DNA of 64,000 nucleotides from Polytrichum commune (taxonomy: Eukaryota > Streptophyta > Polytrichopsida > Polytrichales > Polytrichaceae), in assembly GCA_950295325.1 (NCBI GenBank), contig OX485809.1, positions 23,934,001 to 23,998,000 on the forward strand, given 5' to 3'. Positions within the stretch are counted from its first letter, which is position 1, and every line of letters begins with the position of its first letter. The notes under the pieces are model-generated. The model did no database searches, had not been told where the DNA came from, and saw only the letters and a list, made by a program, of their open reading frames with translations. Below are positions 1 through 64,000 of this stretch, in pieces. Position numbers and translations under genes: made by a program.

Positions 1-172
1 ATTGCATCTCATCACTATGTTGGTATCACAGAGTTTCACCATTATAGAAAACCACAGCAAATACAAAGAGAAACTCAATGCAATAAAATTATGTCCTGAA
101 AGTCATCAATTTAGCAAAACTTGAGTAGATGAAATATTGAGCAGAGGATAAGAAGCCAGAGACTTGACATAC

Positions 173-1642
173 TTTGCGTCGTGCTTCGCCTATTCTCTGT
201 CTCTTTCGTTTCCTCCATCTCCTATTGCGTTCAATTTTATCATGTCTACTCTTCAGAGTAGCAGCTGCAACAGCATGCTCCCATCCCCCAGGTGCACCAA
301 GAGCTCCTTGGAGAGGTCCCAAAAGACCTTTAATTTCACTCTGTAGAGCCAAAGCTGCCTCCAATGCTTCTGCCTCTGTCCATTCGCTTCTACATATTGC
401 AGTACGAAATTCTGTATGAGCGACTTCATCTGGACTTCCTTTGACCTCAACTACCAAGGCATTGTCAAGGGCTTCAAATGCATCTTGACGAATTGCAGTT
501 GTATCAGGACATGATTGAGGTATTTCTGATGATGAAAGTTCCCGCTGGGATGCACCCTTGGGTTCATCATCACTCACTGGAGCCCCAGAAAATGCATCAC
601 TGGTATTGACTGAAGTGGTGACAGTAGATTTCTCTGATTTCAGGCTTTCAAACGCTTCTAACTCAGCAGTTCTGCACAAAGTAGACAGACAGTGTCAGAA
701 AAGAACACTCAGCATTGCAATCATCTGAAAAGGCAAGTGATCAGTGTCAATGTTCAGGTTTAATAAATTCAACATTTAGCTAACGATTCATTCAACATTG
801 ATTCAACTCATGATTCAACCTTTTAGGTCTTGCGAATATAAAATTTAGAAACAAAAGATTTAAATTGCAACCCTATGTTTGATATGCATGGATTCAATGT
901 TGCAGTTTGATGTGATTCAATCAATGTGAAACCAGTGGTGATATATATATTAAGAGGTTTTCCATGATGTGTTCTTTCAGATGAAGCTGTCCTGTATCAC
1001 AAGAAACCCTGACCCTCAATAAAGCCTAGCTGGAAAACCTGTTGAACTTGAATTAGCATACGCAACACAAAGCATGGCCTTCTGGAGAGTACACCAGAGG
1101 GACCTGGAGTTCATAGGCATCGTTTCAATGTTGTGGTTTGATAGTGATGATATACGAATTTAGAGGTTTTTGATGACATGTTCTTCCAGATGGAGTCATC
1201 CTGTATCACATTAAACCCAAACCCCCTAGAAACCCTAGGTGGAAAGCCTGTTAAATTTAAATTGACGTACGAAACACAATGCATGGCATTGATTCAATGG
1301 TGTAGTCTGATGTGGTTGAATCAACGTTGACATGTGCTAAAATGTTGTTTCATATGGAGTCTTCCACTATCACAAGAAACCCTAACCCTAGGTGGAAAAC
1401 CCGTTGATATAAAAATTGACATACGCAACACATGGATGACCTTACGGAGACTACGATCGGGAGGGTTCAGGCGTTGATACTCACACAGCTTTTAAAACAG
1501 CGGCTCGATCCAAAAGCTTTCTCAAATATTCTCGCAGCTGCGTGCCGTTCTGCCACAGCGGCTGCGCACGCAGCTCCTGTGGCACCACCACTCCCTGAGT
1601 CTGGCCAAGCGGCAACGGAGGCGCCGCCGGGCGATACATCAT
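173..1642 (-). CDS. Probable U11/U12 snRNP 59 kDa protein (PDCD7-like), 3' part missing
   Basis: Two exons fit together. Exon 1 is 1642-1485 (ATG ATG start, proline-rich RPAAPPLPLG, then a helical stretch LREYLRKLLDRAAVLKA) and ends at donor GTGAGTAT. Exon 2 is 671-173; it follows acceptor TTTGTGCAG and ends RRK before donor GTATGT. The reading phase matches (2 nt + 1 nt) and gives about 219 residues. Exon 2 ends in a basic run, KIERNRRWRKRKRQR, typical of the PDCD7/U11-59K family as I remember it. That protein belongs to the U11/U12 di-snRNP of the minor spliceosome in the nucleus. Further exons must lie left of position 1. The open frame above 1642 has no ATG and is probably 5' UTR. The family call rests on the proline-rich start and the basic tail only, so it is tentative; the gene model itself is stronger. 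Confidence 0.5.
905..1437. repeat. Three diverged tandem copies (~160 bp) in the U11-59K-like intron
   Basis: Copies lie at about 905-1078, 1131-1287 and 1300-1437. Each has the landmarks ATGxxGTxxTCCTGTATCAC, AAACCCTA, GGTGGAAAxCCTGTT and ACGxAACACAxxxCATGG in the same order. The last copy ends about 47 bp from the 5' splice site (1484, minus strand). Confidence 0.8.
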
Positions 1643-1780
1643 CGCATCGCCCTCTCCACTGTCCGTTCGCTGCAAGATCGACGTCAAGTTTCTAGTGTAG
1701 CAATTTGCTTGTCCGCCATGATGGCCGGACACAATCAAGCAAGCTCCAAATTCTCGTGCAATGCTTCCTGTGTCCCTCAA

Positions 1781-4700
1781 AAACAGATGAAGAATTCATC
1801 CCCACTCACAAGCTCTAAGGTAGCCGAAACATTACCGACCAGTTAAGCAATTTAGAATTTAGAATATCTGCGGTTTAGGTGAGATCAGAGGAAAATTTCC
1901 GCACGTAGAGAATGTTTTGCGCAATGACCAAATTACTTTGAATTTTCTAAGTGGATATTCTCTTCGACCTATACTCGTGACATAAGCTATCCTTTTCCCA
2001 ATCACCAACCGACTAGAAAATCAAGAACACTTGATCCTTGTAATCAAAAATTGTGGCACTTCAATATGCTTGCAATCTTAACTTGTCATCAACTTTAGCC
2101 ACTAACACTTGGCTAGATTGGATTTCGACCCTGACATATCAACATCGATCAAAAATTGATTATTGTGTTGCACGGAACTAGGTTGGCCTCAACTGCATGA
2201 TGGTGGTAAGGAATGGATTGGTTGTCTTACATGGTCCCCCATGTTCTGACAAGGGGACGACCAAACAAAACACTTAAACCATTGACATGGAATAAATTAT
2301 TATAATGACTCCAATGCTCCACCCAACCATTGATGATGATATATGATTCAAGTAGAGGAAAACAAAAACCAAATACTATTTAGAGTTTATGATATGCATT
2401 GTCATATATGTATTAATTTAGATTTGGATATTGAGACCATTTATAAGTCATTTATTGATGTGGGGAGGCGGGGATAGTGAAAATTTGTTCCCTCTATGTT
2501 TGCTTTGAATAATCATTTTCATAATGATAACAAAATATCGTGTTTCATGGTTTTGCCCTATATGAACTTAAATGGAAGAAACTAAGGGTAAAACCATTAT
2601 TTTAAAATGTTGAAGCTCCAAACCAAATCAAAGATGTATAATTTAACATAAATTAATCTTCTTCTTTTTGGAAATGTATGTGTATAGAACATGCCCAACG
2701 ATGGTGGTTGAAACTTTAATGATTGAGTACTTTATAGTTCATCACAAAGAGCATAAACCATGTGCAAACGAGTTGTTTATATCCTCTCCATTTTATCTAA
2801 CCTCTTTCTATTCCACCAATTCCACCGCAATTACTACAAATGTAAAGAACATGTTCAGTTCAACCCCGGTGTCAACATCTAAAATTTTAAATGTATGTAC
2901 ATAGAAACATGCCCCAAAATGGGGGGTTCAATTCTAATTTTATGCTTGAGCACTTTAGAGGCCATCACAAAGGGCATAAGCCATCTTTAGCTTGAAATAG
3001 TCAATGGAATAATCAACATTAACAAATGTATGCATGTATGTATGCATATATGTATGTTTATGTTTGTATCAATATGCACCAACAAAAAATTTAAGGCATT
3101 GAATGCAGAGGTGGACTCAAAAAAATGTCAAAATAAGGTTTTTGTAAGCAGGGGCTCTCATTTGATTAATGATATTGTTATAAGATTGGAAAATGCAAGT
3201 GATGACATTAAGCACAAGTGAGTGTGGTGAGGGGAATCACTTTGTGCAAAACTTTGAGTCACATAACTATTTATGAAATGCATGGTACACACATAATTAC
3301 ATGTGCTCTCAACTACATAACCCCATCCCAAGTTGTACCCCCCCCCCTTCATCAAAGTATAGTAGTAAGGGTAAAATGGGTGTTCTAAATTTAAACAATT
3401 ATACATCACTTATATTTTCTCTAAGCACCTAAACCCTAACTTTACGTGCTCCCAACTACAAAATCCCATCCCAAGTTGTTCCTCCTCATCAAATTTATAA
3501 AGGTCAAATGAATAGGTATTATACTTTGAGCATTTATGCATAAACTATAAATCCTCTAATTCATGTGATATCAATGTTGTTGTGCTAAAAATATCGATCA
3601 TAGGTGCTTCTATCTTGATATCTTCCTTTTTTGTTTCACTTCCACTTTCACATTCTTGGGTACCATAAACGCTAAGAAATATAGCACCTATTTCTTCTTC
3701 AAAATATAGTTTCTCATGATTCTCAACATCAATTAGTGGAATAGCTTTGCAAGTGTTTCTAAGGCCATTATCATCTAAAGGCGCATCTCTATCATGTGTT
3801 GGTTTGTTTGCATCCTTCTTCATAGTTAATGGAATTATTTGTGAGCTTGCATTTATGTTATCACATGTGCACAACCTTATTTGTTGGCTCTGTCTGTAGG
3901 ACAAAGACTATGCATCAACTTCTTCGTTTCAAGAGCAAATTTCTTAACCACTTTGTGTTCACACTTGGATGTTTTTTGTTCTTGTTATTTTTGGTCCACT
4001 ATATTTAATGTGGATGCTATCTATAGTTTTTATATATATATATAAGTGCTCCCTAAAATGCATTGAAAGAAATCTAGTTAACTATAGTTATTTCGGCAGT
4101 TCCTGATTATTTATTTTAAAAAATTTGGGTGATAAATGAGTAGATTCAATTCTTGACCCGTATTTGAGAAGAAGGTGCATAAAATCCAAGAAAGGTTTGG
4201 TATAGAGAATAGCCATGGATTGGCATGAGCAAAGTGGACAACTACAATTATAGTCTTTCATATTAAAGGACAGAGCCTCGCGGTTCTACCGTTTTCTTGT
4301 TTTACGAACTTTATTTGCAACAACGAGTATTTCTTCGTTGCTCCCATCTTTGTCATTATTTGTCTACATAAGAGCAATGGCCATGTTGATGTCTTGGAGA
4401 GGCACATGAGGGTCGTCCATGTCTTTTAGGCACAATTGTGCATGATAGATTTATTGCATGGACATATCAAACTTGTACTCCAATGCACAACCCGAGGAGC
4501 ACAAACCTCCGCGCGGGGGGGGGGGTGACCGACTGAAAAGTGGAAACCATGTAAGAACAGTTTATTCATTGGCAAGAAAAATTATATAAACGTTGGATCT
4601 ACCATAGCCTACTTAAATTATGAAACATATTATAAATATAATTTAGTATAAGGGAAACCCCCCCACTTTTGGTTTGAGGTAGAAAGAAATTAGTATGACA

Positions 4701-5090
4701 AAAATAATAAAGGAATTGAAATAAATAAATAAAATGAGTATATTCACATATAATGCATGAAAAATGAATCAAAATTTGAAAGATTGGGTTATGATGTGTA
4801 CACTCTTCTATCACCAATATATAACAACGTGAATATATGTCATGCCATATTGGAGTTTTGAGTTTGCTTTCGTACGGAACGAGTAAATCAAAAATTTATA
4901 AGTAATTTAGCATCATTTGAAATTTGTAGGTTTTATTTTATAATTACCTATAGGGTGTTGAATCTTGGGTGAAGTAGTTTTTTTTCTACTTAAAGGGTTC
5001 CCTAAAATCCAAATGAGGAGGTAAATAGCCCCCATAAAAAAACCCTTTGTATGCATGTGGTTACATAACACAAGGGGGAGTGACCCCCCC
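1781..5090. other. AT-rich intergenic DNA, no gene recognised
   Basis: No supportable gene. A minus-strand open frame of 119 codons (3545-3904) has no recognised domain and is probably chance or a transposon relic. There are short ATGT-rich tracts (near 3030-3070) and long G/C homopolymers near 3341 and 4516. Confidence 0.6.
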
Positions 5091-5114
5091 GAGGCACAAA
5101 CTTTTAGGATCTTG

Positions 5115-5195
5115 AAATGAGGCGCGAGTCGAACACCCACACCGCTTACAAAATTTTCTATCCGCACTACAAGCTGATGCCCATCTCTATGAAGC
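5115..5195 (-). repeat. Possible tRNA-derived SINE relic
   Basis: On the minus strand there is a box-B-like GTGTTCGACTC preceded by a segment resembling a degenerate box A (AGCTTGTAGTGCGG). There is no intact cloverleaf or anticodon arm. A SINE head is a guess. Confidence 0.22.
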
Positions 5196-6028
5196 CACGC
5201 AAGATCCTTACAAAATGAAAATAGCTAGGGGAGCTTCGACCGCCAACATGTTGTAGGTGCAGTTAATTCGGTGACTAATAGGCCGTCCACACCTGCTGGT
5301 GGGAGGGCCAATCACAGGCTCCCACCACAGGGGGCCATTTTTCGGATAATTATCGGTAACGGCAACGATTGGGCGCAACGAACGCCCAACTTGCCCGTTC
5401 ACTGTTAAAGCCGACGTAGCACACAATAAATTTTTTCGGACTATTAAGGTTTCGTGAACTACGATTGGGGAGAACTGGCAGTAAGTTACAAAACTACCGG
5501 ATGATTTTGAGAAATAACCGGTGGAAGTTCAAGACTGCATGAAAATTACTGAGCATGTTAGAGGAATTTATAGAATATACCCCAACTTAATAAAGGAAAA
5601 CCGGAGGATGTCAACATGTAACCAGTTGGACTTGCAAACACTAGGATTCTTTAGTCTTCGGGGTTTTTGCAGGCCCAATACATTTAATACTTTTATTATG
5701 TCCATGGCACAACTTGCAAGGACGTCTATTATATACCACCAAAGAAATGGTGGTAAATAAATACAAGTAACAAGCCTTTTACAACGGAACCACTACAATT
5801 TTCTACAGTCAAAAATGGAATTTACAGAATTTACATTTCAAGCAAAGGTGTAAAATCTCCAATAGAGTTGGAAATCTTATATCAGCATAAGACGATCACG
5901 ATTTCTTGCATTCGCAAATAAAGCAAACATAAAACACCATGCTTTAGCACTGCATAGAAGTACATGGGTAGAAACAGTTAAACCGCTGACCTACAAGGAA
6001 AAAAACTCACAAGGAGATCTTGAAGTTG

Positions 6029-6487
6029 TCACTTCAGACATGCCCATACATACTGGTGGCAGCGAACGGTGTTCGCTCGTTCGCTGCCGCCCACCACCAG
6101 TATGTGTGGGGGGCCTATAAGGGAAAGGGACCCATGGAAAGAACCATTGGAAGGGAGCATTAATTGCGGGCACGTGACATTTAAGCCCGGGAGGGTACCA
6201 TTCATTGGGAAACCCAAATTGCCGCCTCCAAAAGGTCCTAAACCTCCAAGACCACCACCAAAAGGTCCAAGTCCTCCAACACCACTGCCTCTGAAACGTC
6301 CGGCTCGTCCGAGACCTCTGCCTTCAAAAAGGCCGAGTCCTCCAAAACCGCCTCCAAAAGATCCTCCACGGCCCATTGGGAATGAGCTGAACCTATAACC
6401 TTCAGCAACTAATACAAGATTGACAATGATCAACATTGGAACTATGATCCAAGACATCTTAACCAAGCATCGTTCGGTGTTTGTCAT
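6029..6487 (-). CDS. Secreted glycine-rich protein (cell-wall GRP type)
   Basis: A single-exon open frame of 152 residues. The start is the first in-frame ATG (6487); a second ATG at 6457 (MSWIIV) is also possible. A hydrophobic segment, WIIVPMLIIVNLVLVAEG, looks like a cleavable signal peptide. It is followed by about 75 residues rich in glycine with repeats such as GGLGPFGGG and phenylalanine at regular spacing. A short tail with three N-x-[ST] sites (NGT, NVT, NGS) follows. This composition is that of plant secreted glycine-rich structural proteins, so export to the cell wall is likely; no enzyme motif is seen. The last 30 residues are encoded by an imperfect palindrome, so the original C-terminus may have been altered. 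The proline-rich frame on the opposite strand is its shadow. Confidence 0.6.
   Translation of the reverse strand: MTNTERCLVKMSWIIVPMLIIVNLVLVAEGYRFSSFPMGRGGSFGGGFGGLGLFEGRGLGRAGRFRGSGVGGLGPFGGGLGGLGPFGGGNLGFPMNGTLPGLNVTCPQLMLPSNGSFHGSLSLIGPPHILVVGGSERANTVRCHQYVWACLK
6051..6102. repeat. Imperfect palindrome at the 3' end of the GRP gene
   Basis: TACTGGTGG + CAGCGAACG on the left faces CGTTCGCTG + CCACCAGTA on the right. The right arm holds 7 extra bases. The strand can fold into a long stem with one bulge. Confidence 0.75.
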
Positions 6488-6626
6488 GATGAAGATATGT
6501 TGATGCTTCAAAGTATTGCCAAATTTTTGGTTTAGACAAAATTATGATTTAGAAAGGAATCGGATTTCGATTAACTTGGAATTTACACAAATGATGAAAT
6601 AGACGAGAATTGAATGTGTATAGCCT

Positions 6627-6634
6627 ACTTATAC
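6627..6634 (-). promoter_or_regulatory. TATA-box candidate for the GRP gene
   Basis: TATAAGTA on the minus strand, 140 bp upstream of the ATG, leaving room for a 5' UTR of about 110 nt. Placement is the only support. Confidence 0.35.
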
Positions 6635-6639
6635 ATATG

Positions 6640-9600
6640 TATTTAACTTTTGGTTCCATAAAAATAAATGGAGGTTTTTGCTTTAAGCAAAGTAAAGGGC
6701 AACAAAAAGTGTCATTATTTTTTTTGTTTTCATTTCTTAATTATTTTTTTCTTCATTATGGAGATGAAAGTCTTGGGCCAACAAAGTAATATTTCCATTG
6801 GAGTTTTAATTGTAGGCCGACAATTATATACACATGGGGGATGGACTCTTCATAACTACATACGGACTAATGCGAGTGTAAAAATGAGTATCATTCGCCA
6901 GGGATTCATGACAATAAGGTAAAATCATTGGTGAAAGCTCCTTGATCTCATTGGATGAGATCAACCACTTTAGTATGGCCCTTAAAGTGTCGGCTCTTTG
7001 TCTCAAGGTGACTGAAAATTCTTAACTTTGGTGTTTTAAACCACCCCAACATAATTTAAAGGGTGTCAATAAATATAAAGTTTAGTGCATCAAAAAATAA
7101 GTGTCTAATGCAGAGCCAGTGGATGCATCATAGGTTGGCAACCCATTACTATTAGTCTGGATATTTTTAAAAGCATGTGGGTGCATTATGGGTTGCCAAC
7201 CCATCACTATTCGTCCAATTATTTTTAAAAGATTAGCATGTCATTTTATTAAGTCATTTAAGGTTCCTTGCCCTCTCACCCAATCATCTTTGTGTGAATG
7301 GTTTTTCTCCAAGCTTTCGAGTGCTTCTCTTCCCTCTTTAATATTTCTTTTACTCTCTCGCACTTATCACATTCTCTATCATATTATTCAACTTATACTC
7401 ATTTTCATAATTTATTTTTTAGTGTTTCGTAGCTTAGCAATTGCAAAGCTGAAGTTTAGGAAATAAATGTTAGCATTTAATTTTTCTCAAATTTTAGAAT
7501 TTTAATTTTTCTATAAATTTTTTTTAATGAATAAAATATTATGCATTTACTTAGACAAGGTACTTCTTATATTGAACTTCGGAATCACTGTTCTTTTGCG
7601 GCAACTAAACATTATAAGGTAATCATATTTCTATAAATATAAATTTGTGAAAAAATATTTATAGATCTTAGTAATTGAAAACCAACTAGTTATATGTTAA
7701 TATCTTCTTAATTTTTCTTATTCATTTAATTTATATTCTTAAGATTTTATCTAGAAGGTGAATAAGTCACAAACTTCACCCTGTTATTTTTCAAATTCAA
7801 TTTGTTCATCTGTAACTAACCGTTGGTTATTATTGAGCCATGATTATGTGAATAAAATGAACGTTATTTAATTAGCACTTTAAAGTTTGACTGAAATCCA
7901 ATCGGCTATGTGTTAATATCCTAGTAATTTATTTTATTCGTATGAGTTGTATTTTATAAATTTATTCCAAATTTTTTATAGTTTTCTGTAATATCTTATC
8001 TCGTTCATTGTTTGTTAAAATTTTATGAAATTAAAAATCCACAATATCTTATCTATATTTTATTTTATTTTGTAGATGTTGCATCCATTCATATGAGTTT
8101 GGCTTCACCATTGTTTTTTATTGAAATAATAGGTAAAAATAATGCAATGAATAAAAATACATAACAAGATTATAATATTATGGACGAAGACGAAGCCTCT
8201 AAAGATCTACTGCATTTAAGTTAAGTGGGTTTTCTGCTCACAACGTTGATCAATTGAATGTGTATTGGTTATTCGAAGAAAATACGCCTACAAGAAATTT
8301 TATTGGTTTTAGGTGAAGAATGAAAAAAATTACGTAATCAATAAAAAAATTCAATTTTTTTTATAAATGATCATTGTTATATCGATGTGGAAGGCAATCA
8401 CAAAGGAAGTAAACCATGGATGGTGCAACCTACGAAAATACATTTAATCACGGTAGAAGAAAACCGAAGGAATACTCTTCGCGTTTTATCCAATCCGGTT
8501 ATGTGGCTAAAATGACAAAATGCAAAGACGAAATCGAGATGGATCATCGTTGGCACTTCATTATGAAATAAAATTATTTAAATTACGACTGAAAATTATT
8601 TTCTATAGGAATTGTCTTTTACCTTCGCCTTGTTTTTCATTCGGTTGGTCAAAATTATTTTGAGCTGTTGAGTGTTGTTATTTCTAATTCCATTAGGTGG
8701 ATGACCTTTAAGCAAGGTAAATTAATTCGGATGTTAATAGAATAATCAAAGTTGTCATATATGTCTATGTTTGCATTCATATTTTTTTATATACAGTATG
8801 AAATGAAAAAATCCGTGAATATTCACAACCTTATTTTTTATGATCTCGCGAAATGTCATATCATAACACATGTTATTTAAAAAAAATTAAAGTTTTTCTT
8901 AGACATTATGTTGTGTTGAGAGCCCGTCTTCACATATTTTCTTTGAGCATTCGTAGCTTCAAAGGTAAACGAGGTGCAACTTTGGCTCAGATAACATAGT
9001 TAAAGATCAATGCAAGCATTTGGTTGAATTAAAAACAAGCCAAAAAATGTAGAAAACTTTGTGAAAGAATTACATAAGATTAAACTACTTGCAAAACGAC
9101 CTCAAAAGCAGATATCATAGATCCATATATAACAAGTTGATTAAAATTCCAATTTCTAAACCAAATAGACATCAAAGTTACACATAAAGAGTGAGAACAT
9201 TAATATTCTAAGAATCAACCCAGTTGTGTTCGGCATAAGTGTTATTGTATCAATAAAGGGAGAAAAAACTTATTAAAGAAATTAATTTACCGTATTAATA
9301 AATTAGCACAAAAGTGATTATCGAGTGCAAAAACCCAAATGACCATATGGGCCACAATATTCTCAAAGTTACATTAGCAGAAACATCGTTACTCACTAGA
9401 TTTTGCATCCGTAGGATTGGTGAATCAGTACAAGCATATACACATATGAGACTGTACTCTGGAATTAAATTCATAGAGAAATGTAGAATGGTTGAATACA
9501 ACAAAAGATGGTGAGCAATGATATGCTTGATCTCTCCTCCTGTACAGCAAGAATCAGACAAACCCCTCCAAAAACCTTAAGATCAAGCCCCACCTACCAT

Positions 9601-9950
9601 TTAGACCATATTCAATCCTCTTCAAATCAATCTCCAGAATACAACAACTCAAAATAAATTAAACACGACATACATGAAAATCACCGATTAGATTAGTCTA
9701 TTGGATGTACATATATATATAGTAAGAAAAAAATATTAATTACTACAAAACAGACAAACCGCAACAACTCCACAGTAAAAAGAAATATCACCGGAACATA
9801 CATATCGAGACTAAGGGATCCAGGCGTGGTACAATCGTTGGAACGAGGAAAAAATCGGGCAAAATACTCAGATGTGACCTAGATGCCCGGATAAAGTGCA
9901 CCAAGGTGATGACAGTGGTGATACCCAGATTCCACAAGAGGGGGAGTTGT
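6640..9950. other. AT-rich intergenic DNA, no gene recognised
   Basis: Very AT-rich with stops in every frame. It holds one short tandem duplication (7119-7230) and no open frame with recognisable domains. Confidence 0.6.
7119..7230. repeat. 58-bp tandem duplication
   Basis: GTGGATGCATCATAGGTTGG at 7119 recurs as GTGGGTGCATTATGGGTTGC at 7177, and both copies run on to ATTTTTAAAAG. Confidence 0.8.
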
Positions 9951-9954
9951 ACCT

Positions 9955-10100
9955 GCTACTAAGAAACAAAATGCTTACGATTCGTTTCGAGGTCTCCTAG
10001 CTATTGCTCGTCTTAGTGGCTCAAATATAGCTGAAGCGAGAGGGTCATGCAAGAAGTATGGAAGAGTAGGCCATGTCACTTTCCAGTGCAAATTTATTTA
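9955..10100 (+). pseudogene. Fragment of a CXIP4/SREK1IP1-like zinc-knuckle gene
   Basis: Read in one frame from 9955, the sequence gives a stretch containing AYDSFRGLLAIARLSGSN and then EARGSCKKYGRVGHVTFQC. Plant CAX-interacting protein 4 / SREK1IP1-like proteins carry nearly this block ending in a CCHC knuckle (C-x2-C-x4-H-x4-C). Here the second Cys is Tyr (TAT for TGT), so the zinc site is broken. Upstream sequence has stops in this frame, and downstream it runs into a (TTTA)n-like tract. A decayed retrocopy or captured fragment fits best; a lineage-specific exon is less likely. The family match is from memory. Confidence 0.5.
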
Positions 10101-10219
10101 TTTATTTATATTTTTTTACTGAAAAAAAGAGTCTCAAGAAATCGTAGTTGCAACTTTGAAGAAGAGAAATAGAAGGTGCTAACCTAAAGGGGGCAGGGCA
10201 TCTGATTGGGGATAGCTCG

Positions 10220-10912
10220 TCAATGGAGGAGATCGAGATTTTTGTATGATAAAGCTTCAAAGATGAAAGCATGGAGCCGAGGCGCAATGATAGGTATGTG
10301 CGAACCATCAACAACACTGACAACATATGGTATTTCATGCAAATTCTGAAATTCTTCGGCGAATTTATCTAGGACTGCGGTTGAAGGCCATCTAATGAAT
10401 TTCCTGTGAAGAAGTGCGTTCACGGCAGTATTGAATTGGGAGACTGCCAATTGACTAGTGGAAAGACCAATCCTATACAAATTGGCAATGTTCTGCATGG
10501 AATTACCCGTGGCCAACCTAGACATCGCGACGGCCACCTTAATTTGAACTGGAACTGCATACCGCATGTTCGTATCCTGCCTTTGCAAGAAGTCTGCAAA
10601 CGATGAGCTCAAAAACTCGAATGTTGAGACGTCCATACGCATCCGGCCCTTGAACTCTCTCTCATTAAACGATCCGAGTAGGTTCTGATCGAAAAACCCA
10701 GGTCGTCGCAGACCTCTATCGTGTGCCCAAAGTCGTCGTGGCCGACGTCCGTGCACTATGTTCAAACTGTGCATCGCGAGAGTCATGGACCAAAGTTGTT
10801 GGCAATGCCATACAGAAATCAGACCTTCAACTCCGGACAAACTTTCCAACGCACAATACATTGAGAGCTGGAAGAGAAGATGGAGCATGAGCTTCCGGAC
10901 TTCAACGTCCAT
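10220..10912 (-). mobile_element. PIF/Harbinger-type transposase relic, C-terminally truncated
   Basis: Open frame of about 230 codons from the ATG at 10912. The middle part (RMDVSTFEFLSSSF, then an AVPVQIKVAVAMSRLATG helix region, then SVVDGSHIPI) has the order typical of plant Harbinger nuclear transposases (DDE_Tnp_4). The D of VVDGSHIPI is the first catalytic aspartate. After PRLHA the similarity stops and the frame ends at 10220, so the second Asp and the Glu are missing here; an unseen intron is possible but I found no continuation. No terminal inverted repeats were found around it. It is probably dead. Confidence 0.75.
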
Positions 10913-10942
10913 ATTCACAGTGTGTGTATGAATTTGTGTCAA

Positions 10943-13900
10943 TTTCTAGAGTAGATGCAGCAAAGTGTTGAGCAAAGCTCAAGAAAATGAGCTCCAGAAG
11001 ACTTGTGAGTAGAGAGTGAGCTTCTGGAGGCCTCCAGCCTCTTCTGGCCGCTCTGCCTCTGCAGGCACCGCAGGTGCCCGGAAACTCCCCCAGGGTATCT
11101 CCTCTGGCCGTGCGGCGGCCTGCTGCCCGCTTGGAGGCCTCAAGGTGTCGACCTAGGCTCGGAGCCTAGCCTGGGCGGCCGAAAGGCTTGCCCTCCGTGT
11201 GGCTTCCACCTCAGAGCAAGTAGTCAAAGGCTACTCCTGCTGGTTCTCCTGCAGTGGTACACTTTATAGCCATAACAGACGAGGAATGTTTACAGATAAC
11301 GTGTGTAAAGCTGCCCAAATAGCTAGGCCATGCTTTGGAAATACCTTTACTTTGATTACAACCTTTTACAAGGGACGGGGATAAAGTGGAGAATTTTGAA
11401 ATAGGTCCTAAAATCAAATTAGATTCACTCGCAGATTGCAGGGTGCACTCATTTATTAACCAGATTTATCCTCCAAGTCCAAGTTGGCTGCAGTCAAGAC
11501 CATGTCATGAAGGGTAAGTTGAATGAGTCCAGGAGCCCTGTACGCCCATGCATGATCTGAATTGTGATATGTTGTTGAGCAACTTATCCGCGTTCCATGG
11601 TATTATCAGCTCCTATTGTAGCAGGGTTAAGATTCAATCCAAGTTAAGAGTTCCTACTGAGCCCTGTATATACATAAACCAACTTCTCAATGTCACCCTG
11701 CTAAGTATGACTTATCTTCTTATGTAATTTTCACATAAATTGGTAACATGCAGCAAGTAGTAGGACGTACTTAAGTGGATGCATTGCCAAAGCTCATACA
11801 TACTTATTGTGATATGTTAATGTGGACATAGATTTGCCTGTGTCACATTGACAAGTTCGATCCAATTATATGAGCATGAGAGTCATCTACATATCTCCAG
11901 AAAGAACTTGAAGCTGCAACTACCAATTAAAACTCATGACTATCTATTGCTGAAAGACACAAAGTACAGTCATGCATCGCCTAAACACTAACATGCTTCC
12001 ATGTCCCAAAGCTTGAAGTGGTATCACGTAATATTTTCACAACTTGTGGATCTTGAGGTTTCAATAATGGCTCGTTCATACCTGTGATCCAGTTTTTCAT
12101 TTTGATTTTACTTTACTGTAAATTTTATTTTACTCTTTGCCCAAAAATTATCCTTTCACTTTAATTTACTTTAATTTTTATTTTGGCTTTGATCCAGAAG
12201 TTTCCCTTTGGGAACATCAAAGCAATTGAAATCCTTAGATAGTTTCGGATTTCTCTAACTTATTAGGATTTTATTCATAATCAGAACGCAGTTGTAAGGC
12301 AAGAGCTCCCAAACACAAAGACACCTACTGTAGCCGTAATCATCCATACATTGATATTTCATCGTGCATATTAATATCTAGCTCTGGTGGATTTCATTCT
12401 GCGAACGTACTGAGATTCAACTACATACTACTACACTTGATCTTTTGATGCACGCCCTCACATAGAATATTGTCCCTGTATAAACTATGTATTGTAATTA
12501 GTGTATCCTTGAGACTTACAGATGAGGGTTATATATTTCGGAAACGGAAATTTTATTTTATTATATGTTTTTTAGATTTCATGCATTCCATGAATGGATG
12601 ATCCTCTAGTCAATATCTAGAAGGCTCGCTTCTTCTTGTTTTCAAAATGTCTGGATACCTTCATGTTATAGTACCTTTCAGAAGCTTATCGTACACATAC
12701 AACACTTCTTATAAAGATAAAATAGGCATACATTATATATGGCAGAAGTATTCAGATTCAAAACTTCTTACGTTTATAACCTCCTTGATTTATGTTCAAA
12801 AATCAAGCCTAAATGTATTATAAATAGCTTTTAAAAAGGTCTACACCGTATAACCAAAGTATTTCAAAGCATGTCCCTCTAAAGAATCCGAACTTTAGGG
12901 TAGCAACTTGGTATCTCAATTCAAACTTCCATTTAAACACTTTCACGTTAATATCAAATTCAAGAGCTTTCAATGCATCCGCGGTAGCACTCCTTGAGAT
13001 GATCATATATGCAATCATCATGAACAATAAAATATAAGAATGCAGAACTCCATTGCTCATAACTTTCTTAAATTATATCATTCATTCAAGTCCGAAGTCA
13101 TTTTCAATTGCTATTTCAATGGTCCATAACATGGACCACCCACACATTTTTAAACATGCATCTCGTAAAGCACCGACTTTTACTAGGGTGACTTTGAACA
13201 TCGTTGGAAACTTGCATTTCAACACTCTCATGCCATAGTGCGTTAAGAAACCCCCATGCACACATGTAACACTCTTTGACATGATATTAATGTAGGCAAA
13301 CATTATGGATGGATGAAGTATATAAACACATAACTTGTTTTGCTTATAACTTTACCGATTAACGTCCGAATGTCAAACGCAAAGTCATTTTGGACCGCCC
13401 TCCATGCGGTCCACCTCGTGAAGGCAAAATATTTTAAAACATGAGTTTAAATACCCCTAAACACTTACGTACTTCATACTTCGACTGCTGCGGTTCGACA
13501 TCCGCCAATCTAAGTAGGGTTTAGGGTTTAGATGTTATAGATATTGTTTGAATAGAATTGAGAGCTATGCTAGAAATAGGATATGTTTTACTTATAATTG
13601 GGGTTGTGATACATTACCTACATTATGATTGAATTGATGCTAATAATAGCTAGACTAACATATATTAAGAGGGTGCACTAAAAATATACTTTAGTCCAAT
13701 TATAACAAAGACTGCAATACAACTATTATGACTATGCTAAAATTAGATTGCAACCCCATATAGGTGTGAAACCAAAGGACACACGCAGAAAAAAGAGTTA
13801 TTGTAAAAGGGATTGGAGATTTAGATGAATTACTAAGTTGAGAGCATGACTCAAGAATGCTTCCTTAAGGGTTGATAAGGAAGTGGAAGATTAGTAGAGG

Positions 13901-14845
13901 CATAACCACACATGTAAAGAGGAAATTTCCTTTACATGGGAAGAGAGTATCTAACAACCACTTCATTATTATAAAAAATACTATCCACACATGTTTTTCA
14001 ATGGAAGGAGGTCCTGGTAATGGAAAGTAACAATTAGGAGACTAGAGATAAGAGTTGAGAGAGAAATTTTTTTGGAACGAAAGGTAACTTTGTTACTTGG
14101 TCATTTGGTTACTTGAAGAAAGTTATGTGTAACTTGAGATCCTTAGAAAAAAAAAAGATAAGATTTGTTATTTGGTTACTTAGCTAGTTGACACCAAGAA
14201 TATATGGTATTTAGATACTTGGTTACTTGGTTACTTACTGACTTGAAAGAAAAGTAAACTTGTTACTTTATTACTTGACAACTTATAGAAGATATACATG
14301 TTATATGGTCAACTTGTAAGAGAGAGTTATTTGGATACTTGTATCATTGGGTGACTTAAGATACTTAGTTTTTGTAAGGATATGTTAAACTAGTAGCTTG
14401 AGAAGAAGAGGAAACAACTGCGGCACATGAAGAAGTTACAACATTACGACACATGAAGAGAAGAGAACAAAATCTAGATCAAGATAAGAAGTAACATTTG
14501 AGCATAAAGAAACAACTACAGCACATGAAGAAGTTCGACACATGACGAAAGTTACAAACAAACAAGTTGATAGATTAGAAGTAACATTTAGTCAAACAAG
14601 ACTACTTGAAGAGATATCATCAAATAAAGAATTTCATTACAATAAAATGGGACTTTTAAGTTATACTTAAAAGTCCATCATAATGGATATAAGGTAGATG
14701 ATTTTTAAAAAAAAAAGGTGAATGAAGACATCTACCAACACAACAAGGAAGACAACCAAGATAGAAACGACAAATGACAAGGAGATTAGGTAGGTTAGTC
14801 CTTATAATCTAGATAATGCTCTAAGTCACTACAATACGATCATTC
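10943..14845. other. Intergenic DNA with old repeats, no gene recognised
   Basis: GC-rich patch at 11030-11190, otherwise AT-rich. It contains a diverged ~285-bp tandem repeat (12865-13420) and a low-complexity tract built from TTACTTGG-like words (about 14050-14360). A short TTTAGGG-type run lies near 13517. No open frame has recognisable domains. Confidence 0.6.
12865..13420. repeat. Diverged tandem repeat, unit about 285 bp
   Basis: GCTCATAACTTTCTT (about 13057) and GCTTATAACTTTACC (about 13341) are equivalent landmarks. CATGTCCCTCTAAAG (about 12870) matches CATGCATCTCGTAAAG (about 13156). The intervening words keep the same order. Confidence 0.6.
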
Positions 14846-16825
14846 CTAGGAACAAGTGAAGGTAGTTGAGCTGTATAGTACCAAGTTAGTTGTTTCCGCT
14901 TCGTGCATCTTTACAAAATTAATTTCGTACAAGTTGCGTCTGTGTGACGCAATTGCAATGACTTCACTATCGCAACATTTGACAATGCATTTGTTTAGGT
15001 TAAATTGGACATCTAAATTGTTCAACACAAGTTTGATCACCAAGAGCAAATTGACATGCAATTTGGGTACGTGAAACACATATTTGATACAAAATTTGGA
15101 AGAATTTATCTTTCAAGATTGCTCTCACGAGAATGGATCCCATTTTGATAATTTGGACAACGATATTTTAATCGAAATGCATATTTTCTATAATGATTAT
15201 CTCATACGTGCCAAATGTGGCCCTATGCGAAGTCATGTGTTTCGAGGCTCCCAAATCCATGATCCATTAGCATACGTTCTTGGAATATACTTCATTACGT
15301 ATTACAAATGCGTAATCCCCATCATTTTTCGTGTTTCTCGCTTGTACTCACTCATTGTTCTTTACTTTGTAGCAGAACGAGTAATGTGGTTTTGTTTGAT
15401 ACAATAGAAACACGATTTTGCGCCTTGGCGTGGAAATAAGTTCTTGTCTTTGCTTTGTTACAACATCATGACGACATCCTTACCTTGGGGCTCCTTCTCC
15501 TTGCACTTTGATATCTCGTGCATCAAACTCTATCATGAGTTCTTTCATCGGGTCCATTCACGATTGAGGTACTACTTTTGGGACAAAGGACTTAAGGACT
15601 TCGCAATATTTGGGTATGTTTAGGGTATTTCTATTAATCACCAAAAAATCGGGGAGAACCAACGGCCGGGATCTTCTCGGATAAGCGTTAGCGGGAAGGT
15701 GACGGGATTTCCAGAGCAACATGAATCCAAAATAAAAATTGACAATTTGGCGACATCAATGGCATTTTTGTTATTTAGGTGTGCATTGGTGGTCAATTAT
15801 TTCATGTTTTGCATCTTGGTACCTTGGCATAAGTGTCATGTGTCCATTCATATAATTTTTTTTGTCCAATTCTTATACTAAACGTTCCTTAATTTTACGT
15901 GTGGCCGTGTACATATGTATTTTTGGCCATGTTTGGTGCCACATATAAAGTTGGGCAATTGGTATTGAATACATTTTTGGTTCTATTGGTACACACTTGA
16001 ACGATGATTGTGAGGAAAAAATTTGGGATCGTTTCGACTAATTCTTGTTGTCCTTTTCATTCCTTGATCCTAAGGTGAACAATTAAGACAACACTCCTAA
16101 ATGTCCTTTAAGGAATCAAAATGATATCTTAGATGATCCTATTCCTTCTAAATTAACTTTGTCGGGGTACTCAATATGGAGTATGAATGGTAGGTATGAT
16201 CCAAAATATGCTTCACAATACAAATCCAAGCATGTGAAGTTATCCAAAAAAGTCATTTTTCCGTTAGACACCCAAAAGTAGTACCCCAACCGTGAATGCC
16301 CCCCATCGACATCGTCTTCATGGCAGTAATCAAGTATTCGTACGACGCTGGCAAACTCTCGAGTAAGGTCTTAATAATGTCTTAGTCTCTCACGGGTATC
16401 TTTAAACAAGCGAGTTGATCCGTGAACGCCTTGACCTTGTTGACGTGGTCCAACAAGTCGTTGCATTCTTGCATCTTGCACGTAAAAAACTTGCAGTACA
16501 CGAATAAAATATTGGACAAACTCTTCGTATTGTGAATGTTACAAAGAGTTTTCTACGCCTCCATGTGTCCTTTGTAATTCTTGATGTGCACAAGTTAGTT
16601 GTCCACCAAGTTGAGGCCGATGGTGGACATGGCTTTCTTAACGCGTCTTTGATACTCCTTCAATACTTTGGGATCTGCATTGAAAGGTGGAGGTTCCTCG
16701 GATCCTTCCATAATATCTTAAAGATCCATGAATGCCAACAATGTTTTGATTTCAAACTTCCAAAGGTTGAACATCCCTCCATTCAACTTGTCATTGATTT
16801 TAACAGCCTTGCTATCAAATGATGC
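14846..16825 (-). mobile_element. Ty1/copia retrotransposon relic (gag and protease/pre-integrase part)
   Basis: On the minus strand, from 16825 down, a broken frame starts MASFDSKAVKINDKLNG and continues with FNLWKFEIKTLLAFMDL, typical of the copia Gag (UBN2) region. It runs through a segment containing MQECNDLLDHVNKVKAFTDQL and LLESLPASYEYLITAM. Stops occur where Gln (twice), Trp and an acidic residue are expected. Farther down (15079-14846) lies FHVPKLHVNLLLV...DVQFNL...GNLYEI-like sequence, the copia segment between protease and integrase. Reverse transcriptase is absent. The minus-strand leader and LTR candidate lie at 16840-17434 and 27521-28090, split by the gypsy element. Confidence 0.7.
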
Positions 16826-16839
16826 CATCGTATGCTTGT

Positions 16840-17434
16840 ATATACATTCAAAACATTCAAACAATATTTTTTTTTTACTCTAAATGCCTTACACTCTTAA
16901 ATATCTCAAGTTAAAACTTCTACATCTCGTGAAAGTCCTTAAGACACTTAAATCATTCAAATAAGATATTATTTACCTCAAATGCCTTACACTCTTAAGT
17001 TGTTCAAGTAAGATTTTCTATACCTCAAGAGACTTCGAAAAACACACAAATCATTCAAATGAAATCTCATTCATCTTAAATGCCTTACAATATTAAATCA
17101 TTCAATCTTAAATGCATTACAATATTAAATCATACAAGATTTTCTACACCTCAAAAGAGTTCGAAAGACATTCAAATCATTCACTCAAATAAGGTCTCCT
17201 TCACCTTAAATGTCTTTACACTTTCAAGTCATTCAAATAAGATTTTCTATACCTCAAGAGAGTTCAAAAGACACTCAAATCACTCCGATAAGATCTTTTC
17301 AATTTAAATGCACCTTACACTCTCAAATAATATTCTCAAAATTCAAGCTTCTCACGTCATACCTTATTGGAGACTAAACACTTCCAAACTTCTTAAATAA
17401 GTTTCTCAACACTCGAGTCTTTCAAGTTATATGC
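16840..17434. repeat. Tandem array, left half (copia leader)
   Basis: At least six degenerate units carry the words CTTAAATGCCTTACA, TCATTCAAATAAGAT and TTTCTA(T/C)ACCTCAA; toward 17340 a second unit type appears (CCAAACTTCTTAAATAAGT, TTCTCAACACTC). The array stops exactly at the gypsy 5' end and resumes at 27521. Confidence 0.8.
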
Positions 17435-17781
17435 TGTCACGGTATGCGGCGTCGGCGGCCGCATCTTATCCGTTAGGCTTCATCCATTTAGAGTTGGATG
17501 GATGAACCTTAGTTTTGGAAAGTGAGGCTCCTAAGTGAGGAACCTCCTCCTTGGCTTGGCATTCTTGCCAAGTCAAGTCTTGTGAGTTAGTGTGTGGAGA
17601 GAGTTTGTGTGAGGTGTAGATTGCATGATTTTGCAATAAATCTCAAGTTCTTCTTCCCCTACTTACACTCTTGGATTCTCCCTTGGTGGAGTGAGAGATA
17701 GCCGTGGAGATAGCTTGACTAATTGTGTGCATTTGAAGAGAAATTAGAGCTCTTATGAATGTTCTACTCCCTTCCTTCTCA
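17435..17781 (+). repeat. Gypsy 5' LTR
   Basis: Starts TGTCACGGTATGCGG and ends CTTCCTTCTCA (TG...CA). It contains a polyadenylation motif, TTGCAATAAATC, near 17632, as expected for R. Matches 27081-27414. A 12-bp direct duplication around GAGATAGC at about 17697-17722 is absent from the 3' copy. Confidence 0.8.
17559..17573 (+). promoter_or_regulatory. LTR segment complementary to the primer-site candidate
   Basis: GCATTCTTGCCAAGT within the LTR is the exact reverse complement of ACTTGGCAAGAATGC at 17781-17795, which sits at the LTR/internal border. Confidence 0.6.
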
Positions 17782-17795
17782 CTTGGCAAGAATGC
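17781..17795 (+). promoter_or_regulatory. Primer-binding-site candidate (possibly self-primed)
   Basis: The bases next to the LTR end do not match the usual initiator-Met tRNA site (TGGTATCAGAGC). They instead pair over 15 nt with the element's own LTR (17559-17573), as the first transcript bases do in Tf1-type self-priming elements. Mechanism inferred. Confidence 0.5.
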
Positions 17796-18189
17796 TTCAT
17801 TTTTCTATTTTTTTCTCTTTTCTTCTTGATTCTTGACATTTAACACGCAAAGGGATGCGTGGGGGCAAGGAGCGACAAAGTTCCGGAGTTTTGGAGCGGA
17901 GAAAGCCGCGGATTGTTGAAGCAACAAGAAGAAAGAGGTGTGCTTGTGAAGTTTAGACATCACTTTGATTTGTGGTGAGAAATTTTGAATTCTCCACGGA
18001 ATTTTGTGTCATTTGTTCGCTTGCAAGCTTGAATTCACATTATTGAGCTTGTCAAGAATACTCTTGATTTTGATTCAAGTGTGATTTCATTCAAAACAAT
18101 AAACAAAAATAAAAATAAAAGGAGAGAGGAGAGGTGGAGGAGCTCCTCTTGGAGCTCCTGGTTTTGCCGCGGCGGCGGCAAGCCGCCCC

Positions 18190-18370
18190 CCCCCCTCCTT
18201 CCCCCTCCCCCCTAAACCCTAAACCCCTAAACCCCTAACCTACCTACCTTCCTACCTTCCTACCTCCCCCTACCTCCCCCTACCTACCTACCTCTACTCC
18301 AACCCCCCCACCTAGGTCTAGCCTAACCCTGCCCTACCCTACCCCTAGGTCAACGCCCCCCCCACTAGGT
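18190..18370 (+). repeat. C-rich low-complexity tract with telomere-like words in the leader
   Basis: CCCTAAACCCTAAACCCCTA is followed by (CCTACCTT)n-like and (CTACCTCCCC)n-like runs. It ends near CCCCCCCCACTAGG. Confidence 0.75.
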
Positions 18371-18423
18371 TCCTCCCCTGTTGCAGGCTCTATTTTAAAA
18401 AAACATTTTTAATAATAAAAAAA

Positions 18424-18487
18424 TTAGTTTATTGTATTTGTTATTGTATTTTTCAATACACCAACAATACAAAATACAATAAACTAA
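18424..18487. repeat. AT-rich inverted repeat in the gypsy leader
   Basis: TTAGTTTATTGTATT at the left faces AATACAATAAACTAA at the right, giving a stem of at least 15 bp with further partial pairing inside. Confidence 0.75.
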
Positions 18488-19316
18488 GGTATCGAGATGT
18501 CAAGTAAGAAGAAAAACAACAACAAAATGAAATTCTTGGACGTATGAATACCACACTTCGGCGCCAAGGTTGAGGGCACCTTTTCGAGTTTCTTGGCGAT
18601 TGTGGGTTGTGTATACGTTTGGTACAACATCGTTTTGTTGGGAGGGGTGGAGCATTGCGGGAGAGGTTCGCAAATGCATTCGGCAACACGCGGAGGACGT
18701 TGGATTGCGGCCATTTGCGATTGCTTTATTTCGCGTTCATATCGATTTGATAGAGGTACTTGGCATAGTAGGGGATTTTCATTTTTTTTCTTTTTCTTAA
18801 AAGAATTGAGGGGCGGGTTGTGGGCATTGGATTTATTTAGGGGCGGATTGTGATCATTGAATTTATTTAGGACAAATGGTGGGCGTTATGATTCGTTTTA
18901 GACGTATGGTTAGGGGATTGACTGGGGATTGTGTGACGAATGGAATCACCATTCGACTTAACAACAGTTGTTAAGGTCGAATTGTGTTTAACAATACAAA
19001 TTCTAGGGGATAGTTATAGAAGGGGAGTTTATACGTTGTAGTGGGAGCTGAGAGATGTGCTTATGCAATTTTCTTTTCCTAAGCAACAAGGGCTCTTCAT
19101 TTTGACCACCAAGCGCAGGCGGGTGTCGGTTGGCTGCGGTCAATTTATATTTCTGCTTAAGTGTTGTTGGGGGAAGACGATCCAATGCTGAAAATTGCAT
19201 TGTTTTCTGTCTTTTGTTTTGGTACCTTCCCCCGTTGCAGGCTGTATTGCTGGCAGTTGTCGGCATTGCCCCATTTTGTGTTGTTATAGATTGTGATAGG
19301 GTATTGTGGGGGTGAG

Positions 19317-19405
19317 GTCGGAGTAATGACCGACAGGACCCTTGTGTGTGCACCAAGTGGGCGGTGCTCTTATTCCCTTATGGTGAGGCTGGATTGATGA
19401 CCAGC
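19317..19405 (+). other. Two covarying hairpins in the gypsy leader
   Basis: GTCGG-AGTAATGA-CCGAC (19317-19334; the loop is written from the base after GG) and GCTGG-ATTGATGA-CCAGC (19388-19405) lie 71 bp apart in otherwise similar surroundings (GTGAG before, CAG-ACC after). Stem bases changed in pairs while the loop was kept. Confidence 0.5.
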
Positions 19406-19489
19406 AGACCATAAGTTTGGTGGTGTTTGTAGGTGCAAGTTGCCTTTCACCTTTTGATCCTTTACCTTGACACTACATTAGTTTAGATA

Positions 19490-19544
19490 GTTGGCTCCAG
19501 TGACCGAACCCATTGCGGGTTTATAGTTACAACTCGGAGCCAAC
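19490..19544 (+). other. Stem-loop just upstream of gag
   Basis: GTTGGCTCC (19490-19498) pairs with GGAGCCAAC (19536-19544). Between them AACCC-ATTGC-GGGTT forms an inner hairpin. Position before gag would suit a packaging or translation signal. Confidence 0.45.
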
Positions 19545-19594
19545 ATTATCGTACTCCGTCTCCGGCATCATCGGAAGGTCGATCCTCGAACCTC

Positions 19595-20860
19595 TTGGAC
19601 GTTGAACCAGTGGTAGCACTTGACGAGGCTTTTCAGCCTACTTCGGCGTGGGGGACTGCCACTCGGTCTCATGTCCTTTGGGTGGGATCATTTGACAAGA
19701 TGGAGGAGGAGACGCGAGGCGGCATCCGAGACCGATTTTCCGGTCGAACAGGGACCATTTCCCTGCAAGATTGGAAATCTGGTTCAGGACATGGATGAGG
19801 GAGAAGTGTCAACGCAATACCAGTTTCAATGACTGGTATGTGTTTGAGTTACTACCCCAACATTTGAAGCACGAGGCGCTTCAGACTTATGAGCAATAGA
19901 GGGATGCTTATTGGATGGTGTTGCGCCAGGTGGAGCGATACTGGGAGACTCGGGTGGAGCTGGTTTCCGCATTAAAGGAAGGCGCAATTTCTACTTTATT
20001 GGCCGCTCATGTGGTGAAGCCAGAGCAAGCCGAGGGCGTCGTTATGGTGGATGTGGAGGGGAGTTTTCCTAGTGGGCTTAAAGATCAGGCTTCGGCATCC
20101 GCATCTGCGAGTACGTCGAGTCTAAGTCTTCCACTCTCTCGGTATGCCCAGGCTACCCATGCGGCATAAGCCTCTTTAGGGGCTCCGCCTGAATTTGATC
20201 CTTTGCATGAATTCCAACTCCATTTGGAGAAGAAATATGGAGGTTTCCGCCGAGATCAAATACAACGGATCCAGGACTTTCGACGGGAGAAAGAGGACAC
20301 ACCTCGTACCATGTACACGAGGTTGGCGATGTTTGCAAGAGAATCTGGAGGTGTTTTCGCAGAGAGCCAATTGGTGAAGGTTTTTTTTGTCCAAGATTGA
20401 CAAACGCCTCATTGACTTAGCACTACCCATGATCATCATGGATTATGGTGGCCGGGCGACATTTGTAGAGGCTTTCGCCATTGTCGAGCAGTGTGATCGC
20501 GCCTTGTGTCAGCACGACGCCACGGATTTGGTGTCCCTACTAGTAGATTCTAGCAAATCCCGGAAAGTTCCGGTTGCGGGCTTGGCGGAGGCCGAGGTGG
20601 ACAAGACCATGTATTGTTGGTCTTGTGGGCAGGCGGGCCACGCTAAGAAGGATTGTCCTTCAAAGCAAAAGCTAGTCCAAACCATAGGTAATATGAAGCG
20701 GAAACCATTTGTTCCCGCTAAGGATTCGACGAAGGGCACGGGTAAACATTTACCCAAGCAGTTGAAGTGTTCCCATTGTGGGCGGAACAATCATGCGGTA
20801 GATATCTGCTTTGCTCTCCATCCTGAGAACGTCATTCTTCCGACTGGGAGAAGACGTTGG
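19595..20860 (+). pseudogene. Gypsy gag, frameshifted
   Basis: Nucleocapsid/capsid part of the element. Pieces in two or three frames join into a Gag-like chain: a segment around NDWYVFELLPQHLKHEAL, then EFDPLHEFQLHLEKKYGGF, then DKRLIDLALPMIIMDYGG. It ends with two zinc knuckles, CWSCGQAGHAKKDC and CSHCGRNNHAVDIC (both C-x2-C-x4-H-x4-C), near 20617-20820. Stops at 19897 (TAG) and 20167 (TAA) stand where Gln is expected. A T-homopolymer near 20381-20388 causes a 1-nt shift and another shift lies near 20830, just after the second knuckle. The true start is not clear. Gag would form the particle and bind RNA. Confidence 0.7.
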
Positions 20861-21879
20861 AGGCGAAGATTGGAGCCATGGAGGAGAGGTTCAAAAGCTT
20901 GGCGTCATCCGGCCAAATCTTGGCCTCACCGTCTTCCTCTGGAGCTCAGGCTAGTTCTTTCACTCCGGATTATTATATGTTCGGAGCCTCGGGCAAGGTG
21001 GTGAGTTCCGCAGCCGTGTCACAAGTCATACCTTTGACCACAGGTGAGTATGTGGCAAGCTCGCGAGCTCGGGACAATGCCCCCGCGGACCAAATTGGTC
21101 AGGCACGACTACCATTATCTTTTGGATTGGCCGATGCCGTCCAATTTGTTAGTGGTCGTCATCCGAACGATGAGGTTTCAAATTCAACAATTGATGTGGC
21201 GCACACGTTGGCATCCAAGGTGTTGTACACACCTTTGTTCACGGCAATGGAGTACTCGTTGCTAGAGTTCCAACCTGCTAAGGTTTTTCACTTAGCAGGT
21301 AGGATTTTGGAAGGGAAGACATCCTTACCTTCTCTGACCGTGGCTCAAGCCACTACGGACATCCATGCTTCTGAAGATCATGAGGAGGTGGCCAAACGGC
21401 GAGCGAGACTTGCCACAGAGACCATTGCGTCTTTTGATGCACACACCTCAGATGAGAGGGCACCGACCACGTCTTATGACTCACCAGTATCCGCGGGAGC
21501 AGCTGATCTGTCTGATGTCGCTGCTAGATCTGCTCGCAAGCGCCGCGGCATTCGACCCGGTGTTGTGCGTATGGTGAGTGATACCGGCATTTTGGTGGTT
21601 AGTCGCACTGGGAGCAATGCTACTCGGGTTGCTCCCCGTTGTGTGATGATGGATTCAGGGGCACAACCAGTTATGATCGGCAAGAGGCTTGTCCAGGAGT
21701 TGGGGTTGGCGGCCGAGGATTTAGCTCCCTGTCCATTCACCATTGTCACATCCATTGGTCACGTGGAGCGGGCAACGGGTTATACTCAGGAGTCATTACA
21801 ACTTAGCTTCCAAGTGAAACTTGGAGATCTACCCGCACATCTTCTTCTTAGGTGTGCGGTGACAGATGCGACCAACTAG
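20857..21879 (+). pseudogene. Gypsy aspartic protease region
   Basis: A 340-codon frame that continues the Gag chain after a frameshift. Low-complexity Ala/Ser-rich sequence occupies about the first 230 residues. Near 21650 a retropepsin-like active site, VMMDSGAQPVMIG (D-S/T-G-A), appears, followed by a typical LVQELGL helix. It ends in a segment (LRCAVTDATN) that in an intact element should run on into ILVGQQALYPLGF, found one frame away from 21880. A 1-nt deletion at about 21878 therefore separates it from the methyltransferase part. It would cut the polyprotein. Not functional as it stands. Confidence 0.7.
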
Positions 21880-23404
21880 ATATTTTAGTTGGTCAACAAG
21901 CACTTTATCCTCTTGGTTTTGGTTTGGACAACTGGACTGAGGAGGCATGGATCCGACCAGGTTGGTCGGCTGGGGATGGCCGCAGGGAACTTATTCCTGT
22001 GGCTTTCGCGGCGGCCGCGAACATAGCACCATTATCCATGGTTTTTGGATGTGATGCTATTGTGGACACATTGCCTTATGGTTCCGCATTGTTGGAGGAG
22101 TCATTGACATTCATGGGGAGTACAGACGATCAACGGGATATGGCACCTATTGCATTAATGCGCCATCCCAAGGATCCCCTTCGTCCTTGGCGTGATTCCG
22201 CCGAGCTATTCCGGAGGTGTGAGGATATTGTTCACTCTCTCACTCCTAGAACACCGGTCATACCGGATGCCTTCTCGACATTGGCACATCCCATTTTATG
22301 GCAGCCGCCAGACGCGGGGATTACTTTGGTGGAACTGTTTGGGGGCATTGGCACAGGCTTAGCGGCCGTATTGGAGGCTGCCCTCACGGTCAGACGATAT
22401 GTCTATGTGGACAACTCTCAAGTATCCACCTGTGTGGCTTGTCACCATCTTCACCAATGGATGGTATTGTACCCTTAGCAGTTACCTCCAACTGCCATTC
22501 GTGGGTGTTTTTCACGTCTCCCTCGCGATGTCACACTCATCAGTGAGGCCGACTTACGACACTTGGGTCTGGTGGATATGGTAATTGCGGGATGGCTATG
22601 CCAGGGCCATTCACATGCTGGAGCCAGCCGAGTCTAGAGGATCCCAGGTCTAGTCTATTTTGGGACCTCATCCGCCTCATGCAATGGTGGTTTTCCCACC
22701 AACATACCCCTCCAGGGTATATCTTCGAGAATGTACCAGTGTTGGGAAACTCTCGGGATAAGGTGTTGGAAGGTGATCATTATGTTCGTCAACACCTTGG
22801 AGATCCCATTTTTATGGATGCCGCGAGCATTGGTTCTTATGCCCACCGGCCTCGGTGGATTTGGACCAACCTCGCACCGTCATCTACTTTGGCTGCAACA
22901 ATTTCTGCAGTACCTCCACCTTTTGATCAGAGGGTGGATGACATCTTGGATCCAAACCGGACCTCTTTGTCGGTTGTTTGAGATGATTTACCCCCGTTGG
23001 CATTAGTCAACAAAGTGGGGGCACCACGGAAGGCCTTTCCCACCTTTATGACATTTCTACAGTCATTCGCCTTCCGCGATCGGGGGTCGGGTATGGTGTG
23101 GGATGCTACCACCAACATTCATACCAAACCCTTGGCTGACGAACGAGAGCGTGCCATGGGCTTCCGCACTGGTACCACCGCAGCTCCTGGCCTTTCTGAG
23201 GGCCAACGACGCTTCGTATTGGGCCAAGCCATGGATCTCCATACCATGGTGTGGACTGTTAGTTTATGCCTTGCATTGCAACGGCATCATGGTGACCAGT
23301 TATTGCCTCTGGGGGCAGAGGATTCTGGTCAGGGGGCACAACAGTCCACATCCATGGAGGAAGGAATTGATGTTAGGGTTGGAGAAGCCGAACGAATCTT
23401 TTGA
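21880..23404 (+). pseudogene. Linker plus DNMT3-like cytosine-5 DNA methyltransferase domain in the gypsy pol
   Basis: After a linker of about 145 residues, C5-methyltransferase motifs appear in the normal, unpermuted order. Motif I (AdoMet site) is LVELFGGIGTGL (22326-22361). Motif IV is DMVIAGWLCQGHSHAGA, with the catalytic Cys at 22599-22601. Motif VI is FENVP (22724-22738). Motif VIII is AHRPRW (22841-22858). The C-terminal block contains RERAMGF and GQRRFVLGQAMDL (about 23150-23240), resembling motifs IX-X. The unpermuted order separates it from plant DRM enzymes; the motif style (GIGTGL, DAASIGSYAHRPRWIW, terminal RQRLLG-like helix) resembles DNMT3. Damage: Pro of the PC motif is Leu (CTA for CCA), TAG at 22476, a 1-nt deletion near 22634, TGA at 22979. 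Intact relatives could methylate cytosines de novo. Confidence 0.85.
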
Positions 23405-24547
23405 TTCGAGCAGCAGGTCATGGAGGAGCTCCGAACTCAACGAGTTTATACTGCTTTGGTTTCTTCACCTCCGGTGGTGGCTTCATCATCACATATTGGT
23501 GGTGATGAAGAGGGGATGGACTTTATTGCTAGCATGGAGGTTGGGGGCATGGTTAATGCCCCCTCCTCTCATTAGCAGTTAGAATCCATGCCAGCACCAG
23601 GTGGCTCTCTTCTAGTGGAGAGGGAGACCACAAAGTTTGATAATTAGCCATTGGAATTGGGCCCTCATCTCACTGGTGCTGAGGCATGGATAGTACGAGA
23701 GTTTATTCGCTCGTACCGTAGGTATTTTGCTTTTCGCCTTCAGGATCTTGAAGGTTATAAAGGAAAACCCATCCACATTCAATTGGAGGACGACCATCCC
23801 ATTTTTCGGAGACCTTATAGACTCAGTGTTTCCGAGCGGATTGGCGTTCAGGCCCATTGTCGAGAGCTTTTGGCAACAAAACTAATCGAACTTTCCCACG
23901 GGGAGTATGCTTGTGCTACGGTGATGCCATCGAAGAAGGATATCTTTGGCAATTGGACGGAGAAGAGGATGTGTGGGGATTACCGTCCAATTAATCGGAA
24001 GACCAAGTCGGATCGGTATCCCATGCCAATCCCCGAGGAGTTGTTCGATGCCATCGGATTTTCTCGAGTCTTTAGCACCCTAAACTTGAGATCCGGCTAT
24101 CACCAGCTCCCATTGCTTGCGGGAGATCGAGTGAAAACCGCATTCTGGGAAGTTGATCAAGATGGGAAAAATCAATTTTATCATTGGAAGTTTCTTTCAT
24201 TTGGCCTGAAGAATGCACCCACTGAGTTTCAGAGGGTGATGGATTAGGTTCTCTTTGGCTTGTCCTTTGCTCGGTGTTATATAGACGATATGATCATCTT
24301 CAGCACAACACCACAGGAGTATGTGAGGCATCTGCAAGCCGTTTTTGAACGGTTGCAGCGGTGGGGATTGTGCTTGCACCACGGTAAGTGCAAGTTTTTC
24401 CATGACCGACTGGCATATCTGGGGCATATGATTGTTCCAGGAGGTCTTGGTGTACAACAAGCTAAGGTGGACGCCTTGCAGAAGATTCTGGCACCGGTTG
24501 ATGTGCCGAGACTTCGTATTTTCTTGGGCTTGGCGAATTACTATCGG
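23405..24547 (+). pseudogene. Gypsy reverse transcriptase
   Basis: RT domain in the same frame as the end of the methyltransferase. Landmarks: FRRPYRLS near 23808, VMPSKKD, RMCGDYRPINRKT, a YPMPIPEELFD helix start, STLNLRSGYHQ, TAFWEVDQDG, SFGLKNAPTEFQRVMD, and the catalytic YIDD at 24278-24289. Stops: TGA 23402 and TAG at 23573 and 23645 upstream; TAG 24245 after VMD (Gln expected); TGA 24548 in YYR-x-FV (Arg expected). All are one C-to-T step from the expected codon. It would copy element RNA to DNA. Confidence 0.9.
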
Positions 24548-24559
24548 TGATTCGTCAAG

Positions 24560-25228
24560 AACTTTAGCTTGATTGCCAAGCCGCTTACCATTCTCACAAG
24601 CAAGGACCAACCTTGGACTTGGGATCGTGAGCAGCAACATGCATTTGAGACATTGAAGTAGAAACTGGGTACGTCTCCAGTGCTCCGACGTCCGGATGTC
24701 TCCAAATCCTTCCAGTTGCATACGGATTGGAGTTCATTGGGTTTGGGAGCAGTTCTCACTCAGAAAGATGACTTTGGCCGGGAGTATGTTGTTGCTTACG
24801 CGTCGCGAAGCAATAACACGGCGGAGGCCAATTATTCGTCCTATGAGGAAAAAACATTGGCGGCGGTGTGGGCTATTGCCCATTTCCGGCCATATCTCTA
24901 TGGTCAGCGCTTTACGTTGGTGACTGACCATCAGCTGTTACGGTGTTTCATGGAGTCGGATAAACTTACTAGCAAGCTCGCCAGATGGGCTTTGTTGCTC
25001 CAGGAGTATGACTTTGAGGTGGTGCACCGTGCTGGGATTACCAACATGGATGCAGATGGACTCTCACGCAATCCAAGTCCTTCGGATGAGGATTTGACCG
25101 GGGCCAGGTGGCATGGAGATTGTGATCGAGAGGCGGTTCCAGGTTGGCATGCGGCTGCTTACCTCACCTTATTTTCTGGTGGAACTGTTGAGATTCCGAT
25201 ACAGGGCTCGGATGATGAGACTGATTGA
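24560..25228 (+). pseudogene. Gypsy RNase H
   Basis: RNase H domain directly after RT in the same frame. Acidic active-site landmarks are HTDWSSLGLGAVL, SSYEEKTLAAVWAI, TLVTDHQLL and NMDADGLSR, giving the D-E-D-D set. Stops at 24659 (TAG, Gln expected in LK-x-KL) and 25226 (TGA, Arg expected) interrupt the chain. Confidence 0.88.
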
Positions 25229-26508
25229 CCTCAAGCTATTGCGGATATATGGGAGGACCTTCCCGTATTGCAAAAGCTTCAGCAGGGGACTTTTCCTTCG
25301 TCTACCTCGGCAATGGAAAAGGACATGATTGGACATCGAATAACAAGGTTCCGTTGGGAGAACGGTTTGTTATTTCGATTGTGGCCGGATGGGACAAGGC
25401 GTATTGTTCCTAGGCCGGATCAGAGGGCCTCCTTGGTGCGACAAGTGCACGAGGAACTTGGCCATTTTGGCATATGCATGACACATTTGATGTTGCGTGG
25501 CCAATATTGGTGGACTGACATGTATCAGCAGGTGGCTGCCTATGTCGGGAGGTGTGAAGTTTGTGACCGGGTCAGGTCTAGCTTTAACACCTTATCACCT
25601 CAGTTACAGCCCTTACCTATCATGGGATTGGGCTTCTGTTGGTCGTTGGACTTTGCAGGGCCGTTGGTGGTTACACCACGTGGAGCAAAATACGTTTTGG
25701 TGATGGTGGAGCATTTTAGCAAGTGGATTGAGCTTGTTGCTCTACCCCAAAACTCTGCAGAGTTGGCCGCGGCCGCCTTTTTGGATCGTGTGTTAGCACG
25801 TTTTAGAGCACCGGCTGAGGTGTTGACGGACCAAGGGAGGGAGTTCCTTGGTGTTTTTGACGAGTTGTGCACTAAGGCGCTCATAGATCACCGTACCACC
25901 TCTCGGGATCATCCGGAGGCAGATGGCTTGGCTTGAGGAAGTATGGATTACTTCGGGGAAGCCACCGGGATTGGGACCTTATGTTGCCTTGGATTGCTAT
26001 GGGCTATCGATTTAGTAGGCAAGCCTCTTTGGCATCCTACAACCCGTATCAGTTATTGTATGGACGTGAGCCTATTCTCCCGAGTTCTATTCGGGAAAAG
26101 TTAGCTCCTGTTGTGGACTTGGATGACCCAAACATTTAGGCAGAGTGTTTTCAGGAGCGGGCTCAATTCTTCCAGAGGACCATGCCTATGGCCATGGAGA
26201 ATTTGTCCATAGCTCAGCACCGTGACACATTACGTTATGCACGCATTCGCAGTGGTGCTTACCGACCTCAGTTGCGGAGATTCCGGCAAGGGGATTATGT
26301 TTATCTCCAACGTGAGGCACCTACGACATTGGATGTCAGGGCGGGACACACTATCCTTCGGGTGAAGGAGGTGTTGCCGAGTGGTTTGTTGTTGTTGGAA
26401 GGCAAGGATGGCAGGGAATGTCGCGAACATTCCAAAAATTGTGCCCCATGTCATTTACCCATTGAGGGTACAGTTCATCCTGAACTAGCCGTCGTGCCAG
26501 TGGGTCTT
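25229..26508 (+). pseudogene. Gypsy integrase
   Basis: N-terminal zinc site: HEELGHFG supplies His-His and CEVC the two Cys (about 25448-25560). The catalytic core shows SLDFAGPL, LTDQGREF and DHPEADG, the D-D-E residues. A 1-nt shift near 25934 moves the frame; the chain continues with DLMLPWIAMGYRFS and PYQLLYGREP, then after TAG 26137 (Gln expected) ends in a basic, SH3-like part (RRFRQGDYVYLQ, ILRVKEVLPSGLLLLEG). Where chromoviruses would have a chromodomain, this element has a PHD finger. Not functional as it stands. Confidence 0.88.
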
Positions 26509-26660
26509 CCATGTTTTGTGTGTGGAGAGAAGAAATGAACGGCTACTATGCTCTTGTGTGATCAGTGTCAACATGGTTAGCACATGACATGCTTGAAGCC
26601 ACCATTGACTTCTCTACCATCTGTACAGTGAAGTTGTCCTCGTTGTCGAGGATCTTCGGT
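26509..26660 (+). pseudogene. PHD finger at the C-terminus of the gypsy integrase
   Basis: Read in the integrase frame from 26512: CFVC - 11 residues - CDQC - 4 - H - MT - C - 14 - CPRC (to 26646). This is a complete C4-H-C3 pattern with normal spacing, with HMTCLKPPL after the second pair and a Trp position two before the last Cys pair, as in classical PHD fingers. Three stops lie inside: TGA 26536 (Arg expected) and TAG 26578 and TGA 26629, both at positions where PHD fingers have Trp (TGG), so G-to-A changes explain them. PHD fingers mostly bind histone H3 tails, so intact copies could steer integration or the linked methyltransferase to chromatin of a given state. Confidence 0.82.
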
Positions 26661-26962
26661 ACTTGGTGCTTCCACCAATCATACTTAATGATCCTGTGTG
26701 GTTTTCATCATCTTGTGCCTACCCAAATGGAAGATGAGGAGTTATGGCTTAGAAACGCAATCGACATGAGGCAGTGAAATTAATTCTATGGAATCTGATG
26801 GCCAACCATCAGAGGCGATTAACGATGGGGCTCACATTGTACCCAGCCTATAGTTCCTTGGGATGACGTTCGCCACACTAGTTGGTTCCGGAGCAATCCT
26901 TCATTATCCATACCCTTGGGTTGACTTGGTCCTAGCTGTTTGGCGGGACTCCATAGTTAGCT

Positions 26963-26970
26963 AAGGGGGG
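26963..26970 (+). promoter_or_regulatory. Polypurine tract of the gypsy element
   Basis: AAGGGGGG followed by CA and then TGTCG. This is the usual plus-strand primer next to a 3' LTR, but here it adjoins repeat X (26973) rather than the LTR copy at 27081. Confidence 0.7.
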
Positions 26971-26972
26971 CA

Positions 26973-27078
26973 TGTCGAGATGTGTTGTTCATGTGTGACC
27001 TTGCTATGTTTTAGTGTTGTTTGTTAGTGGTGATTGGTACTCGAGCTGTAGTGACACACGATCGGTATTTACACGACA
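26973..27078 (+). repeat. Repeat X, copy A (106 bp, TGTCG...CGACA)
   Basis: Starts TGTCGAGATGTG and ends TTTACACGACA. It is 106 bp and differs from copy B (27415-27520) at five sites, all transitions. It is missing from the 5' end of the element. Confidence 0.85.
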
Positions 27079-27080
27079 AC

Positions 27081-27414
27081 TGTCACGGTATGCGGCGTCG
27101 ACGGCCGCACCTTATCCGTTGGGCTTCATCCATTTAGAATTGGATGGATGAACCTTAGTTTTGGAAAGTGAGGCTCCTAAGTGAGGAGCCTCCTCCTTGG
27201 CTTGGCATTCTTGCCAAGTCAAGTCTTGTGAGTTAGTGTGTGGAGAGAGCTTGTGTGAGGTGTAGATTGCATGATTTTGCAATAAATCTTGAGTTCTTCT
27301 TCCCCCACTTACACTCTTGGATTCTCCCTTGGTGGAGTGAGAGATAGCTTGACTAATTGTGTGCATTTGAAGAGAAATTAGAGCTCTTATGAGTGTTCTA
27401 CTCTCTTCCTTTTC
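27081..27414 (+). repeat. Gypsy 3' LTR copy
   Basis: Matches 17435-17780 apart from about 12 transitions and a 12-bp indel. It lacks the final A and runs straight into repeat X copy B. Confidence 0.85.
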
Positions 27415-27520
27415 TGTCGAGATGTGTTGTTCATGTGTGACCTTGCTATGTTTTAGTGTTGTTTGTTAATGGTGGTTGGTACTTGAGCTGCAGCGACACA
27501 CGATCGGTATTTACACGACA
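27415..27520 (+). repeat. Repeat X, copy B (106 bp), right end of the gypsy element
   Basis: Second copy of the TGTCG...CGACA repeat. The copia leader array resumes immediately after it (GCTATTGGAG). Confidence 0.85.
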
Positions 27521-28090
27521 GCTATTGGAGTTTAAATACCTTCAAAGCTCTCAAATAAATTCTTGAACGCTCAAAATATTCAAGTTAAATGCTTTAAAAT
27601 CTAAACACCTCCAAACCTCTCAAATAAGTCTCTCAAGTCATGTATTATTGAAGTCTAAACACCTTTAAAATTCTCAAAGAAACCCTTGAACACTCAAAAC
27701 ACTCAAGTCAAATGCTTGAAGTCTAGACACCTCCAAGCCTTTCAAATAAACCTCTCAACACTATAGAAATTCAAATCACATGCTCTTGTACCAAACATAC
27801 ATTCAAGCCAAAAAAAAAATACAAAAAATACTTACAACAACAAAATGTGCCCTCAGACATCTCCAATGCTTTGAAGCGCAAACTCCTTAAGATCCACTCT
27901 GCAAACTCAAATGCAATAAAATCTCTAGGCACTTCACTTATATAGTGGGCCCATAACCTATTGGAATCAATAAGAGATAAGATTGCACAAGCATAGACAC
28001 CTATACAAACACATATGAACAATGCTTGGAGTGAGATGGTTTCATGCTCTCCTTGCTTTGCATTTTTTTTTTTTTTTTCTCTTTATTGGT
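27521..28090 (-). repeat. Tandem array, right half, and copia LTR candidate
   Basis: 27521-27780 continues the array broken at 17434, with units carrying CTCAAATAA(A/G)T, CACTCAA and TCTAAACACCTCCAA. From about 27780 the repeats end. A minus-strand TATA motif (CTATATAAG, 27936-27944) and a long A-run (minus strand) near 28062-28080 suggest a copia LTR or leader here; its borders were not found. Confidence 0.55.
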
Positions 28091-28559
28091 TCACACAAAC
28101 AATATGGGATAAGTCTTATCCCTCTTCGGACTAACATGGTAGCCTTATTCTAACCTTATTCTTTCTCATGCTTCTTTCATTATATTTCTATTGACTACGA
28201 GCAATCTAATGCTCTACCCTCTACATCATCAACCACAAAGCTTGGACAACGCAACAATTTCCAATACAAAACATGTCGACAATCACTCCATAATGACCAT
28301 CCAACTCATGCTATAAGCTACGACCCAACACCATAATGGCCAAAATACTATCAATACACATAACCATCCCTCACATCCATAATATGCACACACATGTAGT
28401 CAAATCCCACAAAGAACATACACCACATTATAAAGTGAATCCACAATATCCACATAGACACCTATCCTATTAAGCCCCCCCTGCCCCCCCCCCCCCCACA
28501 TCACCACATCAAAATCTCCAATACATGGAAAATCACCCCAAAAATAGGCGTACCCCCCT

Positions 28560-30186
28560 GAAAATACCATCATGGCACCAATACCAACTACATGCTACCA
28601 CACCCACCCTCTCAAATTCTATCCACAACAATGCATGTACATAGATGGATCCTTCATCCCCCCACCAAAAAGCTCCAAAGGTCATATAGAAGGCAACACC
28701 ATAGGATTCGGGGTATACAACCCCAACAACACCACCCAATATCAAAACGATGACCAAGCTACCAAAACATCCTACGAGCAAAGCTCAATGCCATGCTTAT
28801 TGCCATATAAAACTATACAAATTGCCCAAGTGGAGACACACATATTCACATACAACATCAACATTATATTTCTCATAAGTAATCCCATAAGGCACATGTC
28901 CCATTGTCCTCACAACACCGCCACCTAGACAAACTACTTATAGTAGCATTGTACACCAAATATATTGGACCCCACACAAAATCTCCAGACACAAAGTAAG
29001 AGTCCACACATTGGCATTGTCGGAAACGAAATAGTAGACACACTAGCAAACAAGGGAACACACAAAGACAAACCCACCACCACACCACCCCTTACTGGCT
29101 AGCAAGTTGCCCGACCACCACACATGATGGAGCTATCAAATGACTATCAAAGTTGTGTGGAGTTCACAACTTCCACACGTTCATAAATAATAAACACCAT
29201 AACAAAGAATCCAATGTTGCTAGAAACAAATTCCCATATGTTCACAAATGGCTATCAAATGACCAAATTATCCACAAACTCTCCAACCACTTCTGGAAGG
29301 CCACGGGCATAACCGATACACAAATCACGCAAACACTAAAATTCCGATACACCTAATGCATGGGAAACCCACATAAAAAAAAAAAATTGTATGGCCCCTC
29401 ACCCACCCAAACCCCAATTGCACCCTATATCCCAACAATGCCAATGACACATGCCCCCACCTCCTATCCACATGTGAGACCCAACATATAAAAGGCCTGA
29501 GAATATCGCGCCACAACAAAGCAGTGTACCTCATTGCCCAAACACTACAAGCCAACAAATTCACTCAGTTCTTCACAATAATCAACGCATGGAACTTCAA
29601 CAACAAGCCACCAAACTCAACAATCCTATAGTGGCTACTTATATGCACCCGTGCACATACAATGCCAATGCCAAGCAAAATGAAGACCATATATCCTATA
29701 TATGCATACTAGGAGTCCCACACCAAAACCAAACACCAATAATCCCCTCCCCAACCACATAGTTCAATTCATAGAATTCAAAAACTACCACGATAGATTC
29801 CATGAACAAGCACTCGAACATAAACACACCAAATACGACCCACTAATCAACATCCTACAAAGAAAACCGGATGGAATATAAAGCCCCTCATCACCATTAC
29901 AACAAGGGTGAGAAGAGCCATACATGAAGACTCTATATATAAGAAAACTAACCAAACTTAACATCCCATAATCCAATATTAAAAAACTCATAAAGAAATA
30001 CACCAAAACACCATCAAATATCTCACATATTTAGTCATCAAGAAAACAAAACAAAACAACAAAAAGCACTTGTCCTCCCCCCCCCCCCCCCCCCAACATT
30101 GTATAACTATTTTGACAACAAAGCCCACCTCCAAAAAATGCGCATAACATCTTATGTTGCATTGTGGATAACCACAATCAATGTAA

Positions 30187-30217
<31 letters not shown>

Positions 30218-30218
30218 T
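28560..30218 (+). mobile_element. LINE relic with RNase H domain and (AAT)n tail
   Basis: Broken frames on the plus strand recall the end of a LINE ORF2. CMYIDGSFIPP... followed by IGFGVYNPNNTT matches the start of a LINE-type RNase H (Y-x-D-G-S). About 125 residues later comes HIGIVGNEIVDTLANKGTH, its C-terminal motif (H-x-G-I-x-G-N-E-x-x-D-x-L-A). Downstream frames have several stops, and the relic ends in an AAT repeat (30187-30217), the simple tail many LINEs have. Base composition is C/A-rich with C homopolymers at 28478 and 30079. Reverse transcriptase was not recognised upstream. Confidence 0.65.
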
Positions 30219-31236
30219 TTTGAATACCACAAAGCTCTAACCACAATGAAATTCATAACTATGTGTTTGTAGCTTGTAATGAAGGCTTTAAGGGCCAGGC
30301 TTTATGGCCTTAAGACTTTGTCCTACTATAAACCCAAGGATGGATTCTAAACTAAGTGCCCTTGTAATGGCCATGTCACCCTGTAATGATTTGTCCTGAA
30401 AAAGAAAAAGAAGTTGTAAAAAAATATTGCCAAATAACAAAGACAAACCCTGCAAAATATTATATGTATGCATGAACATCATTAATCGCTCATTTCATAA
30501 TAAACATTATCATAACTTGTCATACATTTTCATCCATGAAGACATAATATCATCCATAAATTTCAGTTTATGTCCATGAACTGATCAGTTATGACCAATA
30601 ATTTAGGAGAGGGATGTGGATGGCGTCCTTGTCACGAGGTAATGCCTTAGTCATGAAGGGGAGATGTTAGGAAAAGAAAGTCCACCAAATAGATAACACA
30701 GCAAATTCCCATGCAGTGGATGAAGTATGGATGAGCAGATGGATGGATGACCAGTTACGGATGGCCATAGGTGGGGCAATGACAACACCATGTCAATGCC
30801 CCAGCGCGCGCCGCATCTCACAGCCGTCAGATCTAGATCCAACGGCGAGTGTTTCCCCTTCCGTTGCCAGATTACCGACCTGGCTAGGCCCAGGATACAT
30901 GAGACAGGAGAAGCAGTCGCAGTAGACGACGACCGACGAGGAAACCGGAACTCGAGGACACACAGACTGCGCACCGAATCATAATCACTTGGATATTGAT
31001 GCTCTTTTCTCACTCGCCTATTCAAAATATTCTTCCAATTGTTCATCGCACCAGCCGTTTTTCCCTCAATTTGGAGCTCTGTGCCGTTTTTCCTTCCCAT
31101 TTCTGTCCGATTTTGGGTCCCGTCCCGGTTTCGTTGCGTGGTGTTGCTGTGGAGTGGCGAATTCTTTGAGCAATCTGGATTTATCCCCTCTCAATTTTTT
31201 TTGGCTCTTTGTGGTTGGTGTGAGGCTGGTGGCGGT
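30219..31236. other. Intergenic DNA and FRIGIDA-like promoter/5' UTR region
   Basis: No separate gene seen. Minus-strand frames here and within the first exon are shadows. A (GTGA)6 run at 31237-31260 lies in the presumed 5' UTR, 40 bp before the ATG. Confidence 0.55.
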
Positions 31237-31260
31237 GTGAGTGAGTGAGTGAGTGAGTGA
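31237..31260 (+). repeat. (GTGA)6 microsatellite in the 5' leader of the FRIGIDA-like gene
   Basis: Six perfect GTGA units. Confidence 0.9.
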
Positions 31261-31299
31261 GGCAAGAAGAAAGTAGGTTAAGTGTAAGGAGGGAGAAAA

Positions 31300-34200
31300 A
31301 TGGCGAGTGAGGATGAAGTGGTAATAACGACGGAGGTAAAGGAGGTAGCAGTAGTAGAAGAAGAACACTCAGACCCGGTAACGAAGTCGTTAGAGTCAGT
31401 TCCGTGTAGGAAGGAGCGGCTGCAGAAAGTGATAGATGGCCTGGAGATACAAAGAACGGCAATCGTGAATTGCACACTAGAGTGGAAAGAGTTCGAAGAA
31501 TATTTTACGGAACTCGAGACAAATTTGCAGACGCGGCTTGCGGATTTGATAGCTAAAGAAAAGGCATACGAGATCAAGTACACGGAGATGAAGGAATCTC
31601 TTAGGAAAAGAGAAGAGGCTGTGTCTTCACGAGAGCAAGCCATGCTCGCTAGAGTGCAAGAACAGAAAGACTCCGCCATCGCTTCCCTCTTTGAAGAGAA
31701 GCGCAAATGGCTGGACGAACGATCTCGCATTGAAGCCGAAGCTCCATCCAAAGCCCCTACGGATGTCACTACTACTCCCTGTAATCATCCAGAGCCGTCC
31801 GATGCAGCAGCAATTAATGGCTCTCATCAAGCTATGGAAGTAGATGTCGCAGCAGCAGCTCCCAAGATGCCTGAGCATGATGGAGTTGCTGCAAACGGGT
31901 CAGCTATTGCTAGAAAGAGCGATACCAACATCACTACTACATCCATTTCCACCCCCAAAGCAGTAGTAGGAGTACCTGAAGTACGGGTGCGCCCGCAGCT
32001 GAAGGCTCTATGTGAGAGTATGGATGGTGATGCATTAAGGAAATACATTGTAGACCATCGGAAGGATGTGGGAGCATTGAGGAATGAGCTTCCACATGCG
32101 CTGCAATGTGCTATTGACCCTGTGCGCATGGTGCTAGGGGCTTTGGAAGGCTACCACCTGCCAGAGCCGGTCAGTGTTACAACTACAATCACTACTACCA
32201 ATAATCCTCCTGCTGGTTCTACTGAGAAGGATAAGGATTCCGGGGCCTCGGCTAACCGTCGGGCCTGTATTCTTCTTTTGGAATGTCTGTCTGTGGTTCT
32301 AGCAGACCCAGTGTTGGGAGCAGATTTCCCGATTGTTCCCGCCAATGTTAAGGAGTCGGCCAAGCAGGTTGCAAACAGTTGGAAGTCCAAATTGAACATG
32401 CAAGGCGATGCCACTGGCAATTCTCTGGATGCCCAGGCTTTTCTCCAGCTCTTGGCTACCTTTGGAATTGCTACGGAGTACAATGATGACGAGCTGTGCA
32501 AACTTGTCACCGCTGTTGCCAGGCGCAGGCAAACCCCTGCGCTCTGCCGGTCCCTTGGACTATCTGCCAAGATACCAGGTTGGTGTCTACTCTTCTTTAC
32601 GTTAGTTAGCTGCCTTAAATTTAGAGGCCCATTGCAGCCTCTATCTCATCAGTCGCATGGATTCTCTTGATGAATTTGGTGCCACCCCTCTTACCTATCC
32701 CCCCCACTCCCAAAGTAGGAGCAGCAATTTTAATTGCATTCCTCCGTTGACATTGACACCCACATACATTTCCTCAACTATCATTGTCATCATCATCGCA
32801 AACATTTCTTGTGTTGGATGTTTAAAGCCTGTTGTGGGAGGCTTTCCTCTTTGCTTCACATACATATGACTTTGAGCGCACCTGAACATCATCATTGGTC
32901 ATCTCTAGATTCTAAGAACTCCATCCCAGGACTCTCCGAGTTGACAACCAACCCACAAGCTTTATGGAAGAAACTTCAGAAAGACGTCTTTTTTCCTCTT
33001 CTCTCCTCTCCGTTTTCCAAAAGATGTCAAGGTGATATGCAATTCTTTGAGTGTCCCGGGTAAGACGTAATTGTAACCTGTCTTCAGCAACACGACAATT
33101 GCGCTTGAGCTTCTTGGCGGGCTTTCTTGATATCCACTACAACCATTACATTAGTTCGGCCGATCACTAACGTTATAAGTTTATATGTCAAAGCGTAACC
33201 CATTAAGTGTGTGCATACCCTGCGTTCAGCATGGAGCAGGTTAGTGAAACCTCCTGCCTTTTGGCCTTCTGTAAAAGTAAGTTTCTGGGTGGTGGGTTGT
33301 ATTTGCCTTTGTCATATGCCGGAATCTCTATGCGACCAGATATTTTGATTATATTCCCGAAGTTGATCAGGCCTATTCCTTTAACGCATAGAGCACCATC
33401 CTATTATTGTTTGTTGAGGCTTTTCTCCCTTTGTCAGAACTACTATTTGAGAAGACGTTAATGAAGGGATAGTTTGAAGGGAGCAGCCATGCAGCTGTGA
33501 CCTTACGGACTTCTCTTTACGGTTCAAAGGGCTCCTTGGATAGAATTGATTGCCGTTGGAAGTTTTCCTGGCTATAGTCGAAGTAAAGTTACATTTGGAG
33601 GTCTGGCAGCGATGTATTTACGTTTTGCAGTACTTCACCATTGTCTGTTTTTATTACAGACATTGTGGACAGGCTGGCCAAAGAAGGGAAGCAGATTGAG
33701 GCTCTCTCATTTGCACATTCATTCGGAATAATGGATCGTGTACAACCCATTCCTTTGTTGAAGGCTTATCTCAAGGAAGCTCGTAGAACTGCACAGTCTA
33801 TTCTCAAGACTGGCAACAATTCAGCAGCTGCACAGGTAAACTACTGATTAACTTAGAGCTAAATAAATTGAGAGTGTGTATCTATGTACTTGATAACCCT
33901 TTTCTTGATTGGGAGCACTGCGGAAGTTTCTGGTCGATTCACAGATAAGATGCAATCTGGTTGTAATTTCTGATATAAGTTGTGCTACGAAATTGATAAC
34001 ATGATAATGTCTGAATCTTTTTGAGCTGGGAAACTATTGAAGTCACTGCGTAGTGGAGCATGATTTGGGAACTCCCTTGTATAATCAATTCATGAGAGCA
34101 ACAGTGTGGTCAAGACAGGAGTGATCTAGTAACGATTAACGTCCTGAGATTGTCTGCATTTGATTATTCTCATCTTGATGGGATTTATTGTGTACAACGT

Positions 34201-35276
34201 ATATAGTGAGTTTCACTGGCTGGTGCTGTGAGATGTGCGATAGAAAGAAAAACTCTTGGAAGTGATCGTGCTTCCAATCATGTCATGTTGGTAGAAGGGG
34301 GTTGTGAGAGGAGGGTTGGGCTTTTGGTTTGGAAGAAAAGAAGCTGCTTCAAGTAATTTAGACCAAAGAGAGACATTAGGATACTTGGACCATGGAACAG
34401 AGTTCGAAACTCCTGCTGTGGAGTACATCTATCCCACTCGGACCTTTAACGGTGTTTGATGCATTCTTTTATGGAAATTCTATAGTTCTTGATTCATTCT
34501 GAGTGACCTGTAATCACTTCATTTCTGGGCTTGATATTGACTCTTTCTGGGGCGCTGTTTACAGGAGTATTTGTGGGCTCCAATCCTTGACTGGGTACGA
34601 GTGACTATTCTACTCATTTTCTGGGAGGCCACTTCAAGTTATCTTAGCAAATACACATTTCTCCTTTTTTCAGATTTACGAACTGATTCAGAAAAGACTC
34701 ACGTTGCCGAAATTTGTCTGCTTTTTGCAGAATGATGCAACCATGAAGGAGCTGGCCGCACTCAAGGCCGTGCTCAAGTGCATTGAGGAGTACCAGTTAG
34801 AAAGCCAATATCCATCGATGCCTCTACAAAAGCGTGTAGTGCAGCTTGAGAAGGCCAAATCAGATAGGAAGAGGGCTGCAGTGGCTGTGAAGGCTCAAAC
34901 CAAAAGACCTCGGGCTAGCAATGGTACTGGAGGGGGTTACGGGGGTAATGCAGGTTCTAATAACGACAGCCGAAGTTATTACCGTGGCCCCTCAGACAGG
35001 GGTCAATATGGGGGTGTAGGTGTAGCAGCCTACAGTCTCCAATCACAAAATACCTATGATCGTCGTGGCCAAGGGGGTTACTCTACAACCTATGCAGGTG
35101 GGAACCGTAGCCCAGTTTCTCTCTCCAGCTCTTACTTGTACTCAGCTGATGGTTTAGGTTCACCTGTGTATGGGTCTTCAGGTTACACTAATCCTTCCAA
35201 CACATACAGTAGTTATCAGTTTGGTAGTGGCCTGCCTCCCCCTCCCCCGGCATATCAGGCTTCATTTCTTCACTGA
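31300..35276 (+). CDS. FRIGIDA-like protein
   Basis: Three exons: 31300-32578, 33660-33835 and 34731-35276, all with GT-AG borders and matching phases, giving 666 residues. The N-terminus (about 25-150) is charged and likely coiled coil (KERLQKVIDGLEIQR, LRKREEAVSSREQAM). A low-complexity linker precedes the FRIGIDA domain (about 230-530): RPQLKALCESMDGDALRKYI, ACILLLECLSVVL, LLATFGIATEYNDDELCKLV, LCRSLGLSAKIPDIVDRLAK, and IPLLKAYLKEARR, which crosses exons 2-3. The tail (about 560-666) is Gly/Tyr/Ser-rich and ends in PPPPPAYQASFLH, as in several FRL proteins. Arabidopsis FRIGIDA acts in a nuclear complex that activates the flowering repressor FLC; the role of FRL proteins outside flowering plants is unknown. 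Introns are 1081 and 895 bp. No damage is seen. Confidence 0.92.
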
Positions 35277-36325
35277 GAAACTCTGGTGAATGGCATCGTA
35301 TCTTTATTCTGTTGCCATAACGGATCTTGCTACCTTTCCCAGGTTTGGTGTTGAGCTGGTTTTTCTCAAGCTTAATCCCTGTATCTCTGTACATTGAGAT
35401 GTTCTTGAGCTAGAACCTCTCTGTCACCTTAAACAAGGGCTTAGACGATCTTTGCAAGAACATTTGAGAAGGGTAAGATGCTGTTAGTGCAGATGATCGC
35501 AAGCTAAGTAGAATGTAGCATGCACAGTAGGTTGACCAGACAGAAATTAGGTTCTCAAAGACTTTGGCTATACACACTCACAAGTCATCACAAGACTGAT
35601 GTTACATTCAAAAGCCCTTTGGGCTTTGAGCCAATTTTGAAGTAAATTCGGTGCATTACTTTCAAAACCTCCTTGATACGCTCTTACCGTAGGAGCAAGT
35701 AGTTGTAAGCTTTTGTGGCATTGAAAAGAAAATGCTCCCTGCCGCAGTGCTGGGCAAGGCGTCAGTTATTTGAATTTTTTGGAAGTTGCAGTTCTCCACA
35801 ATTGTTTTCTCCACCTTGTGGGAGTAGTAGTCTTGTGCCCAACTGCTTTGAGGAAGTTGTGTTTTCTGTTAGTATCTGCCTGAATAGCCGTTACATGATT
35901 GAATCCAGCTGTTTTGGAGGTTGAGCGGTTACAACTACTACAATGCACGTGGGTCACATGATTCTTAAGGTAGTAAACACCGTTACCCCCAAACCCTGCA
36001 ACCCTCGGCTGTTTGGAACCGCAGGTTTTTATGGGTCAACTGCTCTGGAGCCTTTGCCGGGTTGGTTCTTCCATCTGGATGTTAATGCTGTATATGCAGA
36101 GTAATAATGCAACTGAGTGCTTCCTCATTGAGGGTTTGGGTACCAATCCCTGGGAAGATGATCTTTAGAATTAGCTCTGAGTTCCTGCAATGCCTTGTGT
36201 AATTCTGTCAATGTTAAGGATGGAAAAACCTTGTGGAATGCGCTAACCATAGTAGATGGCTATAGAGGGGAAGGCTCGAGCAAGGATCACTTATCTCATT
36301 GTCAGCCATGAAGGTTGAAGATGGC
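35277..36325. other. 3' UTR and intergenic DNA after the FRIGIDA-like gene
   Basis: No further coding region seen. The 3' end of the transcript could not be fixed because no clear AATAAA lies close to the stop. Confidence 0.5.
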
Positions 36326-36329
36326 TTTT

Positions 36330-36700
36330 TAAGGGTAAGCAGGTCCTTAATGGACACTCTCAGCTCTGCACTCACATCTTGGAAGACATGGAACATGAAA
36401 TCAATGGAAGATGATTAGCAAATCCAAATCATGCCTGTAGCCATTTTCCTCGTCATTTTTGGAGCTCACATGAATATTTTATTCGTTGTCAACATGAAGA
36501 CTCTCTTATTAAATGATTATGGAGGTCCCTCCAGTTATGTCGTCTACTGAGCCTAGAATGATTAATGGATTTTGAGTACGTAATCCAGTCTCTTTTAAAT
36601 ACATGTCTATTTGGTGTCCATGTTTAGATCCACCCCTAAAATCACACGCCACTCAAAATGGAGGTGTCCATTTGAGGTGAGTAACCAAATTAGGTCTCTG
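36330..36700 (+). mobile_element. MITE family M, copy 1
   Basis: Starts near AAGGGTAAGCAGGTCCTTAATGG-like sequence and contains the family words GTAGCCATTTTCCTCGTCA, GAGCTCA, TTGTCAA and CACGCCACTCAAA. The right end (GAGTAACCAAATTAGGTC) is degenerate. Confidence 0.6.
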
Positions 36701-36949
36701 TAGTTCTAGACTGCCCCTGAAGAAGCACAAGATTCACAGCTGTCAATTGAGAGGTTCAATCTAGTGTTGATCTTATAGTGCATGTTCAATTGACATCCTT
36801 CACTTGATTATCACTCTCTCTCATCAACTGTCTGTTTATGGCAAACCCAGACAATGTTCTCCATACTATCTCATGACTGCTTACAGGCCACTCAGCCCAC
36901 TCCTGAATCTAAATTGGTTGCTTTTGCCGATTAGTCCACTTCTCCTATT

Positions 36950-37190
36950 CAGATATGAAACACACGATTAGTATGAGATGGTTACCAAGTCCAAATCAAG
37001 GCTGTAGCCATTTTTCTCACAATTTTCAGAGCTCATGTCATGTATATCTTACTCATTGTCAAAGTGAAGATTCTTGTGCTCATAAAATAAGTGATCATAT
37101 AGGTCCTCCCAATCATGTTGACAATTGAACCTATGATGGTTAGCATATTTTGAGCACGTAGTCCAATCTCTTTTGAATACATTACCATAG
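36950..37190 (+). mobile_element. MITE family M, copy 2 (internal part)
   Basis: Has GATATGAAACACACGATTAG, GTAGCCATTTTTCTCAC, CTCATTGTCAAAGTGAAGAT and CCAATCTCTTTTGAATACAT in family order. The terminal repeats are missing. Confidence 0.6.
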
Positions 37191-37927
37191 CTCTCTGGCA
37201 GCTTGGGCACCTTTTTGCTTAATGATTAAATAAAGTGTGAAAGTAAGTTAGGCAGCCCAAAAAATAATATTTTAAAATTGGGCAAGTTCAACAAGTAATT
37301 TAAAATAAGTTAGACATTCACCCAAGTCATTCCTATAATTTATGGATGGTTTTCCTAATTTCATCTATGGCGGCTATGATTAACCTAAACACTTCCCTTA
37401 ACCAACATTCCTTACCCTGAAGTTTGTCTTTTACTTGTATGCCAGGGTTTTGCTTTGTGTGAGAGTTATATGGAGTGGTCTTTGTGAGAGACTATGTCAC
37501 TTGCATTATTTTGATTTTAGGCACTCTTTGAATGTTATTGATTTTTTTTACACAACAAAATTAATTTCCCATAATTTTAGGCACCTTCAAAATTAATTAT
37601 TTTTTGACCAAGCTGCTAGAGAGGTACAATATGTTGTTTTGGTGTATGTTCTTAGATCCTCACCAAGTACTTACCACTCATATATAGAAGTCCAATTTTA
37701 TTTATTTTTTAGTTGGAATTGACCACATCTACTTTAACCATGTTCCCAAATTTTCAATGTCATTGACATCACCCTAGAACATGATCATCACCTACATTAA
37801 TTTGATGGAATTTGAACATAACATTCTCAAGGCTCAATTTTAGGTTCGCCAAGGAGATTTGAGAAGAGAACTCTTTGAATATAATTTCTTAAACAAAATT
37901 TAGGAACATTTATGCCAAGGACTATTA

Positions 37928-38175
37928 CTCCCTCCATCCCAAAATGATTGTCCGGTTTATCTGCCCAACTAGAAAATAGAGGCTCAAAGTCAAATAATTA
38001 TGTGCCAAACTTTCTATATTGAGAAGTCTTTCAACACTGCAACTTCCAAGGGCATTTCGGAGCAGTTGTTGTTTTTTATTTTAAGAATCATACTTACAAC
38101 TACTCGGTCAACGGTCAACGGGCCTTAATCTCGCCAAAGTTAGGAACACGGAGAATCATTTTGGGACGGAGGGAG
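37928..38175. mobile_element. Stowaway-type MITE (Tc1/mariner), 248 bp
   Basis: Begins CTCCCTCCATCCCAAAATGA and ends TCATTTTGGGACGGAGGGAG, the classical Stowaway terminal repeat. It is flanked by TA on both sides (37926-37927 and 38176-38177), the expected target duplication. Confidence 0.92.
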
Positions 38176-38184
38176 TAACTATTA

Positions 38185-38474
38185 GGGTGGGTTTACATTA
38201 GGGTCCAGGTCCACAAAGCTTGGGGTCCAAAACACCCTTTCATGGACCTTATTTTCATACTCAAGATTGGACCCAACCTTAAAAATTGGTTTCTCAAACT
38301 AGGAGGAATATTTTTACGAACTTCAAGATTCGACGACGATGATGATGCCTCATTTTTGTCATGCCTTGGACCCAAACCGTAGTGTAAACTCCTTGGGTCC
38401 AGATTCTAACTTAACCAATAGGATCACCAGATTTTCAAGTTTCTTTGGTCTTGGACCTTAGTGTAAACCCACCC
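38185..38474. mobile_element. Tourist-like MITE (PIF/Harbinger), 290 bp
   Basis: Terminal inverted repeat of 23 bp with two mismatches, starting GGGTGGGTTTACA(T/C)TA. It is flanked by TTA on both sides (38182-38184, 38475-38477), the target duplication typical of Harbinger elements. Confidence 0.85.
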
Positions 38475-39127
38475 TTACTCTCCTCCATGTATCTTCACGA
38501 CCGAAATGTTCATCTTAATTAGTATGCACTTCGGAACACATTTGAAACCCATGTGCATGCAGACTTCCATTAGTAAGGTAGGTGAATCATGAGAACCGAA
38601 CTGTAGGAAAGACTACACAGATCGCATAAGTGTGAAAGCGTTGCATATTGGCTTCAAAAGCCTCATTTTGGAATGGACTTCAGAGCTGATTCTTTGCGTA
38701 TCTGTGAGAAAGGATGAAGGACATGTTTGCAAAGGAAAGCGTTGCTATTTTGACAGGATTTCCAAACATTTTTCAATTGCAAACTGATACAATTGAGTAG
38801 GATTGGCTGGACATTTGTGTCAGTTGCAACATGTGTGAAAAGAAAAGCGTTGCAATTTTGTTTGGAATTAAAATTGGGAGGTGTAAGTAGAAGTGACTCT
38901 CTAAAGTGGATCAAGTGAATTCTGCTTCTGGATTGCAGATACAAGTCTCAGGAGGTTCCAACACCGTGGGTGACTGGAGCAGTGGAGCCAGGGGATTCCT
39001 CAAATTGGAAATTCTGCAGCAAGGCCGCCTCCACTCCGGCAGCGGCCAAAATCCTTGCTCGAGTCCACCTAAACTCTCACTAATCCCCTGAACGTCACTT
39101 TCCACTTCCGGGCGGATCACATTCTGT

Positions 39128-39532
39128 GTGGAGAGGAGAATGGGCAGCTTATATCCTCAGGGCACTGAGGAGATCCTCCAGTTAAAGGCCAAGATAGATT
39201 TCACCCAAGAAGCATTCTTCCATCCCTACCTGTTCTTCCCGGACGCGGTTCGGTCAACTGCCAGTGAAATCTGCCTCGAGTACTTGGGGGAGCTTCATAA
39301 CATTCCTCACCCAGGCATGTCATCCCAAGTGCCTCCCAACCTCCTGTGGCAAGTAGGAGTGGAGCAAAAGCTTCGGGACATGAGGCGAGACTTCCTGTCA
39401 GCCATCGTTGTCACTCTTGTGAGGCCTTTGGCAAGACATGCAAAAGAAGCGCAAACATTCCTGCTCACCAGTGCAGAGCTCATATACCACACTCCAGATC
39501 AACTTGGGACAACTCTAGAACGGAGTACTTAA
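39128..39532 (+). CDS. Unrecognised open frame of 134 codons
   Basis: Frame starting at 39128 (MERRMGSLYPQGTEEI) with no domain I know and no signal peptide. Its last third (about 39375-39500, RDMRRDFLSAIVVTL ... FLLTSAELIYHT) recurs in decayed form at 39670-39795 (RDMGRDSPSIVV ... FLLTSAEIVYHT), so this is a local tandem duplication. A third trace (ATCAACTTGGGAAAATTCTA) lies at about 40158. It could be a relic of an unknown element or of a host gene; a working gene is doubtful. Confidence 0.25.
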   Translation: MERRMGSLYPQGTEEILQLKAKIDFTQEAFFHPYLFFPDAVRSTASEICLEYLGELHNIPHPGMSSQVPPNLLWQVGVEQKLRDMRRDFLSAIVVTLVRPLARHAKEAQTFLLTSAELIYHTPDQLGTTLERST

Positions 39533-40916
39533 GAAAACTCGAGAACTTGTAGAGTGATCGATCCTGCCACAATTTTGTTTGGGAAATCCTATCAGTCAAG
39601 GTGTACACATCATGTAACAAGCACTATGCAAACTCGCTGTGCGAGTCTGTAGATTTCTGAGATCCACACCAGTTCGGGACATGGGGAGAGACTCCCCCTC
39701 CATTGTTGTCAACCTTTGTGGGGCAAGTGACGCAAGATCAGTGCATCTATTCCTGCTCACCAGTGCAGAGATCGTATACCACACACTCATGGGATTTAAG
39801 GTGTTTAATGTCCACATTTGAGACATTCATTGCACTGCAGGAGTGGGCGAAGTGTTTGGATGATAATGTCATCTTTATGACAATTTGTAGACATTACATT
39901 CAAGAATGGTGGATGCACGACATTTCTCAAAGGGGCAACTCTGACATACACCAAGGTAATCGGCGTGTCAGCTCTAACATCTGTCAGCCGGATTTGTAGT
40001 TTGCACACCGTATTGTCAGGTTGGTAATTACTCTGCTGCAACTATCACACATTATATTTGCCTATGTCGCGCCACCACATGTAACTTCGGAGAATTTACA
40101 ACTTGTAGTGAGGCGCCACCTGCTGTCCGGTGCTGCCCAGTCATTCGTGTACTGCAGATCAACTTGGGAAAATTCTAGAACGAGGTGAGATATACACGCC
40201 TGCCAATTCTTTCCCCAGCAATAGCAAGCCGTGATCAAGGTGTCCAAGCAATGTGGACAATAGTTTTGAATAATTAGTGATGGCCAGCCTCTCAAGGAGA
40301 TTGTAGTACCTCCTATTGAAGTACTCAGCACAAACTCCTACCATTTGACACTTCGCATTTCTTGTTGGCATGGAAGTGTCATCCACAGGGCAGGTTAGAT
40401 AATCTACAATTTCTTAGCCTACAGGTGCAACACACAACAGTAGCTTACTGTGGCTGTATGCAACACACGTAGTTGACTTGATTGGAAACTTGGAATTCTT
40501 ATATTCTCCAATCTAAAGTGGAACGGTGTCAGCAGTAAACCTGCACTTAATCCACTCTGCACAACATTCTCGACATTGATTGTAACAAGAGTATACTGTT
40601 GGCATCAAGAACATTTAAAAAAAATGAAATACTGGTAAGCAATTGCACCAGAAACTGTCTCATCTCTTCAAAATTGTTGAGATGCAGAGGTCCCTACAGG
40701 TAACCTCGGCATGACTCTGGCTCACCAAGTATATTAGTACAGAAGAAGCTCTCCGCAACCTTCACGCTTGATCGTGAAGGTACCAGATCCCTAGAAAACG
40801 TGATTTCAAGAATCTCATGGTGATGGCCTTACTTCTTGCTAGAAGTCCATGTGGAAAAAACTGTTCACTCTACTACACAATCCTCATGCCATTGTGCTCC
40901 ATATTTTTACAGTGCA

Positions 40917-43900
40917 TTAGAGCTTGGGTCTTATAAGGAGTACATGCACCTCTCCAGGCCTCTTGTCTTGTGACTCACCATTGGCAGCTGGCAGTGACCT
41001 TTGTTTCACATCTTTGGAAAGCGATGCAGGTAGCCAGTAAACCGGTGTAGGAAGAAAATTAGGTGAAGGCCCCTTTGACTTGATCCAAGGAGGTAAAGCT
41101 TTCACAAGTGCTTCCACATCAGCAGCTGTATGTGCTGCTGTGAATGTTATTCGGAGCCTGCATCAATACAAACACAATCAATATGACTCAACAACTAATG
41201 GGTGTATATGAAGTCAAACATTACTTTGCAAAGTAATACACAACTTCCTATTTAATATTATAATGGTCTGTACAGGCTTGCATTTAAGTAAAGTTGTTGA
41301 GACCTTGATTGCTCCTTCTCCTCTTCGAAGAATGATTTGGATTTTAAACTGCAAAATAAAAGGCTGATAATACGTAAGCCTCGTCGAGAGATTCTCTATA
41401 ATCATGACATTGAGAAGCAGGGGGATTTTGCATTCATGAACTGAGTATCGTAATATACTACTGAGATTTAATTCTTCACTCCTGACCACCTTCACTGACT
41501 CAAAATTTTAGATCATGTTGAGTGAGGTTAATTCCGAGCCGATACAAGATATGTGAGATATAGAAAATCTGTGTCATAATTCCATTTTGACAATACAATG
41601 TACATGACCCATTTGATGGCTACAAGACAATTACAACGTTGTTCTGACACTAGATAGTTAAGTTCCAACATACTACTCTTTGATGAATCTTGACAAAAGT
41701 TCAAGTGAGAGACTCCAGGAGGTTAATTCGTTGTATGGACTCTCAGTATTTTGAACTCAGTTCACACGAATTTCAATCACTTCCACTTGAAAAAGAAAGG
41801 ACACAATCAACTTAAGATTGTTATGCCACAGTGAGTACCAAAGACTTACCGTGAGGAATCAAGAGGGACAGTTGGAGGCCTGATTGCAGGTACATGAAAT
41901 CCAGCCGTCAATAGCTGCCTGCAAGACAAACTGACAGGTATGATTCTCTTCCCTGTTTTGGCAGCCACTGTTTTGTGTCGATTTAACAACTGCCCCTCCA
42001 ATCTAGACAAGATATAGATGAAAAACTGAAGGAAAACTGGACATGGGAGAAGTTTTATGGACTACAAGAAATTTGGCAACAATATGATTTCACACCACAG
42101 ATGCATCCACGTAGAAGAGACAAAATGATAGTGTGACACAGATTTTCTATATCTCACACAGTCCACAACTTCTTTCCTGCAGCCTACGAATGCTTCCCGG
42201 CATTGTGGAACCCCCCATCCGTGCCCTCACAAGCTCTCAGGGTATTTCCATGAGAGGGGCGAGAATTTGTGCAATGTGCACTTTCATTTAACCATTCACA
42301 TCGCCATTTCATTTAACCTCTAGACTATCCTCCAAACGAGACTTCACATTTCATGGTAAAGACGAAGTACCTCACTGAATTTTGGAATTTCATATTAGCA
42401 ACAATACCTGCTGCCATTTAGAGTGACTTCAGGATTCCCAAAAACAATGGGGGCAATAGGGCTCGTGAAATGCAAGCCTGTTGCCTCTGAGAACTGTTGT
42501 ACTCGCTCCCACACATTATGTTGTCGCCACTTTTCCTTCTTTGCAACCATCAATGCAGCTGCAATCCATTTCAAATGATTTGTACTAATCAAATAAATCA
42601 CTGTTGTAAATAAGAAATACAAGACGAACCTGTGTAGGAATATAAACCCTCATCTCAATCAATATAATGATGCTATAAAACACATGCAAACGTCCTGAAA
42701 TGTTGCATCAGTGCTAACAGAAGCAATCTCATGAACAAGTCAAATTACTGACTACATTTAATACTTTCTTTCAATCAGTAAGAGAAACTCAGACACTAAC
42801 AAACAATAAAATACTTTCAACATGATACCATGAGCTGCAGCAACGACAGGTATGGGAAGAGCTGTGGAGAAGATGAAGGAGCGGCCTCTAGATTGGATCC
42901 ACTGCTTCCACTTTCGGCTGCACCATCACACCGGCCACCATAGGAATGCCATCATCAGGTATCATAGGGGCCATATGGGCTGACCTGCTCATGTCTTTAA
43001 CGACTTCATTCCAAGCTGCGGGATGGGTTTCATTTCCATTTCCTCAGCAGAACAAGAATCAGACAAATCTCCTATCGGTGTTTTTTTAGCAACTACTGGA
43101 AACTAATCAGTTAAATGGGTGCTCATGATATACCTGCAAGCAATGAAGCCCCCATGACAACCAATTGCCTTGCTTAAAGTTCCAACATGAATGTCAATTT
43201 CATTCTGCACCCCAAAAGCCTCTGCCACACCTCCACCATTCTCTCCACAGACCAACGTTCCATGAGCCTGCATCAGATTAACTAACTTAGGTTCCATATC
43301 ATACTTGGTACACAAGAATTCAGTGCAACCTCCTACAGTCCAGAGTCAGCAAACGGAAAACTTCAACTGTCAAGTAGCTCCAACATTGTGCCTGAACAAG
43401 TCTTTCAGAGTATAAAACCAAGATACAGGAATATCAAATACCTCATCAATCACTAACAGGAACTCATGTTGTTTTCGCAGAGCAACCAACTCTGCTAGGA
43501 GTGCGAAATCTCCATCCATGCTGAATAGACTGCACAATCTCACATGAACATTTAAAATGAGTTAGTGCATTTTGAGTCGTAATTTGCAATGATGCATATA
43601 AAGCAGCAAATCATAATGGCTTAAGCTTGACAATCACAAATCCTTAGAAAAATCCTTGCATTTGTTACAATGATTGAACTAACCTGTCTGTGATGACAAC
43701 CTTCCGCTCCTGTTTGCAAGTGGACCTGGCTTATTTGAACAACAAGTGGTACTATATTAGTCAATGCTCCTTCATGAGTGAAAACAACCAGCAATGAGGT
43801 ACCTCCACGTCCTGGATTCCAATAAGCACAAGTAAAAGCCCCATCGCCTTTGAGACTTGACACTTACAGCAGGAAGTGCAGATGTGCCATGTCATTATGT

Positions 43901-46259
43901 CTGTATATGTGAACCTCTGCATTGCTTTGTCTTTGAGCCACACGCACCCCATCTACGATGGAGGCATGATTTAGTGCATCTGAAAAAATTGCCACTGTAC
44001 TGTCCGTACTTCCTTTTCTTTTAGAGACCACACTCGTGAGTGCTGTCAAGACTGCCATGTTGGCAGCAAACCCAGTCGGGCACAGTAGGCACTCCTGACC
44101 CAGAAAAGACCCTCCACAAGATTAGTTGTAAAACTAAGACATGTAGGTTAGATATGAGTATACACATATGTATACTTCATAGTATGTTGCCTGTTTTTAT
44201 AATAAAAACAGCTATGCACCTGTTAAATATAATTGGAAGTGCAGACTCAACCATTGTCAACTAAGAGAAATGCCAGAAAGTGCACTTCATTTAAAAAAGA
44301 TGTCCAAGTATTATGAGTGCAGAAGGAGCAGAATAGCATGACAACAAGATATTACAAATCCAGAAAACACTCAAGAAGTTATGGATATATGCATCTACAC
44401 TTTCTGTCTAATATGTTGAGTAAGCTCCTGACTCTCTAACCTCGAGTTCGTCATATGACATTATTTCCTCTGATTCTTGATAGGCAGGTTCAGTGAAGTG
44501 CAACTATAATTTTCTGGAAAAAGTGTGTACCTCTGTCTCTTTTAATTCTGCCAAAGCAGATTCAAGCAATCGATGATGGTGAGTATATCCACACACCAAT
44601 GGTGATGCCCTCGGTCCCATTCCAAACTCCACTGCAGCCTAACACAACAAGACAGTTCAGCAAATTCCACGACAATCCCCGTACTCTGTACTCCTCAAAA
44701 ACCAAGCAAAAGCAGGAAAACAGTCTTCATAGACTGCAGATAAAAGGTAAGCAGGCCTGATACAGTTAGTCATCTTAAAAAACCACCTATATTTGAGTGG
44801 TGTGTGATCAGGTGAGGATCTAAAAACGGACACCAAAAGACATGTGATTGAAAGAGATTGGACAACTATGTGCCCGAAATTGTTAACCATTCAAGGCTCA
44901 AAAGTCAACATGATTGTGGGGGACCCATATGATCATTTTAATAAGAAAAACAATCTTCACTTTGACAATGAGTAAGATATTTATATAAGCTCGTAAAATT
45001 TTGAGGAAAATGGCTACAGGGCACGGATTGGAATTTCTGATCAGCTTGCATTAATTGCGTGTTTTATATCCTTTGGGAAGTGGGTGCAAAGCTAAAAAGT
45101 GTCCTTTTAAGGCCCGGTTACCTTAGTAGAACCTCGATTGTAAAAAGGACATCATTAGTTCTGATGAAATCACGATTGAACGGACATAAAAATTACAAAC
45201 CCCACTGCATATCAAGGTTTTTCTAAAACACACCTTGGCAGCCGCTCGTCGGACAGCTGGATGCGCGGCGAGGCCGAGATAATCATTTCCTGAAAAGAGC
45301 AGCAACTTGTGTGAATACTCTCCACCTTGCGCCCCGTTGCTGCCGAAGTTGACTACCTCCTCTCCTGAAAACCAAAGAAGCACAACAGAGGAATTGAATT
45401 AACGCAACGCCCATCAAAATTCACGATACAGGAACACAGCCCGCATCAGCTGGAGAAGTTAACCGCTATTTTCACAGGTCCATCCCGTCTCCGTAACCTC
45501 TTCTCAATTTTACATTGCGATCACATCCCGAGGCTTAACCACGTCCTCATTTTCGCAACCAACCGCAGGGCACGAGACTTCGAGAACATCGATCGCTTAT
45601 AAACAATGCAGGCGAAGGGCGAAAACACCGGAGCACAGAGTAATCAATACCCGTAAGGTGCTTCTTAGTTCCGTTTTTTAGATGACGAAAACTAATATCC
45701 ACGTAGAATTTGGATGGTTTCAAGCAATTTAAGACTCCTATGTGATAACATCTCAAGAATATATTCACAACTAGCATCCGCTGGAAAAGGAGGTTATCAG
45801 GTCACGGGAGACGTCCATCCCGACTCCATAATCACTTCTCAATTGACATTACAATTGTCGCACCTCAGAGCTTAACCACATCACCATGGCAAGCGACTTC
45901 GAGAACAACTAACAATTGCTTGCAAACAATGCAGGCCGAAGGGGAAAACAACACCACAGGGCACGCTAAATCCAAAATCGAATCGAATCCAACGCCGCGC
46001 CATATTCACCTGTACTAGAGCAATCCGTTATCCAGGACTGAAACGTAGCATGCGAGACTTCCACCTCCACTCCTGCCCTGTCCCACGGCCCTAGCCCCTC
46101 GAACGTTTGCACCTCACTCCCAAGAGCTAAGGTCTCCCCCTCCTCCAAGGGCGATGGCGGCAGTACGAGAGGGCGTAGCGATCGCAGTAGCACGGATTCC
46201 TCCAACGCCTGCACCGCTCCGTCCAACCAAACCTCCCAAACTCCTGCTGATTTCGCCAT
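40917..46259 (-). CDS. bioF: 8-amino-7-oxononanoate synthase (biotin synthesis)
   Basis: Eleven exons with consistent phases: 46259-46010, 45364-45234, 44638-44531, 44094-43868, 43725-43684, 43529-43442, 43267-43134, 42917-42829, 42558-42408, 41918-41850 and 41157-40917; 509 residues. The PLP-dependent enzyme condenses pimeloyl-CoA and alanine to 8-amino-7-oxononanoate. Landmarks: LLLFSGNDYLGL, GYTHHHRLLES, CLLCPTGFAANMA, SDALNHASIVDGVR, DSLFSMDGDFA, VIDEAHGTLVCGENGG, and GTLSKAIGCHGGF with the PLP lysine at about residue 315, then FIFSTALPIP. It closely resembles the Arabidopsis BIOF protein over its whole length. It ends in PKL, a peroxisomal PTS1-type tripeptide, as in Arabidopsis, so peroxisomal location is likely. 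A MITE sits in intron 2. No damage seen. Confidence 0.95.
44741..45127 (-). mobile_element. MITE family M, copy 3, in bioF intron 2
   Basis: Ends TAAAAGGTAAGCAGGCC and GGCCCGGTTACCTTA are inverted repeats (AAGGTAA core). The interior is the reverse complement of copies 1 and 5, with GAGTGGTGTGTGATCA, CTTTGACAATGAGTAAG and TTGAGGAAAATGGCTAC. Confidence 0.75.
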
Positions 46260-46617
46260 CTCTTCCTCCGCAACAGCTCGTTTTGATTCGATTCGATTCC
46301 CACCCCCCTGCTGTTCACCTACTACTGCTTAAGCTTACCTCGTCTCAGGCGCACACGAATCCTTTTTCTTGCTTAAGTCCAGTTTAAGATTAAGCTTCGT
46401 GAGTATCATCATTCATCTTCAGCTTGCTGTCTTTGGGACGCGAAAGATTCGTCGGAGGCGTAGTCCCGGAGAAGAAATCTAAGACAGGTAGCCTAAGTTA
46501 GGCTCGTCGTGCGCGACGAGTTACCGATCATGTCGCCAATGTCCGGCGACCGCGACATCCCTGTCGTCTGGTCACCTAATTAGGTTTGTCGCAAGCGTAA
46601 TCTCATCAGGAAGAGAT

Positions 46618-47392
46618 TCAAGGTATGTGGGCCTTATGTGGATACCCAAGCTAAGCGGGTCCTTAAGCGGACACTTTTAGCTCTGCATCCACATTCTCAT
46701 AGGAAATGGAACACCATATTAAGGTAGAGATGGGTCTTAAGTGGCTCGATTTCTTAATCGGATCCCTAGATTTGATTGGTATGTGGTTCAGCAAGGATTA
46801 AAGAGCAATCATCATAAAGACACATGTCTAAGAAGAATGGATTACATATTTAAATATTATTAACTATTCTACACTCAATAATGAACACAATTGGGAGGAC
46901 TTATGTATCCAATCAAGAAATCAACAAACTTGCACTTCCAATAACCATCACCAAATCAAAGGAGGTCTAATTTTTAGCCCGGTTTTTGTAGATGTTTCAT
47001 CTTAGATTTGCTCATGCGACACAAGTTTTGTTGTGTAGATTCTATCTGTAGAAGTTAGAGAACATGACAAACGAACTAGATAACACCTTATTAGCAAAAC
47101 CGAATCATGTCCACATCTATTTTTCTCGTGCTTTCCAGAGCTCAGATGAGTATGTTATGCATTATCAAATTGAAGTTTTTCTTTCTCATTAATTGATCAT
47201 ATAGGCTCCCCACCCAAAAACAAACAATTATGTTGATTATTGAGTGTTTAATGTTTAACAAGTTTTGAGCAAGTGGTCTAATCTCTTGCAATTTATGTCT
47301 TTCAAGAGTTCGTTCATAGATCCACACCTAACCACACACCACTCAAACATAGATTAAAAACAAGTGATTGAATGAGGCATAATTACCTTGTA
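46618..47392 (+). mobile_element. MITE family M, copy 4 (enlarged or interrupted)
   Basis: Left part has CGGGTCCTTAAGCGGACACT and CTCTGCATCCACATTCT. The family interior resumes at about 47105 (CATCTATTTTTCTCGTGC, CAGAGCTCAGATGAGTATG) and runs to CACACCACTCAAACATAG and AATTACCTT. The central 300 bp is not found in other copies. Confidence 0.5.
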
Positions 47393-50040
47393 ATTTGATC
47401 GGTGCATGGTGCGCATGGCTTAAAGTGAAAAATGGACACTAAAAAGACGAGAAAAAAAACATGTGTTATGATGAGATTGGATTAACTGTGAACACCAATC
47501 TAGATTCAACACCTAACACAATAGAGAGGGCCTATGTGATCACGTGAAGAGCTAGTCTGTCGCGCCAAAAGTCATGGGTTCAAACCCGTTTTTCCCAGTA
47601 AAATTTTAATTTAAAAATGAAATATTATTATGAAACCAGTGTATAAAGTACTCAACTAACTTTTCGAATAATTGTTGTCTTTTCTTTGACCTCTTACTAC
47701 TTTCCCACCTCAATTTTTATTTTGAAATTATAATCCTCATAATTTGCAATTGCTATCTAGGTGAGATGATTCTTGATATGATCCAATAGCCAAAAAGATT
47801 CGTGGAGTTGGAAGTGCCCATAATAAGGCCACATACCTTAGGCTCTCCATTTGATGCTCTTAGGATGAACCACATATCACAAGCATATCATCCACACATT
47901 CAAACTGTACCACCTCACTCCTCCCTCACTCCTCCCTCACTCATAAAATGTCATAAGGTAGTCAAGCCTAATTTGGTTGCTTATCTTCAATTTATCTTCA
48001 TCACACATATGTATTGCATACATATTTGGAGTGGTGAGTAGTTAAGCATGGATTTGAGAATCCCCATCAACAAGATGGGTGCTCAAAGTAGTCTACTCCT
48101 CAAAAAAAAATTAACCATTGTAGTTTCAATAGTCACCTCAATTGGGGGACATGTATGATTGGTTGAGAAGAAATATATTGTTGCTTCAATAAATGAATAA
48201 AATAATTATATAAGTTCCATAAACAACAATGAGGAGAATGGCTATGGCCTCGATTTTAAGTTATTAATTATTTTGTACTAGTCGGGTGTTCAACATTATA
48301 GAGACATTGACATGTCAAAAGATGCAACCACTTAGGACCAATCTACCTTATGGTCTAACAAATGCGGAGGCCACAAAAATGCTAAAGACATGCATAATAT
48401 TGGCATGATGAACATTAACTTACACTAGATAATGACCATTGGGTAGACTAGCCAAGTGGTAGGTGGGTCCACCCAATGCCCATTATCTGGTATAAAAAGC
48501 TAACACTCAAAACCAAGGATACTCTTATGGTGTATTTTGCAACTAAAGAGCTCCCTCCCCCAACTTACACACATACCAAAGTCAACCTATCCTCGGCCTA
48601 CATTTATCCACTTAGCATGTTAAGGGTTCGTCAATGCACATGTGATGTGGGGACAATTTTAGCCCATCCAAACACCTTGTCCAACTTGATGCTCACTGCT
48701 TGGCAACCTACTTAACCCATCATTCCATCATAAGTTTGATCCTTTGCACCATCAAGTCCACAAACTTTTGTATGTTATGGAAAATTGAAAGGATATATTG
48801 GTGTACCCTACCCATAGTGGGGGAGTATGGATGAATCAGACCTTGAAGGCAATAGTCTTTGGGGCCTTCTAATTCTCGCAATGCCCATCTCGAAATTATG
48901 CATAAATAAAGTTAAATGCACTTAACATTAAGCAACATTGCAATTCATGCTAGTGGCAACATCAGGTTATGTCTTATATTGAAGAAAACACTCTTTATGT
49001 AAATGAGAATATTCTTATAGTTACGTGAAGATCTTGGCCGAATTTCACGTTGTGTAATGCACTCCACGTCTTTAGAGTGTATTACATGTATGACAAGGCA
49101 TTAAAGTTTTATCCAACCAATCAATGTTGCTGAAATGTGTCCTTGGGCCTTACGTTCAATTATGCATTCATGGGAGTGCATTTAGGGGAACACCTATGTC
49201 TGTTACCGTCTTGCATATCCCAATTGCCCATAATGCACTCCCCCTTGTGTATTAAAGTTAATTATATAGTCACCAGAAGGGTTTAGAAACCCTCTTTTGA
49301 AAGAATCTCCCATACTTTCCGAATAAATTGGGCTCAAAACTCCTTTTGCCTCTTCTTCGAGACTATAAAACTTAGAGAAACTTTTGAGTTTCATTCTTTA
49401 GATTGCTTCCGTATGGGGAACACACGAGTGGTGAGAGGAGGAAAGAGTCTCTAGATAAGATATGTGTATATAAGTGGCAAAAAAACGAGATGATTTTTAG
49501 TTATATAAAGATGAAACATGTCAACACCTAAAGACTTTCCGGTTACACTCAAACTGAGATAATCCTTCTTAGATTCCTCAAATCTCCTAATTATTTTATG
49601 GTTAAATCTCTTACCTCTTACATTTTCCACAGAGAATGACGATGAAGGAATCGAGTTTGGGAACTCCACCAGTGAATGGGGAGAAACTTTAGCCAACTCG
49701 ATTAATATCCTTACTTCTTAATTATCAATCAATTATTCATTATTCTTATATTTTTCTTGAGATTGTATTTATTTAAGAATATGACACAATTAATTATGTG
49801 GAGTTTTGAGTTTGAACCGGTAATTTGGAAAATGAACCGGTTGATCCGTAACTACATAGTAGCGGGTTCTCCCAATCATTGAGCTCCACATCGGAAGAAG
49901 AGAGTCAGGTGGCTAAACTCTCACTCCGGGTAGCCCTGAAAAAAAGAGGGAGTATCCATTGCAAAGGAAACAGGTGTCGCCCAGTGGCTGAGCGGCTTCC
50001 TCCGGGCAGCCAAAATTTTAATCTACCCAGAGATCTTAGC
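47393..50040. other. Intergenic DNA, no gene recognised
   Basis: AT-rich. A tRNA-like relic lies at about 47560-47605. The 49200-49880 part has promoter/LTR-like texture but no matching second copy in the window. No domain-bearing frame. Confidence 0.55.
47560..47605 (+). repeat. tRNA-like relic (box B present)
   Basis: ATGGGTTCAAACCCGT is a good box B / T-arm with a 5-bp stem. The 5' half (GAGCTAGTCTGTCGCGCC) is too short for a complete cloverleaf, so this is more likely a SINE head or tRNA pseudogene. Confidence 0.3.
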
Positions 50041-50126
50041 CGTTGCAAGTAGACGGTAGAGATCTGCGTCTCTCCCCGCTCCCCTTGGTTCCGCTTCTCT
50101 GTTTCGGAGGCAAGGTGGAAGTAGCC

Positions 50127-53100
50127 ATGGCGACCTGCCTCGCATTCGCTCTCTTCAGCGCCCCCGCCATGGGGCCCAAGCTGGAGCGGCGTGGCAAGCC
50201 GTTCCCTCATCTCCAGCCAGCGACACTTAGCAGAAATCTCGGTAAGTAACAATGCCTTGTTCTTTCAAAACTTGCCGTTCGTTTTTCAGTGCTGAAATGA
50301 GCCTGTGCTTGTTGTCGATGTGAGCACCGTAGGGTAGTTAGTTCCAACAGGCAAACAAGTCTGGGAGCAATAACATATCGTGATTGGAGATTAAATTATG
50401 CAATGATCTGAGCAGTAAGATCTGTACGTAACAATTTGGTCTCACGGAACGGTCGCTCGTATTTATTTAGGAGCTGATATGAACACGGTAGTGTAGTTGC
50501 CACAAGTAAATCAGTCTAGGAGCGATGATGTGATAGGAGATTATATTTTGCATTGGTCTCAGCAATAATCCTGGCACGTGGTAATTCCACATTGTTTCAA
50601 AACTTGCCGCTCACTTTTCAGCGCTCAAATGAGCCTGTGAAATTTGTTCTTGATGTGAGCATCGTAGGGTAGGCAGTTCCAACAAATAAATCAGTCTGGG
50701 AGCGATAGTGTAATTTGATTGGAGGTTAAATTTTGCAATGACCTGAGCAGTAAGATCTGTACGTGATAATTTGGTTTCATGGAACGGTCGCTCATATTTA
50801 TATTGGGAGCTGATGTGACCACGGTAGGGTAGTTGCGGCAAGCGAAGTCAGTCTGGGAACGATAATGTGATTGGAGACAGAATTGTGCAATGATCACTGC
50901 AGCAATATCTGTACGAAATAATTTAATTGCTGTATTGCAGAGCTAATATGAGCACAGTAGGGTAGTTGCGACAAGCAAAAGAGTAACTGGAGTGATAATG
51001 TAGGCAGAGATTAGATTTTGCAGTGATGGACTTGGGTGCGACACATGGATCGTAGAAGAGTGGTGTTTGTGTGTGTGCGCTTTTGTTGAATTGTGAACGT
51101 TCGTTGAGATGGCACTCGGTGTTGTATAATGGCGGCAAGGATGAAAAGGCTCAAGCATAAGGCTCATTGCTAAAAGAAAAATCATATGTAGCTGAATTGT
51201 AGTGGTATGTTTCCCACATGGGTGGCTTAAACCCAAAGACCTCAACCCGGATCTCATGGGAGCTTCAAGGGTGAGCCGCCTACCGCTGGAATAGTGGTCG
51301 GATGAATGATCGTCCCAGCACTTGATTTCGGTGCACCCTACTACCTATGGTCCACCTAATCATATTGAAACAGATATGCAGGCCAGCTTGTCCACGTTCA
51401 AGGTGTTCACCTTTCGAAGGACTGGCCTCTAATGCTTGTGATGCCCGTTTTGGGATTACATAGACTTAGACCAACTCGAAGATGAAGCAATACCATAATT
51501 CGCTCCAGTGGCAACATTGGAGTCATCTTTCTTTCTTTCTTCCTTTTCTGTTTCCCACTGGGTTTTAATCTTCCCATCAGCATTGGAATAGTCTGTGGAG
51601 TGCACGTACAGGGGTGCTTTGATGTGGCATGCTGCCAATTATTGGTCAACAACAATCTGCCAGGTGCATCTATGTAATGCTGTAGATTTTTTAGTTCTGA
51701 ATCGTATTGCTTCGCATTTTGCCACTTCAGGGCACAAATTTTCAAGTCAGTATCCCCCAACAAAATCTAGAATCCCGACCTGGATTTCATTCGAGTTGTA
51801 TTCTGTCCTAAATTGGTCTTCCTTATCCAGGTGGTTTGTTTGGAGTTCCAAGTAGCGATTTTTTCAATCGTGCCCTTGCAACTAAAATAACTAAGAAGGA
51901 CAGCAGAGTGTTCCCGATCTCCTCTCAGAAGCAGGATGCAGATTATTCAAGAGTTCAAGTCTCAGATTCCAAGAGTTTCCTCGGGGGTCTACTAGAGAAA
52001 GGTCTTAGTGCCTTCTTGAGGTCTCAGGTATGTTCAGCATTGCTAGTCCTTAGCGGTTCTTTTAACTGCCTCTTTTTAGTATTCCGGAAATTGGAACCAT
52101 GGGGATCCCGCGAGGAGTTTTAGAAGAATACATTGTCAGATTCTCTTGAAGGTTCATTTTCAGTGAAACTAAGTGGTCAATGGTCCAGGATCTTAATCCT
52201 TTGTCACTAATCATTCATTTATCTTCCCTTTGTGATTCTAATAATTATTTGAAAATGTGTGGTTAGGATCAGACATTTATCGTGTGTATTATTACTGGCT
52301 TTGAAAAGATAGAGCAGAGAGAATTACAACCCTTTCACTGTGCTTCTTACTCATTGATCTTGTAATTAGTAACCTAGGGTGAGTGCCATCACTAACCATT
52401 ATAGATGGTGTTCATATTACTGCTTGTAGAATTAGTTCTGATACAACAAAGATTTGACACATAGTGCACATGCAGTTACTACATTGTGACTTTGTCTGGT
52501 AGACCAAGAATATTTTGGTCCACATGGCTGTAAGTTGCCCAATCCTGCTGCCAAGTGGACTTTGAGATACGGTTAACAGTGGAATTCTCAATGTGGGTTG
52601 GTCCTGTTAGTCATAGAGCAAGTTCTTGGTAATGTATCACCAACTCCTCTAAGGGCACCTCCTTAGTCCAGCTTACATGCTCTCCTTGTGCCATTATTAA
52701 TTACTAATGACCTTGTTGATAGAGTGGAATTGTGGACTTGCTAAACCACTTACAGTCCCTACACTGGTTTGCAGGTGGATCATATTGGAGACTTGAGTGT
52801 TGCTGTGGGTGGGAGCAACTGGGAGCTTTTTACAGGTAATGTGAGGAAGATCGAAGTGTCTGCAAAAGAAGCGGTGTACAAGGTACCACCTCAATATTGT
52901 TATATTTCTCCATGTGTTGACTAACTTGCAAATTATGGTGTCCACTGAGCCTCTTGGAGGTTTTTCCAGCTAATGTAATTAGAACAAAATCGACAAATAG
53001 TTTTTGATATTTGTCCTTTTAAGTTATGATGTAAAGGTGAAAAGGTCATTCTGGGTATCCTCGAGCTCTGATCCCAATTGCGAGGATTGGTTTTTGGTTC

Positions 53101-54129
53101 TTGAGCATAGGAACTATTTCTAGTGAATGATATTGGTGTAATTTATCTGTACTCATGCAGACGAATAAGTATACTTTTGTTGCATGTTTAAGCAAACAGT
53201 TTATCCTACTCTCCTAAAATTTTGTTAGACCATTTTTAATATTTGGTTCAACACGACATTGTTTGGTAATTGAATTGAGTGAAAATACAAGCATTTTCTG
53301 TGACTGTATCTTCAGGGCATTGTTCTCACCCAAGTGGACTTGACAGCATCTAAAGTGCGGTTGAAGTTGGGAAGGAAAAGGTACATTCTGTAGGTTAGAA
53401 GTTGTGCCCATTGATATATTTTGCCAAGTGTACGCTCGTATATTAGTGGCTTTGTTTGATTAGAATTGGAGATTCTTTTAACTTTTTCATTCTTGTGAAC
53501 TTGGCCAGGAAGCTAAGAACCTCTTTGCAAGAATTGAACTGTCAACAGTGTCACATTTGAGATTTATTTTATGTGATTAATTTCCTGTGTGCAACAAGTT
53601 CATGGAGCAAGTTGGGTGTGATGTCAGGTTCTTCCAGCATCCCTTTAATGTGAATGCCAGTATTCTGGTTCAAGAGCAAGATTTCAATTCCAGGTCAGGA
53701 AATTTCTCTACATTTGAACTGCAAGGTGTTTCTGGATTCCATGCAGATGTTTCATGGAGCCAATCTGTTGACTGATATTATTTGCATGTGGGATATTATT
53801 GCAGTCTGGCTAGTCCTCTCTTCTCGGATTACTTGGAACAGATAGTTTCTGAGAAGCCTTCAGAGCTGCTTATGAAATTTGATAGTGGGAACCTGACATT
53901 TTCAACCCCAGACCAGCGGATTGTAAAATATGGACAAATTGAATATCCACTTACTCTGAGTCTGGATGTGGACAAGAGTGGCCAGGTACTTTCTGTGAAA
54001 TCTCAGGATTCTAATTCCCTACATAAAACATTTGAACTCGGACCAGCAGTCAAACTGACTCAACTTGAATTCAACAACTCGTGGTTGTCACTCACAGGAG
54101 AGTTTCTATTTACCCCTAGTAACTGGTGA
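50127..54129 (+). CDS. DUF2993 (LmeA-like) protein, probably plastid-targeted
   Basis: Six exons: 50127-50241, 51831-52027, 52775-52882, 53316-53380, 53599-53693 and 53805-54129, about 301 residues. The N-terminus (MATCLAFALFSAPAMG, then basic and Ser/Thr-containing) suits a plastid transit peptide. The body has the pattern of DUF2993/LmeA proteins known from cyanobacteria, actinobacteria and plants: GLSAFLRSQVDHIGDLSV, GNVRKIEVSAKEAVYKGI, LTQVDLTASKVRLKLG, then ILVQEQDFNSSLASPLFSDYL and a beta-rich C-terminus. Family members are thought to handle lipids or envelope components; the plant function is unknown. The junction of exons 4 and 5 does not keep phase (exon 4 ends with two extra bases, exon 5 starts in phase 0), so a micro-exon, another splice site or a small indel lies there. 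Intron 1 holds tandem repeats. Confidence 0.75.
50247..51030. repeat. Tandem repeats in intron 1 of the DUF2993 gene
   Basis: The landmark TGAGCACCGTAGGGTAGTT recurs at about 50322, 50487, 50656, 50814 and 50949 (steps of 135-168 bp). A longer period of about 336 bp is visible: TTTCAAAACTTGCCGTTCG near 50264 recurs as TTTCAAAACTTGCCGCTCA near 50596. Confidence 0.85.
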
Positions 54130-57100
54130 CGATTGATTTATTTCTCACTTGTTACTTCATGGGAGTGCATCAAGTCCCTGTAGAATAGTTTTGAACCAAC
54201 ACTTTGAAGTCTGCAACTAGGTGATAGGTGCTCAGCCGTAGATATTGTCATTGCAGAGACCCTGGATGTTTCACTCTAGGCTATGATCCAAAGGTCTAAT
54301 CCCCTGGGCCTCCAGAAGAAACCCAGCAAGGTAATTTTGTGTATAGGGTTGACAGGAAAGAAGTTATTTGGAATTCATAGAAGAGAATCCGTTGCTGAAA
54401 CCGAAGCTCACACCAAGTGCGTGTGATACTTCTGTACTTTCATGAATCGTTTTTAAGGTATTGTGAGCCAAGGTGAGAAAATCTGGTGCTTACATGAAAT
54501 TTCTCCTAATTTTGTGTTTGGAAATTTGCATTAAAATTTATGTTTCATTCTACCTGAAAAGTTTGACAGTTTGAAGAACCGTGCATATCCGAGTTTCAAC
54601 TTCCAGCAGATGTGACAGATTTTAACCCCCTTGTGCTTAACAATTGCAATTGATACTGTATATGCTGAAGACTAGCACCAACATATTTCCATGGCAATGT
54701 AATGGCAAGATTGTCTAATTAGCTATCAGGTCATAAGATTTGTGGAGAATCTCATCAGAGGATTAGCACTGTGTCACAATTGACCCTAAAGGGCCCAAGA
54801 GGGCCTCAAGGTGTTGCATGCTGCTGTAAGATAGTTCTAGTTGAAAGTGCTAAAGGAACTCCATCTAAAATTAGTCCATTTATGACATGTGTTATTCCAA
54901 TTGAAGAATACACACATCTGAAATGAATTACAGGAGTTTTAAGCCTGTACAAATGACATGGACTTGAAGCCATACTATGTATATAAAATCATCGTTGTCA
55001 CCATGTCTGGGGAGATTTTGAGCACAATTGATTGAGATCCAAGTGTTTCCAAGTCCAACCTGTTAAATGTTGATATCTTTTGGTTTTCCTTATAAATCTA
55101 AAGTACATTTTGGAAATTATCTAAAATGACTGATGGTTTGCCTGAATTCTTGAACCAGTTCTTCCTCAAACTTAACTGGCCCATCTGTAACTAGTGGTTG
55201 CATCTCCCTGTTCATAGGTTGTCTCACTTCTTTGTAATAGGTTGTGCTGAATGTGGATTTAATTTTAAAGACCTTATTTCAATACTCGTTAGAGTCTCGC
55301 ACAAATATATCATATTATATACCCCAGGCCTACATCACAAAGTCTCTCGCAAATACTTGATGCTTAATAGACAATGAATCAATGCATAGTGCATTGTTTG
55401 GGAGTCCGGTGTTGAAAGTATGGATATTGTACACAAACTTTACTGGTAGTGTGTGGGTATTGTTTATGCATTGATGGGCCTTACTTACTAAATAATTACT
55501 CAGTAATTATTTAGTAACTATCATGAACAATGTTGTGTCCCCGTTGTTAATGCATTGATGAAAACCTTAGTGCAATAGCAATGTTGTCTTCACTTGATGT
55601 CTGAAAATTTGGTCTGAAAATTTGTGCACACAATATATAGACTTCAAAACATTATTGATTGAGAGTCTGTATACATGCAACAATCATATAAACTTTACAG
55701 AAGGGTTCCCAATAGGTTTCTCCTATAAGAGAACAAATCAAGAGCAAGAGGTAAGGGCTAGCGGAGTGTACAAAGTGTTGCAATGCACAACACATGAAGC
55801 TAAAAGATGGCTAGTCTTGTGAAAACATCTTCACTTGGACTTGTAGGCTCACATTCATAGTCATCTAGTAGGCTCTCAACATCATCCAAAAGATGCCCTC
55901 TGTCAGCACAACATCTTTTGGAAACCTATGAAAAGACCATATCATTAATGTGTCAAGTGATCTACATGCAAAACCAACTCATTTGAAATTGAAAAATAGG
56001 ATAACAACTCAAGAGACTATCATGGAAAATCCAAAATTTTGTAATAAAGTAGACTCTATATGACAATAGATCTATTTGCTAATAAACCTTGGGATATTGC
56101 TTTACTTCCAACACATTCCTCCACCATGCACCTCTCTTCCATTTTCATTAGTGTCCAAAAGACCAAAAACTTAATTTAGTGAGGTATACCAAAACTTTGT
56201 TTTTTAAAATTAGAGGGATCCTCAATTCCATTCACATTGGACCATTTTTAGGTAGGTGTTTTAGAGGTCTCAAACCCATTCACAAGGAGATTGCCACTTT
56301 ACTCATCAATCGTACTACTTGGATTAGATGATTTGTGAATTAAAAGCCCTACACTCTAAACCAAACCTTTTAATAAAAACTAGTTAATCTTAAAATCTAG
56401 TTGCTATCGAACCAGTTGAGGACTATAGCATATTCAACAAATGTGCTCTCTCGGCAACTTGTATATTAGAATAAAACTTATGTCCAAGTTTTCTTTTTTG
56501 ATGAACGATTGTCATTTTCCACATCCCAACTAGTAGAGTTATTTGCCCTAGTCCTAAACTGGCTCGACTAGTTCTTCGGAGGTGTTAAATGGCGTCCTGA
56601 AATCGAGGCTTTCAATTAAATTGTTGACCTAACAAGAGCTTCATACAACATGCCAGAGGAATATAGAACATGCAAATGCAATGACAAACATAATTGAGAC
56701 CTTCTCAGGCAGAAAACACAAGAAGGCATCCACCAAAGTGAGAGAAACCACTTTGTAATTTGAACCTCACCATAGCAATCTGGCTCCTTCACCCGACCTC
56801 CGCCTTTGGTAGAATTGAACATTCGGTTTCCTTTTTTTATGAATCTCCATGGCTGCTTCATCGATCCTTCCAGAGTTCGGGAAGTTTTTGAAGCCTTAGT
56901 GGCTAATTGCCGGTAGTTGCTAGGAAGGGTCGGATTTTTTCCAATTTACATCGGCAAGAGCCGGTCTTTTGTAAAATCAATCGGCCAATTGCCTATATTT
57001 TCATATTTTTATTGGCCAATATCCGATTAAATGGAATTCATATCAGCACTAATTGTTTAAAAAATGTATGAAAAGTTATTAGAAATAATTTCTTAGTAAA

Positions 57101-57840
57101 AAATCTTGAATAAGTGAAAAGAAAGGCATGCTCAAAACTTTAAATTTGAAGAGTTAATGTCCTTGGCAGGAATTGAACCTAGCAATGCCTTCACCGCTTG
57201 AAGGCCAAGGGTCCCCCAATTCTTCATAGAAGCAATTGGATTTGGTCATGAAAAGGTTGCATAATTCAAAAAGTTTAAGGTTTAGGGTACTTCCTCAAGT
57301 GCATCATCAGATGACCCAGACAAATGGCGCTTTGGATGCTTTCGGTTGAAATCCAGTAACTCACAAGAAGAATCAGCTACATTTCCAGGACATTTTCTGG
57401 TCCATCGGCTAATTGCCGGAGGATTGAAATTACAGTCGGATTGCCATCCGATGGTTGGAAATTTGGACCGGCCATGAGGGGAAATCCATCGGCTGATAAT
57501 GAACTAGCCGTTGGTTTTCCCCGACCATAGGATCCTTCCTCGCTTAACGTAACTTGCATGTGCTATGAATTCTCCTTTTTCATCAGCACCTGTTTTTCTC
57601 TCCTGTTGAAGCAGCTTCATTGAGAGCTGCAAAAACGACGACAACGGAGACCCGCAACAAGAGGAGCAGGAAAGTGGAGATGAGGGAAAACCTAGTCTGG
57701 TAGATTCTGGGACACAAAATCAAACGATTTTGTAGATCATGATCGACTACTGCCACATGTGCTGAATGTCTGGCCCCTTGAGCTCCCCCCCCAATCTTAA
57801 TGAGGTAAAGGAACCATCACAAAAGCCAATGTTGGACCGA
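54130..57840. other. Intergenic DNA, no gene recognised
   Basis: No domain-bearing frame. 56880-57540 contains scattered copies of ATCGGC(C/T)AATTGCC-type words around a tRNA-like relic, perhaps one non-autonomous element. Borders unclear. Confidence 0.5.
57150..57222 (-). repeat. tRNA-like relic without an anticodon arm
   Basis: On the minus strand TTGGCCTTCAAGCGGTGAAG resembles a box A of Ser/Leu tRNAs, and GGTTCAATTCC follows as box B after about 12 bases, too close for an anticodon arm. CCTTGGC and GCCAAGG can pair at the ends. Confidence 0.35.
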
Positions 57841-58218
57841 TATAAGGTAGATGGGTCCTAAATGGTTATTTTTTCAACATATTTCTAGGATATGAAACAC
57901 CTGATTAGGGTGAGATGGTTGGGATATCCATATCGAAGCCATAGCCACTTTCCTCATGATTTTTAGAGATGGTTTGAATATGTTACTCATTTTCAAAGTG
58001 AAGATTCTCCTGCTCATTAAGTGGTCATATAGGTTCGCCTGTTAAAATGTCGATTATTGAGCCTGGAATGGTTATCATATTTTGAGCATGTAGTTCAATC
58101 TCTTGTCAACACGTGTTTTTTTTGGAATTTGTTCTTGGAGCCACACCAAAGCACACATCACTCAAATATAAGTGTCTGATGAGAGTAAAGTGCCCAAATT
58201 GGGCACGTCTACCTTATA
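57841..58218 (+). mobile_element. MITE family M, copy 5 (best preserved ends)
   Basis: 378 bp with perfect 11-bp terminal inverted repeats, TATAAGGTAGA at 57841 and TCTACCTTATA at 58208. Interior words: GGATATGAAACACCTGATTA, GCCATAGCCACTTTCCTCA, TTTCAAAGTGAAGATTCTC, CACATCACTCAAATATAAG. No clear target duplication. Confidence 0.8.
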
Positions 58219-58779
58219 GGTGAGTGTGTGGTATCAATAATCAACAATATAAAAATTGGTTTATCCATTACTTTCATTCAATCAACATTGAGTCTACAAA
58301 AGGCAATGTGATCGTGTTGAGTGGACACTACCAATTGTTCTCATGTAGAGTGGATAATATTGTAGCATAAAGTTGAGTTGTCAAATAGCATGCATTGAAA
58401 GTTGTTGATAGACACTCAATGTCAAGTCAATTAACAACGATGCTTCAATTTGTATTCAATGGAATCCATTGTTCAAGTGCGGACATGGTGTTTTACATTT
58501 TCTATGGACTAGTTATTGTTTCCATGTGCATTGACATAACATGTAGTAAATGTCATTTTATAAATCAAGGCAACATTGAGCAACAAAGGGATTACTTCAA
58601 ATTGAGTAGATGTGGACCCAAAGAGGGGGGGGGGGGGGGGCAAATTTGTGATGTGATACTACTTAGGAACTTTATAGCATATCTTCAAAATCATGGCATG
58701 GTTCTTCCTACAAACACCATAAGTTAATAACATTGTTTTTGTGAGCAATTTTCACAAGTGTTTCCATGCAATGACTCTA

Positions 58780-59100
58780 GTAAGCTAGGGTATGCGGGGC
58801 TTAATGAACACTTTGAGCTCTTCACCCACTTCTTCTAAGCTTTGAAACATACAATTTATTGCAAGATGATGAGCAACTTTTGATCATGTGTGTAGCCATC
58901 TTCCTCGTAATTTTGGAGCTCATATAAATATCTTGTTCATTGTCAAATTGAAGATTCTTGTTCTCATTAAATGACCATATTATGTTGACTATTAAGCCTA
59001 GGCTAATACATTGTCATCTCTTTTAAACAGATGTCTTTTTTGTGTCGGTTCTTAACTACACACCACTAAAATCTTGTGAGTAACCACATTAGGCCCTCTA
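58780..59100 (+). mobile_element. MITE family M, copy 6
   Basis: Starts near AGCTAGGGTATGCGGGGCTT and has TGTAGCCATCTTCCTCGTAA, GGAGCTCATATAAATATCTT and CACACCACTAAAATC in family order. The right end is degenerate (GTAACCACATTAGGCCC). Confidence 0.65.
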
Positions 59101-59279
59101 ATCTTGTATGAAGAGGCAAAGGACATGAAATGTAATACATTTGTGATGTTAACATGTGGGTCCCCCCAAAATTAAGGCATTCAATGTACAAATCAAAGGA
59201 TACAAATTTACAAGTTATCATCATAACAAATCACACTGCTGTCTTGTGACATTGAGAATGGGTACCCATCTGATGGAAA

Positions 59280-60050
59280 AAAACTTCTTGAGCCCTAAAT
59301 CTTATTCATTCGGCTTGAAAACAATAGACAATATCTAACATCATCGTCTATGCCCATCAGAACAGAGTACAAGATGGAATTGTCCATTTGATTGACAAGA
59401 AAAACAGTGGTCACATTGACAGCCACACTTCTCTTTTAAAAGGTCTCTTAGCTTTCAACATGCTCACACTCAGAGAGAGTATAGTTGGTCAGAGTTACTC
59501 TAGACTTCTCAAGAAACATTGTTCCAAGCTCCTGAGACATCCAATTGCATACTATCTATCATCATCTTCGTTGTCAGCGACATCAACCAATATCACTGCC
59601 ATCTCTCAGAAATGGTACCAGCAAAGTGGAAATTGTTATGCAACCACAACAGGTTCCTGGATTTGGTTCTATAAAATTGGACTGCTTGAACCCTCCATCT
59701 TAGTCATTCAGCTTGACACGATCTTCTATGCCCATCAGAAAACTAAGCACAAGATAATCAGAATTTATCCATTTCATTGACGAGAAAATCAGTGGTCAAA
59801 ATGACAGCAACATTTCTCTTCTAAGAAGTCTCTTAGCTCTCAACATGGTCGAATATGGATGGTCAGAGTTTCTCTAGACTTCTCCAAAAAAATTCCAAGC
59901 TCCTGAGATTTTCAACTGCACGAACTATCTATCTTCTTCGTCATCGTCGTCATCCGATACTATTGCCACCTCTCCAAAATGTTACCTGCAATGTGAAAAC
60001 CATGGTTTAATTTCAATCTAAGCAACCACAACAGGTTTCTGGTTCTGGTC
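59280..60050. repeat. ~395-bp tandem duplication at the 3' end of the amidotransferase gene
   Basis: CATTCGGCTTGAAAACA at 59307 recurs as CATTCAGCTTGACACGA at 59705. CTATGCCCATCAGAA and AGCTCCTGAGA also recur in order. GCAACCACAACAGGTT occurs at about 59640 and again at about 60023, where it is the end of the coding sequence. Confidence 0.75.
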
Positions 60051-63000
60051 AGCTTCTATTGCCGCTGCCTCTTCTGCCTTGGCCTTGCTCTCTTCTGCAG
60101 TTGCCTCAATCTTCCCTTCATAACCTTCTTCAAGAATGTGTGCGGGCTTCAATTTCTCCTCTTTATCCTTGGTCAAATCTCGAGGGGGGACAGGGTATGC
60201 CCCAGAGAAGCATGCATCACAAAAAGTGGGAGCCTCGTGTTCAAGCATTCCCCTCAGCCGCTCAAGGGGCAAAAATGCAAGAGAGTCAGCACCTATGGCC
60301 TTCCTTGTATCTTCAATATTGAGCCTGCCACACAAACAAAACCAGCAACCACAATGGTTTTGTATTAGTCAATGCAATATGTGGTTTACTCAAATGTTAG
60401 ACCAGTAAATAGATGAATGTAAAAGTATCATTATCAATTATGGTATCAAAAAACCTACTTGACCAGTACCAGAAGAGAAATACAAGTTGGATATTTATAC
60501 TTGGTGGATATCATCACAATATGAAAGAATCTTTGTAAACCCAAGTAACTCATTTGGGTCACTACCATCCTAAAACCATATTGATACTAAGGTAATTTTA
60601 CCTGATATGAAGGTTCTTGGATTATATATAGGTAAACCCAAACACTATACAAAAAGGGTGACAAAAGTAAACCGGTCCAACACTGGTATATTCATGTGGT
60701 TGCCTTTACTAAATGATTTTAGACATGACATTGCTTTTGAGAACTCTGGCAAACTGAGAAGTCAATGCGAATTTGTTGCTGAGATTGGACTTGCAGACTT
60801 TTGAGAGAGGATTGAGACACAACTAATGTTCTTACCAAAAAGGTGACAATACCCAAGAAAACTATAATGGCAAGGATACAAAACAAGATACAGATAACAA
60901 GATGATGATATGTAGCATACCGGTAAGAAATAAGTTCTTCCTTGCTTGGAGTATCAACCCCATAGTAGCAAGACCCTGTAATAGGAGGGCTCGCAATTCG
61001 CATGTGAACCTCTGTAGCTCCTGCCTCCTTTATAAGCCTAACAATTTTGGAGGATGTTGTCCCACGCACAATTGAGTCATCCACCACAACCACTCTCTTC
61101 CCCTTCAATACATGACTCACAGGGGCTAGCTTTAACTTTACACCAAAATCTCGAATCTTTTGCGATGGCTCAATGAAAGTTCTTCCAACGTAGTGTGATC
61201 TGATCAATCCCTGCTGGAAAGGAACATTGGCCTCCGCCGCAAAACCGAGTGCTGCAACAACCCCAGAATCTGGTACTGCAATAACCACGTCACATTCTAC
61301 AGGCGCTTCCTCAGCTAAAATTCGACCATAAGTGTAACGCGACTGGTACACGGAGCGGCCAAAAACAATTGAATTTGGCAGCGCAAAGTAGATGTGCTCA
61401 AAGATGCAAGCCTTGCGCTCCTTGTGTGGCATGAGGCAAAGAGAGGTTTCACCCTCATGCTTGTCAATTACCACCATCTCTCCTGGTTGAACCTACAAAA
61501 GTTGAGACCACCACAATAAAAAATTTGAGCATGCTTGTCACTTCTAAAAAAATAGGGCTATCCTAACTCAATGCGACTCTTGGTCGAGAAATGGTTGTTT
61601 TGCATACAAGACCTTCCATGATTGGTCAGTTTTCAGTGTGTGTGTGGAAGTTTGAGTGCAAGAACATTCTATATTGGTTCATTGAGGTGAACTCATTTTG
61701 GCATGTCAAGAGGTGCTGTAGCTGAGTTTAGCCCTCAATGAACAAAATAGGTTGCTCTTCATTCAAGTTCCAACACTAGCTCCAAGAATGCACCACAAGT
61801 GGAAAGACATTATTGATTTTGTATGCAAAACAACCAATGGACAAACTCCTGACAAGAAGTCACATTATCTTGAATAATAACCTAAATATCAGACCTAGAC
61901 TTGAATGGAATCTTGTGACCAAAGGACACGTTCACAAGAACTGCTATCAGCCAGTCTAGAATGTTCCATATTGGGGTTTTGTCACCCATATCTCACCTCT
62001 CGTGTGTATTCTGCCTCAATTAGGTCCAGTGCACAGGTCTCTGACGCAAAAACGTACGCACCATTGCTTTTTCGGCCCATTACCAAAGGACGGAAACCAT
62101 AGGGGTCCCGGACTGCTACAATTTTATCTTCCGTCAGGAAGACCAGAGAGTAGGCACCCTCAAGTTGCTCACAAGCATCCACAATTCGGGCCACAAATGG
62201 CCGTTTCTTTGATATGGCAATGAGATGGAGGATGACCTACACACAAAAAGCACAAGTTGCCGTTGTTTAGGCACATAATAAACATGTCGCTCTATCGCTT
62301 TTACTTTGACTTTGTTCAGCTCTTCACCAAAATTACCCCAAAAATCTCATTAGGTCATTTCCTCGAAACAATCATAGATAGGATGTCAAAGAAGGGCACC
62401 AGAAGAATCTAATCACCTCTGTATCTGAAGAGGTGTTGAAAATGGAGCCATTTTCTTCGAGCTTTGCTCGAAGTTCGGAGTAATTCACCAGATTTCCATT
62501 GTGGGCGACTGCAACACTCCCAAATCGATATCCAGCCACAAACGGCTGCACATTCTTAAGCACAGATGCCCCTGCTGTGGCATATCTCACATGACCAATT
62601 GCAGCTGTCCCCGGCAACTTGCTTAATTTTCTTTGGTCAAAAACTTCTGACACCAGGCCCATTCCTGGCCTCATCCAATTCCACCAAAACTCATTTCATC
62701 AGATGAAATCCACATCCTACACTCAACAAAGCCACCTCAACTTATATTCATGGAGGTTGGCATCATACCACACACAATAGCAATTCCAAAGCCTAAAAGA
62801 CAAACCTGTCTCTAGAATTCACAATTCTCAATACAATTATGCCACAAGCTAACTTGGGAGGAGGATTCTTTACAAGGAATCCACATCCCTGACTCTACAA
62901 AACCACCCCAACCTGAATTCAAGGAGGATGGCATCACAGCCCTCACAATAGCGGTTCAAAAGCCTAAAAGGTACCTCTGTCTCTAGAATTCACAGTTCTC

Positions 63001-64000
63001 AATACAATAATGCCATCAGCTAATTCAGGAGGCAAAATCCTTGGTACCTAACTGGAATTGCGTACAAAGTACTAAAACTCGTCTCATCAACCAAGACTCT
63101 ACAAAGCAGCCTCAACTCAAATTCAAGGACATGAACATTTCACACCCAAAAGCATAAAAGACAAACTAAAACTCTGTCTCTAGAATCCACAATTCTCAAC
63201 ACAAATATCCCAGAAGCGAATTTAGGATTATAAAGCACCCAAAATCATTTCATTAGATAAATTCCAAATCCCTGATTCTATAAAGTCACCTCAACCTAAA
63301 TTCAATGAGGTTGGGACCACACCCCACACAATACCAACTCCCAAGCCTAAAAGACAACCTCTGACTCTAAAATCCACAATTCTCCAAACAATTATGCCAA
63401 AAGCTAACTCAGGTGGAAGATTCTTCAAGTACAATTCGCATCCCTGACTCCACAAAGCCACCTCAGCTTTCAACTCAAGCAGGTTGGCATCACACGGCAC
63501 ACAATTGCAATTCCCAAGCCAAATAGATATCCTCTGTCTCCAAAATCCACATTCTCCATACAATCATGCCAAAAGCTTAACTCAGGAGGAAGAATGCTTT
63601 TTACCTGTGACTGCGTGCAAAGTGCCCTCATCAGCCGTCACCATGCCGGCGCCCTCCTGACCCCTGTGCTGAAGAGCATGAAGAGCCAAGTAACAGAGTC
63701 TGCCTGCCTCCGGGTCTCCGAAGATAGCAACAACGCCACATTCTTCCCGCAACATGTCATCCCCATCTTCACCTTTCTGAATCCAATCCGCCATGGGATT
63801 GTCATCCACCGAGCTCAGCCATGTCATGCCACTCTCCACAGCCATGTCATCCTCAGATTCCACCGAGGACCCGGATGCCAACACACATGAAGTGGCCCTC
63901 CCTCGAATCTCCTTGCTGCTCAATTCCACTGGGATAGGTACAGAAGTGCACAAACGAGAGCTTATCCTGGAAACCCAGCTCAAGTTGCTTCCCAAGGACA
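60018..64000 (-). CDS. purF: Amidophosphoribosyltransferase (glutamine PRPP amidotransferase), 5' end outside the window
   Basis: Five visible exons with matching phases: 64000-63605 (partial), 62664-62417, 62236-61997, 61492-60921 and 60324-60018. The enzyme makes 5-phosphoribosylamine from PRPP and glutamine, the first step of purine synthesis, in plastids in plants. Exon 1 ends a Ser-rich targeting/propeptide region and reaches [11 protein letters not shown], whose Cys (63740-63738) becomes the N-terminal nucleophile after cleavage. Next come [27 protein letters not shown], the PRPP loop [16 protein letters not shown], and four Cys ([23 protein letters not shown]) placed as for the 4Fe-4S cluster of the Bacillus-type enzyme. 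After the conserved part there is a 48-residue Lys/Glu/Ala-rich tail ending PVVVA. Plant genes of this family are often called ASE and some lack introns; this one has at least four. Confidence 0.95.
62696..63600. repeat. Five tandem units filling the intron after the first visible amidotransferase exon
   Basis: Unit landmark ATCCCTGACTC(C/T)ACAAAGCC (variants) occurs at about 62708, 62885, 63095, 63267 and 63441, followed each time by CCTCAxCT, TTCAAGGAGG, GGCATCACA, AAGCCTAAAAG, CTCTGTCTCTAGAAT and TCTCAATACAAT. The unit is about 175 bp. The array covers the intron from near its acceptor to the donor at 63604. Confidence 0.88.

What the first reader, a model, noticed from the sequence alone, without database searches (positions are those of the whole stretch)
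21880..23404. A Ty3/gypsy retrotransposon that carries a DNMT3-like DNA methyltransferase between protease and reverse transcriptase
The sequence shows C5-methyltransferase motifs I (FGGIGTGL), IV (catalytic Cys in GW-L-C-QGHS), VI (FENVP), VIII (AHRPRW) and IX-X in unpermuted order, in the frame that continues into RT. Known: retrotransposons that acquired cytosine methyltransferases were described in dinoflagellates and charophyte algae (de Mendoza and co-workers, 2018), with de novo CG methylation shown for some. I know of no description from a land-plant genome with this gene order. Inference: the element could methylate its own or others' DNA, to hide from or to manage host silencing. Order of motifs excludes DRM-type enzymes.
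Basis: partly seen in the sequence, partly recalled or inferred. Interest (0 to 1): 0.93.

Follow-up and report, generated by a model that had tools for sequence, protein, structure and literature searches.

The report
Plant retrotransposon family carrying DNA methyltransferase
A plant DNA segment holds the broken remains of a retrotransposon that carries its own DNA-methylating enzyme; intact relatives suggest the enzyme is a kept part of the element, extending to land plants something previously reported in algae.

Summary
Between protease and reverse transcriptase of a decayed Ty3/gypsy element (17435-27523, + strand) lies a DNMT3-type cytosine methyltransferase (MT, 22302 to about 23280), spread over two frames. 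This copy is dead: 15 premature stops, 6 frame changes. It is not a one-off: a protein search found 143 MT relatives; of 15 homologues of the protease region 13 carry the MT and 2 end at or before it; soil contig L003 holds intact ORFs. Named relatives include the liverworts Marchantia polymorpha and Calypogeia fissa. Profile and fold comparisons rank DNMT3A/B/C first. The MT is about as conserved as the protease; the catalytic Cys is kept in 78 of 80 rows. Closest known: KnitGypsy-Dnmt3 of Klebsormidium. A new variant of a known kind. Self-methylation of cDNA is the likeliest role, untested. The host genome could not be searched.

The parts
17435..17780 (+). Repeat A1 (5' end of the element, starts TGTCAC)
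   Evidence: aligns to 27080-27414, 323 identities, 12 mismatches, 12 gap positions
19520..20827 (+). gag remains, frames broken; CCHC zinc knuckle about 20612-20662
   Evidence: tblastn with L003 ORFs; PF00098 E 1.8e-4
20839..21876 (+). Gag linker and aspartic protease (PR match 21643-21804, DSGA)
   Evidence: PF13650 E 0.0036 (below gathering)
22302..22631 (+). DNMT3-type MT, N-terminal half: motif I FGGIGTGL and motif IV GW-L-C-QGHS; one premature stop
   Evidence: 61% to L003 over the whole 21873-22631 alignment; stop
22634..23404 (+). DNMT3-type MT, C-terminal half and start of its tail: FENVP, AHRPRW, ERERAMGF, LGQAMD; core ends about 23280; two stops
   Evidence: (57% to L003 over 22634-23458)
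23573..23581 (+). In-frame TAG CAG TTA between MT and RT, fits the UAG-CARYYA leaky-stop consensus
   Evidence: L003 has TAG CAA TCA at the same junction; consensus from PMC2754532 (passage)
23648..24550 (+). Reverse transcriptase, broken by stops
   Evidence: PF00078 E 2.6e-9 and 1.9e-12; 83% to L003 ORF2 over 23576-25933
24662..25228 (+). RNase H
   Evidence: PF17917 E 1.6e-35
25229..26490 (+). Integrase (H2C2 zinc-binding and rve core); frame change near 25930
   Evidence: PF17921 5.6e-15, PF00665 3.6e-13
26512..26646 (+). Remnant of a C-terminal PHD finger (stops inside)
   Evidence: aligned to L003 ORF2 residues 990-1034, which match PF00628 at E 4.3e-10
26963..26971 (+). Polypurine-tract-like AAGGGGGGC
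   Evidence: sequence
26973..27081 (+). Repeat B1
   Evidence: 103 of 109 identical to B2
27081..27414 (+). Repeat A2
27415..27523 (+). Repeat B2 (3' end of the element, last bases ..CACGACAGCT)

Best explanation
A dead copy of a family of Ty3/gypsy retrotransposons of green plants that keeps a DNMT3-type cytosine-5 methyltransferase as a regular polyprotein domain. The gene order is Gag-PR-MT, then an in-frame, probably leaky UAG stop, then RT-RNase H-integrase-PHD. In live relatives most ribosomes would stop after the MT, so the MT would be made in Gag-like amounts and carried into the particle, with less RT-IN-PHD made by readthrough. Most likely the MT methylates the element's own new cDNA de novo, before or at integration, so that daughter copies enter the genome already marked like host DNA, while the PHD finger on the integrase steers insertion by reading histone H3 tails. 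Shown: domains, order, DNMT3 likeness in sequence and predicted fold, conservation, intact ORFs in L003, leaky-stop consensus. Inferred: readthrough, packaging, DNA activity, target and benefit.
Against: The enzyme of the closest known element (KnitGypsy-Dnmt3) showed no activity in yeast, which its authors call inconclusive. CpG observed/expected is 0.70 for the element and 0.59 for the MT, against 0.66 and 0.46 in the two flanks, so there is no clear footprint of self-methylation. The MT changes faster than RT/RH/IN (pN 0.24 against 0.07-0.09), so it is kept but less tightly. The stop context was seen in the DNA of only two, homologous, elements, and the same 9-base pattern occurs 5 times in the 64 kb window. 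One relative (P0144) has MT and RT in one ORF without the stop. PHD target unknown.
Confidence: 0.55

Rival explanations
1. The MT is kept for counter-defence rather than for marking its own DNA: it sequesters or mis-directs host silencing (for example by pairing with host DNMT3), or methylates host DNA broadly.
For: The predicted fold matches DNMT3 catalytic domains, many of them solved as complexes or oligomers (titles); Gag-side placement would give excess protein.
Against: Sequestration would not need the catalytic Cys, yet it is kept in 78 of 80 rows. K. nitens, which carries such elements, has a land-plant-like methylome (PMC5890265).
Confidence: 0.2
2. The MT modifies RNA (element RNA or primer tRNA) during particle assembly.
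For: It sits next to Gag and the zinc knuckle; de Mendoza and co-workers raise RNA methylation for the LINE type.
Against: The profile is nearer to DNMT3A/B than to the tRNA enzyme DNMT2 (E 1e-14 against 0.002 or worse).
Confidence: 0.1
3. A one-off insertion of a host methyltransferase gene into a single element copy.
For: Only one copy is in the window; the host genome could not be searched.
Against: The MT follows the protease in L003, in Marchantia P0140 and in many contig proteins.
Confidence: 0.02
4. The repeat layout is an accident: an ordinary LTR element (LTR = B+A) that lost the 5' B and has a second, truncated LTR piece behind it.
For: The polypurine-like tract abuts B1, as expected for the start of an ordinary 3' LTR; only one linear copy was seen.
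Against: Near-complete A and B units and the A-coding-B-A-B layout that is stated for KnitGypsy-Dnmt3 (PMC5890265 legends).
Confidence: 0.25

Closest known systems
KnitGypsy-Dnmt3 of Klebsormidium nitens (de Mendoza et al. 2018, PMC5890265; parts 1-4 of 7 read)
   Same: Ty3/gypsy element with an unpermuted DNMT3-type MT in the polyprotein; purifying selection on the MT; repeats laid out as in DIRS elements (A-coding-B-A-B)
   Different: Charophyte host; PHD has 0 occurrences in the paper's main text and no leaky stop is mentioned in the parts read; sequence kinship untested because no row named as K. nitens was among my listed hits
SymbioDIRS-Dnmt3 and SymbioLINE-Dnmt of Symbiodinium (PMC5890265)
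   Same: Retroelement carrying a cytosine methyltransferase; SymbioDIRS enzymes methylate CG de novo in yeast
   Different: Tyrosine-recombinase DIRS or LINE elements, described as independent acquisitions; here a DDE integrase, PR and PHD
Animal DNMT3A/DNMT3B
   Same: Best profile and fold match of the MT
Chromoviruses (chromodomain gypsy elements; recalled, plus listing of PMC2864245)
   Same: Gypsy integrase with a chromatin-reader domain at its C-terminus
   Different: PHD finger instead of chromodomain, and an added MT

Membership tests
Ty3/gypsy LTR retrotransposon | Gag zinc knuckle, PR, RT, RNase H, integrase in the order PR-RT-RH-IN | tested here: met
   (PR match below its gathering score)
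Ty3/gypsy LTR retrotransposon | Complete LTR at both ends, tRNA primer site, target-site duplication | tested here: inconclusive
   A1 only at the 5' end, B-A-B at the 3' end; only one primer pattern (Met-tRNA) tried, none of its 8 matches near A1; no clear duplication by eye in the flanks printed
DNMT3 family | C5-MT motifs I, IV, VI, VIII, IX/X unpermuted | tested here: met
DNMT3 family | Nearest to DNMT3 among solved C5-MTs by profile and fold | tested here: met
   (relatives, not the broken window copy)
DNMT3 family | Placement inside a DNMT3 clade with host plant DNMT3 genes | not tested
   no host DNMT3 sequence was at hand; the tree holds family members only
DRM (rearranged) methyltransferase | Motifs permuted (VI-X before I-V) | tested here: not met
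   order I-IV-VI-VIII-X in the window, L003 and the liverwort proteins
KnitGypsy-Dnmt3 | DNMT3 in the gypsy polyprotein ORF | tested here: met
KnitGypsy-Dnmt3 | DIRS-like repeat layout A-coding-B-A-B | tested here: met
   one copy
KnitGypsy-Dnmt3 | Sequence kinship with the K. nitens elements | not tested
Active DNA methyltransferase | Methyl transfer to cytosine | not testable with these tools
   needs an assay; catalytic Cys kept in 78 of 80 rows; the window copy has stops and L-C in motif IV

The most novel reading that the evidence does not exclude
A green-plant-wide lineage of 'writer plus reader' retrotransposons: DNMT3 packaged at Gag stoichiometry through a leaky stop, and a PHD histone reader on the integrase. 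Particles would methylate their own cDNA and insert by chromatin state, an element-borne split of the DNMT3-ADD logic, kept from algae to liverworts, with the MT also carried between RNase H and integrase in a separate clade.
Probability: 0.35. Interest if true: 0.85.

Novelty: new variant of a known kind. Interest (0 to 1): 0.62.

Why it matters
DNA methylation is a main way plants silence transposons, so an element family that keeps its own DNMT3-type methyltransferase poses a direct question: does it mark itself, hide, or disarm the host? The only gypsy precedent that I found in print is one charophyte. Relatives in Marchantia polymorpha put the question into a genetically tractable land plant, where it can be tested with knock-outs and methylome data. 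The probable leaky stop and the PHD finger give concrete, testable mechanisms.

Tried and rejected
One-off insertion: rejected. DRM, DNMT1/CMT or bacterial Dcm origin: disfavoured by motif order and by profile and fold ranking; no tree with those families was built. Relatives in viral contigs: two distant MTs only (31 and 33% identity); none with ORF2. In genome contigs the only close match was L003, filed under a cyanobacterial MAG; the other 4 loci are Streptomyces, 32-55% in the best segment. I take L003 and P0008 (labelled Obscuribacterales) to be mis-binned eukaryotic DNA (inference). The first fold model, from 15 sequences, had pLDDT 50 and was dropped. CpG depletion as a mark of self-methylation: not clearly seen. 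Met-tRNA primer site: none near A1. dN/dS for the MT could not be given because synonymous sites are saturated. P0156 and P0157, PR homologues without PF00145, end at or before the MT start, so they neither support nor contradict. The PR search was itself started from an MT-bearing element and limited to proteins of about 640-2030 aa, so distant or short MT-less relatives could be missed. The motif UAG-CARYYA also occurs elsewhere: 3 on + and 2 on - in 64 kb, one of them a premature stop inside the MT (22476). A chromodomain was not among the Pfam matches of ORF2 at E<=0.1; a PHD finger was. For one search, 15 of the long proteins were chosen and P0130, P0134, P0147 and the liverwort rows were not compared by region; proteins whose MT end did not fit the text pattern (for example P0131, P0141, P0145, P0153) dropped out of the tail count. 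For the tree, rows that did not span most of the MT were dropped (58 of 159 kept, plus the window piece).

Literature: searches (one search was on readthrough). I saw listings, capped at 20 of 74, 20 of 196 (15), 0 of 0 (19), 2 of 2 (20), 20 of 95 (39), 20 of 34 (40), 5 of 5 (71) and 22 of 24 (87). By title and abstract start none of the listed papers is about a land-plant DNMT-bearing retrotransposon. Passages only: PMC12344493 ([quoted passage not shown] The library lacks most subscription journals, and supplements were not read.

Full report
WHAT IS THERE. The window holds one Ty3/gypsy-type element on the + strand, 17435-27523. Translated alignment with the intact relative L003 gives gag (19520-20827), linker and protease (20839-21876), a linker and the MT N-terminal half (21873-22631), the MT C-terminal half and tail (22634-23458), RT-RNase H-integrase (23576-25933), and integrase end plus PHD remnant (25930-26658). 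Pfam finds the zinc knuckle, RT, RNase H and integrase above their gathering scores and the protease below it. The copy is dead: 15 distinct stops in the aligned frames (16 rows, one listed twice; one of the 15, at 20375, lies where two frames align) and 6 changes of frame between aligned pieces. The conserved P-C of motif IV reads L-C. All 18 mismatches between its repeats (12 in A, 6 in B) are transitions (read off), as expected of methylated DNA decaying, though that is an inference.

NOT A ONE-OFF. L003 (CADCWO010000201.1, 9285 bp, 127 identical bases at its ends) carries intact ORFs in the same order. Searching with the protease region only gave 15 proteins, 13 with PF00145; the other two (932 and 852 aa) end at or before the MT start. 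Among 35 relatives of L003's MT, those named are Marchantia polymorpha (P0140, P0142, P0143, P0145, P0146), Calypogeia fissa (P0138) and, weakly (40% over a quarter of the query), Closterium (P0155); the longest contigs of P0138, P0140 and P0143 are 8.8-27 Mb. P0143 runs from the MT into an RT-like signature (it ends TDRRMCGDYRPINR). P0106 bears a locus name that I recall as Spirogloea. In a quick tree of 59 rows (58 relatives and the window's C-terminal MT piece) the window piece groups with P0001 and P0006 (SH-aLRT 100), and the six liverwort rows fall, with P0137 and P0139, on one side of a branch (99). The root is unknown.

CONSTRAINT. Against L003, 15 long proteins are 55-92% identical in the MT and 59-96% in the protease, but 24-85% in the linker before and 25-72% in the tail after the MT; gag gives 46-89%. 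Between L003 and the window, pN is 0.24 in the MT, 0.09 in RT, 0.08 in RNase H, 0.07 in integrase and 0.16 in the PHD, with synonymous sites near saturation (pS 0.66-0.75 in these regions). The MT is held by selection, though less tightly than RT and integrase.

(a) The MT is followed by an in-frame UAG with CAGUUA in the window and CAAUCA in L003, both fitting CAR YYA, which PMC2754532 (passage) names as the essential 3' context of the leaky TMV stop. Of 28 proteins over 600 aa whose MT end fits a text pattern, 24 end 30-175 residues after it (P0143, at 175, is already in RT) and 4 run on 726-1023 residues, as a stop at this junction would give in the Gag-PR-MT type; P0144, with MT and RT in one ORF, is an exception. 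(b) A PHD finger ends ORF2 (PF00628 4.3e-10) and is present with stops in the window. It also occurs in P0150, P0151, P0153 and P0154. (c) In P0150 and P0153 the order is RT-RNase H-MT-integrase-PHD; P0151 and P0154 show MT-integrase-PHD. These four form one side of a branch (99), with MT 34-37% and RT/IN 39-45% identical to L003. Either the MT moved within the element or it was taken up twice. (d) The repeats read A1-coding-B1-A2-B2, the layout that PMC5890265 gives for DIRS elements and for KnitGypsy-Dnmt3 (legends).

HOST. A FRIGIDA-like gene lies at 31288-32667 (PF07899 7e-59), which points to a plant; the species is unknown. The genome search did not complete in ten tries.

KNOWN AND NEW. 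PMC5890265 (parts 1-4 of 7 read) reports DNMT3 in a gypsy Pol ORF of Klebsormidium nitens, with purifying selection, DIRS-like repeats and inconclusive yeast activity. Its main text has no occurrence of Marchantia, moss or PHD; its supplements were not read. My searches (listings only, several capped) showed no land-plant case. So the kind is known; what is added is the land-plant range, the PHD finger, the Gag-side position before a probable leaky stop, and the second gene order.

MECHANISM. Most likely a Gag-PR-MT protein packaged in the particle methylates new cDNA, and integrase-PHD places it by chromatin state. This is inference. CpG content does not clearly support it (element 0.70, MT 0.59, flanks 0.66 and 0.46), and I saw no activity reported for a gypsy-borne DNMT3.

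Noticed in passing
window 31288-32670 and 34605-35276 (+): FRIGIDA-like gene (PF07899 on 31288-32667); the second ORF may be a later exon, which was not tested.
   Followed up: partly
window 10220-10945 (-): ORF that looks like a PIF/Harbinger-type transposase piece (by eye).
   Followed up: no
window 60719-61492 (-): ORF that looks like an amidophosphoribosyltransferase exon (by eye).
   Followed up: no
window 18210-18239: Short CCCTAAA (plant-telomere-like) units and C-rich runs in the 5' leader of the element.
   Followed up: no
window 28001-30000: Strong strand bias: GC skew -0.45, AT skew +0.27.
   Followed up: no
window 62707-63023 and 63268-63593: Tandem pairs with periods of 171 and 173 bp, satellite-like length.
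   Followed up: no
L003 and protein P0008: Plant-type retrotransposon DNA filed under bacterial MAGs (Synechococcales; Obscuribacterales), probably mis-binned eukaryotic sequence.
   Followed up: partly
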